NCBI RefSeq assembly: GCF_947495925.1
Contig: NZ_CANMAU010000006.1
Location: forward strand, 304,689 to 368,688
Length of the DNA stretch: 64,000 nt
Direction of reading: 5' to 3'
Source: an uncultured Algibacter sp.
Lineage (GTDB): Bacteria; Bacteroidota; Bacteroidia; Flavobacteriales; Flavobacteriaceae
Each line of letters begins with the position of its first letter. The stretch's first letter is position 1. Shown piece by piece: positions 1 to 64,000 of this stretch. The position numbers and the translations under genes are program-made. The notes under the pieces are model-generated. The model ran no database searches and was not told the DNA's origin. It saw only the letters and a list, made by a program, of their open reading frames with translations.

Positions 1-1063
1 CTCCTGCATTTTTAAAGCAAAGAATATCGCCTTCATTAATTTCATTAATACGTCTGTTATTTCCAAATGTATCCGTCTCACATATGTAGCCTACAACGGT
101 ATAAAAACGTTCACGTCCTTTAGGGTTTGAAATATTAACAATGTCATGATGAGAGCCGTAAAACATGGGGCGAACTAAATGATTAAACCCAGAATCTACT
201 TGAGCAAATACGGTAGAGGTGGTTTGCTTTACAGCATTAACTTGTGTTAAAAAGCTACCAGATTCACTTACCAAAAATTTACCAGGTTCAAAAGCTAAGG
301 TTAGATCTTTGCCATATTCTTTACAGAATGCGTTAAATCTACTAGATAATTTCTTTCCTAGCTCTTCAATATTAGTTTCAATATCTCCTTCTTTATAAGG
401 TACTTTAAATCCAGATCCAAAATCAATAAAGTCGAGGTTTTTGAATTGTTTTGCCGTATCAAATAATATTTCACTTGCATAAAGAAATACTTCAATATCT
501 AAAATATCACTACCTGTGTGCATGTGAATACCATTGATAGTCATTTTTGTGTTTTCAACAATGCGTAAAATATGGGGAATTTGATGTATGGAAATACCAA
601 ATTTAGAATCAATATGGCCTACAGAAATATTAGCATTACCTCCAGCCATAACATGCGGGTTAATACGAATACAAACAGGTACGTTAGGATGTTTTGTTCC
701 AAACTGCTCCAGAATAGACAAATTATCAATATTTATTTTGACTCCTAATTTTGCAGCTTCTTCAATCTCTTTTAAAGAAACTCCATTTGGAGTAAATATA
801 ATTTGTTCAGGAGAAAAACCTGCTGCCAAACCTAACTGAACTTCTTGTATTGAAACGGTATCGATTCCTGAGCCTAAAGACTTAAATAATTTTAAAATTG
901 ATATGTTAGATAAGGCCTTCACTGCATAATTAAGCTTTAACTTTTTTACGCTTTTAAAGGCATTGGTTAACCTGTGATACTGACTTTCTATTTTTTCTGC
1001 ATCATATACATAAACGGGACTTCCAAAATCTTGTGCAATTCTTAGCAATTGATTTTCTAACAT
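1..1063 (-). CDS. lysA: Diaminopimelate decarboxylase, C-terminus cut off by window edge
   Basis: PLP-dependent enzyme that decarboxylates meso-diaminopimelate to L-lysine, the last step of lysine synthesis. The 354 visible codons start at ATG (1063-1061) with MLENQLLRIAQDFG. The PLP lysine is K49 in LNYAVKA. The glycine loop IDFGSGFKVPY and the substrate-binding ICETDTFG near the visible end match the fold III (alanine racemase-like barrel plus Greek-key) family. About 45 C-terminal residues are missing because the window starts inside the gene. It is transcribed divergently from sucC. A second lysine gene, dapD, lies 25 kb away, so the pathway is not clustered here. Confidence 0.95.
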   Translation of the reverse strand, partial: MLENQLLRIAQDFGSPVYVYDAEKIESQYHRLTNAFKSVKKLKLNYAVKALSNISILKLFKSLGSGIDTVSIQEVQLGLAAGFSPEQIIFTPNGVSLKEIEEAAKLGVKINIDNLSILEQFGTKHPNVPVCIRINPHVMAGGNANISVGHIDSKFGISIHQIPHILRIVENTKMTINGIHMHTGSDILDIEVFLYASEILFDTAKQFKNLDFIDFGSGFKVPYKEGDIETNIEELGKKLSSRFNAFCKEYGKDLTLAFEPGKFLVSESGSFLTQVNAVKQTTSTVFAQVDSGFNHLVRPMFYGSHHDIVNISNPKGRERFYTVVGYICETDTFGNNRRINEINEGDILCFKNAG

Positions 1064-1230
1064 AATATTCAAATTTTTGTCAAAGATATTTCTTTATGGA
1101 ATATTACAAAGGAATAGATGAAATATTATACAAAATAAACATTTTGTTAAATATTTAACATCGGTATAATATCGATAATATTATAGAAAGTTTTAATAAT
1201 TAAATATTAGGGTAAGTAAAGCCTATTATT

Positions 1231-1238
1231 TACATTTG
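1231..1238 (+). promoter_or_regulatory. Candidate -7 promoter box for sucC
   Basis: TACATTTG matches the Bacteroidetes housekeeping -7 consensus TAnnTTTG, 26 bases before the sucC ATG. No TTG lies at the usual -33 distance, so only half of the promoter is supported. Confidence 0.4.
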
Positions 1239-1264
1239 TGATTCTTATAATTATATAGCATATT

Positions 1265-2455
1265 ATGAACTTACACGAATATCAAGGTAAAGAAATATTA
1301 AATAGTTTTGGTGTACGCATCCAAAGAGGTATTGTTGCTCAAAATGCTCAAGAAGCAGTGGCAGCAGCAAAGCAATTGACAAATGAAACTGGAACAAGTT
1401 GGCATGTTATAAAAGCTCAAGTTCACGCAGGTGGACGAGGAAAAGGTGGAGGTGTTAAGCTTGCCAAAAACTTAAAAGAAGTTGAAGAAATAGCTGGACA
1501 AATTATTGGTATGGATTTGGTTACTCCACAGACTTCTGCTGAAGGTAAGCGAGTTCACCAAGTTTTAATTGCAGAAGATGTTTATTACCCTGGCGAAACA
1601 GAGACTAGCGAATTTTACGTGTCTGTTTTATTAAATAGAGGGACAGGACGTAATATGATTATGTATTCTACAGAAGGTGGAATGGATATTGAAACTGTTG
1701 CTGAAGAAACACCACATTTAATATTTACTGAAGAGGTGGATCCTGCAGTTGGTTTAATGCCATTTCAAGCGAGACGTGTTGCTTTCAATTTAGGATTATC
1801 TGGTTTGGCTTTTAAAGAGATGACTAAGTTTGTGACTAATCTTTATACGGCTTATGTAAAGTCTGATTCGTCTTTATTTGAAATAAACCCTGTTCTTAAA
1901 ACAAGTGATAACAAAATTATGGCAGTTGATGCCAAAGTAACTATAGATGATAATGCATTATATAGACACAAGAACTATGTAGATTTACGAGATGTTCGTG
2001 AAGAGAGTGCCATTGAAGTTGAAGCTGGTGAGTTAGGATTGAATTATGTTGATCTTGATGGAAATGTGGGATGTATGGTGAACGGAGCTGGTTTAGCTAT
2101 GGCTACCATGGATTTAATTAAACAAGCTGGTGGAGAACCTGCCAATTTTTTAGATGTTGGTGGTACTGCTGATGCTGCACGTGTTGAAGCTGCATTTAAA
2201 ATTATATTGAAAGACCCTGCCGTTAAAGCTATATTGATTAATATTTTTGGAGGGATTGTGCGTTGTGATCGTGTAGCTCAAGGTGTTATTGATGCTTACA
2301 AAAATATGGGGAATATTAATGTTCCTATTATTGTGCGTCTACAAGGAACAAATGCAGATATAGCAAAAGAGTTAATTGATAACTCTGGATTAGATGTTAT
2401 GAGTGCTACGGAATTTCAAGAGGCTGCTGATAAAGTTCAGCAAGTATTAGCTTAG
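1265..2455 (+). CDS. sucC: Succinyl-CoA synthetase (ADP-forming), beta subunit
   Basis: Beta subunit of the TCA-cycle enzyme that interconverts succinyl-CoA and succinate with substrate-level phosphorylation. The 396-residue length is normal. An N-terminal ATP-grasp domain carries the nucleotide loop GGRGKGGG (56-63). The C-terminal CoA-ligase domain has [13 protein letters not shown] and [10 protein letters not shown], the phosphate-loop and subunit-interface motifs. The alpha subunit (sucD) is not adjacent, which is common in this family. The gene stands alone: divergent from lysA and followed at once by a strong terminator. Confidence 0.97.
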
Positions 2456-2480
2456 ATAAACGATATTTTTTAGATAGTAA

Positions 2481-2513
2481 AAAGTAGTGATTTTATTAAT
2501 CACTACTTTTTTT
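2481..2513 (+). terminator. Rho-independent terminator of sucC
   Basis: Perfect 12-bp stem (2481-2492 with 2498-2509), 5-base loop, followed by a run of seven T that overlaps the stem end. It lies 25 bases after the sucC stop. Confidence 0.85.
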
Positions 2514-2534
2514 ATGGACTTAATTAAGCTTTTA

Positions 2535-2554
2535 ATGTTAATAAGTGTTAACAT
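2535..2554. promoter_or_regulatory. Perfect inverted repeat upstream of small secreted protein gene
   Basis: ATGTTAA, six-base spacer, TTAACAT: a perfect 7+7 inverted repeat 70 bases before the start of the next gene. It could be an operator. It lacks a T-run so it is not a terminator. The AT-rich composition makes chance more likely than for a GC-rich palindrome. Confidence 0.3.
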
Positions 2555-2624
2555 AGCAATGTGTTTGTAACTGTTTTCAGATTTGGTCGTCTAAATAGTA
2601 TAAATCAATTAAAAATCAAACATT

Positions 2625-2975
2625 ATGAGAACTGTGAAAACATTATTCTTGGTATTAGCAATCACTTTTACCAGCACAATTATGGCGGAAACGTCACCAA
2701 AACCAATATTTAAAATTGATCATTTATCTGAACTAATTCAAAAGGAATTTAGTACGTTTTTAAAAGATTCAAATTTTAAAATTGAAAAAGACGAAGTAGC
2801 CTTTGTAACTATTATGTTTAACAAAAAAAATGAAATTGTTGTTTTGTCTGTAGATTCACAAAACAAAGACGTTGAGTTTTTCATAAAAACAAAACTTAAC
2901 TATAAAAAACTTCCTGTAAAAAACAATCAAAAATATAAGCGGTATAAATTTCCTATTAGGCTAAGTGCCAATTAA
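2625..2975 (+). CDS. Small secreted protein, TonB-C-like, unknown function
   Basis: 116 residues. Residues 1-21 form a Sec signal peptide ending in TIMAE. The mature part has the pattern VTIMFNKKNEIVVLSV followed by a helix and YKKLPVKN, which resembles the beta-alpha-beta layout of TonB C-terminal-like domains in small flavobacterial periplasmic proteins. That is a pattern judgement only. It is preceded by a 170-base gap with an inverted repeat and followed by a terminator that runs into the convergent DUF1456 gene. Probably monocistronic. Real gene: likely; function: not known. Confidence 0.6.
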   Translation: MRTVKTLFLVLAITFTSTIMAETSPKPIFKIDHLSELIQKEFSTFLKDSNFKIEKDEVAFVTIMFNKKNEIVVLSVDSQNKDVEFFIKTKLNYKKLPVKNNQKYKRYKFPIRLSAN

Positions 2976-3003
2976 TAGCTTTTTGTAAACCATGCATTAT
3001 AAG

Positions 3004-3033
3004 GAGTAACTTAAAACAGTTACTCTTTTTTTT
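3004..3033 (+). terminator. Terminator of the 2625 gene, overlapping the convergent gene
   Basis: Perfect 8-bp stem GAGTAACT (3004-3011) with AGTTACTC (3018-3025), six-base loop, then eight T (3026-3033). Its right half also encodes the last codons and stop of the minus-strand DUF1456 gene. Confidence 0.85.
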
Positions 3034-3292
3034 GTTTTCTAGAATCTCCTTTGGGAGTCGATTTTTGTTTAGGAGGCATAGGTCCTCTTAAATGAATGAC
3101 CAAGCCATTTAAAAAATTTCTAAGAATTTGATCTCCGCATTCCATGTATTTTGGATGGTCTTCTCTTCTGAAAAAAGCACCAAGTTCACTTTTAGAAATT
3201 CTAAAATCAACAAGTGCTAAAATTTTAACAATATCATCATCGCGTAACTTAAGTGCAACTCTTAGTTTTTTCAGAATATCATTATTTGTCAT
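3020..3292 (-). CDS. DUF1456 (YehS-type) protein, single domain
   Basis: 90 residues beginning MTNNDILKKLRVALKLRDDD, which matches the DUF1456 family typified by E. coli YehS. YehS has two tandem copies of the roughly 70-residue unit; this protein has one copy (1-72) followed by a Lys-rich basic tail (PPKQKSTPKGDSRKQKKE). The unit keeps the family pattern of two short helices, FRISKSELGAFFRREDHP and a final helix ILRNFLNGLVIHLRG. The molecular function of the family is not established. The last five codons lie inside the terminator of the convergent gene. Confidence 0.85.
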   Translation of the reverse strand: MTNNDILKKLRVALKLRDDDIVKILALVDFRISKSELGAFFRREDHPKYMECGDQILRNFLNGLVIHLRGPMPPKQKSTPKGDSRKQKKE

Positions 3293-3661
3293 ATCAATTT
3301 TTTAAGTCTTTAGTTGGGAATGCATTTCATCGATACCTCTTATACTCAAGCATGTTTTTAGCTTTTTCGGAGATTACAAAGATACCCTAAATATTTATGG
3401 TTTTTAAAAACCAATTTATTGAGATATTTTTTATTTTAAATAATTGTTAATCAATAAATTGCGTTAATGTGGTTCTGAATATTTTTAGATAGTCAATATG
3501 TTAAAATGCATTTTATTTAGATGAATTAATTATGCCGAATGATGAAACAAAGAAAAATACGATTAAATACCTATCACTTTTCGATAAGTTACATTTTTTG
3601 CGGGATTATTAAAAGGCTCTTCTGCGTAACTTTATAATGTAATTAGTTTATCCCTATAATA
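3293..3661. other. 369-base gene-free region
   Basis: AT-rich gap between two divergent genes. Seen: a TATCTTTG -7 box on the minus strand (3384-3377) for the DUF1456 gene, and a 26-codon reading frame 3532-3612 with no start signal or recognisable product. Nothing else is recognisable. Confidence 0.5.
3377..3384 (-). promoter_or_regulatory. Candidate -7 box for the DUF1456 gene
   Basis: Minus-strand TATCTTTG matches TAnnTTTG exactly. A TTG lies 27 bases upstream, further than the usual 17-23, so the -33 part is weak. It implies a leader of about 80 bases. Confidence 0.35.
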
Positions 3662-4075
3662 ATGATTAATAGAGTAGAAAAATTGAGTCTTTTATCAGAA
3701 ATGATTGCCTTTGCAAAATATGATAAGGACATAAAAAGAATTGAATATAATTTTCTATTAGGAGTAGCAAAACAGTTGGATATTTCTCGTGAAGATTTTG
3801 AATACTTAATAGAGAATCCTATAACATATACTCACTTAAAATCTCATAGTGAACGTATTGTTCAATTTCATAGATTGGTTTTGTTAATGAATATTGAACA
3901 AGAGTTTAATGAAGATAATAACTCAAAAGGAGTTATTAAACTTTACAATTTCGGATTAAGAATGGGGTTAAGTCATGAGTCCATAACAAAGGTGTTGTAT
4001 TTAATGGAAAGTTTTCCCAATAAAATAGTACCACCAGATGTGTTGATTGACATATTTAAAACCCAATATAATTAA
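3662..4075 (+). CDS. TerB-like helical protein next to uvrB
   Basis: 137-residue, all-helical, acidic protein without signal peptide or membrane segment. The pattern LSLLSEMIAFAKYDKDIKRIEYNFLLGVAKQLDI resembles the TerB/tellurite-resistance-like helical domain (a residue acidic pair after the first helix, then a second helix with IEYNFL). Orthologues in flavobacteria often carry the name excinuclease ABC subunit B, apparently transferred from the neighbouring uvrB. Nothing here resembles UvrB: there is no Walker motif and no helicase motif. It converges with uvrB, with 59 bases between the stops. Function unknown. Confidence 0.65.
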   Translation: MINRVEKLSLLSEMIAFAKYDKDIKRIEYNFLLGVAKQLDISREDFEYLIENPITYTHLKSHSERIVQFHRLVLLMNIEQEFNEDNNSKGVIKLYNFGLRMGLSHESITKVLYLMESFPNKIVPPDVLIDIFKTQYN

Positions 4076-4121
4076 TAGCTAAGTTAAATAGGTTTTAAAA
4101 TGTTTGCTCTTAATGGGCAGT

Positions 4122-4152
4122 GAAAAGCTAAAAGTTAAACTTTTAGCTTTTC
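4122..4152. terminator. Long hairpin between convergent genes, spanning the uvrB stop
   Basis: Perfect 13-bp stem (4122-4134 with 4140-4152) and a 5-base loop that contains the uvrB stop codon. The stem ends are A/T-rich, but no long T-run follows on either strand, so termination is plausible rather than certain. Confidence 0.5.
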
Positions 4153-6138
4153 TAGTTTGTTTTGGTATGTTTTTATTTCATCACGCAGCTCAGCGGCAAT
4201 TATAAAATCTAAGGCTTTTGCAGCTTCTTCCATAAGCTTTCGTTTTTCACGTATTTTCTTTTCAAGTTCTGGTTTACTTAAATATTCGCTTTCTGGTTCT
4301 GCTGCTTTAGCAGCTTCTAATTCATAACTATAAGTACTTACAGAGTTTTTAGACAAAACATTATCCAGACTTTTATTTAATGCTTTGGGAATAAGATTAT
4401 TTTCTGAATTATAAGCTATTTGTTTTTCACGTCTATAGCTAGTCTCATCTATTGTTTTTTGCATACTCTTAGTCACTTTGTCAGCATACATAATGGCTTT
4501 TCCATTAAGGTTTCTTGCAGCTCTACCAACAGTTTGAGTTAGTGATCGAGCCGATCGTAAAAAACCTTCTTTGTCTGCATCCAAAATGGCTACAAGGGAC
4601 ACTTCTGGTAAATCTAATCCTTCACGAAGTAGGTTTACACCAACCAAAACATCGAATAAGCCTTTACGTAAATCTTGCATAATTTCAACACGTTCTAAGG
4701 TGTCAACATCACTATGAATATAACGACATCTAATCTGAATCCGATCTAAGTATTTAGTTAATTCTTCTGCCATACGTTTTGTTAATGTGGTTACTAGCGT
4801 ACGCTCATCTTTTTCAATACGTTGCTGAATTTCTTCTATTAAGTCATCAATTTGATTTAGGCTTGGACGTACTTCTATAATAGGGTCTAATAAGCCTGTT
4901 GGCCTGATAACTTGTTCAACATAAATCCCATCCGTTTTTTGTAATTCATAATCAGCAGGGGTTGCGCTTACATATATCACTTGATTTTGTAATGCTTCAA
5001 ACTCTTCAAATTTTAATGGTCTATTATCCATAGCAGCAGGAAGTCTAAATCCATATTCTACCAGGTTCTCTTTTCGGCTTCTATCTCCTCCATACATGGC
5101 ATGGACTTGGGAAATAGTTACATGACTTTCATCTACAACCATTAAAAAATCATCTGGGAAATAATCTAGCAAACAAAATGGTCGAGTTCCTGGTAATCTA
5201 CCATCCAAGTATCGCGAATAGTTTTCAATACCCGAACAATACCCTAACTCACGTATCATTTCTAAATCAAACTCTGTTCTTTCTTTAAGTCTTTTTGCTT
5301 CCAGGTGTTTTCCTATGTCTTTAAAATAATCATGTTGTTTTACAAGATCATCTTGAATATCTTTAATAGCACCTTGGAGAATATCTGGGGATGTTACGAA
5401 CATATTGGCAGGATATATGTTTAATCTATCATATTTCTCAACAACTTGATTGGTTTGTATATTGAAAGACTCGATATCTTCAATTTCATCACCAAAAAAA
5501 TGAATTCTAAACGCATCGTCTGCATAACTTGGAAAAACGTCAACAGTATCTCCTTTAATTCTAAAATTGCCATGATGGAATTCGCCCTCTGTTCTCGAAT
5601 ATAAACTTTGTACTAATTGATGTAATAGTTTTGTTCTTGAAATTTTTTGATCACGTTCTAGGGTGATGACGTTCTTTTGAAATTCAACGGGATTTCCAAT
5701 ACCATATAAACAAGAAACGGAGGCTACAACCAAAACATCCCGTCTTCCAGATAGTAAAGATGATGTGGTGCTTAATCTCATTTTTTCTATTTCCTCGTTA
5801 ATTGATAAATCCTTTTCTATATAAACACCCGAAACCGGAATATATGCTTCTGGTTGATAGTAGTCATAATAGGAAACAAAATACTCGACAGCATTGTTGG
5901 GAAAGAACTGTTTGAATTCAGAATATAGTTGAGCCGCAAGCGTTTTATTATGAGCTAGAACTAGAGTAGGGCGTTGTACTTCTTCAATAACATTGGCAAC
6001 AGTGAAAGTTTTTCCAGAGCCTGTAACCCCTAAAAGTGTCTGGTATTGTTCGTTGGTGTTGATACCATCAACGAGTTGTTTGATCGCTTGTGGTTGATCG
6101 CCGGTAGGACTAAATTCAGATTCAATTTTAAATTGCAT
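4135..6138 (-). CDS. uvrB: UvrABC excinuclease subunit B
   Basis: DNA damage-recognition helicase of nucleotide excision repair; receives DNA from UvrA and recruits UvrC. 667 residues, normal length. Walker A GVTGSGKT (37-44), the beta-hairpin YYDYYQPEAYIP around 90-103 that clamps the damaged strand, DESHVTISQ (DEAD-like motif II), helicase motif VGVNLLREGLDLPEVSL and TQTVGRAARN (motif VI), then the C-terminal UVR/UvrC-binding domain (LEKKIREKRKLMEEAAKALD). A minus-strand TAATTTTG box lies just ahead of the start, so it can be transcribed apart from the T9SS gene 27 bases upstream. Confidence 0.98.
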   Translation of the reverse strand: MQFKIESEFSPTGDQPQAIKQLVDGINTNEQYQTLLGVTGSGKTFTVANVIEEVQRPTLVLAHNKTLAAQLYSEFKQFFPNNAVEYFVSYYDYYQPEAYIPVSGVYIEKDLSINEEIEKMRLSTTSSLLSGRRDVLVVASVSCLYGIGNPVEFQKNVITLERDQKISRTKLLHQLVQSLYSRTEGEFHHGNFRIKGDTVDVFPSYADDAFRIHFFGDEIEDIESFNIQTNQVVEKYDRLNIYPANMFVTSPDILQGAIKDIQDDLVKQHDYFKDIGKHLEAKRLKERTEFDLEMIRELGYCSGIENYSRYLDGRLPGTRPFCLLDYFPDDFLMVVDESHVTISQVHAMYGGDRSRKENLVEYGFRLPAAMDNRPLKFEEFEALQNQVIYVSATPADYELQKTDGIYVEQVIRPTGLLDPIIEVRPSLNQIDDLIEEIQQRIEKDERTLVTTLTKRMAEELTKYLDRIQIRCRYIHSDVDTLERVEIMQDLRKGLFDVLVGVNLLREGLDLPEVSLVAILDADKEGFLRSARSLTQTVGRAARNLNGKAIMYADKVTKSMQKTIDETSYRREKQIAYNSENNLIPKALNKSLDNVLSKNSVSTYSYELEAAKAAEPESEYLSKPELEKKIREKRKLMEEAAKALDFIIAAELRDEIKTYQNKLEKLKV

Positions 6139-6142
6139 TATG

Positions 6143-6150
6143 CAAAATTA
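6143..6150 (-). promoter_or_regulatory. Candidate -7 box for uvrB
   Basis: Minus-strand TAATTTTG matches TAnnTTTG and ends four bases before the ATG at 6138. The transcript would be nearly leaderless. No -33 TTG at the right distance. Confidence 0.35.
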
Positions 6151-6165
6151 CACAAAATATAAATG

Positions 6166-9100
6166 CTATCGCTTTAAAGCAAAATGGCCTTTGATTTGAA
6201 ATGTATTGCCGTCCTGAACAATACTTGCTAGAAACCAATAATCGTCTGAGGGCATTTTTTGACCGTTATAATTACCATTCCATCCCGTGGAATTATGAGG
6301 TAAAGTTTTTAAAAGTTTACCATATCTATCATAAATATAAACAATGGTTCCCGGAAGCTGATTGGCCCCAGTAACATGCCAAGTGTCATAAATACCGTCT
6401 CCGTTTGGCGTTACAAACTTTGGGATGTCAAAAACAAAAACTTCTTTTGAAATATCCATACAGCCATTTAAATCACGTACCGTAACAACATGCATACCGA
6501 AACTGACATTGTCAAAAACGTTCGAAGTTTGTGGATTTCCTCCATCAAGTACATAGACATAATTTCCTATTCTACCTAGATTTATGTCTACAGTTATGCT
6601 ATTTGGGTCCTGAAAGTCTACAGTAGAGGTGAATTCTATTTCAGCCTGTTCAGACTCTATTACTGTAAAAGTTTTGGTATAGGAACAATTATTAGCTGTG
6701 GTTACAGTTACAGAATAGTCTCCTAGCTCATTTGGGGTCACAAAAATCTCACTTGAAGAAGAATTATTTACTGGAGGGTTAACATTTGTAGACCATAAAT
6801 AAACATCGTTAGGGTCACCCGTATAGGCGTCAACACTAATTGGTATACCATCGCATAAAGGGACAACGTCGTTTATAGGGATAACTGGTAATGGATGTAC
6901 GATAATATTAAATTGGGTTATGTCATAACACCCTGTATTATTGTTTTCTAATCGAGCATAAATAATATCTCCATTTTTAGCCGAATAAGGTGCGTTTAAT
7001 GCGTTTGTGTTTTCCTCGGCATTAGCTATAGCATCGAAATAGGTGACTGTATATAAAGACTGAGAGAGTGTTCCTAAAACGTTATTCGTGTTTTCTGTTA
7101 AATTAAAAGCAAAAAAACCATCAAAATCATCATCACAGCTTATTAAGTCTGGTGGGATAGTGGCAACAGGATTTGGGTTTATTTGTAAGTTAAATGACGT
7201 TGTTGTAAAACAACCGTTACTTACATCTTCCAGCCTTAGATGAATTGTATGAACTGAACTAGTGTAATTATAAGTATTACCTAATGGGAATACATTGTTT
7301 TCCGCGTCATCGTTAGTGCTATGATAGGATATGTTTACTAAGGAAGAATCATCAACAATCATATTGTTAACTAAAGATAAATCATAAGTGTCCGTATCAT
7401 TATCACATATGGGGATAGTATCAATAGGGGTAAATTGCGGAGGGTTGTTCACTAAAAGTTCTAAAGGTACGAGGGTATAACATCCAGTAATAGGATTAGT
7501 AACCGTGAAATAGATGGTTTTTGATGCTGAAGTAAAATTAGAAGGATCTATAATTTCATTTGAAGCATCTCTTCCATCATCCTCATTTATATCAGACAGC
7601 TCATTGTAATAATTAATGATTAGTATATCTCTTAACCTATCTATTATCTGAAAGTCTGGAGTCTGTGTTAGTAAATTAAAGGCGGTTAAGTCAAAATTTG
7701 CATTTCCCCCAAATGTGTCTGCACAATTTGTTATTGAGGGGTTACCAACAAGAACACTAGGAATTGCAGTAATTAGAATATTAATGGGCTCAACAACATG
7801 ACAAAGCGAATTGTCATTTTCAATCCTAATATAAATAGTTTCTGTTGTTTTAGAGGTATTAGTGAAAGAATATGGATCTGGTAAAGAATTTTCGTTATTA
7901 TCAGCATCTTCAGGACTAATATGAAAGGAAATATTTAAATCATCACCCGTAAACCCCTCACTTAACTCAGCTATTTTTTTATTCAAGTCAAGTTCATATT
8001 CGCCACTAGAGCCCGAATCATCACAAATCACAAAATCTATTACAGGATTGTAGTCGGGAGCTGGAGATACTATTAATTGTATGTTACCCGTGTCAAAACA
8101 GGTTGGGTCTGTAGTGTTTTCAACCCGAACATGAATAGTTTGTTCTCTTGATATGTTGTTATAAATTACATCCTTTGGAATAGGCATAGTAAATGCAGCA
8201 TCTTCGAAATAAAAAACTTCTTTTCCTGTTTGTCCATTTAGAACATCCTCATCTATTTCTGACAATATGAAATCAGCCACATCTGAACCGTCAGTTTTAC
8301 ATATTTGAAACTCAATATTATTTGGAATTATGGGCTCCGTATTAATGAAGGTCTCAAAAGATACTATATTATAACAATTTGTATTACTAACTATATCCTC
8401 TATACGTACAAATATGGTTTGCGTATTTGTGTTGTAGGTATCTCTTTCTGATTCTGGAATTTCGTTTGTTTTAGTATCAGCATCGTCAAAGGAGGTGAAA
8501 AAGTCAATATCAAGTCCTACTGTACTCGATACTATATCACTAATTTTATTATTTAAATTTACCTCAACAAAACCATCAGTTTCACCGTCAAAATTATCGC
8601 AAAGTACAATATTAACCGGTGTGTTTGCCGAAGGTGCTGTTATCACCTCAATTTTAAAAGGGTTTACGGTATGGCAACCTACTGCTCCAGGGCTAGTTAT
8701 TCTTGCAAAAAGTTCCGTTACTGGGTCCGTATTTTCATAAAATTGAGGTAAAGGATTAATATTGCCATCTGCATCTGTTTGATTTTCGAAATAGGTAACC
8801 TCAAAATCTGAATTACCGTCATTAATTATATCATCTAACGATGTTAGATCTATTTGTACAATGCCATCATCATCGTCGTCACAATATGGTAAAGTCTTTT
8901 CCTCGAATAATAAAATAGGGTTTATAATTAAAGTGATGTCTGTTTCCTCTTTACATCCAGCACCATCATCAATTTCAACATATACGACTTGGGGGTTAAA
9001 AGCATTAAATGGGAGGCTTTTATCTAAAGCATTTCCGCTATCTCTATCTTCTGGAGTGCGATAAAACGTGACTTCAATGTTATTTGGTAATCCATTATCC

Positions 9101-11112
9101 GTAGTCATTTCATTTGCAATTGACGTTTCAATAACGAAAAGATTAAAGTTAATGGCGTCATCTGGGTCTGTATTATCATCGCAAATTGCAAAATCTCCTA
9201 CGTCAGTACCAGTTAGTAATAAGTTGGTGTGAATTTCAAAGGGAATAATGGAGGCACATCCAGTAACATCATCTTCAATTCTTAAATATAATGTTGCTGA
9301 ACCTGGCTCTAAAACGGCATTTGTATATTCGTAATTAGATTCGTTTGGAATAGGGTCTGTATTAGATTCGGCATGGTCAAAACTTTCATGAAACGTTGTT
9401 GAAACACCTGTAAGTCCGTTAAGAATTGGTGCAATGACTTGGGTTAAATCAAAAAAAGCGTTTCCATCCAAGTCACTATCACATGCGTTAATAAATTGGG
9501 GGTCTCTATTAACCTCAGGGCTTATTTCAGTATTAACTTGGAATGTAGCCGTGTTAAAACAATTGGTCACGGTATTAAGAACTCTTACATAGATGTCTTG
9601 TGATGAGGAAGAGTTAACAATCAACGTTTCGGCATCTGTTCCATTTGCTGCATCAGTAGCATTTAGATGATAGGTAACAACCAGACTAGGATCTTCTTTA
9701 ACAATCTCATCAGTTTTTTGGGTTAAGTCTATAACTGTAAAACCATCTGGATTACTATCCCCATCACAGGCAGTAAGAGGTGTTATTGTAGGTATATTAG
9801 GTTTTGAGTTTATGATTAAATCAAAACTAGTGAAAGCAAAACAATTACTATCTGTATCTTGAACTCTAACAAATATTTCTTGCCCGTTTGGCGGGTTACC
9901 AATTGGTAGAGTTATTTCATTAGAATTGCTTCTAGCCTCTGTTTCTGAATAATGATAGCTAATACCATAATTGGTAAAAGGAATATTTAACTCCGGATTT
10001 TTAGTTGTTAAATCAAATATAACTGCACCAGAGTCTTCACATAATTCATAATCGGATATGGGATCAATAGATTCTGTAGCGTTTAATTCAACTATTATTT
10101 CATCATCTTCAACACAGTTTGTTCCATTTAAAGGAACAGCAACCTCAACCCTATATGTGCCGTTATCAGTGACTAGTAAAGTAGGGTCATTATCAGGGTT
10201 TGGTATGGAAACACCATTGTGGTACCATGCATAGGAAGCAAATGCGTTTTCAATATCAGCATTTAATTCAACAGAACCAGCGCAAGTAGAGATATCATCA
10301 CCTAAGTCTAGTACTCTAAAACTATCACCTTCAATAAATACGGCCGTATCGAAAGCACCAACAGTGCTATCAGCTTGATCTGCGATAATTAATTTAATGT
10401 GATAGGTCTCATTTGGCTCAACCTTACCAGAAGCGCTTAATACGGTTGTTCTACCATTAAAATTTGTGTCTCCAATGGCATAACCTTCGAAAAATTGTTC
10501 ATTTTGAACACCTCCTGGGCAAGCCTGAATATTATGAATGGTACTTGTTTGAATAGGGGTTGAGGTTCCTGGAACAGTAGCCAAGTTAGTATATGGATCT
10601 GCTGTACCAGCTCTTTTTATAAGAAAGACAAAAGAGTCGGAAATTGAACAAGGGTTAACATCATCGTATTCTTCTGAAGCAACTAGGTAGTTAAATCGAA
10701 ATTGATTAGAAGTAGAAGTGAAATCAAACTCTATAGCTGTTGCATTTACAAAACCATTGGTAGTTCCTAAAGCAGCTTCTAAATCTGGATCTGTTCCCCA
10801 AGTTGTAGACCCTTCGCTTAAAGTTGGCGTCCTTACAGCATTACCTCCAGATGCTGCTCCTCCTGTAGAGAGAACAATTCCTTTTTCAAAAGGAAAACTT
10901 GAACCCGAGCGTTCAAAGTAACCATAACTTGTAAATCCATTTGCACTTCCATTAACAGGTGAGCTAATATTATCAATAACGGCACAGCCATCAACAAGAT
11001 TATCTTGTATAAGTGCATCTAAACCAACAGAATCATCAATAGTAATTTGTTGCGAGAACAATAAATTGTTACAGCAGAGAAAAACAAATAATATGTAGTA
11101 AACGAATTTCAT
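6166..11112 (-). CDS. T9SS type-B secreted repeat protein, choice-of-anchor-L type
   Basis: 1648-residue exported protein. Residues 1-20 are a signal peptide (ends NLLFSQQ). About 25-265 match the choice-of-anchor-L domain (DALIQDNLVDGCAVIDNIS, LVASEEYDDVNP). An Ig-like segment (about 270-345) follows. Then come eleven roughly 95-residue repeats, each starting with a Cys-Asp-rich patch such as CDDDDDGIVQIDLT and ending xxVRVxDxxxxCF. A further Ig-like domain precedes the type-B sorting domain from 1566 (FVTPNGDGIYDTWHV to HFALKR at the very end), the signal for secretion across the outer membrane by the gliding-linked T9SS. Likely a surface adhesin or matrix protein. A shorter paralogue lies directly upstream, 138 bases away. 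Confidence 0.9.
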   Translation of the reverse strand: MKFVYYILFVFLCCNNLLFSQQITIDDSVGLDALIQDNLVDGCAVIDNISSPVNGSANGFTSYGYFERSGSSFPFEKGIVLSTGGAASGGNAVRTPTLSEGSTTWGTDPDLEAALGTTNGFVNATAIEFDFTSTSNQFRFNYLVASEEYDDVNPCSISDSFVFLIKRAGTADPYTNLATVPGTSTPIQTSTIHNIQACPGGVQNEQFFEGYAIGDTNFNGRTTVLSASGKVEPNETYHIKLIIADQADSTVGAFDTAVFIEGDSFRVLDLGDDISTCAGSVELNADIENAFASYAWYHNGVSIPNPDNDPTLLVTDNGTYRVEVAVPLNGTNCVEDDEIIVELNATESIDPISDYELCEDSGAVIFDLTTKNPELNIPFTNYGISYHYSETEARSNSNEITLPIGNPPNGQEIFVRVQDTDSNCFAFTSFDLIINSKPNIPTITPLTACDGDSNPDGFTVIDLTQKTDEIVKEDPSLVVTYHLNATDAANGTDAETLIVNSSSSQDIYVRVLNTVTNCFNTATFQVNTEISPEVNRDPQFINACDSDLDGNAFFDLTQVIAPILNGLTGVSTTFHESFDHAESNTDPIPNESNYEYTNAVLEPGSATLYLRIEDDVTGCASIIPFEIHTNLLLTGTDVGDFAICDDNTDPDDAINFNLFVIETSIANEMTTDNGLPNNIEVTFYRTPEDRDSGNALDKSLPFNAFNPQVVYVEIDDGAGCKEETDITLIINPILLFEEKTLPYCDDDDDGIVQIDLTSLDDIINDGNSDFEVTYFENQTDADGNINPLPQFYENTDPVTELFARITSPGAVGCHTVNPFKIEVITAPSANTPVNIVLCDNFDGETDGFVEVNLNNKISDIVSSTVGLDIDFFTSFDDADTKTNEIPESERDTYNTNTQTIFVRIEDIVSNTNCYNIVSFETFINTEPIIPNNIEFQICKTDGSDVADFILSEIDEDVLNGQTGKEVFYFEDAAFTMPIPKDVIYNNISREQTIHVRVENTTDPTCFDTGNIQLIVSPAPDYNPVIDFVICDDSGSSGEYELDLNKKIAELSEGFTGDDLNISFHISPEDADNNENSLPDPYSFTNTSKTTETIYIRIENDNSLCHVVEPINILITAIPSVLVGNPSITNCADTFGGNANFDLTAFNLLTQTPDFQIIDRLRDILIINYYNELSDINEDDGRDASNEIIDPSNFTSASKTIYFTVTNPITGCYTLVPLELLVNNPPQFTPIDTIPICDNDTDTYDLSLVNNMIVDDSSLVNISYHSTNDDAENNVFPLGNTYNYTSSVHTIHLRLEDVSNGCFTTTSFNLQINPNPVATIPPDLISCDDDFDGFFAFNLTENTNNVLGTLSQSLYTVTYFDAIANAEENTNALNAPYSAKNGDIIYARLENNNTGCYDITQFNIIVHPLPVIPINDVVPLCDGIPISVDAYTGDPNDVYLWSTNVNPPVNNSSSSEIFVTPNELGDYSVTVTTANNCSYTKTFTVIESEQAEIEFTSTVDFQDPNSITVDINLGRIGNYVYVLDGGNPQTSNVFDNVSFGMHVVTVRDLNGCMDISKEVFVFDIPKFVTPNGDGIYDTWHVTGANQLPGTIVYIYDRYGKLLKTLPHNSTGWNGNYNGQKMPSDDYWFLASIVQDGNTFQIKGHFALKR

Positions 11113-11250
11113 CGCTAGTAGGCTTTTTCAACATGATTTCTAGGCAAAAAACAAAAGCCTTGAAAGCCTTAAATTTTGCGGGGAAATTAGCCTTATTTTG
11201 GCTCAAATTAAAATAAAATGGTTAAAATTCATTTTAATTGGTTTTAAGTT

Positions 11251-13956
11251 CTAATTAATCAAAGCAAAATGGTTCCTATAAACCCTACCGTCTTGAAGTT
11301 TTACCGAAAACCAATAGTCATCCGATGGTAGTTTAACTCCATTAAGTATCCCATTCCAGCCCTCTCCTAAAGGGGTGAGTTCTTTTATTAGTTTTCCAAA
11401 CCTGTTAAATATTTGAACTTTGGTATTTGGTTGAAACATTTGAGATACACCATAAACTTGCCATGTATCATGGCGGCCATCATTATTTGGAGTGAAAAAT
11501 TTTGGAAAGCCAATAACAGATACAATATCATTAACTTCACCACAGTTGTTTTTAATGTCTCTGACTGATACCGTATAAATACCTGGAAAAACATTTGAAA
11601 AGGTGTTTTCATCTTGAAAAGAAGTAGTCACCATGTTATTGTTATCCAACAATTGGTATTGGTACACACCTTCTCCTGATGTAATTACAGTAATTGTATT
11701 ATTTTCAGTAGCATCAGTAACATTTATGCTCTCGAAGGATGCTACGTTCGCTGCCTCAACTACAATTGTTTTTGTTTTTATACATCCAAAATTATTGACT
11801 ACAGAAACCGTGAATGTGCCAGTAGAATTCACATGGATTTCTGAGGTGCTTTCACCCGTTGACCAATTATATTTATAATTGGATGATGTTTGTTTTAATA
11901 TTCCTGCATATAATTTTATTTTCTCAGGAAATTTATTCAAGCAATAATATAATACTTCATCTTCCCCAATTTCAGGGAGCGGATTTACTATAAGTTCAAT
12001 GGTATTAATGCCATAACACTGATTGTTATTTTCAACACGGGCATAAATAGTTTGAGAATATGGAATAGAATTGGTGTATAAAGTGCTTAGCTCGTTTTGT
12101 TCTATAAGCGCGTCATTATACGTTTTATAATAGGATATTGTTAAATTTGAAGAGCTGTTTATTATTTTATTTTTAGCATCATTTAAGTTGAAAATATGCA
12201 GTCCGTCTTCAATGCCATCATCGTCGCAAATAGTTAATTCCGTATCGACAGAATCTGTTACACTTACTTCTAATGTTATTTCCGATAAGCTAAAACAACC
12301 AGTGTTATCATCAATAACTTTTGTGAAAATAGTTTGCGGGTTTCGAGTATTATTAAAAATATAATTTTCAATTTTGGCAGTTCTTGATGCGTTTAGAAAG
12401 AATTCTACAGTTCTTCTACTGGTATTATTAGTTATAGCTTTTATACTTTCTTTTAAATTAAAAGTTGTTAACCCATCTACATCCTCATCACACTGAAATA
12501 AAGTTTCATTTATGGCCTCTGGGTTTTTATTGAAGCTCACAAAGGCCTCTCCCTCTAAAGCACAGTCGCCATTATTAGGATCAATATAGACTTCGTAATA
12601 TCCAGAGTCTGAACCGGACAATTCTAATTTTCGACTAGTTTCCGCTAATACAACTTTGTCACGTGTCCAAATATAAGTCGCTCCCGAGATTTCGTCTGCA
12701 GATAGGGTGTAAGAACCACCATCGCAAACACCTAGGTTTGTGGTGCTTTTACCATTTTTTATAATGTCAATTTTTGTGTTAAAAAACGAGGAAATAAACG
12801 GGGGTAAACCTTGGGAAGATTGAGAGGCGCCTAAACTTATACTATTATGTCTATAATTACAGTTAAGACCAAGTTCGTTCGGATTATTTATGACTCCAAG
12901 ACTATTTATACCTTTGGTGTATGTTTTACTAAGAGCTCTGTAAATTTTGCCATTAGGACCAAGTTGAAGAGCCCCCCTAAAGAGTTGTCTACTATCTATG
13001 GTTATAGCCGATGTCTCTATATTAGTTGCTGAAAGATTAAATTGAGTTAGTAGTGATTTGTGATTCTCTTCATTCTCATTATTTTGAAGGTTTTCTTGAT
13101 CCAAAAAATCATTTGATGAGCTAACATAAAGTAGTTGATTGTTTGGAGAAAATTCAACGCCGTAAGCTACACCCGCGGGATCGTTTAAATAAAGTTCTAT
13201 TTGATTACTTATAGTACCAGTATTAGCATCAAAGTCATATAAAAATAAACCGCTAGTTGCATTCGCGCAAGCCATTTTCGTGCCGTCCGGAGATAATTTT
13301 AAATAACCTCGTTCATCAATAATTTCAATATCAAAAGGTGACTTTACAGAAAATTGATTGACGCCTGAATCACTAACTTCAAAAGCATGAAATGTGTTGT
13401 AAATATCTAATTTGCCATTTTCTGAGGCAAGACCTAGTACCCAAATAGAACCAGTGATACAGTTTTTTAGAACTGCTGTGATTTTTTCTGAACATTGTTT
13501 TAATAAATTAACGTTTTTCGAGGTAACCTCGCCTAAACCATCGTTTAGAGATGTGTCAACAACAGAATAATTTAATCCAAAATGGGGTAGGTTAAAACCA
13601 TGGTCGTCAACCGTAAAAATATAATAAATACTATCGCTATTTGGTTTAGGAACAATAATTGCAGACTGAGTACTTGAAGGGTCTCCAAACAAATTTCTGC
13701 CATTTGGCATAACATCATGATCTTTATTCCAAACGGTTATGCCATCGGTATAAAAAACTAAGTTTCCTAGGCCGTCAGAAATAGTTGCGCAACCTTCTGT
13801 TGTGTTTAGTTTGCCATCAGTAAGAGCAGAGACAGTATTGTTTGTTAAGTTAAACCTAATCCCAGAGCCATATCCAAAATACCAGTTTGTAGCTTCATTT
13901 TGGGCATAATTATTGAAGCAAACAAAGCTTAGTGTTAACAAAAAAATCTTTTTCAT
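11251..13956 (-). CDS. T9SS type-B secreted protein with beta-propeller-like N-terminus
   Basis: 901 residues. Signal peptide 1-18 (MKKIFLLTLSFVCFNNYA). Residues about 20-385 resemble a WD40/YVTN-like beta-propeller (repeated FYTDGITVWNKDH, LSPDGTKMACANATSGLFLYD, FSPNNQLLYVSS). An Ig-like unit, two copies of the same roughly 95-residue Cys-Asp repeat as in the downstream protein (FQCDEDVDGLTTFNL and ICDDDGIEDGLHIFNL), another Ig-like unit, and a type-B sorting domain from 820 (FFTPNNDGRHDTWQV to HFALIN) follow. Predicted to be exported by T9SS and attached to the cell surface. The shared repeats and C-terminus show that this gene and its downstream neighbour are related by duplication and domain shuffling. 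Confidence 0.9.
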   Translation of the reverse strand: MKKIFLLTLSFVCFNNYAQNEATNWYFGYGSGIRFNLTNNTVSALTDGKLNTTEGCATISDGLGNLVFYTDGITVWNKDHDVMPNGRNLFGDPSSTQSAIIVPKPNSDSIYYIFTVDDHGFNLPHFGLNYSVVDTSLNDGLGEVTSKNVNLLKQCSEKITAVLKNCITGSIWVLGLASENGKLDIYNTFHAFEVSDSGVNQFSVKSPFDIEIIDERGYLKLSPDGTKMACANATSGLFLYDFDANTGTISNQIELYLNDPAGVAYGVEFSPNNQLLYVSSSNDFLDQENLQNNENEENHKSLLTQFNLSATNIETSAITIDSRQLFRGALQLGPNGKIYRALSKTYTKGINSLGVINNPNELGLNCNYRHNSISLGASQSSQGLPPFISSFFNTKIDIIKNGKSTTNLGVCDGGSYTLSADEISGATYIWTRDKVVLAETSRKLELSGSDSGYYEVYIDPNNGDCALEGEAFVSFNKNPEAINETLFQCDEDVDGLTTFNLKESIKAITNNTSRRTVEFFLNASRTAKIENYIFNNTRNPQTIFTKVIDDNTGCFSLSEITLEVSVTDSVDTELTICDDDGIEDGLHIFNLNDAKNKIINSSSNLTISYYKTYNDALIEQNELSTLYTNSIPYSQTIYARVENNNQCYGINTIELIVNPLPEIGEDEVLYYCLNKFPEKIKLYAGILKQTSSNYKYNWSTGESTSEIHVNSTGTFTVSVVNNFGCIKTKTIVVEAANVASFESINVTDATENNTITVITSGEGVYQYQLLDNNNMVTTSFQDENTFSNVFPGIYTVSVRDIKNNCGEVNDIVSVIGFPKFFTPNNDGRHDTWQVYGVSQMFQPNTKVQIFNRFGKLIKELTPLGEGWNGILNGVKLPSDDYWFSVKLQDGRVYRNHFALIN

Positions 13957-13983
13957 CTTTATATAGCAAGGCTATCAAAGATA

Positions 13984-14808
13984 TTATAAATCACGCTTTT
14001 TTAATAATCTAAAGGATAAAAGTATAAATAGAGCTGTCCAACAGAGTACAATTAAAATTTCATAACCGTGTGCTCCGTAGTCATATACTAAATTTGCTTT
14101 TTCCGGGAATTTAGACATTGCTATACGTTGAAAAGGTTGATCTATTAATTTATACATAGATTTTAAAGGGAAAAAATTCTGAATTTTTTCTGCTAAATTA
14201 GAATCTAGTTTCCATGCCATAATTCCAAACAAAATCCATTCAACAATAAAGAGAATAAATAAAAAGGCTAATGCAAAGGCCGAACGTTTTACCAGCATTC
14301 CGAAGAACAAACAGAGACTAAAGAAACCAATGAGTTTGACAAAATAGGCTAAAAGAAATTCTGTTTCTCTCAAAATTATAGATGCTTCGGTATAGCTTGA
14401 ATAATATAAACCTATACAGAAAGAAATAAGTGCAATGAGAATTGTGGAAATAAGTGAAAAGAAAACTATAGTATAGAACTTTGATAAAATGAACTCCTTT
14501 TTGCTTAATCCATCAATAAGATTTTGCTTTATTGTTTTGTTGCTATATTCATTGCCAATCATACTTACTACTACTATGGCAAAGAAAAATTTAAACTGAG
14601 AGGCAAAAAACGTTGTTAGATGCCATATTACTGGGAAATTGAAAATACCTAATTCACCTAATTCTAGAGTAAAAAAACCAAAAACATTGATTTTTAAAGA
14701 AGAAAGAAGAATAACAAAGAAAGGTAAAACAAAAGATATGAATATGAGTATTTTACTTGTTCTATTAAGCAATAGTTTTTGCAATTCTAAATTTAAAAGT
14801 CTTAACAT
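13984..14808 (-). CDS. ABC-2 type transporter permease
   Basis: 274 residues with six hydrophobic segments: around 20-40, 60-80, 110-130, 150-170, 180-200 and 245-265. This is the ABC-2 permease layout. The start MLRLLNLELQKLLLNRTSKI is typical of the cytoplasmic lead-in of these permeases. It lies 20 bases after the ATPase gene on the same strand, so the two form an exporter operon. The substrate cannot be told from sequence; family members move drugs, lipids, bacteriocins or act in gliding. It is not GldF, which is shorter and carried with GldG. Confidence 0.85.
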   Translation of the reverse strand: MLRLLNLELQKLLLNRTSKILIFISFVLPFFVILLSSLKINVFGFFTLELGELGIFNFPVIWHLTTFFASQFKFFFAIVVVSMIGNEYSNKTIKQNLIDGLSKKEFILSKFYTIVFFSLISTILIALISFCIGLYYSSYTEASIILRETEFLLAYFVKLIGFFSLCLFFGMLVKRSAFALAFLFILFIVEWILFGIMAWKLDSNLAEKIQNFFPLKSMYKLIDQPFQRIAMSKFPEKANLVYDYGAHGYEILIVLCWTALFILLSFRLLKKRDL

Positions 14809-14828
14809 TAGAGTTGGTTTTGAGTGAG

Positions 14829-15725
14829 TTAGTTGTTATCTGTTAATTGTAAAAATTGCTCTTCAAGACTTTCTTTACGCTGTACCAAATGTGTAAGAAT
14901 AATGTCTTGCTTAAAAACAAACTCATTAAAATTTTCAGACCTCATGGGTTCAGATAGAAATGCGGTAATCAAATTATTTTTGGAAATAACTTTATTAAAA
15001 GATTTATGCTTTTCAAGTAAGGTGATTAATTTAGAGTTGTCTGTAGATTTTAATTCGAAGAAACCATGACTGGAAATCATTTCATCAACTCTACCTGAAT
15101 ATAGTTTAACCCCTTTGCGAAGAACAACAACATGAGAGCATACTTTTTCAACTTCATCTAAAAGATGAGACGCTAAAAGAATAGTAGTTCCTTTTTCTGC
15201 AATTTGTTTTATGATTTCTCTAATTTGATGAATCCCTTGAGGGTCTAAACCATTGGTAGGCTCATCTAAAATTAAAATTTCAGGATCATTTAAAAGGGCA
15301 GAGGCAATGGCTAATCGTTGTTTCATCCCTAACGAGTAAGTTCTAAACTTACTGTTTTTTCTATTTAATAAACCTACAATTTCAAGTTTTTCGTCGATTT
15401 TAGAATAATCAACTCCTTTAATTTTACAGACTAACTTCAGGTTTTGAGCAGCCGTCATATAAGGATAAAAGTTTGGACGCTCGATTATGGCACCAACTTT
15501 TTTTAGGGCATCATGCGTACTTGTATTACCATCAAACCAATGAAAGTTACCTTCTGTTTTATTTACAACATTTAAAACAATACCAAGTGTGGTAGATTTA
15601 CCACTACCGTTAGGTCCTAAAATACCGTAAACATTCCCTTTATTTATGGTGAAGGTTAAATCTTTAACCGCTGTTAAATGACCAAACTTTTTAGTAAGGT
15701 TGTTAATTGTAAGAATAGATTCCAA
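14829..15725 (-). CDS. ABC transporter ATP-binding protein (ABC-2 exporter)
   Basis: 298 residues. Walker A GPNGSGKST (37-45), signature YSLGMKQRLAIA (about 134), Walker B ILILDEPTNGLDP (about 155), and the H-loop SHLLDEVEKVC. A C-terminal extension of about 80 residues is of the bacitracin/BcrA and CcmA-like type. It is the partner of the permease encoded just downstream. Divergent from the kinase-like gene at 15849. Confidence 0.92.
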   Translation of the reverse strand: MESILTINNLTKKFGHLTAVKDLTFTINKGNVYGILGPNGSGKSTTLGIVLNVVNKTEGNFHWFDGNTSTHDALKKVGAIIERPNFYPYMTAAQNLKLVCKIKGVDYSKIDEKLEIVGLLNRKNSKFRTYSLGMKQRLAIASALLNDPEILILDEPTNGLDPQGIHQIREIIKQIAEKGTTILLASHLLDEVEKVCSHVVVLRKGVKLYSGRVDEMISSHGFFELKSTDNSKLITLLEKHKSFNKVISKNNLITAFLSEPMRSENFNEFVFKQDIILTHLVQRKESLEEQFLQLTDNN

Positions 15726-15825
15726 ACGATTATAATTTTAGTGCCAATTTACTATTAGCATAGGTTAGTTTTAAAGTATGACGAATGTGTTTAGTTTTTG
15801 TTACAATTATTATATTTAAAAACGT

Positions 15826-15833
15826 TAAATTTG
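15826..15833 (+). promoter_or_regulatory. Candidate -7 box for the 15849 gene
   Basis: TAAATTTG matches TAnnTTTG, 15 bases before the ATG. A TTG lies 25 bases upstream, slightly beyond the usual spacing. Confidence 0.4.
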
Positions 15834-15848
15834 AATAAGATTTAGGCT

Positions 15849-16913
15849 ATGCAAGATTTAAAAATATCCAAGCGAAAACCGTCGTTTCCAATTTCTTCAA
15901 AATTAGATAAGTATCTTACTAAGTATAATAGAAACGTTAAGATTCCTATTTTTTATGATGACTTGCTGCGCTTTCAAGGTTCTATTGTAGTTTATGATAA
16001 AGAAGATAATGATACACTTTGGATTCGGGTGTATTACAATGAATTTGAAAGAGAAGAAATTGAATCTGCACTAAAGAAAGTTTATACCATTTTCCATTCA
16101 GATGGAAATGAGAATATCTTACCTTTTTTAAGCGTTGATGCTATTGACTATTGTACGTTTGGAAATTCTAAACCATTCAGAATAAAAATTCGAAATATTT
16201 TAAATGACAATTCCACATATTTTTATGTAAAAGTTGCAGATGCGTCTCGTATTTATGGCCTTGAATTAGAGCATATGTTATCTCCATATAATTTAAATTT
16301 TTTAGTATATGAAAGTACGTTGATTGAAGAGCATATAGCTGGTATTCCTGGAGATGAGTTTATTAAAAAAATGCTGCCAAATTGTAGTAAATCTGAAAAA
16401 TCGCAAATAGCAAAGGAATTTGTTAAGTTTAATGAACGTTGCATGATAAGGATGCTTGGGGACATGCGATCGTACAATTATGTTATCGTTCCAACACACG
16501 ATTTTGATAAAGTGGTTTATAAAATTAGAGCTATAGATTTTGATCAGCAGTCTTATGAAGGAAAATTTAATATTTATAGACCTCAATATTTTAAGGAAAA
16601 TTACGAAATGGTTCAGCTTGTATCTCGTAGTATTCAAAAGTTATCTATAGATCAATATAAAACAGAAGAACGTTCCATATTGGTTAAACGTTTAAAGAGT
16701 TTTTATAACCGGGTAGGGAGGTTAATTGAATGTATGAGGGCTGATGAAATTTCGACTGAAGAGCATGTTGAACTCTTAAAAATGACAATTTTTGATTATA
16801 CGCATGATGTGAATTTTAAGAGGAGTAAAAATATGGGAGATTTGCTAAAATACTCGTTAGAGTTTTTAACACGTAACTACGAAAATGTAAATCCAGTAAA
16901 TTTAAGACATTAG
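15849..16913 (+). CDS. Conserved hypothetical with protein-kinase-like motif order
   Basis: 354 residues, soluble, no signal peptide. I do not recognise a named family. Several segments occur in the order expected of a kinase-like fold: FYVKVAD with K128 (like the ATP-binding lysine strand), LELEH with E141 (helix C-like), a hinge-like LVYESTLIEEHIAGIPG (152-168), D205 and N210 in GDMRSYN (catalytic-loop-like D-x4-N), and AIDFDQ with D230/D232 (metal-binding-like). These are single-sequence inferences. The first 110 residues have no counterpart I can name. It is divergent from the ABC exporter operon and converges with the pRiA4b-ORF3-like gene, six bases apart. It also could be a catalytically dead scaffold. 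Confidence 0.6.
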   Translation: MQDLKISKRKPSFPISSKLDKYLTKYNRNVKIPIFYDDLLRFQGSIVVYDKEDNDTLWIRVYYNEFEREEIESALKKVYTIFHSDGNENILPFLSVDAIDYCTFGNSKPFRIKIRNILNDNSTYFYVKVADASRIYGLELEHMLSPYNLNFLVYESTLIEEHIAGIPGDEFIKKMLPNCSKSEKSQIAKEFVKFNERCMIRMLGDMRSYNYVIVPTHDFDKVVYKIRAIDFDQQSYEGKFNIYRPQYFKENYEMVQLVSRSIQKLSIDQYKTEERSILVKRLKSFYNRVGRLIECMRADEISTEEHVELLKMTIFDYTHDVNFKRSKNMGDLLKYSLEFLTRNYENVNPVNLRH

Positions 16914-16919
16914 GCTGTT

Positions 16920-17432
16920 TTAATTCCAGTTTTCATCAAAATCTAAACCATCATAATCGTCAACATCCAAGCCATCTTCAAATTCATCAAAATCATCATT
17001 TTTGTCTGATTCAAAAAGTTTTTCTGGAGCATTTTCTGGAACCTGTCCTTGTACAAACATCAGGTTAGGATAGTCATGTCCTTCAGTTTCGTCAACAATT
17101 TCAGCCAATTCTACAAAGAAAGTCCACATACTTAAAAAGTCGTAAACGTATATTAGCTTAGTTTGTGCTTCATGAACTACGCTATCTAGCGACGTTTCGT
17201 TCATTAAACGAGCAGAGGCGTCTTCACTCAAATCGAACAACGAAATTTCTTCACCTTGTTCCCATAGGTCATTACTTAAATAAAAAGAAGCCATTTCAGT
17301 ACCATCAAATCCAAAAGATTGTGTTATGATATTGTGTAAATCCTCAAGCGTATCAGTCTCACGAATTTCTAAATCACGAAAGATATCTTCTTCTGTATCA
17401 TTATCTAAAATAACTCTAAACCTATAAACCAT
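16920..17432 (-). CDS. pRiA4b ORF-3-like family protein
   Basis: 170 residues starting MVYRFRVILDND, with the family pattern LEIRETDTLEDLHNIITQSFGFDGTEMASFYL characteristic of the plasmid pRiA4b ORF-3-like domain (also labelled IS1096 passenger TnpR family). The C-terminus is strongly acidic (FDEFEDGLDVDDYDGLDF). Despite the family labels there is no transposon here: no terminal repeats and no transposase. Such genes are chromosomal in many flavobacteria. Function unknown. Confidence 0.8.
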   Translation of the reverse strand: MVYRFRVILDNDTEEDIFRDLEIRETDTLEDLHNIITQSFGFDGTEMASFYLSNDLWEQGEEISLFDLSEDASARLMNETSLDSVVHEAQTKLIYVYDFLSMWTFFVELAEIVDETEGHDYPNLMFVQGQVPENAPEKLFESDKNDDFDEFEDGLDVDDYDGLDFDENWN

Positions 17433-17471
17433 TAATGAATAAAATTAGTATGCAAAGGTAACTTTTTTATA

Positions 17472-18488
17472 TTATTTCGTAAAACGATGTAATGTAAATG
17501 TCATAGCGCTTAAAAGAAAAAAGGCTCCTATTTGATGGGCTACTCCTAACCAGACAGGTACTTGTAGCAATATCGTAAAAACGCCTAATAGAAATTGTAG
17601 ACCAAGCAAAGCGACTAGGTATTTTATGCCTTTTGATTGTAAGGGAGTTAATTTAAGAGACTTAGATTTGAGATAAATAGCAAGAATAAAACCAACAACA
17701 ACAAACGCAAGCATCCTGTGAACAAATTGAACCCCACTTTTACCTTCAATAAAGTTTTTATAAAGCGGGTTTTGTTCTATATAAACGGTGTGGTGCATAA
17801 ACTTACCATCGCTCATTAAAGGCCAGTGATTATGAATGAAACCTGCATCTAAACCAGCAACAAAGGCGCCGTAGATAATCTGAAGAATTAAAACTACAAG
17901 AGCAAAACGTATAAGGTTTCTAATGGGTTTAATGATTTCTTTTTTATTCGGAAACATTAAATCTAAAGCCACCCAAAAGGTATAAGCAAAGGTTATGAAT
18001 GCGGTAGTTAAATGAGCTGCAAGCCTGTAGTGACTTACATCTGGGTTATCTACTAAACCACTTTTAACCATATACCAACCCAAAAAGCCTTGAAAGGCAC
18101 CTAAACATAAAAGTATAGTAGATTTTTTTATAGTCGATTTTGATAGTTGTTTTTTAATCAAAAAATATAAGAAGGGTAGTAAGAATACCATACCTATAAA
18201 TCTGCCAATAACGCGATGTAACCACTCCCAGAAGTAAATATCTTTAAAATCTTGAAGCGTAAAGCGATTATTTAATTTTTGATATTCGGGGTATTGCTTG
18301 TATAAATCGAAAGCGGCTTCCCACTCAATATTGTTCATGGGAGGAATGGTTCCCGAAATAAGTTTGTAGTTAGAAATGGATAAGCCAGAATGTGTAAGCC
18401 TGGTAATACCACCTAAAACTACCATAATAAAAATAAGAACACACCCAGTTAGAAGCCAATAAATTACATTTTTATTATCCTTTTTCAT
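17472..18488 (-). CDS. ctaA: Heme A synthase (COX15/CtaA family)
   Basis: Oxidises the C8 methyl of heme O to give heme A for cytochrome c oxidase; inner-membrane protein. 338 residues with eight hydrophobic helices. Signature VLGGITRLTHSGLSIS after the first helix, and the conserved heme-ligand histidines in EWLHRVIGR, HYRLAAHLTTAF, QFVHRMLAF and VAHQIGAF. Last gene of a three-gene minus-strand run (CCA-adding enzyme, acetyltransferase, this gene), one base after the acetyltransferase stop. The protoheme farnesyltransferase (ctaB) is not in the window. Confidence 0.93.
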   Translation of the reverse strand: MKKDNKNVIYWLLTGCVLIFIMVVLGGITRLTHSGLSISNYKLISGTIPPMNNIEWEAAFDLYKQYPEYQKLNNRFTLQDFKDIYFWEWLHRVIGRFIGMVFLLPFLYFLIKKQLSKSTIKKSTILLCLGAFQGFLGWYMVKSGLVDNPDVSHYRLAAHLTTAFITFAYTFWVALDLMFPNKKEIIKPIRNLIRFALVVLILQIIYGAFVAGLDAGFIHNHWPLMSDGKFMHHTVYIEQNPLYKNFIEGKSGVQFVHRMLAFVVVGFILAIYLKSKSLKLTPLQSKGIKYLVALLGLQFLLGVFTILLQVPVWLGVAHQIGAFFLLSAMTFTLHRFTK

Positions 18489-18489
18489 T

Positions 18490-18942
18490 TTAATTGAGTT
18501 CCTTTTTAAAGCAAATGCTGTTACTTATATTTTTATACTGACCATAATTTGGAATAATAGTATAATTCATTTTTTTGTAGAATGAAACTGCTTCAGTTTG
18601 TCTTTTTCCAGTTTCGAGAACACAAACATTAAAAGCTTCTTCTTTAGCCCATTTCTCTAATTCTAGTAAGACTTTAGAGGCTATACCTTGACTTCTAAAT
18701 TCGGGATGAGTATACATGCGCTTTATTTCAACCGAATTAGTATCAAAACGCTTGAAAGCTCCACAACCTGCAGCAACATCATTTAAGAAAACTAAAACAA
18801 CATGATTTAGTACATCAATATTATTATATTGATTATAAAAATCATGCTCGGCACCATCCATAACTTTTAAATAACTATTTAGAGAATCTACAAGATTTGT
18901 AAAGTCTGAATTTTCAGAATTTGTTCTTAAAACCTTAATCAT
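18490..18942 (-). CDS. GNAT family N-acetyltransferase
   Basis: 150 residues with the GNAT core: strand VLVFLNDVAAGCGAFKRFD, strand VEIKRMYTHPEFRSQGIASKVLLELEKWA holding the acetyl-CoA loop R-x2-GIA, and CVLETGKRQTEAVSFYKKMNY. The N-terminus MIKVLRTNSENSDFTNLVDSLN is typical of the YjgM-like subgroup. The substrate is unknown. Its ATG directly follows the stop of the CCA-adding enzyme gene, so the genes are translationally linked. Confidence 0.88.
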   Translation of the reverse strand: MIKVLRTNSENSDFTNLVDSLNSYLKVMDGAEHDFYNQYNNIDVLNHVVLVFLNDVAAGCGAFKRFDTNSVEIKRMYTHPEFRSQGIASKVLLELEKWAKEEAFNVCVLETGKRQTEAVSFYKKMNYTIIPNYGQYKNISNSICFKKELN

Positions 18943-20364
18943 TTATTTAGTACTTATTGAAAGACCAAGTTTTTTTCCTTTTTCTATCATTAATTGATAT
19001 GCTGCCTCATGTTCATTTGGAATATCACCTTCTAAAATGGCTTCTTTAATGTATTCTTTTATGAGTCCTATTTCACGTGATGGTTTTAAGTTAAAGGTTT
19101 TCATGATTTCTTCTCCGGAAATTGGAGGTTGAAAGTTTCTAACATGATCGCGTTCTTCAACTTCAATAATTTTATCTCTAACAATTTTGAAATTGTTATG
19201 GTATTTTTTAAACTTTCTGGGGTTTTTAGTTGTGATATCTGCCTCACAAAGAGTCATTAAATCTTCAACGTGATTGCCAGCATCAAAAACTAAGCGACGA
19301 ACAGCAGAATCAGTAACTAAATCTTGAGCTAAAACAATTGGTCTTGAACTCATTAATACCATTTTTTGAACAAATTTCATTTTGTCATTTAATGGCATTT
19401 TTAACCTTTTAAATAATCTATATACCATTTTAGAACCCTCAAATTCATGAGCGTGGAATGTCCACCCTATTTTTTTGTTGAATTTTTTTGTAGGTGCTTT
19501 TCCAATATCATGCAGTAATGCTGCCCATCTAAGCCAAAGATCAGTGGTGTGTTTTGAGATATTGTCGACGACTTCAAGTGTGTGATAAAAATTATCTTTA
19601 TGACGCTGTCCCTCAACTTCATCAATCCCTTTCAAAGCTATAAGCTCAGGCAGTATATATTCTAATAACCCTGTTTTCTCTAGTAAAAGGAAGCCTATAG
19701 AAGGGGTATTGCTTTCTAAAATTTTATTTATTTCTGTAACAACACGCTCCTTAGAAATTATTTTAATACGATGACTATTTTTAGTTATTGATTTTAAGGA
19801 AGCCTCTTCTATTATAAAGTTTAATTGTGTTGCAAATCGTATGGCACGTAACATGCGTAAAGGGTCATCGCTATAGGTGATATCTGGATTTAATGGTGTT
19901 CTTATAATTTTGTTGTTTAAATCTTCAATACCGTTAAAAGGGTCTAACAATTCACCAAAAGACTTCTCGTTTAAGTTCAGAGCGAGTGCGTTAATAGTGA
20001 AATCCCTTCGGTTTTGATCATCTTCTAAAGAACCATTTTCAACCGCAGGGTTTCTACTATCTTCCGTATACGACTCTTTTCTAGCACCAACAAATTCAAT
20101 TTCAATATCATCATACCTTAACATTGCTGTACCATAGGTTTTGAATATTTGTACTTTAGGAAAGGTTGGTAGGTTTTTTGCAACTTGTTTTGCAAGTTTA
20201 ATGCCATCTCCAATAGCAACGACATCAATATCTTTGGCATCTCCTCTGTTTAAAATATAATCACGCACAAATCCGCCAATAACAAAAGATTCGAGTTGGA
20301 GCTCTTTTCCAGAATCTGAGATGATTTTAAATATAGGATGAGATAATGCTTTTTTATAATTCAT
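18943..20364 (-). CDS. CCA tRNA nucleotidyltransferase with HD domain
   Basis: Adds or repairs the 3' CCA end of tRNAs. 473 residues. Class II nucleotidyltransferase head: [20 protein letters not shown] (27-46) with the metal-binding DID, template motif [11 protein letters not shown], and [16 protein letters not shown]. An HD domain follows: [14 protein letters not shown] with FHAHEF. The arrangement matches the Bacteroidetes CCA-adding/HD proteins. Both tRNA genes in this window lack an encoded CCA, so the enzyme is needed for maturation, not only repair. First gene of the operon with the acetyltransferase and ctaA. Confidence 0.93.
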
Positions 20365-20454
20365 TAATGCTAACTAAGGTGTTTTGTACTAATAATTTTT
20401 ATATCATTATTAATTTGAAAATTGATAATATCAAGTAATAAATTTTTAGTGGAG

Positions 20455-20462
20455 CAAATTTA
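20455..20462 (-). promoter_or_regulatory. Candidate -7 box for the CCA-adding enzyme operon
   Basis: Minus-strand TAAATTTG matches TAnnTTTG, about 90 bases before the start codon at 20364. No TTG is seen at the -33 distance. Confidence 0.35.
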
Positions 20463-20553
20463 CAACATAGTCCAGACCTTTAAAAACCCTTGACCTATTT
20501 CTTTAACTGGTTTTAGAGTTGCATAGAGCCAAATAGTTCGTAGGTAGAACCGT

Positions 20554-21483
20554 TTATAAACGATGAATTTTTTGGTTATGTTTTAAGGAAATTGTTAATG
20601 GAGCTTGCTTTAGTAACGCTATAAAGACAGGCCAATTTTTTGCTTTTACTAAACCACTAAAGAAATATTTTATTTGTAAATATGTTAGCAAAAAATAAAA
20701 AGGAACTATACCATAATGCTTTCTAATAACATAAAGTAGAGAAATTTTTAATTCAATTTTTAAATCAACTTTTTGCGGTGTGCTAGCTCCATGAAAATGG
20801 ATAAACCTTCCTTTAGGAACTAAAAAAGCTTCTTTGTTTTTTTTAGCTAACCTCATGCAAATATCAGTTTCTTCATAGTACAGAAAGATATTAGTATCAA
20901 ACCCACCGATTTCATTGAAATCTTGAGCAGAAAAAAACATAAAACTTCCAGCTACAAATTGTCCTTTTTGAGGGGTGTTATAGATTCTTTTTCGTTTGGG
21001 ATACTTACTAGGAGATATAGATTCTAAAATTTTTCTTCCAAATAATTCTCGACCTAAAGATGCAAAATGATCAATCGTTGGTAATAAATCGGAATTCTCC
21101 TTAAATGCTTGAGGGCCGCAAACGCCAACATTTGGGTTGGAATCCATGAAGTTTTTTAAGATGGTTAAGCAATCATTTTCAAATAGAACATCATTATTTA
21201 TAAATGCCAAATATTTACCTTTAGCTTCTCGAACACCAATCATGTTCCCGCTTCCAAAACCAGTATTAATATCACTTCTAATAAGTCGAATGTTTATGGT
21301 TTTGGAAATTGAATCTATATATTTTTTTAGAGTATAGTAGTTTTCTGATTCGGAGCCATTGTCTACGATTAAGTATTGACAAGATATATCTTTAGAGGTG
21401 TATTTTAAAATAGACTCAATACAGTTAATTGTGTAATTCGCGGTATTGTAGTTTATGATTACGACTGAAATATCAAATACCAT
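20554..21483 (-). CDS. Glycosyltransferase family 2, rhamnosyltransferase-like
   Basis: 309 residues, cytoplasmic with a C-terminal amphipathic/membrane segment. GT-A fold signs: ISVVIINYNTANYTINCIES at the N-terminus, IVDNGS, NTGFGSGNMIG, and the metal-binding LAFINNDV (DxD-like NND), then GSFMFF and ETDICMRL. This resembles the rhamnosyl- or galactofuranosyl-transferase GT2 subgroup used in O-antigen and capsule synthesis. The ATG overlaps the stop of the upstream GT2 gene by one base (TAATG), so the two are translationally coupled. Confidence 0.9.
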   Translation of the reverse strand: MVFDISVVIINYNTANYTINCIESILKYTSKDISCQYLIVDNGSESENYYTLKKYIDSISKTINIRLIRSDINTGFGSGNMIGVREAKGKYLAFINNDVLFENDCLTILKNFMDSNPNVGVCGPQAFKENSDLLPTIDHFASLGRELFGRKILESISPSKYPKRKRIYNTPQKGQFVAGSFMFFSAQDFNEIGGFDTNIFLYYEETDICMRLAKKNKEAFLVPKGRFIHFHGASTPQKVDLKIELKISLLYVIRKHYGIVPFYFLLTYLQIKYFFSGLVKAKNWPVFIALLKQAPLTISLKHNQKIHRL

Positions 21484-22283
21484 TACTTAAGATATTGGTT
21501 AATTCCTTTTTCAATAAAGGTTACTTTATTCATCGTAGTTTCATTCTCAATAATTTCATTAATATTGATATGACTTTTATCCTGTTCTTTATGAAATATA
21601 TGATATACCAACCCGCGGTATTTTAATCGTCTTCCTTTTACGCCAATATTTAATAAACGTTGTATCATTTCACTATCATCAATCCCCCAGCCAACAAGGT
21701 TTTCATTAAACCCATTCACTTTAATAAAATCCTCTTTCCAAAAAGACATATTACACCCCCTTAATTTTGAAGACCTAGTGTCTTCTTCCTTATATAAATT
21801 TGATAATAAGGGTATGCGAATGGTTCGTCCTCTCTTTTTTATACCTCTCGATAAAAAATTAAACGTAATTTTTTTGTTGATAAATAATTCTTTCAAATAA
21901 TGTTTTTGAATATTTACTCTACTGCCATATAAAAACGTGTTCTTTTTAGCCATTGCTAAATGATCTTTAACAAAATCTTTATGCATAATAATGTCTCCAT
22001 CTATTTCAATAATATAATCATATTTAGATTTAGCTATGGCTTTATTCATTATTGCAGGTTTCCTGTTTTTATTGTCTTCATGCCAAACATGATGCAATGG
22101 AATAGGGAAGGTTTGTTTAAATTTCTCTATTAAATCTGAGGTCTCTTTTTTTGATCCGTCATCAGCAATAATTACTTCGTCTGGAAAATGTGACTGATTT
22201 TTTATGCTTAATAACAAAAGCTCTAATGCTTCTGGCCAATTATAAGTTGGAGCTACTAAAGAACATTTTGGAAAGGGTTGCAT
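21483..22283 (-). CDS. Glycosyltransferase family 2
   Basis: 266 residues from the ATG at 22283; a TTG seven codons further upstream is in frame but is a poor start. N-terminus CSLVAPTYNWPEALELLLLS, IIADDGS, YIIEIDGDIIMHKDF (DGD metal site), then LRGCNMSFWKEDFIKVNGFNENLVGWGIDDSEM. The last stretch is the C-terminal galactosyltransferase-type motif (WGxDDxE) known from chondroitin-polymerase-like GT2 enzymes. Likely acts in lipopolysaccharide core or surface glycan assembly with its neighbours. Confidence 0.9.
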   Translation of the reverse strand: MQPFPKCSLVAPTYNWPEALELLLLSIKNQSHFPDEVIIADDGSKKETSDLIEKFKQTFPIPLHHVWHEDNKNRKPAIMNKAIAKSKYDYIIEIDGDIIMHKDFVKDHLAMAKKNTFLYGSRVNIQKHYLKELFINKKITFNFLSRGIKKRGRTIRIPLLSNLYKEEDTRSSKLRGCNMSFWKEDFIKVNGFNENLVGWGIDDSEMIQRLLNIGVKGRRLKYRGLVYHIFHKEQDKSHININEIIENETTMNKVTFIEKGINQYLK

Positions 22284-22359
22284 ATACTTGTATTTGTCGT
22301 GCAAATTAATGTATTTTTTATTAAATAATAATTAGTTTAAAAGGTAGTTTTAAATTTTA

Positions 22360-22367
22360 TACTTTTG
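22360..22367 (+). promoter_or_regulatory. Candidate -7 box for the methyltransferase gene
   Basis: TACTTTTG matches TAnnTTTG and ends four bases before the ATG at 22372, so the mRNA would be nearly leaderless. No clear -33 TTG. Confidence 0.35.
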
Positions 22368-22371
22368 AAAA

Positions 22372-23028
22372 ATGAATTACGAAAATAAACCAAAAGGGTA
22401 TTATGATAATGTTCGTCCTGAAATGTTTAAGTTCTTACCAAATGATGCTAAACGTGTTTTAGATGTAGGCTGTAGTAATGGAGCTTTTGCGCAAATTGTT
22501 AAAAAAAAGAATAACACTGAAGTCTGGGGTATAGAATATATGCAGGAACATGGTGAGGATGCTAAAAAAAAGTTAGATAAAGTTTTTATTGGCAAGTGTG
22601 AAGACTTTATTGAGGATTTGCCAAATGCGTATTTTGATGTAATTTATTTTAATGATGTTTTAGAGCATTTGGTGGACCCTTATTGGGTATTAGAAGTTCT
22701 GAAAACAAAATTATCAATAAATGGGGTAGTAATTAGTTCACTTCCTAATGTGAGGTTTTTTAGAACGTTTATGAGGGTATTGATTCAAAAGGACTGGAGG
22801 TATGAGGAATATGGCGTTATGGATAAAACGCATTTAAGGTTTTTTACAAAAAAAAGCATTAGAAGAATGTATGAAGAATTAGGTTTTGAAATATTAACAC
22901 ATGTTGGTATAAATAAGAGTAAATCTTTAAAACCTTATTTGTTTTATTTCTTGACTCTATTTACACAATTAGATATGCAATATCTTCAATTCGCTACTGT
23001 AGCTAAAATTGCAAATGAAAAAAAGTAA
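22372..23028 (+). CDS. Class I SAM-dependent methyltransferase
   Basis: 218 residues. SAM-binding motif I VLDVGCSNGAFAQIVKK (29-45), acidic end of strand 2 WGIEYM, motif YFDVIYFNDVLEHLVDPY, and GVVISSLPNVRFF. This is the Methyltransf_11/23-like set seen in sugar or lipid methyltransferases within surface-polysaccharide loci. The C-terminal hydrophobic stretch PYLFYFLTLFTQLDM may touch the membrane. It overlaps the Kdo-kinase-like gene by 14 bases and is divergent from the GT2 pair, which places it in glycan synthesis. Confidence 0.85.
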   Translation: MNYENKPKGYYDNVRPEMFKFLPNDAKRVLDVGCSNGAFAQIVKKKNNTEVWGIEYMQEHGEDAKKKLDKVFIGKCEDFIEDLPNAYFDVIYFNDVLEHLVDPYWVLEVLKTKLSINGVVISSLPNVRFFRTFMRVLIQKDWRYEEYGVMDKTHLRFFTKKSIRRMYEELGFEILTHVGINKSKSLKPYLFYFLTLFTQLDMQYLQFATVAKIANEKK

Positions 23029-23785
23029 AAGGAAAATTCAAAAGGATTTTAATTCAAATACTGATTTTTTTGATGATATTATCTATAATTTTGATTCAAA
23101 AGGAGAGAATTTTGGAAACCAAGATAGAAATTCATTAAAATTATTTCAGTTAGGAGATAAAACTATAAATGTTAAGTCATTTAGAATTCCAAATATTGTA
23201 AATCAAATCGTTTATAGGTTTTTTCGAAAAAGTAAAGCACAGCGTTCATACGAATATGCTAATAAATTGATAGATTTAAAGGTTAACACTCCGCAACCTA
23301 TTGGCTTTTACGAATTTGAAACTCCTTTGTTATTTAATAAGAGTTTTTATATTAGTGAACAATTAGATTGTGATTTAACTTATAGAGAATTAACAAAAGA
23401 TTTGAATTATCCAAATCATGAAAAAATTCTTAGGGCATTTACACGATTTACCTATCAATTACATGAAAAAGGCATTCTCTTTTTAGATCATTCTCCGGGA
23501 AATACGCTTATTAAAATTAATAACGGGGATTATAAATTTTACTTGGTTGATCTAAACCGAATGGAATTTAGGTCGCTCGATTTCCAAACAAGAATAAAGA
23601 ATTTTGCTCGACTAACCGTTCATAAGTCCATGGTTGATGTAATGAGCGATGAATATGCTAAATGTTCAGGAGAAGATTATGCCAGAATTGTTGAAATAAT
23701 GTGGTCAGAAACTAAATCTTTTCAAGAAAAATTTCACAGAAGGGAAAGATTAAAAAAGAAGTATAAGTTCTGGAAGAAAAATTAG
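23015..23785 (+). CDS. Lipopolysaccharide kinase (Kdo kinase/InaA)-like protein
   Basis: 256 residues from the ATG at 23015; an in-frame TTG two codons earlier is rejected. It has a kinase-like fold: Arg/Lys-rich N-terminal lobe (VKSFRIPNIVNQIVYRFFRKSKAQRS), FYISEQLD hinge, ILFLDHSPGNTLIKI (catalytic D with N five residues on), and FYLVDLNRM (metal-binding D). This fits the Kdo/WaaP family that phosphorylates inner-core Kdo or heptose. Start overlaps the methyltransferase gene by 14 bases; stop overlaps the convergent GT9-GT2 gene by 4 bases. Substrate by context: lipid A-Kdo core. Confidence 0.85.
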   Translation: MKKSKRKIQKDFNSNTDFFDDIIYNFDSKGENFGNQDRNSLKLFQLGDKTINVKSFRIPNIVNQIVYRFFRKSKAQRSYEYANKLIDLKVNTPQPIGFYEFETPLLFNKSFYISEQLDCDLTYRELTKDLNYPNHEKILRAFTRFTYQLHEKGILFLDHSPGNTLIKINNGDYKFYLVDLNRMEFRSLDFQTRIKNFARLTVHKSMVDVMSDEYAKCSGEDYARIVEIMWSETKSFQEKFHRRERLKKKYKFWKKN

Positions 23786-25668
23786 TTTTTATTTATTAGT
23801 CTTTTCAGTTCAACATATCTATAATAAACCCCGTAAGCACTTAATTTACATATAATAAACCCTTCTTTACCATCTAGAATACCTAGTCTAAAAATATAAT
23901 TTAGCAGAAATTTATATGAAGGTCTAAAAATGAAATGAAACGGATTTGGCTTAGTACCTTCATCTAAAAGTTCAATAGCCTTAAGTTTTGCATAATGTTC
24001 CATTTTAGATTTGTAATGGTCATAGCTTTCAAAACAGTAATGTGGCATTGTACTTTTTAAAAGTTTACTTTTACCTGAAATTTTCGGTATTTCATGAACA
24101 ATTCTTTCTTCTATATATTTAACAGATTCTTTTTTATAGACGCGATAGGTTGCATCGGTTTGGAATCCGCTAAATCGAATTCTTTTATCTTTAAAATAAT
24201 ATAAACGCTTAACTAAGAATGCATCATAATCTGTTGAATCATTAATTTCAGATATAATTTCGCTTCTTAAATCTTTAGGAATACGCTCGTCGGCATCAAT
24301 AAAAACAATCCACTCATTTTTAGCTTTTTCAATGGCAAAGTTCCTTTGATCAGCAAAATTTTTAAACGGCCTGCAAATGGTTTCTACATGATCGAATTGT
24401 TTTAATTTTTCCAAAGTGCCATCGGTACTGAAGGAGTCCACTGCAATTATTTCATCTGCAAAGCTTAAATCGTTTATAACTTTTTCGATATGCTTTACTT
24501 CGTTAAAAGTGATTATTAAAGCAGATATTTTGGCAGTTTGCCTCGAATTTGTTTTTGATAAAAGGGTCTCATTTTTATCAAGATTCGAGATACCTTTTTG
24601 TGTGACCTTTCCAATAGAGGTGTTTTTTAAAAAGTCAACTAATTTATCTTTAAAAAATGCAGGTTTAAATTTCTTGTAAAGATTTAAAGACTCTTCTTTA
24701 TATGTTTTTTCTGGTTCTGTATAAATTTCAGGTTTGTAGTCTCTTAAATGTACACTCACGTTGTTTTTATTTTCAAATAAATTCCAAGTTGCTTTGTCTA
24801 TCCATGGAGAGAAAATGGAAAACGTTTTTACATGTAATGCTTTTGCCATATTTGCAGCCCCCCCCTCGTTTCCGATAAGGGCAGTGCAATGCTGAATAAT
24901 TCCTAGAAATTCCCTAAGGCTATTTCCAAATACATTCATTAAAATATTCTTCTTCGTATTTGGGTTACATAAATTGTAAATAGCAAAAGCTTCTTCCTTT
25001 TGTTTAGGCAAATAATTAAAAAGAATTTGACAGTCAGGCTCCTCTGAAGCAACTATGTCAATCACAGATGCCATATATTCAAAAGGGTAGGTCTTATTTT
25101 TACTACTACCTAGAACACTAATCATGAAGAGTGGTCTTAAGAGATCAATATTCTGGTTGAGTAAATAGTTTTTGCCTTTTAATAATTCTTCTTTAGTTAA
25201 ATATATTTTAGGGCTAATATTGTCCGCTTTTATATCTAATGGTTTTAATAAATCTAATCTATGATGGATAGCTAAATTATCTGTGCTACTATGTTGTTCG
25301 AGCCTTTTTACATTGTGGTGGTATAAAAAAGTAGAGTATGATTTATAATACGATATTTTTGTTTTTGCTTTAGAAAAAGAACAAATTAAAAAACTAGTAA
25401 GTTTTGAATAAACATCTATAACCACGTCATAGTTATTACGCCTTACTTTTAGAGCCAATTTTAAAAGCGCCCTTTTACTTTCATCTTCCTTTTTAGTGTA
25501 AAAAACGTAGTTATCAATAAAAGGGTTGTTTTGTACAACAGGGAAAGTATGCTCATTGATTAAATAATCTAATTGAGCACTAGGGTATTTTTGGCGAAGT
25601 GCTTCAAACAGTATACTGCTTGTAAGCACATCACCAATCATTTTTTGTTGTATAACAAGTATTTTCAT
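23782..25668 (-). CDS. Fused glycosyltransferase: GT9 (heptosyltransferase-like) plus GT2
   Basis: 628 residues holding two enzymes. Residues 1-345 form a GT9 heptosyltransferase-like unit: KILVIQQKMIGDVLTSSILFEALRQKYP, MISVLGSSKNKTYP, and the nucleotide-sugar site LIGNEGGAANMAKALHV. After a Ser/Asn/Lys linker (about 350-378), residues 379-628 form a GT2 unit of the WaaE/KdtX type: ISALIITFNEVKHIEKVI, IIAVDSFSTDGT, ADQRNFAIEKAKNEWIVFIDADERI, and a C-terminal basic region FRPSYKFLLNYIF. The two activities are usually separate genes in lipooligosaccharide loci. The ATG directly follows the dapD stop. There is no sign of frameshift at the junction. Confidence 0.9.
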   Translation of the reverse strand: MKILVIQQKMIGDVLTSSILFEALRQKYPSAQLDYLINEHTFPVVQNNPFIDNYVFYTKKEDESKRALLKLALKVRRNNYDVVIDVYSKLTSFLICSFSKAKTKISYYKSYSTFLYHHNVKRLEQHSSTDNLAIHHRLDLLKPLDIKADNISPKIYLTKEELLKGKNYLLNQNIDLLRPLFMISVLGSSKNKTYPFEYMASVIDIVASEEPDCQILFNYLPKQKEEAFAIYNLCNPNTKKNILMNVFGNSLREFLGIIQHCTALIGNEGGAANMAKALHVKTFSIFSPWIDKATWNLFENKNNVSVHLRDYKPEIYTEPEKTYKEESLNLYKKFKPAFFKDKLVDFLKNTSIGKVTQKGISNLDKNETLLSKTNSRQTAKISALIITFNEVKHIEKVINDLSFADEIIAVDSFSTDGTLEKLKQFDHVETICRPFKNFADQRNFAIEKAKNEWIVFIDADERIPKDLRSEIISEINDSTDYDAFLVKRLYYFKDKRIRFSGFQTDATYRVYKKESVKYIEERIVHEIPKISGKSKLLKSTMPHYCFESYDHYKSKMEHYAKLKAIELLDEGTKPNPFHFIFRPSYKFLLNYIFRLGILDGKEGFIICKLSAYGVYYRYVELKRLINKN

Positions 25669-26484
25669 CTAAACAGCAACATCATGCTCGCGAAGCGCAT
25701 CATTAAGTGACGTTTTTTTGTTTGTGCTTTCTTTACGTTTACCAATAATTAAAGCACAAGGAACGTTGTAACTCCCTGAAGGGAATTCCTTAGCATAGCT
25801 TCCAGGAATAACTACTGAACGAGCAGGAACAACACCTCTATATTCAACTGGTTCATCACCAGTAACATCAATAATTTTAGTGCTCATTGTTAAAACTACA
25901 CCTGCTCCTAATACAGCTTCAGTTTCAACGTGTACACCTTCAACTACAATACATCTACTTCCAATAAAAGCATTATCTTCAATAATTACTGGCGCGGCTT
26001 GTAATGGTTCTAATACTCCTCCAATACCAACACCACCAGATAAATGTACATTTTTACCAATTTGGGCACAACTTCCAACTGTTGCCCAAGTATCAACCAT
26101 AGTTCCCTCAGAAACGTATGCCCCAATATTTACATAACTAGGCATTAAAATTGTTCCACTGGAAATGTAGGCACCATGTCTAGCAACAGCGTGAGGAACG
26201 ACTCTGATCCCTTTTTTTGCATATCCTGTTTTTAATGGAATTTTATCGTGAAATTCTAATGGTCCACATTCAATAGTCTCCATTTTTTGGATTGGGAAAT
26301 ATAAAACGACAGCTTTTTTCACCCATTCGTTAACTTGCCATCCACCTTCAATAGGTTCAGCAACTCTTAATTCACCTTTGTCTAATAAGTCTATTACATT
26401 TCTTATGGCGGAAGTTGTTGTTTCTTCCGTTAGTAAAGCTCTGTTATCCCAAGCCTTTTCTATGATTTGTTGTAGTTCAGTCAT
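25669..26484 (-). CDS. dapD: 2,3,4,5-tetrahydropyridine-2,6-dicarboxylate N-succinyltransferase
   Basis: Trimeric left-handed beta-helix acyltransferase of the succinylase branch of lysine/diaminopimelate synthesis. 271 residues, normal length. It starts MTELQQIIEKAWDNRA and has hexapeptide repeats over about 100-220 (VVPHAVARHGAYI, NIGAYVSEGTMVDTWATVGSCAQIGKNVHLSGGVGIGG). The signature LEPLQAAPVIIEDNAFIGSR is diagnostic. It supplies diaminopimelate for peptidoglycan as well as lysine for lysA. It shares a transcript with the downstream GT9-GT2 gene (stop and start codons adjoin). Confidence 0.97.
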   Translation of the reverse strand: MTELQQIIEKAWDNRALLTEETTTSAIRNVIDLLDKGELRVAEPIEGGWQVNEWVKKAVVLYFPIQKMETIECGPLEFHDKIPLKTGYAKKGIRVVPHAVARHGAYISSGTILMPSYVNIGAYVSEGTMVDTWATVGSCAQIGKNVHLSGGVGIGGVLEPLQAAPVIIEDNAFIGSRCIVVEGVHVETEAVLGAGVVLTMSTKIIDVTGDEPVEYRGVVPARSVVIPGSYAKEFPSGSYNVPCALIIGKRKESTNKKTSLNDALREHDVAV

Positions 26485-26512
26485 TGATATTTAAATTTTG
26501 AGCAAATATACT

Positions 26513-26520
26513 AGCAATCA
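26513..26520 (-). promoter_or_regulatory. Candidate -7 box for dapD
   Basis: Minus-strand TATATTTG matches TAnnTTTG, 29 bases before the dapD ATG. A -33 TTG at correct spacing is not seen. Confidence 0.4.
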
Positions 26521-26756
26521 TTTAAAAAGAAGATGAAATAGACATAATTATAATTCAGTTTTAGTAAGAATCTTCTAATATTTCAATTGCTTTTTGTAGA
26601 TTAAATATTGTCTTTAAACCACGATATAAAAATTGCATGTGGGCAAAACAAATGAATATATGTATTTTGTCGGTTAAAATCAACGTTTAAACTATTCGTC
26701 GATAAAATTTTGTTGCTGCACTACTAAACGAAAATTCATGAGGTACAACTAGTTTT

Positions 26757-26789
26757 TTGTGCTTGAGAAGAGCTGTGTTTCTATCTTTG
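26757..26789 (+). promoter_or_regulatory. Promoter of the small secreted protein gene at 26815
   Basis: TTG (26757-26759) and TATCTTTG (26782-26789) separated by 22 bases fit the two-part Bacteroidetes promoter. The rest of the 330-base gap 26485-26814 shows only the dapD -7 box; I see no RNA gene or repeat in it. Confidence 0.55.
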
Positions 26790-26814
26790 AACTATCAAAC
26801 TAAGAAATAAACGA

Positions 26815-27114
26815 ATGAAAACAAATTTTCCCTTAGTAATAGTTTTAATGTTAGCTTTCTCGATTTGCAGTGCTCAAAGTACTGAGTTAAGTGATGTAAT
26901 TGAAAGTTCCAAAGCTATTTCTGTTTCAGCTCATTCTGAAGATGTTAAAGTTAGTAATGAACAAAAGAATGAACCAGTGTTGATTGATGCTTCAAAACTA
27001 AAATCTACTATATCAAGAACAAATAGTGATATTAGAATCTACTTGTATAGAAAGAGAAACGTGGGTAATATTAGTTTCGTTTTTCCTAAAATAAATAAAG
27101 CAGTAAGAGCTTAA
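26815..27114 (+). CDS. Small secreted protein, unknown function
   Basis: 99 residues. Signal peptide 1-20 (MKTNFPLVIVLMLAFSICSA, cleavage before QST). The mature part is polar and Ser/Lys-rich with a short basic C-terminus (IRIYLYRKRNVGNISFVFPKINKAVRA). No recognised family. A well-formed promoter and a terminator bracket it, which supports a real monocistronic gene. Confidence 0.6.
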   Translation: MKTNFPLVIVLMLAFSICSAQSTELSDVIESSKAISVSAHSEDVKVSNEQKNEPVLIDASKLKSTISRTNSDIRIYLYRKRNVGNISFVFPKINKAVRA

Positions 27115-27153
27115 GAATAAAGTTCAAATATTAATAATTAAGGTTAAATCACC

Positions 27154-27190
27154 AAGAAAGGTTGTCCGAAGGGGTAACCTTTCTTGTTTT
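27154..27190 (+). terminator. Terminator after the 26815 gene
   Basis: Perfect 10-bp stem (27154-27163 with 27176-27185), 12-base loop, followed by GTTTT. Confidence 0.7.
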
Positions 27191-27216
27191 AGTATTATTT
27201 TTGCAATAAAGTTTTA

Positions 27217-27627
27217 ATGGCGCGTATTTTAGCAATTGATTTTGGAACTAAGAGAACTGGTATAGCTGTAACAGATGAATTGCAAATTATTGCATCAGGA
27301 CTTACTACAGTTAGTACTAAAGAGCTATTGCCCTTTTTAAAGGACTATACACAAAAGGAATCGGTTGAATTATTTTTGGTAGGTGAGCCAAAGCAAATGA
27401 ATAATACAGCATCAGAGAGTGAAATTCATATTAAATCTTTTATCGTTAAGTTAGAAAAGGTATTTCCAAGTATTCCAATTCAGAGAGTGGATGAACGCTT
27501 CACTTCTAAAATGGCGTTTCAAACCATGATTGATAGTGGTTTGAAAAAGAATCAGCGTAAAAATAAATCACTTATAGATGAAATTAGTGCTACATTAATA
27601 TTACAAAGTTTTTTGTATTCAAAATAA
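27217..27627 (+). CDS. ruvX: Holliday junction resolvase-like RuvX/YqgF
   Basis: 136 residues of the RNase H-like YqgF family: ILAIDFGTKRTGIAVTD at the N-terminus supplies the first catalytic Asp, VGEPKQMNNTASE the middle motif, VDERFTSKMA and LIDEISATLILQSFL the last acidic residues. The family acts as a putative Holliday junction resolvase and in 16S rRNA 5'-end processing. The def gene follows after 87 bases with its own -7 box. The order ruvX-def-DUF5606 is common in flavobacteria. Confidence 0.93.
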   Translation: MARILAIDFGTKRTGIAVTDELQIIASGLTTVSTKELLPFLKDYTQKESVELFLVGEPKQMNNTASESEIHIKSFIVKLEKVFPSIPIQRVDERFTSKMAFQTMIDSGLKKNQRKNKSLIDEISATLILQSFLYSK

Positions 27628-27683
27628 ATGCGGGGCTTTTAAAGAATAATTTATTTAAATAGATTCATAAGTTATAAGAATTG

Positions 27684-27691
27684 TATTTTTG
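27684..27691 (+). promoter_or_regulatory. Candidate -7 box for def
   Basis: TATTTTTG matches TAnnTTTG, 23 bases before the def ATG. A similar TATTTTTG (27196-27203) precedes ruvX. Neither has a clear -33 TTG. Confidence 0.35.
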
Positions 27692-27714
27692 CAACACCAA
27701 ATTTAATTTATAGT

Positions 27715-28305
27715 ATGATTTTACCAATTGTTGCTTATGGTGATCCGTTATTAAAAAAGAAAGCCAAAGATATTTCAAAAGACTACCCGAAGTTTGATGT
27801 TTTATTAGAGAACATGTTTGAAACCATGTATAATGCCTATGGTGTTGGTTTGGCTGCTCCTCAAATAGGACTGCCTATAAGGCTATTTTTGGTAGATACC
27901 TCTCCGTTTTCTGAAGATGAAGATTTATCAAAAGAAGAGCAAGACGCTTTAAGTGGTTTTAAGCGAGTCTTTATTAATGCAAAAATTGTTGAAGAAGAAG
28001 GTGATGAGTGGGCCTTTAATGAAGGGTGTTTAAGTATTCCAGATGTTAGAGAAGATGTATTTAGAAAGCCTAAAATTACTATCGAGTATTTAGATGAGAA
28101 TTTTGAATCTCATAAGGAGGTATTTGATGGTTTAATTGCCCGAGTTATTCAACATGAATACGATCATATTGAAGGCGTTTTGTTTACGGACAAACTATCT
28201 AGTTTAAAAAAACGATTAATTAAAGGAAGACTTACAAATATATCTAAAGGGAAGATTAGTGTAGACTATAGAATGCGTTTTCCAGATCAAAAAAAGAGAA
28301 GATAA
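27715..28305 (+). CDS. def: Peptide deformylase
   Basis: Removes the N-formyl group from nascent proteins; Fe2+/Zn2+ hydrolase acting at the ribosome exit. 196 residues. All three motifs are intact: GVGLAAPQIG (43-52), EGCLSIP (103-109, metal Cys105... in the EGCLS motif) and QHEYDH (146-151, HExxH). An acidic insertion (PFSEDEDLSKEEQDALSG, about 64-81) between motifs I and II is usual for the Bacteroidetes type. Followed by the DUF5606 gene in the same direction. Confidence 0.97.
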   Translation: MILPIVAYGDPLLKKKAKDISKDYPKFDVLLENMFETMYNAYGVGLAAPQIGLPIRLFLVDTSPFSEDEDLSKEEQDALSGFKRVFINAKIVEEEGDEWAFNEGCLSIPDVREDVFRKPKITIEYLDENFESHKEVFDGLIARVIQHEYDHIEGVLFTDKLSSLKKRLIKGRLTNISKGKISVDYRMRFPDQKKRR

Positions 28306-28359
28306 TATTTGCAATACATCTATAAACAGATGATATTTGCGCCTTTCAAAAAACAATTT

Positions 28360-28791
28360 ATGAGTTTAGATAAAGTCATTTCAATTTCAGGAAAACCAGG
28401 ATTATATAAATTAATTACTCAAACACGTGGTGGTTTCGTTGCAGAATCTTTAATGGATAACAAACGTATGTCTGTAAGCGTTCAAAATAATATAAGTGTA
28501 TTAAGTGAAATTGCTATTTATACTTTGACTGAAGAAGTACCATTAAAAAAAGTTTTTGAGAGTATCAAGGATAAGGAAAATGGTGGAGTAGCCTCTGTAA
28601 AACCCAAAGATAGTAAAGATAAGTTGGAAGAGTATTTTTTTGAAGTTTTACCTGATTACGATGAGGATAGAGTGTATGCAAGTGATATTAAAAAAGTAAT
28701 TCAATGGTATAATTTACTTCATAAGCATGATATGCTAGATGCTTTAGGTGATGATGAGGATCTGGACAAGGCCAAGGATGAAGAAGAGTAG
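28360..28791 (+). CDS. DUF5606 family protein
   Basis: 143 residues from the ATG at 28360 (MSLDKVISISGKPGLYKL), which is where family members start; an in-frame TTG 51 bases earlier is rejected. The pattern ISGKPGLYKLITQTRGGFVAESLMDNKRMSV and LSEIAIYTLTEEVPLKKVFESI are typical of DUF5606, a Bacteroidetes-specific small soluble protein. The C-terminus is acidic. It sits behind def with 54 bases between and is followed by a terminator, so it closes the ruvX-def group. Function unknown. Confidence 0.88.
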   Translation: MSLDKVISISGKPGLYKLITQTRGGFVAESLMDNKRMSVSVQNNISVLSEIAIYTLTEEVPLKKVFESIKDKENGGVASVKPKDSKDKLEEYFFEVLPDYDEDRVYASDIKKVIQWYNLLHKHDMLDALGDDEDLDKAKDEEE

Positions 28792-28810
28792 AAAAAAATA
28801 AACAGATTTA

Positions 28811-28838
28811 AAAACCTCCAAGAATTGGAGGTTTTTTT
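28811..28838 (+). terminator. Terminator of the ruvX-def-DUF5606 group
   Basis: Stem AAAACCTCCA (28811-28820) with TGGAGGTTTT (28826-28835), five-base loop, T-run through 28838. Confidence 0.9.
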
Positions 28839-28902
28839 ATGCCTTTAAGTAAGTATTCATATCGTTTTCCGACATTATAAGTTCTAACAAAACAAATAAA
28901 AA

Positions 28903-29574
28903 ATGAAATCGCTTTGGTTTTTTGATGATGTCAACCTGTTTAAAATATTATGTCCTCACAAGTTTAAAGCATATAAAGCGACCCATGATTTTGATGCCTA
29001 TAAGAAGAAGGACTATATATATTTTGAAGAGGACTCCGCAAATAAAGTCTATCTTATAGAAAAAGGTAAAGTAAAGATTGGGTATTATAGTGAAGATGGC
29101 GATGAGGTTGTAAAGGCCATTTTAACAAAAGGTGAATTGTTTGGAGAGACGGCCATACTTGGTGAGAATAAAAGAAAAGAATTTGCTCAATCTGTTGATA
29201 ATACAACAAGTATTTGTCCAGTTGGTGTCGATACGATGCATGAGTTAATGAGAAATAATAAAACTTTTAGTTTAAAAATATATAAAGTAATTGGCTTTAG
29301 ATTACGAAAGTTAGAAAGACGTTTACAACTGCTTTTATTTAAAGATGCGAAGACGCGTCTTGTTGAATTTCTTGATGAATTATGTGCAGACTACGGTTAT
29401 GATTGTGAGAAAACAGGAGACAAGGTTATTCAGCATCCATATACTCAAAAAGATATTGCCTCGTTAATAGGAACTTCTAGACCAACATTAAATATTCTAT
29501 TGAATGAACTAAAAGAAGAAAATGTTATTGAATTTAATAGAAAAGAGATAAGAATTTATAAAAATATCGCTTAA
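28903..29574 (+). CDS. Crp/Fnr family transcriptional regulator
   Basis: 223 residues. N-terminal cyclic-nucleotide-like domain (VYLIEKGKVKIGYYSEDGDEVVKAIL, GELFGETAILGENKRKEFAQ) without the Arg-Ser pair that binds cAMP in CRP and without an FNR-type Cys cluster, so the signal is unknown. The C-terminal winged helix has QKDIASLIGTSRPTLNILLNELKEE. Aligned to E. coli CRP the recognition helix keeps R180 but has Pro for E181 and Ile for R185. A perfect TGTTA-N6-TAACA palindrome begins right after its stop codon, ahead of the next gene, and is its most likely target. Confidence 0.9.
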   Translation: MKSLWFFDDVNLFKILCPHKFKAYKATHDFDAYKKKDYIYFEEDSANKVYLIEKGKVKIGYYSEDGDEVVKAILTKGELFGETAILGENKRKEFAQSVDNTTSICPVGVDTMHELMRNNKTFSLKIYKVIGFRLRKLERRLQLLLFKDAKTRLVEFLDELCADYGYDCEKTGDKVIQHPYTQKDIASLIGTSRPTLNILLNELKEENVIEFNRKEIRIYKNIA

Positions 29575-29590
29575 TGTTAGCTGGCTAACA
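29575..29590. promoter_or_regulatory. Perfect CRP-geometry palindrome, likely Crp/Fnr operator
   Basis: TGTTAGCTGGCTAACA is a perfect 7+2+7 palindrome with the TGTnA-N6-TnACA layout of CRP-family sites. It starts one base after the regulator's stop codon and ends 21 bases before the -7 box of the lipoprotein gene, so it covers the -33 region of that promoter. Confidence 0.55.
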
Positions 29591-29611
29591 CTTCATTATT
29601 TCATTCAGGTA

Positions 29612-29619
29612 TACTTTTG
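29612..29619 (+). promoter_or_regulatory. -7 box of the lipoprotein gene
   Basis: TACTTTTG matches TAnnTTTG, 27 bases before the ATG at 29647. The expected -33 position is taken up by the palindrome 29575-29590, not by TTG, which suggests activation by the bound regulator. Confidence 0.45.
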
Positions 29620-29646
29620 AAGTATTCAAATATTAAAAAAAACACC

Positions 29647-30519
29647 ATGATTAAAAAAATGATTTTAGTGGCCTTAACTTTAGGCTTTTTTGCTACTTCC
29701 TGTAGTGATGACGATGACAATACGCCGTCAATTGCAACTTTAAATTTAGACTTAAACGGCTTAGAAGCTTTAGGCAATGATTATGTATACGAAGGGTGGA
29801 TTATAGTAGATGGCGCACCAATTTCTACTGGAGTGTTTACCTCTGTGACGTTCCCTCAATCTTTTATTGTAGACGCTGCTCAATTGGATGCTGCAACCAA
29901 ATTTGTATTATCAATTGAACCAGTGGGAGAAACTGGAGCAGCTGCCTTAGCCCCAGCAGATACTAAAGTGTTGGCTGGTGATTTTTCAGGAGATACTGCA
30001 AATGTTAATACAGGCATAGTTGGTGATTTTAGTTCAGCGGCTGGAGCTTTCTTTTTAAGAACACCAACAGATGAAACCGGGATGAATAATGGAAACGATC
30101 AATATGGGGTATGGTTTGGTACGCCTGGAGCACCTCCAACATCTAATTTTGTATTGCCAACACTGCCAGCAGGTTGGGCTTATGAAGGCTGGGTAGTAGG
30201 AGAGAATGGACCAATTACCACTGGAACATTTAATGTGTTTAATATGGCTGATGATTTTGATGGATTTAGTGAAACTTCACAACCTGGGCCACCAGTACCA
30301 GGTGAAGATTTTTTCTTAAATGCGCCATCAGGAGAAACCTTTCCTTTAGATGTAAGAGGAAGAACAGTAGTCATTTCTGTTGAGCCTGTACCCGATGATT
30401 CGCCAGCTCCATTTGCAATGAAACCTTTGGTTGGAACTGCAGGACAAGAAACGGCACCAGCTGTTCATGCTTTTGGTGAAAACTTAAAATCTTTGCCAAC
30501 AGGTAAAGTAACGAGATAG
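29647..30519 (+). CDS. Lipoprotein with two anti-sigma-K-like (RskA-type) repeats
   Basis: 290 residues from the ATG at 29647; an in-frame TTG ten codons earlier lies in the -7 box and is rejected. Lipobox LGFFATSCSDDDDN: the Cys followed by S-D-D fits the flavobacterial surface-lipoprotein export signal, so it may face outward. The mature part has two related units: YVYEGWIIVDGAPISTGVF (near 50) and WAYEGWVVGENGPITTGTF (near 180), each followed by a beta-rich stretch ending in FVLSIEPVGE or VVISVEPVPD. This resembles the outer RskA domain without any anti-sigma or membrane part. Function unknown; probably controlled by the Crp/Fnr regulator encoded upstream. Confidence 0.7.
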   Translation: MIKKMILVALTLGFFATSCSDDDDNTPSIATLNLDLNGLEALGNDYVYEGWIIVDGAPISTGVFTSVTFPQSFIVDAAQLDAATKFVLSIEPVGETGAAALAPADTKVLAGDFSGDTANVNTGIVGDFSSAAGAFFLRTPTDETGMNNGNDQYGVWFGTPGAPPTSNFVLPTLPAGWAYEGWVVGENGPITTGTFNVFNMADDFDGFSETSQPGPPVPGEDFFLNAPSGETFPLDVRGRTVVISVEPVPDDSPAPFAMKPLVGTAGQETAPAVHAFGENLKSLPTGKVTR

Positions 30520-30545
30520 TTAATAAATAGAATTTGTTAGATTTG

Positions 30546-30578
30546 AGGTATGGTTTCTGTTTAGAAATCATACCTTTT
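30546..30578 (+). terminator. Terminator of the lipoprotein gene
   Basis: 13-bp stem with one G-T pair (30546-30558 with 30563-30575), four-base loop, short T-run. The next gene starts nine bases later, so termination may be partial. Confidence 0.65.
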
Positions 30579-30586
30579 AATTTTAT

Positions 30587-31156
30587 ATGAAAACGTTTAA
30601 AAGTAAATTTAAAAACATTGTATTTCTTGTTGTATTAGCATTGTTTCTAATTCCTCAAACAAGGCAACCCATTCAAGTTTTATTGAATAAAGGATTGGCA
30701 CTTTTTAGTCCTTCAATAACCAAAAAGTCAGAACAGATTATTGTATCAAATTACAACTGGAACTTACAGGATATAAATGGCGGTGGATTTCATTTTGAAG
30801 AGGTTAAAGGCAAAGTAGTTTTGGTTAATTTTTGGGCCACCTGGTGTCCACCATGTATTGCCGAAATGCCTAGTTTGCATAAGTTATATCAGGCTTATAA
30901 CGATAAGATTGAATTTGTTTTTATCTCTAATGAAGATCTTGCCGTAATTAGAAAATTTCTAAATCAAGAAGGGTATACATTTAAAGTTTATAGACCTCTT
31001 ACCCAATATCCAGAAGCATTTGATGTGAATACCATTCCGAGAACTTTTTTAGTTGATAAAAAAGGAAATATTATAATTGACAAAACGGGAGCAGCCAACT
31101 GGAATAGTGAAATGGTTAGAAAAACAATTGATGCCTTAATTGAAGAGGAAAACTAA
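30587..31156 (+). CDS. TlpA/ResA-type membrane-anchored thioredoxin
   Basis: 189 residues. One N-terminal membrane helix (about 9-24) anchors a periplasmic thioredoxin fold: LVNFWATWCPPCIAEMPSL with the redox pair C87/C90, FVFISNEDLAVIRKF, and the cis-proline motif TIPRTFLVD. The family keeps apocytochrome c or other exported Cys reduced. It converges on crtY with a 4-base overlap of the stops. It is separated from the lipoprotein gene only by a terminator, so partial read-through is possible. Confidence 0.9.
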   Translation: MKTFKSKFKNIVFLVVLALFLIPQTRQPIQVLLNKGLALFSPSITKKSEQIIVSNYNWNLQDINGGGFHFEEVKGKVVLVNFWATWCPPCIAEMPSLHKLYQAYNDKIEFVFISNEDLAVIRKFLNQEGYTFKVYRPLTQYPEAFDVNTIPRTFLVDKKGNIIIDKTGAANWNSEMVRKTIDALIEEEN

Positions 31157-32298
31157 AGTGTTTTAAAAAATGCTTTAATGAAACTCCATGAAAACAAAGA
31201 ATACATAATTTTTAGTTCTTCAAAGAAGCTGGATTCTTCATCCAAAAAGCGAAACATAGTTTGTACTGAGTTTTTCCTGTAAAACTGCTGAAATATCCAT
31301 TCACCTTTGTGATTTTCATCTTTTAAAACCTTAAGAAATACTTTGTCATAAAACTTAAACCTTTTCTTGAATAACCCATTAGACGGTAGTTTTCCTCTTT
31401 TTAAGTTGGCTACTAGTAAGCTTACTTTCTTTTCAGTATGCTTGAAAGAATAACCCGTCGAGCCTTTTACCCATCCACCGCCAGTTCCAATTTTGGTCAT
31501 ATGTTTGGTATTAAATTGTTCAAAGGAAAAGTTAGTCATCGGTATTTGACCCATTTCTGTTTCTATAATATCATATTCGTCTATTTTAAGATAATCTTTA
31601 ATATATTTTTTGATGTAGTTGTCATATAGATTTTCGCTAACACATTCGTCGGTAAAATAAGTGAATTCAATAAGTGCTTCAGTTTTTGTAAAAGGTAGCA
31701 CATAAGTGAAAGTAGTTTTTTCTCCATCTTTTAAACGATAATCCATCATAATTAATGAATTTTCATTGAATGTGTTTTTATCCGTTTTAATAACCCAACC
31801 TTTAAAATGTTGAATTATAGAAATGTTTTCTTTTGAATTTATATGGAATAATTCTGGAATTCGGCTATCAAAAACATGAGCAGCTGAATAGGTGTTATTT
31901 GCTGTTGTGATTAAAACCTTAGAATCTTCTTGGGTAGATAGAACTTCCTCAATAATAAAATGTATATTTTTTGATTGACTTAACTTTTCTTTAGCATAAT
32001 TATAAAAGTCGATAGATCTGACTGTTTTATATTTATAAGGTTTAAGATTTAAATCAATTTGCTTTTCGTTAGTAATTACAAATGCATGATTCCATGATTT
32101 AAAAACAATACTATTCCATATAGAGGGTTCCTTTTCCCAAAAACTCCATGTTTTATCATTGGTACTTTTATTTGATGGATCAATTAAGGCAATAGATTTG
32201 TTAGTAAAGAAACGATCTTCAGTTAGTTTAAGTGCAAGTTGCAAACCTGCTAAACCATTTCCAATAATCATGTAATCGAAATGCGGCGTGTTGGACAT
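31153..32298 (-). CDS. crtY: Lycopene beta-cyclase
   Basis: Cyclises both ends of lycopene to give beta-carotene. 381 residues. FAD/NAD-binding start FDYMIIGNGLAGLQLALKL, then WSFWEKEPSIWNS and MMDYRL motifs of the CrtY/LycB family, and GTGGGWVKGSTGYSFKHT near the C-terminus. Fourth enzyme gene of the minus-strand carotenoid operon, 15 bases after crtZ. Together with crtB, crtI and crtZ it predicts zeaxanthin as the product. Confidence 0.93.
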   Translation of the reverse strand: MSNTPHFDYMIIGNGLAGLQLALKLTEDRFFTNKSIALIDPSNKSTNDKTWSFWEKEPSIWNSIVFKSWNHAFVITNEKQIDLNLKPYKYKTVRSIDFYNYAKEKLSQSKNIHFIIEEVLSTQEDSKVLITTANNTYSAAHVFDSRIPELFHINSKENISIIQHFKGWVIKTDKNTFNENSLIMMDYRLKDGEKTTFTYVLPFTKTEALIEFTYFTDECVSENLYDNYIKKYIKDYLKIDEYDIIETEMGQIPMTNFSFEQFNTKHMTKIGTGGGWVKGSTGYSFKHTEKKVSLLVANLKRGKLPSNGLFKKRFKFYDKVFLKVLKDENHKGEWIFQQFYRKNSVQTMFRFLDEESSFFEELKIMYSLFSWSFIKAFFKTL

Positions 32299-32313
32299 AA
32301 GAAAGGTTAAAAA

Positions 32314-32763
32314 CTATTTCTTAAAATACTTAAAAGGAACAAATAGCATTCCAAAACATTCGCCATGCTCCTTGCCTAAATGTTTATGATGAATTTTGTG
32401 TGCACGCCTCACTCCTTTTGCATACCAATTATTAGCATTTCTAAAAAGTTTAAATCGCTGATGAATAAAAATATCATGAACTAGAAAATAGGACAACCCG
32501 TAGGCAAAAATTCCTAAACCTATGGGTAATCCCGCCCAAAAGCTGGTGTATTTCCAAAGTAAAAAGAAAATAATACTTACAACGGCATAAAATATAAAAA
32601 AGGCATCATTGCGCTCAAACCAACTATCATGATCTTTATGGTGGTGGTCTTTATGTAAATTCCATAAAACACCATGCATGATGTACTTATGAGTAAACCA
32701 AGCCATGAATTCCATACTGCAATAAGTGCTAAGAAATATCAATATCCAAAATAAAATATACAT
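32314..32763 (-). CDS. crtZ: Beta-carotene hydroxylase
   Basis: Non-heme di-iron membrane hydroxylase that adds 3-hydroxyls to beta-carotene, giving zeaxanthin. 149 residues with about four membrane helices. The fatty-acid-hydroxylase histidine boxes are all present: FTHKYIMHG, HKDHHHKDHD, LVHDIFIHQRF and RAHKIHHKHLG. It lies 10 bases from crtB and 15 from crtY. Confidence 0.95.
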   Translation of the reverse strand: MYILFWILIFLSTYCSMEFMAWFTHKYIMHGVLWNLHKDHHHKDHDSWFERNDAFFIFYAVVSIIFFLLWKYTSFWAGLPIGLGIFAYGLSYFLVHDIFIHQRFKLFRNANNWYAKGVRRAHKIHHKHLGKEHGECFGMLFVPFKYFKK

Positions 32764-32773
32764 GCTTTAATTT

Positions 32774-33613
32774 TTACATTAAATTTAATTGATATTTTAC
32801 ATAGCTACGCATTAAAAGCTCAATTTTTTTAGGGTTCGATACTCTAATTCTAGAATCTTTTATTTTTAATGCAGGGGTTTTCTTGAGTTTTTTGAGTAGT
32901 TGACGATAATATCTATAGGCCATAAATACACCAAATTTAGCTTCTATTGGGAGTTTCTTTATGCCGCTAAGTCCTTTTTCAAAATCTGCTTCAATATCAT
33001 CTATAATACTTTGTTTAGAAGACTCGTCTAAGTTTTTTAAATCGGTATTAGGGAAATAGGTTCTATTTAAACCTTCAAAATCTGCCTTTAAATCTCTAAG
33101 GAAATTTACTTTTTGAAAAGCAGAACCCAGAGCCATAGCAGTTTCTTTTAACGCATTATACTTTTTATTATCGCCTTTTACAAAAACTTTTAAGCACATA
33201 AGGCCAACTACATCGGCAGAACCATATATGTAAGCTTTGTATTCTTCATCAGTTAAATAATCGGTTTTATGTAAATCTAAACGCATACTTTGCATAAATG
33301 CATCTACAAGTGATTTGTCTATATTATATTTATGAAACGTATGTTGAAATGAATTTAATATGGGATTGAGACTAATTTTATTTTTTAAAGCAAGTTCTAA
33401 ATCTTCAGTAAACCTATTGAAAAGCATTTCTTTATCATAGTCATGAAAGGTGTCAACAATTTCGTCAGCGAAACGCACAAAACCATAGATGTTATAAATA
33501 TCTCCTCTAATAGAACTGTATAACATTTTTGTTGCCAAAGAAAATGAGGTGCTGTAGGTTTTCGTTACAATTTTACTACTCCTATAGGATACTGAATCAA
33601 ATAACGACTTCAT
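32774..33613 (-). CDS. crtB: Phytoene synthase
   Basis: Joins two geranylgeranyl diphosphates into phytoene, the committed step. 279 residues of the squalene/phytoene synthase family. Both metal-binding Asp motifs are seen: RFADEIVDTFHDYD (first, about 46-59) and LRDLKADFEGLNRTYFP (second). YSTSFSLATKMLYSSIRGDIYNIY is the usual N-terminal signature. GGPP synthase (crtE) is not in the window and must come from elsewhere. 38 bases after crtI. Confidence 0.95.
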   Translation of the reverse strand: MKSLFDSVSYRSSKIVTKTYSTSFSLATKMLYSSIRGDIYNIYGFVRFADEIVDTFHDYDKEMLFNRFTEDLELALKNKISLNPILNSFQHTFHKYNIDKSLVDAFMQSMRLDLHKTDYLTDEEYKAYIYGSADVVGLMCLKVFVKGDNKKYNALKETAMALGSAFQKVNFLRDLKADFEGLNRTYFPNTDLKNLDESSKQSIIDDIEADFEKGLSGIKKLPIEAKFGVFMAYRYYRQLLKKLKKTPALKIKDSRIRVSNPKKIELLMRSYVKYQLNLM

Positions 33614-33651
33614 ATTACTGACAATTTCTTTTAAATTTAAACAAATTCATT

Positions 33652-35124
33652 TTAAACTAAAACATTATTATACTTTGAAACTAAATTAGCGGCGAGTTTT
33701 CCTGAGATTAATGATGGAGGAACTCCAGGTCCAGGTACAGTAAGTTGTCCTGTAAAATATAAATTTTTTACGGTTTTACTTTTTAGTTTTGGTCTTAAAA
33801 AAGCAGTTTGCATTAAGGTATTTGCCATACCATAGGCATTACCTTTATACGAATTGTAATCTTCGATAAAGTCATTAATACAAAAACTCTCTTTAAATAA
33901 TATATCTTGTTTTACAGTTTGAGAGGTGAGATTTTCAAAACGCGTAATTATTTTCTCAAAATAAGCCTTTCGTATTTTTGGAGTATCCTCTATTCCTGGT
34001 GCTAATGGAATTAGGAATATACCTGCTTCTTTTCCCTCAGGTGCGGTGCTAGAGTCTGTTTTACTAGGAAAACTAGCATAAAATAAGGGGTTTTTTGGCC
34101 ACTTTGGGTTATCATAAATAGCTTCGGCATGTGCTTCAAAATCAACATCAAAAAATAGGGTATGATGATTTACCTGTTTTAATTTTTTGTTGAAGCCCAC
34201 ATAAAAAAGAAGGGAAGAGGGAGCGAATGTTTTTTTTGACCAATACGTTTCAGAGTATTGACGAAAGGGTTCATCCAATAATGTTTCTGTATGATGATAA
34301 TCGGCACCGCTTAAAACAATATCAGAAAGATGCGATTCTCCATTAGAAATAAGGCCCTTAGCTTCCCCATTTTCAACTATAATTTTTTCAATGTTTGCTT
34401 CAGTCTTAATCATTACACCAAGTTCTTTTGCTAATTTTCCCATAGCTAAAATAACTTGGTACATCCCTTTTTTAGGATGAAAAGTACCTAACCCAAAATC
34501 GGCATAATTCATAAAACTATAGAAGGAAGGTGTGTCACTGGGTTTTGCTCCCAAAAACAGAACAGGGAACTCCAGAATCATCACTAAGCGTTCATTCTTA
34601 AACTCTTTACGCACATCTTTTTTTATAGTGCTAAAAAATTGATTGATTTTTTTTATGGTTGCTGGAGTAATTAATTCTAAGGGAGATACACCGGGGTTGT
34701 AAACAAGGTCTTTAATGGCAATATCATAATTGCTTTTGGCCTCGTCAATAAATTTTTTAAGTTTTACAGAACTTCCAGGTTCTTCTTTCTCAAACGCTTT
34801 TATAATTTTATCTAATGTATCCTCAATAGTTATAAAATCATCTTTTCCAAAATAAACGCTGTAAGCTGGATTAAGTTTTTCTAGAGTATAATAGTCGGCT
34901 GGAGCTTTATCAAAATCTAAAAAAAAACGTTCAAACACATCGGGCATCCAATACCAAGTTGGTCCAATGTCAAAGGTAAAACCTTCTTTTTTCAGTTGTC
35001 TTGCACGACCTCCTATAGTTTTGTTTTTTTCAAAAATAGTTACTTCAAAACCATCTTTAGCTAGATAGCATGCGGCTGCCAGAGAAGAGAAGCCAGAACC
35101 TATAATATTTACTGTTGGTTTCAT
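33652..35124 (-). CDS. crtI: Phytoene desaturase
   Basis: FAD enzyme that makes four desaturations from phytoene to lycopene; peripheral membrane protein. 490 residues from the ATG at 35124 (MKPTVNIIGSGFSSLAAACYL); an upstream in-frame ATG at 35157 would add 11 unneeded hydrophobic residues. Dinucleotide motif IIGSGFSSLAAA with IFEKNKTIGGRARQL, and the C-terminal LYFTGQLTVPGPGVPPSLISG typical of CrtI. Its start codon touches one arm of a perfect 10-bp inverted repeat that also contains a -7 box, so it may have a regulated promoter of its own behind the MerR gene. Confidence 0.95.
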   Translation of the reverse strand: MKPTVNIIGSGFSSLAAACYLAKDGFEVTIFEKNKTIGGRARQLKKEGFTFDIGPTWYWMPDVFERFFLDFDKAPADYYTLEKLNPAYSVYFGKDDFITIEDTLDKIIKAFEKEEPGSSVKLKKFIDEAKSNYDIAIKDLVYNPGVSPLELITPATIKKINQFFSTIKKDVRKEFKNERLVMILEFPVLFLGAKPSDTPSFYSFMNYADFGLGTFHPKKGMYQVILAMGKLAKELGVMIKTEANIEKIIVENGEAKGLISNGESHLSDIVLSGADYHHTETLLDEPFRQYSETYWSKKTFAPSSLLFYVGFNKKLKQVNHHTLFFDVDFEAHAEAIYDNPKWPKNPLFYASFPSKTDSSTAPEGKEAGIFLIPLAPGIEDTPKIRKAYFEKIITRFENLTSQTVKQDILFKESFCINDFIEDYNSYKGNAYGMANTLMQTAFLRPKLKSKTVKNLYFTGQLTVPGPGVPPSLISGKLAANLVSKYNNVLV

Positions 35125-35160
35125 ATTGTTTAACAAATATACAAAAAAGCTAAACAATAT
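35123..35160. promoter_or_regulatory. Inverted repeat with -7 box at the crtI start
   Basis: ATATTGTTTA (35123-35132) and TAAACAATAT (35151-35160) form a perfect 10-bp inverted repeat with an 18-base spacer in the 45-base gap between the MerR gene and crtI. A minus-strand TATATTTG (35141-35134) sits inside the spacer. It could be an operator over the crtI promoter or an mRNA hairpin at the start codon. Confidence 0.45.
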
Positions 35161-35169
35161 TAAAGTGTT

Positions 35170-36069
35170 TTAATATTCTTTAACTAAATTTTCTATAGAT
35201 TTAAATGTACTTACATTTTCCGGAAGATCACTTAAGTCTATATCATCCAGTTTTTTTCCTAAAAGTAGCAATTTTGTATGCTCTTTATTCAAAAGAAGTT
35301 CATTAAACTCTTTAAGGTATTGAGGAATTTGATCGGTCTGAGGATTAACCGTGAAGTATGAAATAAAAGTTATTTCTTCAAAAAATTCTAATAAATCAGT
35401 TAGACTTTCCATAGGGACACTTTCCCCAAGAAAAATAGTATGATAGCCTCTGCTTCTCAATTCATAGTTTATAAAAAGTAAACCTATATCATGAATCTCA
35501 CTGTCTGGGAGAAAAAGAACAAAAGTTTTAGAAGATGGTTTAGGTTCTAAAATCTGAAGACGCTCAATGTTTAAAAGTATTTTTTGTTTTATGTGTATAG
35601 ACAAAAAATGTTCGTGAGCAGGTGTTATCGTATTGGTTTGCCATAATAACCCTATCTCGTTCAATAAAGGAAGGAAAACAGAATAAAAGATTTCACTAAA
35701 GGTTTTATTTTCTAAAAGGTTGTTGTACGTGCTATAAAATAAAACCTGATCAAAATTAATCATGGCCATTTTTAGGGCATTAATGGCATGATCTTCTACC
35801 TTAGCTCTAGAGGCAATTTCTCTTACTTTAATTGGAATTTCTTCTTCTTTAAGGTTGGCAATTTTAGAAATTTTAAGGCCATTATTGTTTAAGTAAGATA
35901 TATTTAAGAGCTTTTGAAAGCTCAATAGGCTATAATTTCTAATATTAGTTTCACTGCGTTCTGGACTAAGTAAATTATAACGTTTTTCCCATATTCTTAT
36001 GGTATGGGCCTTAATTCCAGTAAGGTTCTCTAAGTCTTTAATGCTAAAATTAACCTTAATATTGTTCAT
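35170..36069 (-). CDS. MerR-family regulator with B12-binding domain (CarH/LitR-like)
   Basis: Likely light- and adenosylcobalamin-dependent repressor of the crt genes. 299 residues from the ATG at 36069; the upstream in-frame start at 36123 is rejected because it lies over the promoter. MerR winged helix 6-75 (FSIKDLENLTGIKAHTIRIWEKRY). Four-helix and B12-binding part: W143-x9-E153-H154 (LLWQTNTITPAHEH), the capping motif of CarH, and E191-x-H193-x2-G196 (EIHDIG), whose His is the lower cobalt ligand. The residue after W143 is Gln where Thermus CarH has H132. It is encoded directly upstream of crtI-crtB-crtZ-crtY. Confidence 0.88.
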   Translation of the reverse strand: MNNIKVNFSIKDLENLTGIKAHTIRIWEKRYNLLSPERSETNIRNYSLLSFQKLLNISYLNNNGLKISKIANLKEEEIPIKVREIASRAKVEDHAINALKMAMINFDQVLFYSTYNNLLENKTFSEIFYSVFLPLLNEIGLLWQTNTITPAHEHFLSIHIKQKILLNIERLQILEPKPSSKTFVLFLPDSEIHDIGLLFINYELRSRGYHTIFLGESVPMESLTDLLEFFEEITFISYFTVNPQTDQIPQYLKEFNELLLNKEHTKLLLLGKKLDDIDLSDLPENVSTFKSIENLVKEY

Positions 36070-36090
36070 TTTTTTATTCTTTTTCTTAAA

Positions 36091-36132
36091 CAAAAATACG
36101 TATATTTTTTCAGAACATAGCAAGAACTATGT
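36091..36132 (-). promoter_or_regulatory. Promoter and candidate operator of the MerR-crt operon
   Basis: Minus strand: TTG (36123-36121), 22 bases, then TATTTTTG (36098-36091), a full Bacteroidetes promoter. Over the TTG lie ACATAG-N6-CTATGT (36115-36120 and 36127-36132), a perfect inverted repeat, and two GTTCT elements exactly 11 bases apart, the repeat period of Thermus CarH operators. Binding here would block the -33 region. Confidence 0.5.
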
Positions 36133-36263
36133 AAAAGCTTCTTTTTTTAAGGAAAAAGGCTAATGGAGGGCTTATTAATTACTGTTTCAAGGTTCGAAGT
36201 TAGTCTAGAAAGCTTTATATTATTAGAAGAAGAATTAAAAATATTCTGCAAATAGATAAATTG

Positions 36264-36348
36264 TGCGCACGAGAAGATTCGAACTTCCACATCCTAAACG
36301 GATACTGACCCCTCAAGCCAGCGCGTCTACCAATTCCGCCACGTGCGC
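36264..36348 (-). tRNA. tRNA-Leu (anticodon GAG)
   Basis: 85 bases on the minus strand. Acceptor GCGCACG pairs with CGTGCGC plus discriminator A. Anticodon stem CTGGC/GTCAG with loop TTGAGGG gives GAG (reads CUC/CUU). A long variable arm is typical of class II tRNA-Leu. T loop GTTCGAATC is present. The 3' CCA is not encoded (CAA follows). Confidence 0.95.
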
Positions 36349-36505
36349 ATATTAAAAGGCCGTAAATATAATGAAGTTTTGAAATAGTTATGTATAAATG
36401 AGGCTTTTTTGCAGATAAATTGGAGCTTTTTAAATGAGCGGGTTGTGAAAATATTACTCTAGTTTTTAATTGTTAAAAGATTAAAGTAAGAAATAAAAAA
36501 ACCTT

Positions 36506-36531
36506 TTAGGGTTTTTTTTACATTCTTGCCC
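36506..36531 (+). promoter_or_regulatory. Shared bipartite motif, copy 1 (TTAGGG-N14-TTGCCC)
   Basis: TTAGGG (36506-36511), 14 bases, TTGCCC (36526-36531), 66 bases before the ATG of the secreted protein at 36598. The same two boxes at the same spacing precede the genes at 40354 and 42369. The first box also falls in a short A/T-rich hairpin. Confidence 0.6.
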
Positions 36532-36597
36532 CATTGTAAATATAAGGATATAAGCAGTCTTTATGAATCTTAAATTAATAATTTAAAACACACAGAT

Positions 36598-37434
36598 ATG
36601 AAAACTAGAATCACAACATTTTTAATTACATTTTTTTTCACTTTATCCATATTCGCAGATAGTATTATTGTTGAAAGAAGTAATGGCAATTCTGAAAGTA
36701 TTAATTATAACTACAAGACAATTCTCAATAAAGGACTTAAAAATAATTTAGGAGACTTAATACATTTTGAGGATATTAATACAATAAGTACATCAGACTT
36801 TGATGCCTATGAAAAGATTTTAAGTAAAACACAAAGAAGGGGTTCTCATATTAAAGTCGAGTTTACCGGAGATATGAGTAAATATGCAAAACGATTAGAA
36901 AAGTTAAAACGTAATAGAGACGGAGCCGATGTGGCCAGAGGAGTAGGAGGTCTTATGTCTATAATAGGTGTTTTATCTGGAGACAGACAATTAACAGCAG
37001 CAGGAATTGCTGTTAACGGAGCTGGACAAATAGCACGTGATATTAATAATGATAGAACTATGGATACGCAAACCGCTATGCTGAAAGAACTTGACCAACG
37101 AACAAAGGTGGCAAAAGATTCTAATACATTTGAAGAAGAAAGTCTTCGTAAAGAATATGGGAATGAAAATGTAGATGGTGTAAAAGAGTTGATTAAGAAC
37201 AACCATAAAAAGGCTTTAGCCTATGCAAATTTAGCAGAGTTATCAGATAATAGTGATTATCAGTTAACGGCGGTATGGTTAAAAGCAATGATAGCGAAGG
37301 ATCAAAATAGCAAAGAAGAAGAAAGTAAAATATATCAAAGACTGGTAGACAAAGATCCTGAAATTAAAAACACCAATGAAGCTGAAAAGGAAACTAATAT
37401 TTTGGTTGAAGAGCTTTCAAAATGGAGAAATTAA
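36598..37434 (+). CDS. Secreted protein with glycine-zipper segment, unknown function
   Basis: 278 residues. Signal peptide 1-20 (ends LSIFADS). A short beta-rich N-terminal part (SIIVERSNGNSESINYNYKT) is followed by a basic helix and a glycine-zipper-like stretch (VARGVGGLMSIIGVLSGD, about 101-118, then AAGIAVNGAGQIARDIN). The C-terminal third is helical, charged and TPR-like (KKALAYANLAELSDN, LKAMIAKDQNSKEEE). Not a family I recognise. Glycine zippers are typical of proteins that insert in or tether membranes. It shares the TTAGGG-N14-TTGCCC motif with the second amidohydrolase and the outer-membrane operon. Bracketed by a terminator. Confidence 0.65.
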   Translation: MKTRITTFLITFFFTLSIFADSIIVERSNGNSESINYNYKTILNKGLKNNLGDLIHFEDINTISTSDFDAYEKILSKTQRRGSHIKVEFTGDMSKYAKRLEKLKRNRDGADVARGVGGLMSIIGVLSGDRQLTAAGIAVNGAGQIARDINNDRTMDTQTAMLKELDQRTKVAKDSNTFEEESLRKEYGNENVDGVKELIKNNHKKALAYANLAELSDNSDYQLTAVWLKAMIAKDQNSKEEESKIYQRLVDKDPEIKNTNEAEKETNILVEELSKWRN

Positions 37435-37475
37435 AAGAGAATGTTTCAATTCCATAATAATATAGTTATATTTTT

Positions 37476-37517
37476 AATCAAAGAACCTCTTACTATGTAA
37501 AAGGTTCTTTGATTTTT
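37476..37517 (+). terminator. Terminator of the glycine-zipper protein gene
   Basis: 13-bp stem (37476-37488 with 37502-37514) around AAAGAACCT/AGGTTCTTT, 13-base loop, ending in a run of five T (37513-37517). Confidence 0.8.
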
Positions 37518-37559
37518 ATAAACCAATAAAAATTGGAGTTTACGCGCTATTTAAAAATG

Positions 37560-38078
37560 CTATCGCATCTCGCTTTTAAACTTTTGTCCCCCTATGGATG
37601 CTTCATACATTAAGCCTCCTTTAGCATGAGTAAAAACTAATATACCATCACTATAATCAACATCGAAAGAAGCGCCTTCTGTAATAGCTACAGCTGTTGC
37701 TTGTGCAGAAAACTCAAACTTGTTTCCTGTAAACCTATCAAAAGCACTTTTGTGCTGAAAAAATATAATTTCAGAATACGATTGCCCACCTGCTTGAAGA
37801 CCGATTGTTAATTGAGACATCTTACAATCTCCAACTATTGAACCTCCTCTATAAACGGTTCCATTACCAGTTGCTCCACCAACACCTAATCCGCCTTTAC
37901 CTATAGAAGGGAAAACGGCGTAACCATAAGCGCTTGAAAAATATTTATTGATTTTATCATTTGTTTTTTTAAACTCTGATATGGCTTCGGCTGATTTACC
38001 TGAAACATCTTTTTGAGCAAAAGCATTTAATGTAAAAGCAATTAAAACTAAAACAATAATTGTAGATTTTGTTTTCAT
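37560..38078 (-). CDS. SYLF (YSC84-like) lipid-binding protein
   Basis: 172 residues. Signal peptide 1-21 (MKTKSTIIVLVLIAFTLNAFA). The mature part is a complete SYLF/Ysc84 domain: YAVFPSIGKGGLGVGGATGNGTVYRGG, IGLQAGGQSYSEIIFFQ, FEFSAQATAVAITEGAS and GLMYEASIGGQKFK. In other organisms the domain binds phosphoinositides or lipids; the bacterial exported form has no agreed role. Convergent with the glycine-zipper protein gene. Confidence 0.88.
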   Translation of the reverse strand: MKTKSTIIVLVLIAFTLNAFAQKDVSGKSAEAISEFKKTNDKINKYFSSAYGYAVFPSIGKGGLGVGGATGNGTVYRGGSIVGDCKMSQLTIGLQAGGQSYSEIIFFQHKSAFDRFTGNKFEFSAQATAVAITEGASFDVDYSDGILVFTHAKGGLMYEASIGGQKFKSEMR

Positions 38079-38526
38079 TATATATTCATTTTTAAAATTA
38101 TTAATAAATCACATCAATTTAAAAGTTTTCTATGAGCTAAAAAAATGTTTTAAAAGATAAATATGTTTTTGAAACCAATGATTGGACACTAAGTCATAAT
38201 ATCTTAAATGGTGCATGACAATTTCTTTACTATAATATTACTGTTTTTTTTATTGTCTTTACCATTTCTTAACTAAGGACAATAAAAAGTCTTAAAACAT
38301 AAAAAGTGAGAGTAACTACAGCTAAGAACCTCTGCATTAATTGGAATATTTTATGCGATTAACTTACCAAATAATACCGACCCATGAAAGAAAATGAGCT
38401 CTTAATTTTGTTCATATATAGAGGAAAGGTACCTCAAATTGGGTTTTATAAATGTTTTTAATTTTTGTTATCTTCGAAAGACAAGATCAAATTAGCTTTA
38501 AAACGAGATAACAAAATTAGATCCTT
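38079..38526. other. 448-base gene-free region before the amidohydrolases
   Basis: AT-rich gap between divergent genes. I see no RNA gene and no strong promoter. Near its end GTTATCT (38467-38473) and AGATAAC (38506-38512) form a spaced inverted repeat, and TATCTTCG (38469-38476) is one mismatch from a -7 box for the 38527 gene. ATTGGG followed by AAGACA at 38478 is reminiscent of the shared motif, but there is no TTGCCC. Confidence 0.4.
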
Positions 38527-40257
38527 ATGAACACATTTAAAAAAACAGTAAAAAGTGCAATAGTATTAATTGTACTTACATTAATTGTGAGCTGTAAATC
38601 TGAAAAAAAGGAAGATGCGGCAGATATGGTTTTTACAAACGGAAAAGTCTATACGGTTAATAAAAATGAACCTTGGGCAGAGTCAGTTGCTATAAAAGAT
38701 GACAAAATAGTATTCGTGGGCTCATCTGAAGAAGCTAAAAAATATATTGATGAACATACAGAAACAACAGATTTAAATGGAAAAATGATGCTTCCGGGAT
38801 TTGTTGATGCACATTCTCACCCTATTGCAGGTGGTTTAATTATGACAGGTATCGATTTACAATCAGACGATACCAATGAAATATTCAATAAACTAAAAAA
38901 ATATGTTACTAAAAATTCTGACCATAAAATTGTTCAAGGCTATGGTGTAAGATTTAATCCTTGGAATGGAAATTGGCCAACAGCCAAAATGTTGGATGAA
39001 ATAGAGTCTGAACGTCCAGTTTATTTATGGACTATCGATGGTCATGGTGCATGGGTAAATTCAAAAGCCTTAGAATTAGCAGGTATTGATAAAAATACGC
39101 CTGAGCCAGTTCCGGGATATTCTTTTTTTACAAGAGATAATGAAGGAAATCCAACAGGATGGATTGTAGAGTTACCGGCACAAATGCAAGTACTGAATGC
39201 TTTAGTGAAAGTAGATTCAGATTATATTGCTAGAGGTGTTGCCGAATGGTTACCAAGATTTGCTGCATCTGGATTGACATCCATTCAAGATTTAGGAATG
39301 GGCGGGCAGCCTGAGGATATGGGCTTTGCTTTATTTCAAAAATTAGAAGAAGAAGGAAAACTACCTATACGATTACAAGGCGTTTATTATTGGAATAATC
39401 CAGAAATTGATCCGATACCAGAAATTGTTAGATTGCGAAAAACCTTTAATTCTGAATTAGTAAAAGCCACTCATTTAAAAATTAATGTAGATGGGGGAGA
39501 TGATAAACACAACGCATTATATGTAGATGGTTATGCAGATAAGCCTGAATTAAAAGTTGACCCTATTATTCCCGTAGCCATAATTAATGATGCTGTGCAT
39601 AGGGCAGACTCCCTTGGTATTGATATTGCAAGTCATTGTTTTGGTGATGGTGCGGTAAGAATAATTTTAGATGCTGTAGAATTGGCAAGAAAAGCAAATC
39701 CAGATAGAAAGCGTTATAACCTTATAAATCATGGTTTATTAATTCATCCTGATGATTATTCACGCTTTAAGGAATTAGATGTCGCCTATGAAACTACTGG
39801 AGCATGGATGTCTCTAGATCCAGCTATGATAGATATTACCATGAAAAGATTGGGGGAAGAACGAGTTAATTTGTACGCGCCAGTGAACAAAATTCATGCC
39901 TTAGGTGGGAGAGTAGCGTTAGGGTCAGATTGGCCAGTTTCAGGTTATATTTCAGAATATAGACCATTGTCAGAAATTCAAGGTGCCGTTACACGACAAT
40001 TACCTGGCAGAGAAAACTTCCCGCCATTGGGAGGAGAATCTGCTAAAATTCCTTTGGACCTAGCTTTGTTTATGCAAACTTATGGTGCAGCTGATGCCAT
40101 GGGCATTTCTAATATTACAGGTTCGATTGAAAAAGGAAAGAAGGCGGATTTAGTAATATTAGAAAAAAATCTTTTTGACGTGCAGCCTAACGAAATATCA
40201 ACGGTAAAAGTACTTTCAACAATGCTTAATGGGAAATATACCCATCAATCAAATTAG
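38527..40257 (+). CDS. Amidohydrolase family 3 lipoprotein, paralogue 1
   Basis: 576 residues. Lipobox TLIVSCKS puts it on a membrane outside the cytoplasm. It has the YtcJ/N-substituted formamide deformylase-type amidohydrolase layout: N-terminal strand FTNGKVYTVNKNEPWAESVAI, metal motif GFVDAHSHPIAGG, HLKINVDGG with the bridging-lysine position, ASHCFGDGAV, NHGLLIHPDD, and GSDWPVSG with the catalytic Asp. The C-terminus returns to a beta-sandwich (GSIEKGKKADLVILEKN). Hydrolyses an amide-type bond; substrate unknown. The closest relative is the next gene (same N-terminal 45 residues in outline), so this is a tandem duplication. Confidence 0.88.
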   Translation: MNTFKKTVKSAIVLIVLTLIVSCKSEKKEDAADMVFTNGKVYTVNKNEPWAESVAIKDDKIVFVGSSEEAKKYIDEHTETTDLNGKMMLPGFVDAHSHPIAGGLIMTGIDLQSDDTNEIFNKLKKYVTKNSDHKIVQGYGVRFNPWNGNWPTAKMLDEIESERPVYLWTIDGHGAWVNSKALELAGIDKNTPEPVPGYSFFTRDNEGNPTGWIVELPAQMQVLNALVKVDSDYIARGVAEWLPRFAASGLTSIQDLGMGGQPEDMGFALFQKLEEEGKLPIRLQGVYYWNNPEIDPIPEIVRLRKTFNSELVKATHLKINVDGGDDKHNALYVDGYADKPELKVDPIIPVAIINDAVHRADSLGIDIASHCFGDGAVRIILDAVELARKANPDRKRYNLINHGLLIHPDDYSRFKELDVAYETTGAWMSLDPAMIDITMKRLGEERVNLYAPVNKIHALGGRVALGSDWPVSGYISEYRPLSEIQGAVTRQLPGRENFPPLGGESAKIPLDLALFMQTYGAADAMGISNITGSIEKGKKADLVILEKNLFDVQPNEISTVKVLSTMLNGKYTHQSN

Positions 40258-40292
40258 AGTTTTTAAAAAAAATTAAAAAAAAATATTTTCTA

Positions 40293-40318
40293 TTAGGGAT
40301 TTAGAATCATAATTGCCC
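40293..40318 (+). promoter_or_regulatory. Shared bipartite motif, copy 2 (TTAGGG-N14-TTGCCC)
   Basis: TTAGGG (40293-40298) and TTGCCC (40313-40318) with 14 bases between, 35 bases before the ATG at 40354. Further similarity to copy 3: AAGACA starts 12 bases after TTGCCC in both. Confidence 0.7.
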
Positions 40319-40353
40319 TGTTGTTAATAGAAGACACATAAAATTTTATTCAA

Positions 40354-42201
40354 ATGAAAACAATTAAATTAGTAGTTAGCCTTTTTGTAGCTTTTATCAT
40401 AATAAGCTGTAAATCTGAAATCAAAAAAGATATAGCCGATCAGGTATTTACCAATGGTAAAGTGTATACAGTAAACAAAGCCCAACCTTGGGCCGAAGCT
40501 GTGGCTATTAAAGATAATAAAATTGTATTTGTAGGGTCCACTGCTGGTGCACAGGCTTATATTGGTAAGGCAACGAAAACTACGGACTTAAAAGGAAATA
40601 CCATGTTGCCTGGTTTTGTAAGTGCTCACGATCACCTAATCGCTTCTGGATGGACCACTTTAGGGGTTCAAATTTATGATGCCAAGGATAAGGTAGATGC
40701 ATTGGCAAAAATAAAGGCATATGCTGAAGCTAATCCAGACAAGAAGGTTATCCAAGGTATTGGATGGGATCAAGGTATGTTGGGGGGCTTGCCAACAGCA
40801 AAAGATTTAGATGCTGCAGTACCCAACAGACCTGCTTTTATTTTAGATAATACCATTCATGACGGTTGGTTAAATACAGCGGCTTTGAAAGCTGCGAATA
40901 TTACTAAAGATACACCAGATACCGTTCCCGGAGTAACCTACTGGGTGCGTGATGCATCAGGTACGCCAACGGGGGTTGCTATTGAAATACAATGGTTTGA
41001 TGCCTATGGAGAAGTGGCCTGGGATGCTGAAAGTATGATTAAAGAAAGTGCAGAACAATTATATGCCATTGCTGCCAGTAATGGAACAACAACTTTTTTA
41101 TGCCCGGGTATTGTAACCCCCAATATTAAAGATGTGCATGACGGGATGGAGAAAGATTTTGAAGCAGCTCTTAAATTATTACATTCTTGGGAAGAAGATG
41201 GATCTTTAAAAATGAGAACGGTTGCTGTGCCTATGTACAAATCTGCGGTTGGAGAACCACAAAAGTTTGTCGATTTTGGTGTGAAAATGAATAAAAAGTA
41301 TAATTCGGATAAATTGAAAGTTACGCATTTAAAAATTCATCCCGAAGGTAATACCGTTGCAGGAACCGCACCACATTTTGATAATTATCAGGGTATGGAT
41401 ACCAATGGGTCTTTTAATGTGCAACCAGAAGAAACCATGGCTATTGTGACGCAAGCGGCTCAAGTTGGATTAGATGTTGTTATTCATACGGATGGAGACC
41501 GTTCAACAAGAGCTGCACTTAATGCTATTATTGCAGCACGTGAGATTAATCCAGATAATAGAAGCGCGCTTCATCATTTAATTTGGGCACACCCAGATGA
41601 TCAACAACGTATTATTGATTATGGCATACCTGTAAACTCAACACCTAATTTTACCAACACATTTGGTAATGGAGATAAGGATAACTTAAAATGGCGTGGC
41701 GCAGACCAGATTAATACATCCTTAGGACGTTACCCATATTTAGCTAGAAATGGTGTTAAGGTCAGTATCTCTGCAGATGTGCCTAGTACACCGTCAACTA
41801 TGCAAGGCCCATTATATGTAGCAACTAATGCGGTAACCTTGCGAGATATATCAGATCCAACCTCAAGACCGTTTCCTGAAAATCGTAAACCTATGACTGT
41901 TGAAGAAGCTATTCGGGCCATTACCATCGATGCGGCTTGGCAATTAAGAATGGATGATAAGGTAGGAAGTATAGAAGTTGGTAAGCTTGCAGATTTAGTG
42001 ATTCTAGAAGAAAGTCCGTTTGATGTTGCTCCAGAAGATATAGCAAATATTACAGTAAACGCGACTATTATGGATGGTAAATACACCCATAGAAAAGATG
42101 AAAGAACGGCTGGGTCATTTAAAAATGAAAAACGTTTTCCGCCAATGCCAACAGAATTGAAAGGATGTGGACATGGCGTTATGACAGATCATAGTCATTA
42201 G
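40354..42201 (+). CDS. Amidohydrolase family 3 lipoprotein, paralogue 2
   Basis: 615 residues, lipobox AFIIISCKS. Same layout as the preceding gene: VFTNGKVYTVNKAQPWAEAVAIKDN, GFVSAHDHLIASGW (metal-binding HDH), HLKIHPEGN, IHTDGDRSTRA, HHLIWAHPDD, and ISADVPSTPST with the catalytic Asp. It differs in a C-terminal extension with Cys and His (KGCGHGVMTDHSH). It has its own motif-bearing promoter and a strong terminator, so it is a separate transcript from its duplicate. Probably acts on a substrate crossing the outer membrane; which one is unknown. Confidence 0.88.
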   Translation: MKTIKLVVSLFVAFIIISCKSEIKKDIADQVFTNGKVYTVNKAQPWAEAVAIKDNKIVFVGSTAGAQAYIGKATKTTDLKGNTMLPGFVSAHDHLIASGWTTLGVQIYDAKDKVDALAKIKAYAEANPDKKVIQGIGWDQGMLGGLPTAKDLDAAVPNRPAFILDNTIHDGWLNTAALKAANITKDTPDTVPGVTYWVRDASGTPTGVAIEIQWFDAYGEVAWDAESMIKESAEQLYAIAASNGTTTFLCPGIVTPNIKDVHDGMEKDFEAALKLLHSWEEDGSLKMRTVAVPMYKSAVGEPQKFVDFGVKMNKKYNSDKLKVTHLKIHPEGNTVAGTAPHFDNYQGMDTNGSFNVQPEETMAIVTQAAQVGLDVVIHTDGDRSTRAALNAIIAAREINPDNRSALHHLIWAHPDDQQRIIDYGIPVNSTPNFTNTFGNGDKDNLKWRGADQINTSLGRYPYLARNGVKVSISADVPSTPSTMQGPLYVATNAVTLRDISDPTSRPFPENRKPMTVEEAIRAITIDAAWQLRMDDKVGSIEVGKLADLVILEESPFDVAPEDIANITVNATIMDGKYTHRKDERTAGSFKNEKRFPPMPTELKGCGHGVMTDHSH

Positions 42202-42239
42202 TTGTTATAAATTTTTAAAAAAAAGTAAAAAAATAAATG

Positions 42240-42287
42240 CAGCAAAGCCTTGTTATCTCTGGTTTAACAAAGCTTTGCTGTTTTTTT
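42240..42287 (+). terminator. Terminator of the second amidohydrolase gene
   Basis: 16-position stem with one mismatch (42240-42255 with 42265-42280), nine-base loop, then seven T. Confidence 0.9.
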
Positions 42288-42308
42288 ATCAAAAAATATA
42301 ATTTTTCA

Positions 42309-42334
42309 TTAGGGGTTTTGCTGTCTTTTTGCCC
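42309..42334 (+). promoter_or_regulatory. Shared bipartite motif, copy 3 (TTAGGG-N14-TTGCCC)
   Basis: TTAGGG (42309-42314) and TTGCCC (42329-42334), 14 bases apart, 34 bases before the ATG at 42369. TATTATTG (42338-42345), one mismatch from the -7 box, follows and would place TTAGGG at about -35. AAGACA follows 12 bases after TTGCCC as in copy 2. Confidence 0.7.
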
Positions 42335-42368
42335 TTCTATTATTGAAAGACATAAAAAATAAAAAACA

Positions 42369-43157
42369 ATGAAAACTTTAAGACAATTACTAATCGCTTT
42401 AACCTTATTTACTTCTCTAATGATCGTGGCTCAAAATGAGAGTAAACAACAAACGGCTGCTTCCAATGAAGAACAGTCTATTGATACTTCAAAACCTACA
42501 AATTTTTATTCTTTTGTAGATAATACTTTAGAATTTTCAAGTCAGGAAAACCAGAATGTTATGGGATACAGAGGGAAATTAACCTTGGCGCCTTCAGCAG
42601 AACATTTAATACTTTTTGAAGCGCCGTTGTTGTATAATGACAGAACAGATAAATTGGGAGTAGGTGATTTAAGAGCAAGATATTTTTGGTTACCTTATAA
42701 GAATTACGATAAAACCATCGGTGCTTTTGGACCATCAATTGATGTTTTTGCCCCAACAGGTAATTTTGAAAATGGTTTAGGTTCTGGACGATGGATTGTA
42801 TCTCCAGGGGTAACTGTAGGCATCATGGCGGCAGATTGGATTCAATTCTTTCCAATAGCGTCTTATCAATATGCTAGTAAACCGGTATATAATAACCCAG
42901 CTCCAGCTTTAGATGTGGCAACACATGGATTGTCTTTTCAAGTAATTACGCCAATTGTATTCTCTGATAAGTTTTTTATGCAAGTAACGCCTGTTTTTAA
43001 AATGAATAATTTTAATGATGAGCGCCAAGATAGATTTGAACAAGAGGTGTTTGCGGCTTATAGCTTAAACTCTAAAATGCAACTAACAGCCTTTTATAGT
43101 GGTAAATTTGAAGATGAAAATCATACCGTAAGTGCTGGCTTATCCGTTTTCTTTTAA
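42369..43157 (+). CDS. Outer-membrane beta-barrel, MetA-phenol-degradation/transporter type
   Basis: 262 residues. Signal peptide 1-21 (ends LMIVAQ). The mature part alternates short amphipathic strands and ends in Phe (LSVFF), as outer-membrane barrels do. The patterns KTIGAFGPSIDVFAPTGNFENGLGSGRW and ADWIQFFPIASYQY resemble the family called MetA-pathway of phenol degradation (a putative transporter barrel). First gene of the six-gene operon; followed by a second barrel of the same type. Confidence 0.7.
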   Translation: MKTLRQLLIALTLFTSLMIVAQNESKQQTAASNEEQSIDTSKPTNFYSFVDNTLEFSSQENQNVMGYRGKLTLAPSAEHLILFEAPLLYNDRTDKLGVGDLRARYFWLPYKNYDKTIGAFGPSIDVFAPTGNFENGLGSGRWIVSPGVTVGIMAADWIQFFPIASYQYASKPVYNNPAPALDVATHGLSFQVITPIVFSDKFFMQVTPVFKMNNFNDERQDRFEQEVFAAYSLNSKMQLTAFYSGKFEDENHTVSAGLSVFF

Positions 43158-43182
43158 TCTAAAAAACCAACTGAAGTTCACT

Positions 43183-44076
43183 ATGATCAAGTTAAAGGTT
43201 TTAATCATTCTAGTATTGTGTTTGGGCAGTATTCAAGGAAATGCTCAAGCCGTTTCGGGACATTATGGACCTGGATTATTCGGACTCCGATCGGCACATG
43301 GGTTTCCCATGGATTGGTCCTATGTCAATGTTACCCATATTTATTATGCAGCCGAAATGAAAGATAATGTGGGAAATATTTCAACACTGTCAAAACCTAT
43401 TAACGTCATTGCAAATATTAGTGGCGGAATTTGGGGAACAAAAATAGATAAGATTAAGGCAAACTATAACGCAGCTGTAATTTTACCTTTTACCAATCTA
43501 GCGCCCAACCCTGAAACTTTAGAACTCAATCCAGACAACATTGGTTTGGGTGATATTAAAGTGATTCCTTTAATGCTAACCTGGAATTTTAAACAATTTG
43601 CTTTAAATACACGATATGCGTTTTGGGCCCCAACAGGAAGTTTTGATATGAATTCAAAATCTAATAAAGGAAAAGGGTTTTGGTCTCACAATATTGGCCT
43701 TGGAGGTACAGTTTATCTGGATGCAAAAAAATCATGGAATGTAAGTTTGATGAATACTTTTGAGTTTAACGGAAAACAAAAAGGCACTCAAATTACCCCA
43801 GCATCAACGCACGTCATGGAGTATGGTGTTGGCCGTACGTTTGACGAGGTTTTTAATATGGGAATCATTGGGTATAGAACCAAACAAATAGGAAGTCAAA
43901 AAGGAGTAACTTTGCCTGAAGAACTTAATAGCTATGAGGTAAGTGCCCTTGGTATGGAGTTTAATTATCGCACTAAAAGTAATTGGGCGTTTATTACTCG
44001 CTGGTATTTAGAATATAATGGTGTTAACAGACCAGAAGGTTCGGCGATTCGATTTATTTTCTTGAAAAACTTTTAA
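43183..44076 (+). CDS. Outer-membrane beta-barrel, MetA-phenol-degradation type
   Basis: 297 residues from the ATG at 43183; a longer frame from a GTG at 43132 overlaps the previous gene and would bury the signal peptide. Signal peptide 1-20 (ends IQGNAQ). The family pattern is YGPGLFGLRSAHGFPMDWSYVNVTHIYYAA, ALNTRYAFWAPTGSFDMNS and NIGLGGTVYLDAKKSWN, with a terminal Phe (IFLKNF). Related barrels sit beside catabolic genes for aromatic or hydrophobic compounds in other bacteria. The role here is inferred to be uptake across the outer membrane. Confidence 0.72.
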   Translation: MIKLKVLIILVLCLGSIQGNAQAVSGHYGPGLFGLRSAHGFPMDWSYVNVTHIYYAAEMKDNVGNISTLSKPINVIANISGGIWGTKIDKIKANYNAAVILPFTNLAPNPETLELNPDNIGLGDIKVIPLMLTWNFKQFALNTRYAFWAPTGSFDMNSKSNKGKGFWSHNIGLGGTVYLDAKKSWNVSLMNTFEFNGKQKGTQITPASTHVMEYGVGRTFDEVFNMGIIGYRTKQIGSQKGVTLPEELNSYEVSALGMEFNYRTKSNWAFITRWYLEYNGVNRPEGSAIRFIFLKNF

Positions 44077-44079
44077 TCT

Positions 44080-45240
44080 ATGAAATTGAGATATTGTTTA
44101 TTTTTTTTGATAGTATTCGGCTTAACAAACGCATTTGCACAAGATGACGAAGAAAAAGGTTTGATTGAAAACAATATGAAAGCGATTTATGTAAAGAAAG
44201 ATCAAAGCGAAATTTCAACATTAAAAGACCGGTTTGATAAATGGGCCTATTCGAATAAAAAACACGCACCTTTCTTTTATTTTTCACCACTCTATCAATA
44301 TGGGACCGGGTCTTCGGCAAGTGCCAATAATTTACATTCCGATTTAGGAATTATTTATAAATGGCGAACCGTAAAAAAGGATAAATGGAAAATGAATATT
44401 CATGGTTGGTTGGAACAAACAAGTTTTTGGGCCGGAGAGACTACTAGTGATTTTGGCAAAAAACTGGGCATGATTACAACACCAAACGCCTCCTCTGAAA
44501 CTGGTCATGATTTAAGCTTAGAACAATTAATGGTTGAATTTTTCTTTTTCAATCAAAAGTTAGATATCTCTGTGGGTAAATTTGACCCTATGTATTTAAC
44601 TGTTTTTACGGATTATTCAGGATGGGATAAGTACAATTATTTTATGAAAAGTGTGGCTTCAGATCCGGTTCCCGATATGGGAGCAGGTATGGGGGTTTAT
44701 TCTGAATACCACTTAAGTGAGAACTTTAGTTTTGGAGCAGTAATTTCAGATAATGATGCCAGAAATAACTATTTATATATCCCAGATTTTGATAGCTCAT
44801 GGAATTATTTGGGTTTTCTACGTTTTAAGATTGGAGCGGCAAAAGGATTGTACTCTAGCCATAATCTTATGTTTTATAGTCAGGATGCAAAAGAAGGACA
44901 GTCATCTGGATCTGGGTTTGTGTATACTGCAAATCAGGGACTTACAGATAATTTGATTTTAGTGTTAAAAGTATCAAATGGAAGTGGTAATATAGATAAA
45001 TTAAATGCCGCTTATGTTGCAGGTTTGACATTTAAGAGGCCTTTAAATAGAATTCAAGACCAAGCGGGATTTGCTTTAGTTATGAATGAAAAAGCGGGGA
45101 ATTATGAGTATGGTTTGGATACCTATTACCGCTATTTTATTAATGAGTATATTAACGTAGCTCCTAATTTTCAATTGATTAATACCGTTAACGATAAGTT
45201 TAATGCGGTTTTTGGTTTAAGAACATTTATACAATACTAA
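44080..45240 (+). CDS. Outer-membrane porin, OprB-like
   Basis: 386 residues. Signal peptide 1-20 (ends TNAFAQ), then a charged linker with DDEEKGLIENNMK, then a barrel with the carbohydrate-porin-like pattern LMVEFFFFNQKLDISVGKFDPMYL and a C-terminal strand ending in aromatic residue (LRTFIQY). It starts three bases after the previous stop. The OprB comparison is by pattern only; substrate not known. Confidence 0.62.
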   Translation: MKLRYCLFFLIVFGLTNAFAQDDEEKGLIENNMKAIYVKKDQSEISTLKDRFDKWAYSNKKHAPFFYFSPLYQYGTGSSASANNLHSDLGIIYKWRTVKKDKWKMNIHGWLEQTSFWAGETTSDFGKKLGMITTPNASSETGHDLSLEQLMVEFFFFNQKLDISVGKFDPMYLTVFTDYSGWDKYNYFMKSVASDPVPDMGAGMGVYSEYHLSENFSFGAVISDNDARNNYLYIPDFDSSWNYLGFLRFKIGAAKGLYSSHNLMFYSQDAKEGQSSGSGFVYTANQGLTDNLILVLKVSNGSGNIDKLNAAYVAGLTFKRPLNRIQDQAGFALVMNEKAGNYEYGLDTYYRYFINEYINVAPNFQLINTVNDKFNAVFGLRTFIQY

Positions 45241-45243
45241 TTT

Positions 45244-46704
45244 ATGAGGCTTGCTTTTTTATGTGCGCTTGTTTTAATATTAGCAAATTCTAACCAGGTC
45301 TTTGGACAAGAAAACAACTATTGGTTTAATAATTTTGGAGCTATATCTACTCTAAAAGGTGGTGTTGAGGTAGGCGGTGTTAATACAGTCTCGGCGTTTT
45401 ATTATAACCCAGGAGCCATTAGTTTTATTGAAGGGGAGTTTTTAGAAGGTCAAGCCGATTTATTAACTGTAGAGGTTTATAATATTAAGAATGCTACAGG
45501 TGATGGTCTGGATGTAAGTGTTGTTCCCGTCGATATTGCCCCTTCGATATTTGGATATTATAAAAGACTTAAAACAAAACCCAAATGGTCTTATGTGATA
45601 GGGGTGCTTTCGCGCTATCAATCTAATATTTCTTTTAACTCGTCTTATGAGGTAGAAGGCAATTATTTATTACCAGAAAATGAGCCCGATATTTTTCAAG
45701 GACAATTTAATTATGACAATAGAATTAGGGAGAATTGGTTAAACGGAACCTTAGCTTATAGGCTGAATAAACATGTTGGTTTGGGATTAGGTCTTAATCT
45801 TGTTATTAGATCCCAAGACTTCTTTAGAGATTATATGGCTCGAGCATTTCCTAAAGAAGAATTGGGAAATAGCACGTTTTCAAAGCTTGCTACTACAAAT
45901 GAAGAAGAGCGTTTAGGGTATAGGTCCACAGGTCTTAGTTTTAAACCAGGTGTTAATTTTAGATTTGAGCGATTAAAACTGGGATTAACGTGTACAACAC
46001 CATTATTAAATTTAGGTTTGTTAAATAATAGGTCTTCGAAATCATTTACAAGTATAATGCCTGACAGGAATGAACAAAATTATAATGTTTCGAATAGTCA
46101 TAATTTTTATAGAGCCGAGTATCATACACCATTTTCAATAAGTATAGGTGCCGAGTATCAGTTTGAAAAATGGAGTTTGGGAACCGCTCTAGAGTGGTTT
46201 TCAAAGGTAAAACCTTATAAAATGATAAGAATGGGCGATGATGGAATAAATCAAATGTTTAGCACTGCTGCAGAGTCTGGCTTTGCTATTCCTGTCATGG
46301 CGAGTAAAGCGATTGTTAATGCAGGAATAACATGTGCATATAGTTTTAGCCCTAAAATGAAATACGTTGGAAGTTTTCGTACTGATTTCAATGCTTTTGA
46401 TGAATCTGCCCTTGATAGAAATGTTGATTTTGTGCCAAATATAACATTTTGGGATATTTACCATTTTGCTTCGGGTCTTGTCCTAACTGGACCAAGAGCC
46501 AATTTAAGTTTTGGGGTAGATTATGGCTACGGGAGTGCAAGTAATTATTCACAATTTGTAAATATGACAAATGCTAATCAATCTAATTTTTTAAAAGGTA
46601 CTGTTAATAACTCTGTGTCTTCTATTTATAATAACATTAGTATTACTTTGGGCCTTAACGTTAACATTGATAAAAGGAAAGGACTCAAATCAAATAAAAT
46701 CTAA
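45244..46704 (+). CDS. FadL/TodX-like outer-membrane transport protein
   Basis: 486 residues. Signal peptide 1-21 (ends NQVFGQ). The FadL-like N-terminal plug pattern GGVEVGGVNTVSAFYYNPGAISFIEG is followed by many amphipathic strands. GYYKRLKTKPKWSYVIGVLSRY and FSISIGAEYQFEKWSLGTALEWF are typical of the OMPP1/FadL/TodX family that takes up fatty acids and aromatic hydrocarbons. It lies three bases after the previous stop. The C-terminus is charged rather than aromatic, which is unusual for a barrel end. Confidence 0.68.
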   Translation: MRLAFLCALVLILANSNQVFGQENNYWFNNFGAISTLKGGVEVGGVNTVSAFYYNPGAISFIEGEFLEGQADLLTVEVYNIKNATGDGLDVSVVPVDIAPSIFGYYKRLKTKPKWSYVIGVLSRYQSNISFNSSYEVEGNYLLPENEPDIFQGQFNYDNRIRENWLNGTLAYRLNKHVGLGLGLNLVIRSQDFFRDYMARAFPKEELGNSTFSKLATTNEEERLGYRSTGLSFKPGVNFRFERLKLGLTCTTPLLNLGLLNNRSSKSFTSIMPDRNEQNYNVSNSHNFYRAEYHTPFSISIGAEYQFEKWSLGTALEWFSKVKPYKMIRMGDDGINQMFSTAAESGFAIPVMASKAIVNAGITCAYSFSPKMKYVGSFRTDFNAFDESALDRNVDFVPNITFWDIYHFASGLVLTGPRANLSFGVDYGYGSASNYSQFVNMTNANQSNFLKGTVNNSVSSIYNNISITLGLNVNIDKRKGLKSNKI

Positions 46705-46710
46705 AAATTC

Positions 46711-47835
46711 ATGAAACCTATTAAAGTGTTAGTCATTGTTTTTCTTGCTAGTATGGCTACAAGTAATGCTCAATCTTTTAAAAAAAACTTTATTTCTGAA
46801 GAAGATGGAGCTGTTGATGTTAGTGGGTTTTTAAATTCTACTACGGGTTTTTTACCAGTACCTATTATTATTACAGAACCTGCAGTAGGTTATGGAGGCG
46901 GTTTAGCCATAGCGTATTTTCATAAAAAAAAGGATGATAAAGAAGCAAAAGGATTGTCTCCAACTGTAAGTATGTTGGCAGGGGCTTTAACCGAAAATGG
47001 AACGTGGTTAGCAGCCATTGGACATCAGGGTTCATATGCAAACGATAGAATTCGGTACTTAGGCTTTTTAGGCTATGTAGCACCAAAACTGGCTGTCTAT
47101 TTTGGTCCAAATGACTTATTAGAAGGCAAGTTTGATTTTGAAATGAATGGTTTTGCTACCATGCATGAGGTTTTATATCGAGTTAATAAAAAAGTGCCGT
47201 TTTTTGCTGGCCTGAACTATTCCTTTTTTACTAATACCGTGAAATTTGATACAGGAATTGATATTCCTGAGTTTAGTACTTTTGAGAGAGATACGAATTT
47301 AGGAGGTATTAATGCATCTTTTTTATATGATACTAGAAATAATTCGTTTACACCTACAAAAGGCATTATGAGTGGTTTGGAATTAGGACGATTTGCCACC
47401 TATTTTGGAGGAGATTCAGATTTTTGGAATATATCATCAAGAACTTATGCGTATTTGCCCATTATTGAAAACAAATTATTTTCAGGCTATCGTTTAAGTA
47501 TAGAATCTAAACCTGGCGATGTGCCGTTTTATGCACTTCCTGATATAAGTTTAAGGGGAATACCCATGCTAAGATATCAGGGAGCTAATGCTTACACCGT
47601 GGAAACAGAATGGCGTTGGAATTTTTATAAGCGCTGGAGTGTGGTGGGGTTTGTTGGTATGGGAGAAGCTATGAAAGACTTTAGTGAATTAGGGAAAAGT
47701 ATTAAAGCAGCAGGTGGAGGTGGGTTTAGGTATTATTTGGCTAAAGATTACGGCTTACACGTTGGTGTTGATGTGGCGCGAGGACCAGAAATTTGGGCAT
47801 GGAATTTAACAATTGGTAGTAACTGGTTTAGGTAA
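46711..47835 (+). CDS. BamA/TamA-family (Omp85 barrel) protein without POTRA domains
   Basis: 374 residues. Signal peptide 1-20 (ends SNAQS). The barrel begins at once (STTGFLPVPIIITEPAVGYGGGLAIAYFH), with no POTRA repeats before it. FLYDTRNNSFTPTKGIMSGLELG and YRLSIESKPGDVPFYALPDISLRG match the bacterial surface antigen (Omp85 C-terminal) family; it ends in NWFR after a barrel strand. It begins seven bases after the previous stop. Short POTRA-less forms are known in Bacteroidetes, function unclear. Confidence 0.75.
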   Translation: MKPIKVLVIVFLASMATSNAQSFKKNFISEEDGAVDVSGFLNSTTGFLPVPIIITEPAVGYGGGLAIAYFHKKKDDKEAKGLSPTVSMLAGALTENGTWLAAIGHQGSYANDRIRYLGFLGYVAPKLAVYFGPNDLLEGKFDFEMNGFATMHEVLYRVNKKVPFFAGLNYSFFTNTVKFDTGIDIPEFSTFERDTNLGGINASFLYDTRNNSFTPTKGIMSGLELGRFATYFGGDSDFWNISSRTYAYLPIIENKLFSGYRLSIESKPGDVPFYALPDISLRGIPMLRYQGANAYTVETEWRWNFYKRWSVVGFVGMGEAMKDFSELGKSIKAAGGGGFRYYLAKDYGLHVGVDVARGPEIWAWNLTIGSNWFR

Positions 47836-47855
47836 TTTAGAAAAGAACATAAAGT

Positions 47856-48788
47856 ATGACTGAAAGAGAGGTCTTAGAAAAAATTGAGATTAAAGGGTTA
47901 AAAGCTGGAGTTTTTGCGAATATACTTATGGCAATTGCAGGGTGGTATGCATATTCTATAACAAACTCTGAAGCCTTATTTTTGGATGGCAATTTTTCCT
48001 TTATCGCGGCATTGTCGACTATAGTTGCCATTATGATTGTTAAAATTAAGCATAAGCGCACTGAAGTTTTTCCGTTTGGTAGATATTTCCATGAATCCTT
48101 TTTTGTGTTTTTTAAAGGTCTGCTTATTCTTGGAGTGACCATTGGAGCGTTATTTCAAAATGTTATAAAAATTATAGATTATACTAATGGAGAAAAATTC
48201 CAAACACTTAACCCAAAGCCAATATTATATTATAGTGCAGTTATGGGAGTTATTTGTTTTTCATTAGCTTTTTATTACAAGAAGAAAAACAAGGAGCTCG
48301 GCGGTATGAGTTCGATTTTAAATGTGGAAGGCAAAACTGCTATGATCGATGGATTTCTTTCAGTAGCTGTGGGGTTAGCTCTTTTTTTAACAACGCTTGT
48401 TCCGTCAGATTCAAGTATTAGCTTCTTGCTGTATATTGGAGATGCAATGGTTGTTATAATTCTTGCTTTATATTTATTAGGAATTCCAGTTAAAGTTATT
48501 AAAGATACATTTGTTGAAATGGGTGGAGGTGTTATTCAAAATGTAGAGGTGAAGTCTGATATTTTAGATATTCTGAATAGCAACTTACCTGATGATTTTA
48601 AATTGGCAGCTCATTACATTAGTAAAACAGGGAGTGGATATTTTGTGGTTGTTTATATTTTGCCCAAAACAGATGAGGTTTCAGTTATGCGTTTAAATAA
48701 AACAAGAATGGCTATTTTGAATGACTTAAAATTGAAATACCTTAATGTTGAAGTCGAGATTGTAGTTGGACAAGGTGAGCAATCTTAG
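47856..48788 (+). CDS. CDF-family cation transporter with altered metal site
   Basis: 310 residues with six membrane helices and a C-terminal cytoplasmic domain (about 225-310), as in the cation diffusion facilitator family. PFGRYFHESFFVFFKG corresponds to the family helix-3 motif. The zinc site is not standard. In YiiP it is D-x3-D on helix 2 and H-x3-D on helix 5. Here helix 2 has D44-x3-S48 and helix 5 has T161-x3-D165. Metal specificity is therefore unclear. Last gene of the operon, 20 bases after the BamA-like gene, followed by a strong terminator. Confidence 0.85.
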   Translation: MTEREVLEKIEIKGLKAGVFANILMAIAGWYAYSITNSEALFLDGNFSFIAALSTIVAIMIVKIKHKRTEVFPFGRYFHESFFVFFKGLLILGVTIGALFQNVIKIIDYTNGEKFQTLNPKPILYYSAVMGVICFSLAFYYKKKNKELGGMSSILNVEGKTAMIDGFLSVAVGLALFLTTLVPSDSSISFLLYIGDAMVVIILALYLLGIPVKVIKDTFVEMGGGVIQNVEVKSDILDILNSNLPDDFKLAAHYISKTGSGYFVVVYILPKTDEVSVMRLNKTRMAILNDLKLKYLNVEVEIVVGQGEQS

Positions 48789-48839
48789 TTAAAATAAGAC
48801 TAAATCAATTATTTAGTCGAAAATAAAGTCTAAAAAACA

Positions 48840-48869
48840 AAAAGCCTGAAACATATGTTTCAGGCTTTT
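48840..48869. terminator. Bidirectional terminator between the operon and tRNA-Lys
   Basis: Perfect 13-bp stem AAAAGCCTGAAAC/GTTTCAGGCTTTT with ATAT loop. T-runs exist on both strands, so it can stop the outer-membrane operon and the minus-strand tRNA transcript. Confidence 0.9.
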
Positions 48870-48872
48870 CTG

Positions 48873-48945
48873 TGACCGGGCTGGGGCTCGAACCCAGGAC
48901 CCTCTCCTTAAAAGGGAGATGCTCTACCAACTGAGCTACCAGGTC
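48873..48945 (-). tRNA. tRNA-Lys (anticodon TTT)
   Basis: 73 bases on the minus strand. Acceptor GACCTGG pairs with CCCGGTC plus discriminator A. Anticodon stem TCTCC/GGAGA with loop CTTTTAA gives TTT. T arm CTGGG-TTCGAGC-CCCAG is regular. The 3' CCA is not encoded. Confidence 0.97.
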
Positions 48946-49087
48946 ATTATTTTTAAACTAACATATTATCGTTAGCGGGTGCAAATATAAAACCTATTTT
49001 TAATTAAACAAGTCTTTTTTTAAAGATTTTTTCGTTTTTTTGCACTGCATAAACGTATGTTTTTAATAATCAATTTATAACACAAAA

Positions 49088-49612
49088 ATGACTATTGTAT
49101 TAATAGGATATATGGCTTCTGGAAAGACGTCGGTTGGCACACTTTTAGCTAAAAAACTTAATTATAGATTCATTGATTTAGACGATTTCATTGAAGAAAA
49201 AGAAGGAGCTACGATTAAGGAAATTTTTAGTTCTAAAGGAGAAATTTATTTTAGGAAAGTGGAAACGCAATATCTAAAAGAACTTTTAGGTTCTAATGAG
49301 GAAAATACAGTATTATCATTAGGAGGCGGAGCACCTTGCTTTGGCGAGAATATGGACGTTGTTTTAAATGCAAACAATGCGATAAGTATTTATTTAAAAG
49401 GATCAGTGTCTTTTTTAGCTAACAAGTTAGTTAATAAAAGAAGCAAACGTCCTTTAATTTCGCATATTGATAATGTGGAGGATATGGCTGAATTTGTAGG
49501 GAAACATTTATTTGAGCGTATGCCGTTTTACAGTCGAGCTGAAAAACACTTGGTGATCGATCATAAATCGAAACCAGATATTGTTGAAGAAATAGTTTTG
49601 GAACTATTCTAA
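49088..49612 (+). CDS. aroK: Shikimate kinase
   Basis: Phosphorylates shikimate at O3, the fifth step of the shikimate pathway. 174 residues. Walker A GYMASGKT (7-14), the shikimate-binding DLDDFIEE and FRKVE, GGGAPC (glycine triplet) and lid NKRSKRPLI. Stands alone after the tRNA-Lys gene and converges with the pyrR-like gene with a 9-base overlap. Confidence 0.95.
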   Translation: MTIVLIGYMASGKTSVGTLLAKKLNYRFIDLDDFIEEKEGATIKEIFSSKGEIYFRKVETQYLKELLGSNEENTVLSLGGGAPCFGENMDVVLNANNAISIYLKGSVSFLANKLVNKRSKRPLISHIDNVEDMAEFVGKHLFERMPFYSRAEKHLVIDHKSKPDIVEEIVLELF

Positions 49613-50107
49613 AGTGGCTTCAAAAGATTTTCCTTCTAAAATGACATTAACATGCTCATGTAACGATGTGGATAATGAAATGCCTTTAAAATCTGCTTTT
49701 ACCGGATATTTTTTATGATTTCTATTTACTAGTACGGCTGTTTTGAATTGTTTTAAGGGGACGTCTAGAAAATACTTTACACCATAAATGAGTGTCGTAC
49801 CAGAATTAAGAACATCATCTACTAAAACTAAAGACTTATTTTTATAATCTTCCGAAGAAATTGATGTTGAAATAGGTTTCCAAGGCTGTTTTTTGTTAAT
49901 GCTAACCTTACAAAGTATGGGATTAATCTCTGATATCTTTTGAAGAACGGTTTTTAATTTTTTAGCAAGGATATAACCGTTTTTGTCAACACCAGCTAAA
50001 ATGACTTCAGTTTCATTAACATTACTCTCATAAATTTGAAAAGCAATACGCTTAATTTTATGATTAATTTCGTTATGATTTAGTATTACGTTATTCTTAT
50101 CAGTCAT
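49604..50107 (-). CDS. Phosphoribosyltransferase family protein (PyrR-like)
   Basis: 167 residues of the type I PRTase fold. The PRPP loop is LVLVDDVLNSGTTL (about 95-108) and AGVDKNGYILAKKL lies upstream of it. Bacteroidetes copies of this protein are labelled PyrR or uracil phosphoribosyltransferase-like. It is shorter than bacillary PyrR in the RNA-binding area, and I see no pyr attenuator in the window, so a regulatory role is doubtful. Its stop overlaps the aroK 3' end by 9 bases. The S4 gene lies 30 bases upstream on the same strand. Confidence 0.8.
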   Translation of the reverse strand: MTDKNNVILNHNEINHKIKRIAFQIYESNVNETEVILAGVDKNGYILAKKLKTVLQKISEINPILCKVSINKKQPWKPISTSISSEDYKNKSLVLVDDVLNSGTTLIYGVKYFLDVPLKQFKTAVLVNRNHKKYPVKADFKGISLSTSLHEHVNVILEGKSFEATLE

Positions 50108-50137
50108 AAAAGTCCAATCTAAAAGTAAAAGATAAAA

Positions 50138-50509
50138 TTACTCATTTTCTTCAGTAAAATCATCAATATCCCGTCTATCTTTTTTAGTAGGTCTACCTGT
50201 ACCCTTTTTTCGGTAATAGTCCTTAGAGTATTTTAATAACTCTTGAGCCTCAAATTGTTCTTTGGGAGTAATATCTGTTCTATATAAATCTACTATTTTG
50301 GCACCAACTCTACTGGGGGGTATATCATTAACCTTTAGTTTATAATTGATTTGATTTTTTCGTAACTCTATAGTATCAGTGGCATAAACCTCTCTGCTAG
50401 GTTTAACAATTTCTTGATTAACACGTACCTGTCCTTTTTTACAGGCTGTAGTGGCGAGCGTTCTTGTTTTATAATACCGAACACACCATAAAAACTTATC
50501 TATACGCAT
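50138..50509 (-). CDS. S4-domain RNA-binding protein (Hsp15/HslR-like)
   Basis: 123 residues from the ATG at 50509 (MRIDKFLWCVRYYKTRTLATTACKKG), the conserved start of this family; an in-frame ATG at 50548 would add 13 residues with no homologous look. The S4 fold runs from 1 to 62 (VRVNQEIVKPSREVYATDTIEL). The C-terminal tail is basic then acidic (RKKGTGRPTKKDRRDIDDF), as in Hsp15, which rescues stalled 50S subunits with bound peptidyl-tRNA. Precedes the PRTase gene. Confidence 0.9.
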   Translation of the reverse strand: MRIDKFLWCVRYYKTRTLATTACKKGQVRVNQEIVKPSREVYATDTIELRKNQINYKLKVNDIPPSRVGAKIVDLYRTDITPKEQFEAQELLKYSKDYYRKKGTGRPTKKDRRDIDDFTEENE

Positions 50510-50666
50510 ATAATTATTACTAAAAACTACGTTAATGTTATGATACAAGAATATATTAAAATTGTATCTTGCGCCTTCAAAAATAAGTAATAATAAAGAT
50601 TTTTGATGTAAATAGAATTCTATTTAGAACTATTGCATCTAATCTAATACCTAATTAGGTAAAAAA

Positions 50667-51629
50667 ATGAAATTGATGAATTTGATTAGAATAAGTTTAT
50701 TGACCTTTTGTTTTGTGATAGGTTTAGCATCTTGTAAGAAGGATGATAATGATGGTTTCGTTCCAGAACCCATAAGGGATAGAACGGAGCAACAAGCTGC
50801 AGATAAAGATTCGATTATCCAATATTTGGAAAATCATTATTATAATGCAAGTATATTTGATGATTATGAGCCTAATGTGAGTTCTAAAGATTTAATTATT
50901 ACAGAATTAGTTGCTGGAGAAGATATTCCTGATGGACAAAGATTATTAATTGATGATGTCGTAACAAAAGACGTAACATTTGCTGATACGGAATATGAGA
51001 TTTGGTATATTGATTTGAATGATAAAAAAAGCGATCCAGAACCTTCACCAACTTTTGCCGATAATGTTATAGTAACTTATGAAGGGTTTACGCTTGATGG
51101 TGATGTTTTTGATAGTGCAGTAACGCCGACAAATTTTGATTTAACAACTTTAATACCTGGTTGGAGAAAAGTATTGCCAGATTTTAAAGTAGCTGAGAAT
51201 TTTATGGAAAATGAGGACGGCACTGTTTCATATGTTAATCATGGTGTAGGTATTATGTTTGTACCATCTGGTTTGGCTTACTTTTCTACAGGAACGACCG
51301 CAGGTATTGGACCCTATGAACCAATTAATTTTAAGTTTGATTTATTGCAAAAGTATGAAAATGACCATGACAATGATAATGTACCTTCCTATAAGGAAGA
51401 TTTAAATGGCGATGGGGAATTTACATTAAATACAAGTGCTGATGAGAGAGATGGTGACGATACCGATAATAATGGAACACCTGACTATTTTGATGCTGAT
51501 GATGATGGTGATGGCGTCCCCACTATTAATGAGGATATTGATAAGGATGGAGACCCAACGAATGATATTGGTAAAAACGGAATACCTAAATACTTAGATC
51601 CAGACGAAACGGAATCAAATGGTTTATAA
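50667..51629 (+). CDS. FKBP-type peptidyl-prolyl isomerase lipoprotein with Asp-rich tail
   Basis: 320 residues. Lipobox IGLASCKKDDND; the acidic pair right after Cys fits a surface-export signal. Residues about 120-230 form an FKBP domain (NVIVTYEGFTLDGDVFDSA, ATPase-like? no: MFVPSGLAYFSTGTTAGIGPYEPINFKFDLL is the C-terminal FKBP strand pair). An insertion (NHGVGIMF) and several changed active-site positions make isomerase activity uncertain. The tail (230-320) is rich in D-x-D-x-D-G units (DADDDGDGVPTINEDIDKDGD) like thrombospondin type-3 calcium loops. It resembles GldI-type FKBP lipoproteins in outline only. Own terminator. Confidence 0.82.
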   Translation: MKLMNLIRISLLTFCFVIGLASCKKDDNDGFVPEPIRDRTEQQAADKDSIIQYLENHYYNASIFDDYEPNVSSKDLIITELVAGEDIPDGQRLLIDDVVTKDVTFADTEYEIWYIDLNDKKSDPEPSPTFADNVIVTYEGFTLDGDVFDSAVTPTNFDLTTLIPGWRKVLPDFKVAENFMENEDGTVSYVNHGVGIMFVPSGLAYFSTGTTAGIGPYEPINFKFDLLQKYENDHDNDNVPSYKEDLNGDGEFTLNTSADERDGDDTDNNGTPDYFDADDDGDGVPTINEDIDKDGDPTNDIGKNGIPKYLDPDETESNGL

Positions 51630-51633
51630 ATAT

Positions 51634-51662
51634 AAAAGCCTCACATTGTGAGGCTTTTTTTT
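51634..51662 (+). terminator. Terminator of the FKBP lipoprotein gene
   Basis: 11-bp stem AAAAGCCTCAC/GTGAGGCTTTT (51634-51644 with 51648-51658), three-base loop, T-run to 51662. Confidence 0.92.
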
Positions 51663-51676
51663 AATTCTTCATTTAC

Positions 51677-52342
51677 TTATAAAATTATAGATACGCTCAA
51701 AATTAATTGACTGGGCCTAGTATCAATTCTATTTTCGGTGTTAATAATATTGTCATTAATAAAGGTAGCTTCATTTTTACTAAAGCCACGTTCGTACCTT
51801 AAATCAATACCCAACTTTTTTAAATTAAAGGCAACTCCAAAATTTAAACCAGCAGAAAATTCCTTTTCAATATCATTTATTGTAATTCCCGAAAATTTAC
51901 TATCAAGAATGTATTGAAATGATGGACCAGCGAATGCGCTTAATGGACCAATAACTTTTATGCCCACCAATAAAGGAACATCAAGTTTCTGCATTTTAAA
52001 TGTGTCTTGGTCATAATCACTTTTTGTATGGGTATAAACAAGCTCTGGCTTAAAATAGAGGTCTTCACCAAACTTACCAAAGACACCAACATGAAATCCC
52101 GAGTTACTGTTAGGGTTTTTATAGGTATTACTAACAGACTCAAAATAGTCGCCGTTTGAATTGTAATTTAGTCCTCCCTTAATCCCAAAACCTTTTGCCG
52201 TTTGCCCGCTTACAAGAGTCGAGGTTGTTACTGAAAAAAAGAAAAGATAAAATGATACTTTTCTTAAATTCGTTGGTTTAATTAAGTAGGTGTACACTTT
52301 TTTTAAATGTTTCATAAGATTCGTTTTTTGATTTCTATTCAT
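51677..52342 (-). CDS. Outer-membrane beta-barrel protein (PorT-like OMP_b-brl_2)
   Basis: 221 residues from the ATG at 52342; a second ATG nine codons in (MKHLKKVYTYL) is equally plausible. A hydrophobic segment (about 29-47) ending TLVSGQ is the signal peptide. The barrel pattern GFGIKGGLNYNSNGDYF, GFHVGVFGKFGEDLYFKPELVYT and LGIDLRYERGF, ending in LSVSIIL, matches the small eight-stranded flavobacterial family with PorT as a member. Sequence length and lack of synteny argue against it being PorT itself. Function unknown. Confidence 0.75.
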   Translation of the reverse strand: MNRNQKTNLMKHLKKVYTYLIKPTNLRKVSFYLFFFSVTTSTLVSGQTAKGFGIKGGLNYNSNGDYFESVSNTYKNPNSNSGFHVGVFGKFGEDLYFKPELVYTHTKSDYDQDTFKMQKLDVPLLVGIKVIGPLSAFAGPSFQYILDSKFSGITINDIEKEFSAGLNFGVAFNLKKLGIDLRYERGFSKNEATFINDNIINTENRIDTRPSQLILSVSIIL

Positions 52343-52410
52343 TAACTCAAAAACGTTGCCAAAGGTATATTATTTTCTCATCAGGCAATCAATATCCTAT
52401 TTGAGTTAAT

Positions 52411-52418
52411 TATCTTTG
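52411..52418 (+). promoter_or_regulatory. Candidate -7 box for tgt
   Basis: TATCTTTG matches TAnnTTTG, 18 bases before the ATG at 52437. It covers the in-frame TTG at 52416, which argues that the TTG is not the start codon. Confidence 0.5.
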
Positions 52419-52436
52419 TCCACTTATCTCACAAAA

Positions 52437-53567
52437 ATGAAATTTGAATTAAAAGCACAAGATGCACAAAGTAAGGCAAGAGCTGGTAAAATTACCACAG
52501 ATCATGGCGTGATTGAAACTCCAATTTTCATGCCTGTGGGTACTGTGGCAACCGTTAAAGGCGTGCATCAGCGTGAGTTGAAAGATGATATAAATCCTGA
52601 TATTATTTTAGGAAATACGTATCATTTATATCTAAGACCCCAAACTGGTATCATTGAAAAGGCTGGTGGCCTTCATAAATTTATGAATTGGGATAGAAAT
52701 ATTTTAACCGATTCTGGAGGTTATCAGGTGTACTCCCTTTCTGCAAATAGAAAAATTAAAGAAGAGGGCGTTAAATTTAAATCTCATATTGATGGTAGTT
52801 ACCATACATTTACTCCTGAGAATGTTATGGAAATACAGCGCTCAATTGGAGCTGATATTATAATGGCTTTTGATGAGTGCACTCCATATCCGTGTGATTA
52901 TAATTATGCAAAACGATCTATGCATATGACGCATAGATGGTTAGATAGATGTATTAATCATTTAGAGAAAACACCTTTAAAGTATGATTATAACCAGGCA
53001 TTTTTTCCAATTGTTCAAGGAAGTACCTATAAAGATTTAAGAAAGCAATCGGCTGAATATATTGCGAAAGCAGGAGCTGTAGGAAATGCTATAGGAGGTT
53101 TATCAGTTGGAGAGCCTGCTGATGAAATGTATGCTATGACCGATGTGGTTTGTTCTATTCTGCCCGAAGAGAAACCGCGTTATTTAATGGGAGTTGGCAC
53201 GCCAATCAATATTTTAGAAAATATTGCGTTAGGAGTAGATATGTTTGATTGTGTTATGCCAACTAGAAATGCCAGAAATGGTATGCTATTTACAGCATAT
53301 GGTACGATCAATATTAAAAATTTAAAGTGGGCTGATGATTTTTCACCTATTGATGAAATGGGGATAACATTTGTTGACACTGAATACACTAAGGCGTATT
53401 TGAGACATTTGTTTACTGTAAATGAATTATTAGGAAAACAAATAGCAACGATACATAATTTAGGTTTTTATTTGTGGTTGGTTCGCGAGGCTAGAAAACA
53501 TATATTAGCAGGAGATTTTAGAACATGGAAAGATAAAATGGTAAAGCAAATGGATAATCGTTTATAA
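52437..53567 (+). CDS. tgt: tRNA-guanine transglycosylase (queuosine)
   Basis: Exchanges G34 for preQ1 in tRNAs with GUN anticodons. 376 residues from the ATG at 52437. TDSGGYQ with the general-acid D92, GGLSVGEP substrate loop (220-227), and GVDMFDCVMPTRNARNG (266-282) with the nucleophilic Asp are intact. The zinc site of the E. coli and Zymomonas enzymes is not: the three Cys positions correspond to G309, T311 and D314, and only the His (H340 in ATIHN) remains. The permease gene follows four bases later. Confidence 0.96.
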   Translation: MKFELKAQDAQSKARAGKITTDHGVIETPIFMPVGTVATVKGVHQRELKDDINPDIILGNTYHLYLRPQTGIIEKAGGLHKFMNWDRNILTDSGGYQVYSLSANRKIKEEGVKFKSHIDGSYHTFTPENVMEIQRSIGADIIMAFDECTPYPCDYNYAKRSMHMTHRWLDRCINHLEKTPLKYDYNQAFFPIVQGSTYKDLRKQSAEYIAKAGAVGNAIGGLSVGEPADEMYAMTDVVCSILPEEKPRYLMGVGTPINILENIALGVDMFDCVMPTRNARNGMLFTAYGTINIKNLKWADDFSPIDEMGITFVDTEYTKAYLRHLFTVNELLGKQIATIHNLGFYLWLVREARKHILAGDFRTWKDKMVKQMDNRL

Positions 53568-53571
53568 GTAA

Positions 53572-54648
53572 ATGAAAATCTTAGATTGGTACATATTAAA
53601 GCGTTATTTGTTTACATTTTTCATGATGCTATTGCTATTTATTCCTATAGCTATAACAGTACACCTTGCAGAAAAAATTGGTAAAATTCTTGAAAATGAA
53701 GTGCCCTTAAATGCGGTTTTAATTTACCTTTTAGATTTTACAGTTTATTTTGCCCATTTGCTTTTTCCTTTATTTTTATTTCTATCGGTGATATGGTTTA
53801 CTTCAAAATTGGCCAATAACACAGAAATTGTTGCTTTTTTAAGTTCAGGTGTTTCTTTTACTCGCTTTTTAAGGCCTTACTTAATAGGGGCGTCCGTAGT
53901 GGCATTTTTATCTATTATTTTAGGACTTTTTCTTGCTCCAAAAGCCAGCGAGGGCTTTAATGATTTTACTTATAAGTATTTGAAAAAAGGAAGGCAAGCT
54001 GTTGATAATATTAATGTTTTTAGGCAAATTAATGATAATGATATCATTTACGTGAGTAGTTTTGACGTAAAAAATAGCCTTGGTCATAACTTTACTTTAG
54101 AACATTTTGAAGAAAACCAGCTTAAATATAAAATTACTGCAAAAACTATTAAATATGTGGAAGGAGACACCGTTTATAGGTTGACAAATTATTTAAAAAG
54201 AGATATAGGTAAGTATGAAGATTCCCTTGAGATTATTCAAAAGAAAGACACGCTGTTTTCTTTTGAAGTAGACGATTTAATTCCGGTTATTTATGCGGCA
54301 GAAACAAAAATGTATGGCGATTTAAAAAACTTTATTGCTAAGGAAGAAGCTCGAGGTTCATCAAATGTTGGTCGTTTTAAATTGGTGCTCTATAGAAAAT
54401 GGAGTTTGCCAGTTTCTGTTTTTATATTAACCATTATAGCAGTTGCCGTATCTTCAATTAAAAGGCGTGGAGGTATGGGGATTAACTTAGCTGTTGGGAT
54501 TTGTATTGCAATGATTTTCGTGTTCTTTGACAAGGTTTTTGGTGTTATGGCCGAACAATCAGATTTCCCACCATTAATCGCCGTGTGGTTTCCCAATTTC
54601 ATTTTTGGTATTTTAGCTATATACCTTTTGTATAATGCCAAACGCTAA
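53572..54648 (+). CDS. LptF/LptG-type permease (YjgP/YjgQ family)
   Basis: 358 residues, six membrane helices: three before and three after a periplasmic domain (about 130-265). Start MKILDWYILKRYLFTFFMML, FPLFLFLSVIWFTSKLANNTEIVAFLSSGVS and the C-terminal RKWSLPVSVFILTIIAVAVSS are signatures of LptF/LptG, the inner-membrane subunits that lift lipopolysaccharide to the Lpt bridge. Bacteroidetes usually have two such genes apart from each other; which of the two this is cannot be told. Starts four bases after tgt and overlaps the next gene by 14 bases. Confidence 0.92.
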   Translation: MKILDWYILKRYLFTFFMMLLLFIPIAITVHLAEKIGKILENEVPLNAVLIYLLDFTVYFAHLLFPLFLFLSVIWFTSKLANNTEIVAFLSSGVSFTRFLRPYLIGASVVAFLSIILGLFLAPKASEGFNDFTYKYLKKGRQAVDNINVFRQINDNDIIYVSSFDVKNSLGHNFTLEHFEENQLKYKITAKTIKYVEGDTVYRLTNYLKRDIGKYEDSLEIIQKKDTLFSFEVDDLIPVIYAAETKMYGDLKNFIAKEEARGSSNVGRFKLVLYRKWSLPVSVFILTIIAVAVSSIKRRGGMGINLAVGICIAMIFVFFDKVFGVMAEQSDFPPLIAVWFPNFIFGILAIYLLYNAKR

Positions 54649-55525
54649 GCTTAAAAATCAATTACATCTCCATTTTTTAGTTTTTATAGCTGGTTTTACA
54701 GCCATTTTAGGTGAATTAATTAGTATTAATGCTATTTCTCTAGTTTGGTATAGAATGATTTTAGCTTCGCTTTTAATGTTCATCTACATTAAGTTTAGAA
54801 AGGTAAATTTAAAAATAAGCCTACAATCTGTGTTTAGGCTATCCATTGCCGGAGTTTTAATTGCACTTCACTGGATTACTTTTTTTGGAGCTATTAATGA
54901 ATCAAATATTTCTATAACCTTGGCTATGTTTTCAACCGGAGCTTTTTTCGCTTCTTTTATAGAACCTTTGATTTATAAACGCACGATCATATGGTATGAA
55001 ATCCTCTTCGGAATTGTTGTAATTATAGGAGTTTTTATAATTACTCAAAGTGAAATTAAATACCTTACAGGGATCATGCTGGGAATAATTTCTGCATTTT
55101 TATCATCATTGTTTTCGGTTTTAAATGGTCATTTTTTGAAACAGCACACGGCTACAGTTATTTCGTTTTATGAATTTTTAAGTGGCGTTCTTTTTATATC
55201 CCTTTATATCATGTTTTTTGGTGAAGGTTTTTCTTCTGGTTTTTTTGCTATTAGTTTATCAGATTTTAAATATTTATTCATTTTGGCTTCAATTTGTACT
55301 GCTTACGCGTTTATAGCCTCGGTGCATATAATGAAGGTGATTAGTCCTTACACTGTGGTTTTAAGCTATAATTTGGAACCTGTATATGGTATCATTATGG
55401 CTATAATTTTGTTCCCAGAGAAAGAAAAGATGAGTCAGAATTTTTATTATGGTGCTTTTGTTATTATTTCCGTAGTTATATTAAATGCTGTTTTAAAGCA
55501 TAGGCGGAAATTAAAAAAGAAATAA
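54635..55525 (+). CDS. EamA/DMT-family transporter
   Basis: 296 residues with ten hydrophobic helices in two EamA halves (about 5-135 and 145-290). Start MPNAKLKNQLHLHFLVFIAGFTAILGELISINAISLVWYRM and GALHWITFFGAINESNIS-like region are typical of the DMT superfamily of metabolite exporters. The substrate is unknown. The start codon lies 14 bases inside the permease gene, so the genes are co-translated. Confidence 0.88.
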   Translation: MPNAKLKNQLHLHFLVFIAGFTAILGELISINAISLVWYRMILASLLMFIYIKFRKVNLKISLQSVFRLSIAGVLIALHWITFFGAINESNISITLAMFSTGAFFASFIEPLIYKRTIIWYEILFGIVVIIGVFIITQSEIKYLTGIMLGIISAFLSSLFSVLNGHFLKQHTATVISFYEFLSGVLFISLYIMFFGEGFSSGFFAISLSDFKYLFILASICTAYAFIASVHIMKVISPYTVVLSYNLEPVYGIIMAIILFPEKEKMSQNFYYGAFVIISVVILNAVLKHRRKLKKK

Positions 55526-55556
55526 TTCTTGACATCATAATCAAGTTTAAAGTTTT

Positions 55557-55564
55557 TATATTTG
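55557..55564 (+). promoter_or_regulatory. Candidate promoter box for accA
   Basis: TATATTTG matches TAnnTTTG, 38 bases before the accA ATG. TTGACA starts at 55529, 25 bases from the box, slightly longer than usual. Confidence 0.45.
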
Positions 55565-55602
55565 CATCCTAACCAATACTTAAATAGCTAAATAAAATTC
55601 TT

Positions 55603-56556
55603 ATGGAATATTTAGAATTTGAACTTCCTATAAAAGAGCTTGAAGATCAATTACAGAAATGTAAAATAATTGGAGAAGAGAGTGAAGTAGATGTTACCGA
55701 AACATGTGCGCAAATAGAGAAGAAGTTAAAAGATACTCAAAAAAAATTATATAAAGATTTAACCCCATGGCAACGCGTGCAATTGTCGCGTCATCCAGAT
55801 AGACCGTATACGTTAGATCATATTAAAGCTATTTGTAAAGATTCTTTTTTAGAATTACATGGTGATCGAAATATAAAAGATGACAAAGCCATGATTGGTG
55901 GTTTAGGAAAAATTGGAGATCAGAGTTTTATGTTTATTGGTCAACAAAAAGGGTTTAATACAAAAACGAGGCAATATCGAAATTTTGGAATGGCAAATCC
56001 GGAAGGCTATAGAAAAGCATTGCGTTTAATGAAGTCTGCTGAAAAATTTGGAATTCCTGTGGTGACTTTAATTGACACGCCGGGTGCTTATCCGGGATTA
56101 GAGGCTGAAGAACGTGGTCAAGGTGAAGCCATTGCTAGGAATATTTTAGAAATGACGCGCTTAAAAGTACCTGTAATAACTATTGTAATAGGTGAGGGTG
56201 CATCTGGAGGAGCATTAGGAATTGGTGTTGGTGATAGAGTATTAATGCTAGAGAATTCTTGGTATTCTGTTATTTCACCAGAAAATTGTTCTTCAATTTT
56301 ATGGCGTAGTTGGGAATATAAGGAGCAAGCTGCTAAAGCTTTAAAGTTAACAGCAACAGACGCAATGAAAATAAAAGTAGTTGATGGTGTGATTAAGGAA
56401 CCTTTAGGCGGTGCGCACAGAGATCGCGAAAAGACATTTAAGGCTGTCAGTGAAGCGATTTTAAAATCTTATGATGATCTTAAAAAGTTATCACCAGAAG
56501 ATTTAGTTTCAAAGCGCATGGAAAAATATGCAAACATGGGCGTATTTAAAGGCTAA
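55603..56556 (+). CDS. accA: Acetyl-CoA carboxylase carboxyltransferase, alpha subunit
   Basis: Transfers CO2 from biotin to acetyl-CoA in the first step of fatty-acid synthesis, with AccD. 317 residues, normal length. An N-terminal helical arm ([18 protein letters not shown]) precedes the crotonase-like domain with [59 protein letters not shown] and [14 protein letters not shown]. Monocistronic with its own promoter and terminator. Confidence 0.97.
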
Positions 56557-56580
56557 GTCTTTTAAAACCAAAACATATTA

Positions 56581-56612
56581 AAAATCTGAAGTTAAACGCT
56601 TCAGGTTTTTTT
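56581..56612 (+). terminator. Terminator of accA
   Basis: Stem AAAATCTGAAG/CTTCAGGTTTT (56581-56591 with 56599-56609, one G-T pair), seven-base loop, T-run to 56612. Confidence 0.9.
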
Positions 56613-56639
56613 ATGCTTGTTGACAATATTTTTAACTTA

Positions 56640-56672
56640 TTAACAGTTAAATTGTTAACGAGTAGTTAACAA
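56640..56672. promoter_or_regulatory. Palindrome cluster in the dnaB upstream region
   Basis: Two perfect palindromes side by side: TTAAC-A-GTTAA (56640-56650) and TTGTTAAC-GAGTA-GTTAACAA (56652-56672). They lie 54 bases before the dnaB start and after the accA terminator. Operator-like; no known site matches. Confidence 0.4.
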
Positions 56673-56725
56673 ACCTGATACCTAAAATTCACTAAAAACT
56701 CTTCTTTTTAATTACTTTCGTAGTT

Positions 56726-58264
56726 ATGAAACAACCCAATCAACTAACAGGATACAAAGTCGACAAAAGTACCCTTATCAACTTAGAGAAGGGTAAGATA
56801 CCGCCTCAAGCACTTGATTTAGAGGAAGTTGTGTTAGGAGCGATGATGATTGACAAAAAAGGTGTTGATGAAGTTATTGATATTTTAAATCCCGATGCTT
56901 TTTACAAAGAAGCTCATCAACATATTTTTGAGGCCATTTTTCAGTTGTTTGAAAATAGTGAACCTGTTGATTTATTAACCGTTTCTACCCAATTAAAGAA
57001 AAATTCAAAGTTAGAGCTTGCAGGTGGTGATTTTTACTTAATTTCTTTAACTCAGAAAGTATCCTCTTCAGCGCATATCGAATTTCATGCACGCATCATT
57101 TTACAGAAGTTTATTCAGCGTAGCCTGATAAAAATATCAAGCGAAATTATTGAAGATTCTTATGATGAAACTAAGGATGTTTTTGATTTATTAGACAATG
57201 CAGAGTCGAAACTGTACGAGGTTACTCAAGGTAATATTAAAAAGTCGAGCGAGACCGCTCAAGACCTAGTCATCCAAGCCAAAAAGAAGATTGAAGAAAT
57301 TTCTAATAAAGAAGGTTTAAGTGGTATCCCTACCGGTTTTCATAAGTTGGATAAATTAACTTCTGGGTGGCAACCTTCAGATTTAATTATCGTAGCGGCA
57401 CGTCCTGGTATGGGTAAAACTGCTTTAACGCTGTCTATGGCACGAAATATTGCTGTTGATCAAAATATACCTGTTGCTTTTTTCTCTTTAGAGATGGCAT
57501 CGGTGCAGTTAATAACTCGTCTTATTTCGAGTGAAACTGGATTATCATCTGAAAAATTACGTACAGGGAAATTAGAAAAACATGAGTGGGAGCAATTAAA
57601 CGTTAAAGTAAAAGGTCTAGAAAAAGCACCTCTGTTTATTGATGATACACCATCACTTTCTATTTTCGATTTAAGAGCAAAAGCGCGTCGTTTGGCTTCT
57701 CAACATGGCATTAAAATGATCATGATTGATTATTTACAATTAATGACTGGTGGTACAAGCCATGGAGGAAATCGTGAGCAAGAAATCTCAATGATTTCTA
57801 GAAACCTTAAAGCACTAGCTAAAGAACTTATGGTACCCGTAATTGCATTATCTCAATTATCACGTGCTGTTGAAACTCGTGGAGGAAGTAAGCGTCCGTT
57901 ATTATCAGATTTACGTGAATCTGGAGCCATTGAGCAGGATGCTGATATCGTATCGTTTATCTACAGACCAGAATACTATAAAATTGATGAATGGGATGAT
58001 GAAGAACGTTCACCAACAGAAGGTCAGGCAGAGTTTATTGTAGCCAAACACCGTAATGGTGGTTTGGAAAATATCCGCTTGAAATTCTTAGGACACCTAG
58101 GTAAATTTGATAATCTTGATGATTTTGATTCACCATTCGAGTTTCATTCAAAAATGAACGCCGCTGCAAATGATGACACTTTTAAAGCAGATAATTTTAA
58201 GGCGAGTCCAGATCAAGCCTTTGGTAGTTCTTTTAACGACGACGATAATGAGGTTCCTTTTTAA
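56726..58264 (+). CDS. dnaB: Replicative DNA helicase
   Basis: Hexameric 5'-3' helicase of the replication fork. 512 residues. N-terminal primase-interacting helical domain (about 20-140: PPQALDLEEVVLGAMMIDK), linker helix, then the RecA-like motor with Walker A ARPGMGKTALTLSMARNIA (about 227), FFSLEM, IMIDYLQLM (Walker B), and LAKELMVPVIALSQLSRAVETR with SDLRESGAIEQDAD. No intein is present. The acidic C-terminal tail ends NDDDNEVPF. Upstream region carries the palindrome cluster. Confidence 0.98.
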   Translation: MKQPNQLTGYKVDKSTLINLEKGKIPPQALDLEEVVLGAMMIDKKGVDEVIDILNPDAFYKEAHQHIFEAIFQLFENSEPVDLLTVSTQLKKNSKLELAGGDFYLISLTQKVSSSAHIEFHARIILQKFIQRSLIKISSEIIEDSYDETKDVFDLLDNAESKLYEVTQGNIKKSSETAQDLVIQAKKKIEEISNKEGLSGIPTGFHKLDKLTSGWQPSDLIIVAARPGMGKTALTLSMARNIAVDQNIPVAFFSLEMASVQLITRLISSETGLSSEKLRTGKLEKHEWEQLNVKVKGLEKAPLFIDDTPSLSIFDLRAKARRLASQHGIKMIMIDYLQLMTGGTSHGGNREQEISMISRNLKALAKELMVPVIALSQLSRAVETRGGSKRPLLSDLRESGAIEQDADIVSFIYRPEYYKIDEWDDEERSPTEGQAEFIVAKHRNGGLENIRLKFLGHLGKFDNLDDFDSPFEFHSKMNAAANDDTFKADNFKASPDQAFGSSFNDDDNEVPF

Positions 58265-58334
58265 GGTGCTATTAAAAACCTAATGTTTTTATAAAATATT
58301 TATTAAGGTTCTATTTTTAAGTATCTTTCAAGCC

Positions 58335-59591
58335 ATGAAGAAAGCCCTGCTTGTATTCCTACTATTTGTTTCTACGAAAACCTTCGCTTCCTATATTTTG
58401 GTGCCTATGGATGCGGAAAGTCAAAAAAACCATCTCAAAGCCTATGGTATTACTTATTGGACTCTCAGTAATGAGCTAAAAGTAAAGTGGCTGTTAAATT
58501 ATAGGGGAGGGGCATTTTTATTGCCAGATACGGAAGCTATTCAAAGAGAATGTCAGATAAGAGGTGTATCTTTTGAGGTTATTTCTAATGCTAAAACAGA
58601 AAGTATTCTTGAGGAAATAAGTAGCCCTAGCCACAATATGGAAGCGGTTGTACTAGAAAAAGCACCAAAGGTTGCCGTATATACACCTAAAGGTAAACAG
58701 CCTTGGGATGATGCTGTAACAATGGTTTTACAATATGCAGAAATACCTTATGAAACTGTTTATGATGAAGAAGTTTTAAATGACGGACTATTAGTATTCG
58801 ATTGGTTGCATTTGCATCATGAGGATTTCACTGGGCAATATGGGAAGTTTTATGCGCAATATAGAGCTGCCGCTTGGTATATTGAAGAGAAAAAAAATGC
58901 TGAAATCTTAGCACAAGAACTAGGTTATAGCAAAGTATCTGAAGAAAAGTTAGCGGTGTCATTAAAAATACGTGACTATGTAATAGGAGGTGGTTTTATG
59001 TTTGCCATGTGCAGTGCTACAGATAGTTTTGATATAGCACTTGCTGCAGAAGGAGTGGACATATGCGAACCTATGTTTGATGGAGATGGGAGTGAAGCAG
59101 GATATCAGAATAAAATTGATTATAACAAAACTTTTGCTTTTAAGGATTTTCTATTGGAGCGAAACCCAAAGGTTTATGAGTTTTCATCTATTGATATGAC
59201 CAGGAAACGTATGATTCCTAAAACAGCAGATTATTTTTCATTGATGGAATTTTCAGCTAAATGGGATCCTGTTCCTACTATGTTGTGTCAGAACCATACG
59301 GCTTTGGTAAAAGGGTTTATGGGGCAAACAACCTCGTTTAATAGTGAAGAGATAAAGTCAAATGTCTTGGTGCTTGGAGAAACTAAAACCAATGGAGAAG
59401 CCAAATACATCCATGGTATTAAAGGCAAAGGTTTTTTTACCTTTTATGGAGGTCATGATCCTGAAGATTATCAACATAGGGTAGGAGATGCTAAAACTGA
59501 ATTAGACTTGCACCCTACATCTCCTGGTTATAGGTTAATTTTAAATAACGTTTTGTTTCCTGCGGCAAGAAAGAAAAAACAAAAAACCTGA
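58335..59591 (+). CDS. Periplasmic GATase-like protein, often labelled asparagine synthetase B
   Basis: 418 residues. Signal peptide 1-18 (MKKALLVFLLFVSTKTFA). Flavobacterial orthologues are commonly named asparagine synthetase B, but I see neither the N-terminal Cys nucleophile of an Ntn amidotransferase nor the PPi-loop SGGxDS of AsnB. Instead VIGGGFMFAMCSATDSFDIAL puts C226 in a nucleophile-elbow-like turn, and GFFTFYGGHDPEDYQH supplies a His, as in GATase1/ThuA-like folds. LLVFDWLHLHHEDFTG is another His-rich motif. The signal peptide also conflicts with a cytoplasmic synthetase. Overlaps the yjbQ start by one base. Confidence 0.72.
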   Translation: MKKALLVFLLFVSTKTFASYILVPMDAESQKNHLKAYGITYWTLSNELKVKWLLNYRGGAFLLPDTEAIQRECQIRGVSFEVISNAKTESILEEISSPSHNMEAVVLEKAPKVAVYTPKGKQPWDDAVTMVLQYAEIPYETVYDEEVLNDGLLVFDWLHLHHEDFTGQYGKFYAQYRAAAWYIEEKKNAEILAQELGYSKVSEEKLAVSLKIRDYVIGGGFMFAMCSATDSFDIALAAEGVDICEPMFDGDGSEAGYQNKIDYNKTFAFKDFLLERNPKVYEFSSIDMTRKRMIPKTADYFSLMEFSAKWDPVPTMLCQNHTALVKGFMGQTTSFNSEEIKSNVLVLGETKTNGEAKYIHGIKGKGFFTFYGGHDPEDYQHRVGDAKTELDLHPTSPGYRLILNNVLFPAARKKKQKT

Positions 59592-60013
59592 TGCTATTTT
59601 TTCAAAACGAATTGAAGCTTAAACCTTATTCAAGAGGCTTTCATTTGATTACTGAGGAAGTTATAAAAGGTATTCCGGAGCTTAAACAGATAAAGAAGGG
59701 ACAACTTCAGGTCTTTATAAAGCACACTTCAGCAAGTTTGACTATTAATGAAAATGCTGATTTTACAGTGCGAAGTGATTTTGAAAGTCATTTTAATAAG
59801 ATGGTACCAGAAGGAGCAGTATATTACAAACACACTTATGAGGGACCAGATGATATGCCCGCTCATATTAAATCGTCTTTATTGGGGACTTCAGTGCAAA
59901 TCCCAATTACTAATGGTAAGCTAAACTTGGGTATTTGGCAAGGTATATATTTATGTGAGCACAGAAATTACGGAGGTGGAAGGAATCTTATTATCACAGC
60001 TTTTGGGGAATAA
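59591..60013 (+). CDS. YjbQ family (UPF0047) protein
   Basis: 140 residues with the YjbQ signature KGQLQVFIKHTSASLTINENAD, then DMPAHIKSSLLGTSVQIPITNGKLNLGIWQGIYLCEHRN. The family is annotated as secondary thiamine-phosphate synthase because it can partly replace ThiE in genetic tests; its physiological role is open. The His and Glu residues in HTSAS, PAHIKSS and CEHR are the conserved metal-site set. Its ATG overlaps the stop of the upstream gene (TGATG), so the two are coupled. Confidence 0.92.
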   Translation: MLFFQNELKLKPYSRGFHLITEEVIKGIPELKQIKKGQLQVFIKHTSASLTINENADFTVRSDFESHFNKMVPEGAVYYKHTYEGPDDMPAHIKSSLLGTSVQIPITNGKLNLGIWQGIYLCEHRNYGGGRNLIITAFGE

Positions 60014-60050
60014 GTAAAGGTGTTTTTCTATGGTGTATTTTGGCGGATCA

Positions 60051-60138
60051 TGCGTTAGGGATTGATGCGGCATCCTTTTTTGAGGAACGAGAAAAAGATA
60101 TAGCGGAAAGCCCGACCCGAATTTGAGAGGGGAACGCC
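60051..60138 (+). repeat. Dispersed non-coding repeat, copy A
   Basis: Four blocks in order: TGCGTTAGGGAT, GAGGAACGAG, AGCCCGACCC, GAGGGGAACGCC. The same blocks in the same order, on the other strand, lie at 63549-63631. No reading frame. It resembles the dispersed intergenic elements seen in many marine flavobacteria. Confidence 0.75.
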
Positions 60139-60140
60139 AT

Positions 60141-60173
60141 AAAAAAAAGTCCGACTCTTTCGAATCGGACTTT
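60141..60173 (-). terminator. Terminator of the thrS-infC-rpmI-rplT operon
   Basis: On the minus strand AAAGTCCGATTC-loop-GAGTCGGACTTT followed by a T-run of eight (plus-strand A-run 60141-60148). One G-U pair forms only in the minus-strand RNA, so it works for rplT. Confidence 0.88.
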
Positions 60174-60213
60174 CTATTAAGCGAATAATATGTTTTACAA
60201 TAGGCTAAGCGCC

Positions 60214-60558
60214 TTATTTTACTTTATCAATTACAGCTTTAAAAGCTTCTGGGTTATTCATAGCTAAATCTGCTAAAACCTTACGGTTTAATTCAATATC
60301 ATTAGCTTTTAATTTCCCCATAAATTGAGAATAAGATAAACCATGTTCTCTGGCTCCTGCGTTAATACGCGTAATCCATAAGGCACGGAATGTTCTTTTT
60401 TTATTTCTACGGTCTCTGTACGAGTATTGCATCGCTTTATCAACCGCATTTTTTGCTACTGTCCAAACGTTTTTACGTCTTCCAAAGTAACCTTTTGCTT
60501 GTTTTAGAACCTTTTTTCTTCTGGCTCTTTTTGCTACAGAATTTACTGATCTTGGCAT
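60214..60558 (-). CDS. rplT: 50S ribosomal protein L20
   Basis: 114 residues, strongly basic, [30 protein letters not shown] with the L20 signature AKRARRKK and WITRINAG. Binds 23S rRNA early in 50S assembly; in E. coli it also represses its own operon. Last gene of the four-gene translation operon and followed by the terminator. 98 bases after rpmI. Confidence 0.98.
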
Positions 60559-60656
60559 AATTTTAATGTGTTTTGTAGTAGGCGGCTAGTAAACTAACAC
60601 TTTAATTGAGCCTAACTCCAGGGTTTATAAATTGTTTTAACCAATTAAAACGTTTG

Positions 60657-60854
60657 TTACTTTAAACGTAACATGGTTTTAATATTGTTCTCATCAGATT
60701 TATCTACTAAACCATCATGAGTTAATTTAAGCTTACGCTTTTTTGACTTCTTTGTTAAGATGTGACTCTTAAAAGCGTGCTTTCTTTTAATTTTACCAGT
60801 ACCTGTAAGCTTAAAACGCTTTTTGGCACTAGATTTTGTTTTCATTTTAGGCAT
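60657..60854 (-). CDS. rpmI: 50S ribosomal protein L35
   Basis: 65 residues, [31 protein letters not shown], the complete L35 signature. Basic, binds 23S rRNA. The 91-base gap from infC contains two adjacent hairpins that could be a regulatory leader, see below. Confidence 0.98.
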
Positions 60855-60894
60855 TTCTTTTCCTAGTTTTTAATTATTGCGCTTAATTATTGTG

Positions 60895-60932
60895 TGCTGA
60901 ATCTATTTCAGCATCTCATTATTATATGAGAT
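60895..60932 (-). promoter_or_regulatory. Two tandem hairpins in the infC-rpmI gap
   Basis: Hairpin one: TGCTGAA/TTCAGCA (60895-60901 with 60907-60913). Hairpin two: ATCTCAT/ATGAGAT (60913-60919 with 60926-60932). No T-run follows. They lie where other bacteria have the L20-binding leader of rpmI-rplT. Confidence 0.45.
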
Positions 60933-60945
60933 ATATGATTTGTTA

Positions 60946-61491
60946 TTACTTTTTTGGAGTAATAAACATGGTCATTCTTTTACCTTCTAGTCTTGGCATT
61001 TGCTCTACTTTACCAAGTTCTTCAAGATCCTGAGCTAGACGTAATAATAAAATTTGTCCTTGCTCTTTAAAAATAATAGATCGCCCTTTAAAGAAAACAA
61101 AAGCTTTTAGCTTTGCGCCTTCTTTTAAGAATTTCTCTGCGTGTTTCTTTTTAAACTGATAATCATGATCATCAGTTTGAGGACCAAAACGGATTTCTTT
61201 AATAACAACTTTAGTTGCCTTAGACTTTAAAGCCTTATCCCGTTTCTTTTGTTCATAAAGAAACTTTTTATAATCCATAACCTTACAAACAGGTGGATCT
61301 GCATTTGGAGAAATCTCTACAAGATCTAATTCCTGCTGGTTTGCTATTCTCAAGGCGTCTCCTTTGGTATAAATACCAATCTCTACGTTGTCTCCAACAA
61401 GACGTAGTTTTTGAGCAGTAATCTTAGAATTAATCTTATGCTTATCCTCTTGTGAAACCCTTCTAGGTTGCTGTCTTCTTCTAATTGCTAT
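60946..61491 (-). CDS. infC: Translation initiation factor IF-3, non-AUG start
   Basis: 181 residues if started at the ATA codon 61491-61489 ([20 protein letters not shown] follows). The N-terminal domain ([33 protein letters not shown]) is encoded upstream of the first TTG, and there is no ATG, GTG or TTG between an in-frame TAA five codons upstream and this region. The C-terminal domain runs from [26 protein letters not shown] to [10 protein letters not shown]. The factor binds 30S and rejects non-AUG starts. The start must be AUA (most like the usual MAIRRR) or AUU three codons on, implying autoregulation as in E. coli, where infC starts with AUU. Confidence 0.94.
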
Positions 61492-61524
61492 GGCGTTATG
61501 GTTTTAAATTAAACTTATATTATC

Positions 61525-63459
61525 TTAAAACGATTTTAACGTTTTTTTGATGTCTTCTTTTATTATTTCAGAGAAAGCTTCTACAGAAATCATGCCTAAA
61601 TCTGCACCACCATGCTGACGTACCGTAATTTTGCCTTCCTTTTCTTCTTGCTCACCAATAATGATCATATAGGGGTGTTTTTGAATTTCGGCTTCCCTAA
61701 TTTTCTTCCCTATAGTCTCATTTCTATGGTCTACAAGGGCGCGAATTTCGTCATTTTCTAGCAAATTTAAAACTTTTTCAGAGTATTTTTCGTATTTCTC
61801 GCTAATCGATAATATAATCGCCTGAGTTGGCATTAACCAAAGCGGGAAGTTTCCTCCTGTATGTTCTAATAATAAAGCGATAAAACGTTCCAGACTTCCA
61901 AATGGCGCACGGTGAATCATTATCGGTCTATGCGACTCATTATCACTACCTTTATACATCAATTCAAAGCGCTCAGGTAAGTTGTAATCTACTTGAATAG
62001 TACCTAGTTGCCAACGTCTCCCCAAGGCATCTTTAACCATAAAGTCTAGCTTAGGTCCGTAAAAGGCAGCTTCCCCAGTTTCAACAACATAATCTAAGCC
62101 TTTATCTTGTGCTGCATTTATAATGGCCTGTTCCGCTTTTTCCCAGTTGGCAACATCTCCTATATATTTGTCAGGATTCTCAGGGTCTCTTACTGAAACT
62201 TGAGCCGTAAAGTTTTCAAAACCTAAAGAGCCAAAAACATAAAGCACTAAGTCAATCACATTTTTAAATTCTTGATCTAATTGAGCTGGAGTACAAAATA
62301 TATGAGCATCATCTTGCGTAAAACCGCGTACACGAGTTAAACCATGTAGCTCACCACTCTGTTCATATCTATAAACAGTCCCGAATTCTGCATAGCGTAT
62401 AGGTAAATCCTTATAGCTCCATTGAAAATTTTTGTAAACTTCGCAGTGGTGCGGGCAGTTCATGGGTTTTAATAAAAACTCCTCATCTTCTTTTGGTGTG
62501 GTAATAGGTTGAAAACTATCTTCACCATATTTAGCATAATGCCCAGAAGTAACATAAAGTTCCTTCTGCCCAATATGTGGTGTGACTACCATTTCATATC
62601 CGGCTTTTTTTTGTGCAGCTTTCAAGAAGTTTTCTAAACGCTCGCGTAGAGCTGCGCCTTTAGGTAACCATAGCGGGAGTCCTTGTCCGACTTTTTGAGA
62701 AAATGTAAAAAGTTGAAGCTCTTTACCAAGTTTTCTATGGTCGCGTTTTTTGGCTTCTTCAAGCATGTTTAAATATTCGGTTAGTTCCTTTTGTTTCGGG
62801 AACGATATACCATAAACACGAGTTAGCTGTGGCTTGTTTTCATCACCACGCCAATAAGCTCCAGCAACACTTAAAACCTTAATAGCTTTTATAATGCCTG
62901 TATTAGGGATATGACCACCACGGCATAAGTCGGTAAAAGTAGCGTGGTCACAGAATGTAATAGTGCCATCTTCTAAGTTTTCAATTAACTCCGTTTTAAA
63001 AGGGTTATCCTTATAGAGTTCTAAAGCTTCAGCTTTTGTAGCAGATCGCATTTTAAAATCGTGCTTTCCTCTTGCTATTTCTAAAACTTTAGTCTCAATA
63101 GCTTTAAAGTCTTTTTCAGAAAGGGTATGCTCACCAAAATCTACATCATAATAAAACCCATTCTCAATGGCAGGACCAATAGTAAGTTTAGACCCTGGAT
63201 ACAATTCTTCTATAGCCTGTGCTAAAACGTGGGCTGATGAATGCCAAAAAGCAGTTTTACCAGCATCATCTCGCCATGTATATAAAACCAATGAACCATC
63301 GGTGGTCAATGGTGTTACAGTTTCCACGGTTGTACCGTTAAAATTTGCTGAAATCACGTTTCTAGCAAATCCCTCACTTATACTTTTAGCAACATCCATG
63401 GGTGTAACGCCTGCATCAAACGTCTTTACACTTCCATCAGGTAAAGTAATATGTATCAT
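61525..63459 (-). CDS. thrS: Threonyl-tRNA synthetase
   Basis: 644 residues, normal length. TGS domain 1-60 ([20 protein letters not shown]), N2 editing domain (about 70-225, with [11 protein letters not shown] and the zinc/editing [17 protein letters not shown]), class II catalytic core with [11 protein letters not shown] (zinc Cys), [35 protein letters not shown] and [15 protein letters not shown], then the anticodon domain ([15 protein letters not shown]). Charges tRNA-Thr and clears Ser. First gene of the operon with infC, rpmI and rplT; infC begins 33 bases after its stop. Confidence 0.98.
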
Positions 63460-63548
63460 AAATCTAATTAAAATTCGGCTGCAAAGATAATGGTATAAAC
63501 AAATCCATGCAATATATATACCTATATATGTATCACTAATTTTTTCAG

Positions 63549-63631
63549 GGCGTTCCCTCTGGGGTCGGGCTATTCATTATAAGTCCGCGCTCGTACCTCG
63601 CTGTGGGCTTTCCATTGGTATCCCTAACGCA
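63549..63631 (-). repeat. Dispersed non-coding repeat, copy B
   Basis: On the minus strand TGCGTTAGGGAT, GAGGTACGAG, AGCCCGACCC and GAGGGAACGCC appear in the same order as in copy A, with diverged sequence between and an extra GGAAAGCCC. It lies 90 bases upstream of thrS in opposite orientation to copy A. Confidence 0.75.
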
Positions 63632-64000
63632 GCTTTGTTGGTTTTGCTGATTGTGCACATATAAGGAATAAGGGGGGAGGGTTGTTATTGATACAGGTAT
63701 TGTTTGTCTGTGAGTAAAAAAGAGGGGCTATATTAAAGTTACAGGTAGAGAGTTAAAAAGTAGTTAAGGCTTACATGTTATATATATGAAGGAAATAAAA
63801 AGTTATTCGTTTGTAAAGAAATGGAGTCTAATATAAGTTTATTAAAGCTTGATTTGGTGTTAAGAAGTTATTAAGTGATAGATTATAGGATTTAATAAAA
63901 AGGGATTAATGCGATTTGTTCGCTTATATTAAAAAAAGTGGATTGATAAACTACGGTTTATTAGGGAGTTAAAAGTTTTGGTAAAAAAAAGGCAAAAAAA
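63632..64000. other. Gene-free AT-rich end of window
   Basis: 369 bases rich in AGTTA and TTAA. No reading frame of note on either strand, no tRNA. The start could be the leader of something beyond the edge; I see nothing that decides it. Confidence 0.4.

Follow-up and report, generated by a model that had tools for sequence, protein, structure and literature searches.

Three copies of a bipartite element stand ahead of genes for a secreted protein, an amidohydrolase and an outer-membrane operon in the window, the whole 64,000-nucleotide stretch of Algibacter DNA that was analysed. On the evidence of sequence comparison, these copies are probably -35/-10 promoters read by an ECF43-like sigma factor (PF07638/TIGR02999). 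No such factor was found in the strain's own assembly; in relatives, its gene lies near such promoters and the same target genes.

The element and its occurrence

The motif TTAGGG-N14-TTGCCC was found exactly at the three positions proposed in the initial annotation, always on the forward strand, and no other exact copy was present on either strand of the window. As had also been claimed, copies 2 and 3 share AAGACA 12 bases past TTGCCC, and the distances from copy end to ATG (66, 35 and 34 bases for copies 1, 2 and 3) agree with the 34-66 bases given. A scan of the own genome assembly (3,843,889 bases, 39 contigs) revealed three exact matches in total, on one strand and within 6 kb, and none for the reversed-pattern control. 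No exact copy appeared in 100 dinucleotide shuffles. A chance origin, already judged implausible in the annotation, is ruled out by the whole-genome counts, the shuffles and a held-out matrix trained without the own genome. The features are as follows.

36506..36531, + strand: copy 1, exact match, held-out matrix score 29.5; proposed -35 TTAGGGTTTT (36506-36515), proposed -10 beginning within TTGCCC (36526-36531)
36598..37434, + strand: first target, secreted protein of 278 aa, no Pfam or NCBIfam match
38439..38483, + strand: degraded element-like stretch, leave-genome-out score -4.1, not counted as a site
40293..40318, + strand: copy 2, TTAGGGATTT ... TTGCCCTGTTG, then GAAGACA; exact match, held-out score 43.0
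40354..42201, + strand: second target, amidohydrolase (PF07969) of 615 aa
42309..42334, + strand: copy 3, TTAGGGGTTT ... TTGCCCTTCTA, then GAAAGACA; exact match, held-out score 46.5
42369..43157, + strand: third target, OM1 (262 aa), which opens the outer-membrane operon and has no match in Pfam
43132..47835, + strand: the remaining four genes of the operon, with PF13557, OprB, below-cut-off FadL-like and Omp85 matches
47856..48788, + strand: cation-efflux family gene after the operon, placed likewise in G017 and G145

Copy 1 is the weakest of the three, with CCCC in place of the consensus CCCT. The degraded stretch lies 88 nt upstream of the first amidohydrolase (38527-40257), which belongs to the same family as its neighbour. 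No own element was found for the four later operon genes, which are likely co-transcribed with OM1. The name 'glycine-zipper' for the 278-aa protein comes from the initial annotation only; 35 proteins in a large database, itself included, match it at E<=1e-10. A MerR/B12-binding regulator gene is located next door, at 35170-36123.

The hexamer pair proved to form the central part of an extended element, TTAGGGtTTTt-N10-tT.CcCT.tTat.aaT.aaa, so that the twelve fixed bases are present as an exact core but make up only a part of it. In 34 sites of relatives, a training set with at least one likely false member (L184 11768, inside an ORF), the conserved columns were (T)TAGGG.TTT and C.CT..T, and the G of TTGCCC showed no conservation. 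With the held-out matrix, the next-best place in the window scored 7.1, as did the best place over 20 shuffled (Markov-1) windows. Outside the hexamers, the window copies still scored +17.1, +16.7 and +11.4, again with the own genome left out of the training. Near-matches to the hexamers by themselves lack specificity, since 10 were found in the own genome at up to one mismatch versus 6 in the control. The longer pattern gave 12 matches versus 7 at up to three mismatches; therefore, only matches with at most two mismatches were taken further, namely the three window copies and C2:401342.

An exact hexamer match occurs at least once in 88 of 397 genomes of the family. Among 28 of these matches that were scored, from genomes other than G000 and G017, 26 were negative beyond the hexamers and look like chance; only those of G145 and G169 were positive. 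On the matches scored, a family-wide element was rejected. Matches in G142, G240, G226 and G382 were also discarded as class members, because the sequence after the hexamers did not follow the class in any of them; two are within ORFs, one is a short way upstream of an opposite-strand ORF and one is 52 nt before a gene.

The sigma factor module in relatives

Relatives that possess a rare ECF sigma factor (PF07638/TIGR02999), accompanied by a Ser/Thr kinase and PP2C phosphatase, carry the element ahead of the same genes as the window. In the syntenic genome G145, every one of the three copies has an orthologous counterpart, whose spacer and flanks differ from those in the window:

L066:9555, - strand: counterpart of copy 1
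L066:5495, - strand: counterpart of copy 2
L066:3428, - strand: counterpart of copy 3

Counting the window genes, the element precedes 8 of 9 relatives of the 278-aa protein, the exception being a second relative in Lutimonas (G252), and 7 of 8 relatives of OM1. For amidohydrolases of the second-target type the count is 4/9, in which the G145 gene is entered as lacking the element owing to a start predicted too far upstream; a site lies 60 nt upstream of a better start. Of 7 PP2C genes, 6 carry the element. No element was detected at the sigma genes (0/8), so autoregulation of the sigma factor through the element was rejected. Outside Flammeovirga, all 8 Bacteroidota sigma loci contain the element, across several orders, and in other orders it precedes non-homologous genes. 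In Flammeovirga it was found in 1 of 9 loci, with one further weak match (score 8.4). Among 63 sigma loci of other phyla there was one match versus one in the reversed control.

The annotation had made enrichment upstream of genes a test of the motif. In 18 stretches from 9 genomes, the 250 nt upstream of the gene held a score of 10 or more for 36 of 94 genes in the classified families, a count that takes in operon-internal and module genes, as compared with 6 of 207 others. Some families had been picked as following the element in the window or in G017; therefore, only the other genomes provide an independent test.

The sigma factor is present in 4 of the 397 family genomes at E<=1e-15 (G017, G145, G237 and G252), and in all four OM1 reaches at least 62% identity. 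Only 6 of the 397 have an OM1 of at least 59%, which gives a hypergeometric P of 1.5e-8 for the co-occurrence, with the OM1 cut-off set after the gap between 59% and 39% had been seen. In G169, element sites are present and the sigma factor is absent at E<=1e-15; in G025 (OM1 59%, without the sigma factor), no site was found within 352 nt.

The sigma factor of G017 scored 195.4 bits with TIGR02999 (cut-off 126.15) and 170.9 bits with PF07638 (cut-off 21.1). Its acidic DxxD of region 2.2 is replaced: the residues QPT[IL], including Thr64, are found in 20 of 20 aligned sequences where an ECF of the own genome has EAED, and the Thr sits at the position of EcfK Thr51. It is termed ECF43-like here, on the basis of the adjoining kinase and the region 2.2 residues. 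A kinase relative was found in 15 of 17 Bacteroidota sigma loci and in neither L070 nor L074. The kinase domain is PknB-like, with invariant HRD and DFG residues in 13 of 13 aligned sequences, and its periplasmic part, between two membrane helices, has a predicted dCache-like double-Cache fold.

From these data the following scheme may be put forward. The periplasmic dCache-like sensor would perceive a small molecule, and the cytoplasmic Ser/Thr kinase would then phosphorylate Thr64 of the sigma factor, so that region 2.2 acquires the negative charge needed for binding RNA polymerase. The sigma holoenzyme would read TTAGGGtTTTt-N10-(T)CCCTnTTA and switch on the 278-aa secreted protein along with outer-membrane proteins and secreted C-N hydrolases. 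The PP2C phosphatase would be induced as well and would likely turn the sigma factor off again. The element ahead of the PP2C gene in 6/7 thus suggests a negative feedback.

Alternative readings and the missing regulator

The initial annotation left the choice between an activator site and a promoter for an alternative sigma factor. The latter fits better: the element is a bipartite -35/-10 arrangement with fixed spacing ahead of the putative targets of one sigma factor, it is associated with the module across orders, and its geometry appears ECF-like in comparison with known ECF promoters. The GC-rich cores lie about 20 bp apart centre to centre, which would also suit an activator bound to two half-sites about two helical turns apart, and such a protein would fit genomes with sites and no sigma factor (the own one and G169). 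However, the sites occur in a single orientation at an ECF-like distance ahead of start codons, they track the loci of one sigma factor across orders, and this sigma factor is the only conserved DNA-binding regulator among the gene families compared. We therefore consider an activator improbable. Even less credible are housekeeping sigma A promoters (TTG at -33 and a TAnnTTTG-like -7 box) made alike by local duplication. Copy 3 does have TATTATTG near a place fitting a -7 box, and the two amidohydrolases are kin, but the copies share no -7 box and differ in spacers and flanks, the element also stands before the non-homologous genes of other orders, and sigma A promoters would not be expected to stop at three exact copies in 3.84 Mb. 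If the copies are ECF promoters, they do not require a housekeeping -7 box, as TTGCCC would then overlap the -10 (CCCTnTTA).

It is also hardly likely that a different ECF sigma factor, common to all these genomes, reads the element, with the TIGR02999 module being no more than a common target or neighbour. Such a factor would explain the sites of the own genome and G169, and why the sigma gene itself lacks the element. With 393 of the 397 family genomes devoid of the TIGR02999-type sigma factor at E<=1e-15 and nearly all scored hexamer matches failing outside the hexamers, a widely shared reader is not apparent. Against the preferred reading, promoters of the PF07638/TIGR02999 sigma factor, stand the G169 sites, the scarcity of the element in Flammeovirga loci, the sigma genes without element, the second G252 relative and the own genome, in which neither sigma factor nor kinase was found.

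The regulator gene that the annotation had proposed to look for was found in relatives, as the module described, but neither the sigma factor nor the kinase was found in the own assembly. The best PF07638 match there reached 32.8 bits, with no sigma factor of this TIGR02999/PF07638 kind, and the one Pkinase match (28.3 bits) was under the cut-off of 31.7. None of the own ECFs qualified as close kin of the sigma factor. No remnant of the sigma factor, kinase or PP2C gene gave a tblastn match at the syntenic left flank (L182), PP2C having been sought in the own genome by DNA and in L182 only. A cognate sigma factor is encoded in the same genome as the sites in G017, G145, G237 and G252, and none was found in the own assembly. 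The regulator of this gene set has therefore likely been lost or exchanged. The regulon may be orphaned by recent loss or rewired to another sigma factor, or the regulator may lie in an assembly gap. We favour recent loss or replacement over the gap. Possible, though somewhat unlikely, is that the regulon outlived its regulator, with another sigma factor, in the own strain and separately in G169, now reading the unchanged promoters of a vanished kinase-controlled one.

Relation to known systems

ECF sigma factors beside a Ser/Thr kinase are described for ECF43, with the worked cases EcfP/PknT of Vibrio parahaemolyticus and EcfK/PknS of Xanthomonas citri (PMC8999054, PMC13147305, PMC8103513). 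Shared with them is the replacement of the acidic region 2.2 motif by uncharged residues (ECF43 consensus QTTA, PMC13147305), with Thr where EcfP and EcfK are phosphorylated. In contrast to those cases, the module here occurs in Bacteroidota, has a C-terminal kinase domain with a dCache-like sensor and includes a PP2C gene under the element; the targets are hydrolases and outer-membrane proteins instead of a type VI secretion system or polymyxin resistance. The available passages of the three papers give no promoter consensus for ECF43. The SM6 promoters of Flavobacterium psychrophilum (PMC9723704) are likewise an ECF-type class with dispersed targets in Flavobacteriaceae, but they have a CGT box at -10, serve type IX secretion genes and are tied to an anti-sigma/sigma pair; the searched text of that paper, its logos aside, contains no TAGGG. 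In its predicted fold, the sensor resembles the dCache domains with which chemoreceptors and histidine kinases (PscC, DctB, PctA and others) bind ligands, unlike which it is joined to a Ser/Thr kinase. Among the open-licence papers listed by literature searches, no title or abstract reported the element.

For Bacteroidota, the comparison provides a candidate promoter consensus and a candidate regulon of a sigma factor that is likely activated by a kinase. Consisting of a dCache-like kinase, a sigma factor and an element-bearing PP2C gene, the module is small and compact enough for phosphorylation, feedback and promoter reading to be directly testable. The own strain would serve as a natural test, a regulon whose sigma factor is gone or replaced; one regulon gene beyond the window carries a premature stop.

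The extended element and its copies

The exact pattern search confirmed three copies of TTAGGG-N14-TTGCCC at the positions reported in the initial annotation and, as it had stated, no fourth copy in the window:

36506 (+), before the gene of a 278-aa secreted protein
40293 (+), before the second amidohydrolase
42309 (+), before the outer-membrane operon, whose first gene is called OM1 here

The scan of the complete genome and relatives, which the annotation had proposed, was performed. In the own genome (3,843,889 bases, 39 contigs), these were the only exact matches, all on the plus strand and within 6 kb, and the reversed pattern used as a control gave 0 matches. With at most one mismatch, 10 matches were obtained vs 6 in the control. 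An exact match was present in 88 of 397 family genomes.

The consensus of 34 sites is TTAGGGtTTTt-N10-tT.CcCT.tTat.aaT.aaa. The spacing from AGGG to CCCT is similar to that of ECF -35/-10 pairs; TTGCCC would then form the upstream edge of a -10 box. We infer that the element is a promoter in which AGGG and CCCT belong to the -35 and -10 regions, respectively. The AAGACA common to copies 2 and 3 occupies the position of AAGGGCA or AAGGACA in the sites of G017, the sole other member of the genus compared. In the strongest G017 sites (L041 8134-8159 and 5874-5899), TTTGCCC and a following GGGCAAA form an inverted repeat surrounding the proposed start.

The element is associated with loci of a sigma factor/kinase/phosphatase module

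G017 contains 8 exact matches, 6 in one 18-kb run and 2 on another contig. Genes of the types seen in the window follow these copies (stretches L040-L042): an amidohydrolase gene, the outer-membrane operon and, in two places, the gene of the 278-aa secreted protein. The element also precedes genes for an amidase, a choloylglycine-hydrolase-like protein and a DDAH/arginine-deiminase-like protein. Two of the copies are part of a compact module on contig C5 that encodes a PF07638 ECF sigma factor, a Ser/Thr kinase of 774 aa and a PP2C phosphatase. A contig database scan revealed 206 relatives of the sigma factor, and 80 loci were kept: 17 from Bacteroidota (9 of them Flammeovirga) and 63 from other or unnamed phyla.

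A matrix built from 7 distinct G017 sites found the element in the sigma loci of Algibacter onchidii, Lutimonas, two Flavicella and one genome each of Prolixibacteraceae, Bacteroidales and Carboxylicivirga; across all scanned stretches, the only match in the reversed controls was a weak one (8.8, in L042). Within Bacteroidota, a simple core expression, which overlooks the exact Lutimonas copy seen by other scans and also catches a few places within ORFs, detected sites at each of the 8 non-Flammeovirga loci and at 1 of the 9 Flammeovirga loci; the 63 other loci (867,890 bases) gave 1 hit, as did their control. In L070, from a Prolixibacteraceae MAG, 8 matrix matches of at least 8 were observed in the 20 kb around the sigma gene, several of them not directly before a called ORF, and no kinase relative was found at this locus.

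The G017 sigma factor passes the TIGR02999 cut-off (195.4 bits vs 126.15). At E<=1e-15, with up to 8 candidates scored per genome, it was detected in 4 of 397 family genomes: Algibacter mikhailovii, A. onchidii, Lutimonas halocynthiae and Flavicella marina. In region 2.2, the sigma factor carries QPT[IL] at the alignment position of EAED in another ECF, and Thr64 is invariant (20/20 aligned sequences). This residue occupies the position at which the ECF43 sigma factors EcfP of Vibrio parahaemolyticus and EcfK of Xanthomonas citri are phosphorylated (PMC8999054, PMC13147305, PMC8103513). The module sigma factor is probably phosphorylated there too. In the kinase, two hydrophobic stretches are located near residues 95-115 and 437-460; the sensor part is predicted to adopt a dCache fold, and the C-terminal kinase domain is PknB-like, with HRD and DFG kept in 13/13 sequences. 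A signal would presumably be perceived through the module.

Genes preceded by the element

Genes with a site scoring at least 10 within 250 nt upstream were counted in 18 stretches from 9 genomes, using a matrix that leaves out the scored genome. Several families were picked because the element precedes them in the window or G017, so that only the remaining genomes provide an independent test.

Genes with the element upstream/genes counted
PP2C: 6/7
278-aa protein: 8/9
OM1: 7/8
Family of the regulon gene on own-genome contig C2: 3/3
Amidase: 2/2
DDAH-like: 2/2
Choloylglycine-hydrolase-like: 2/3
Amidohydrolase 2 type: 4/9 (a fifth found in a separate look)
Amidohydrolase 1 type: 0/5
PF13557 barrel: 1/4
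OM3: 1/5
OM2, OM4, OM5: 0/3, 0/4, 0/5
Cation efflux: 0/7
Ysc84: 0/4
Kinase: 0/6
Sigma: 0/8
Other genes: 6/207

Predicted C-N hydrolases and secreted or outer-membrane proteins make up most of the targets. Since the element precedes the PP2C gene in most cases, negative feedback through the phosphatase is predicted. Six of 397 genomes, among them the 4 sigma carriers, contain OM1 at >=59% identity, and 9 more have it at 31-39% identity; the co-occurrence of OM1 with the sigma factor has a P of 1.5e-8, at a cut-off chosen after data inspection.

The own-genome sites and their regulator

With a matrix trained without the own genome, the window sites scored 46.5, 43.0 and 29.5; elsewhere in the window, and likewise in 20 Markov-1 windows, the maximum was 7.1. 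Outside the two hexamers, the sites scored +17.1, +16.7 and +11.4, and 26 of 28 exact hexamer matches from other genomes were negative (the training set included G017 and G145 sites and excluded those of the own genome and G169). In the syntenic stretch of the family genome G145 (L066), each of the three orthologous positions carries the element, with spacers and flanks that differ from those of the window; TAGGG lies 62, 59 and 55 nt upstream of the start codon there, compared with window distances of 91, 60 and 59 nt. A fourth own-genome site is located on contig C2, and the syntenic G145 relative of its gene has the same site. One degraded element-like stretch was also noted:

38439-38483, TTGGGTTTT ... 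TTTTGTTATCTTCGAAAGACA, 88 nt before the first amidohydrolase, score -4.1

The regulon is present in the own genome, but no regulator was found in the searched assembly, in which stretches reading as N could hide the gene. The best match in the sigma search was 28% over 98 residues, and the PF07638 search returned eight weak matches (20-33 bits). The kinase search gave none at E<=0.001, and carries little weight as it was run without a positive control; the Pkinase profile gave one match, below the cut-off, with control genomes positive.

Control of the regulon in this strain may have changed by a recent loss of the sigma factor, or another sigma factor may read the sites, or the locus may be missing from the assembly. 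Synteny between the own genome and the left flank of the G017 sigma locus extends as far as a tRNA-Asp gene, beyond which the two diverge. A 184-nt stretch starting in this tRNA gene has a second copy about 3.8 kb away (both in the region L182 ~9873-14059, contig C1), beside a gene which we take to resemble an integrase; the arrangement looks like that at integration sites. The C2 regulon gene (L187 8241-9314, minus strand) has a single in-frame stop after residue 242. Homology extends past this stop without a change of frame, as far as the end of the relative; the G017 and G145 relatives are 364-365 aa long. The own-genome sites (39.0, 38.6, 33.7 and 33.4 in leave-genome-out scoring) are no weaker than those of sigma-bearing genomes, which counts against simple decay. 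G169 is a second genome with two good sites and without the sigma factor at E<=1e-15:

L205 10031 (-) and L206 9350 (-), one before an OM1 relative (38%) and one before a predicted lipoprotein without a Pfam match

In both the window and G145, the element cluster adjoins a carotenoid-type operon (window 31153-36123; lycopene cyclase, fatty-acid hydroxylase family, phytoene synthase and desaturase-like genes), whose first gene encodes a MerR regulator that has a B12-binding domain.
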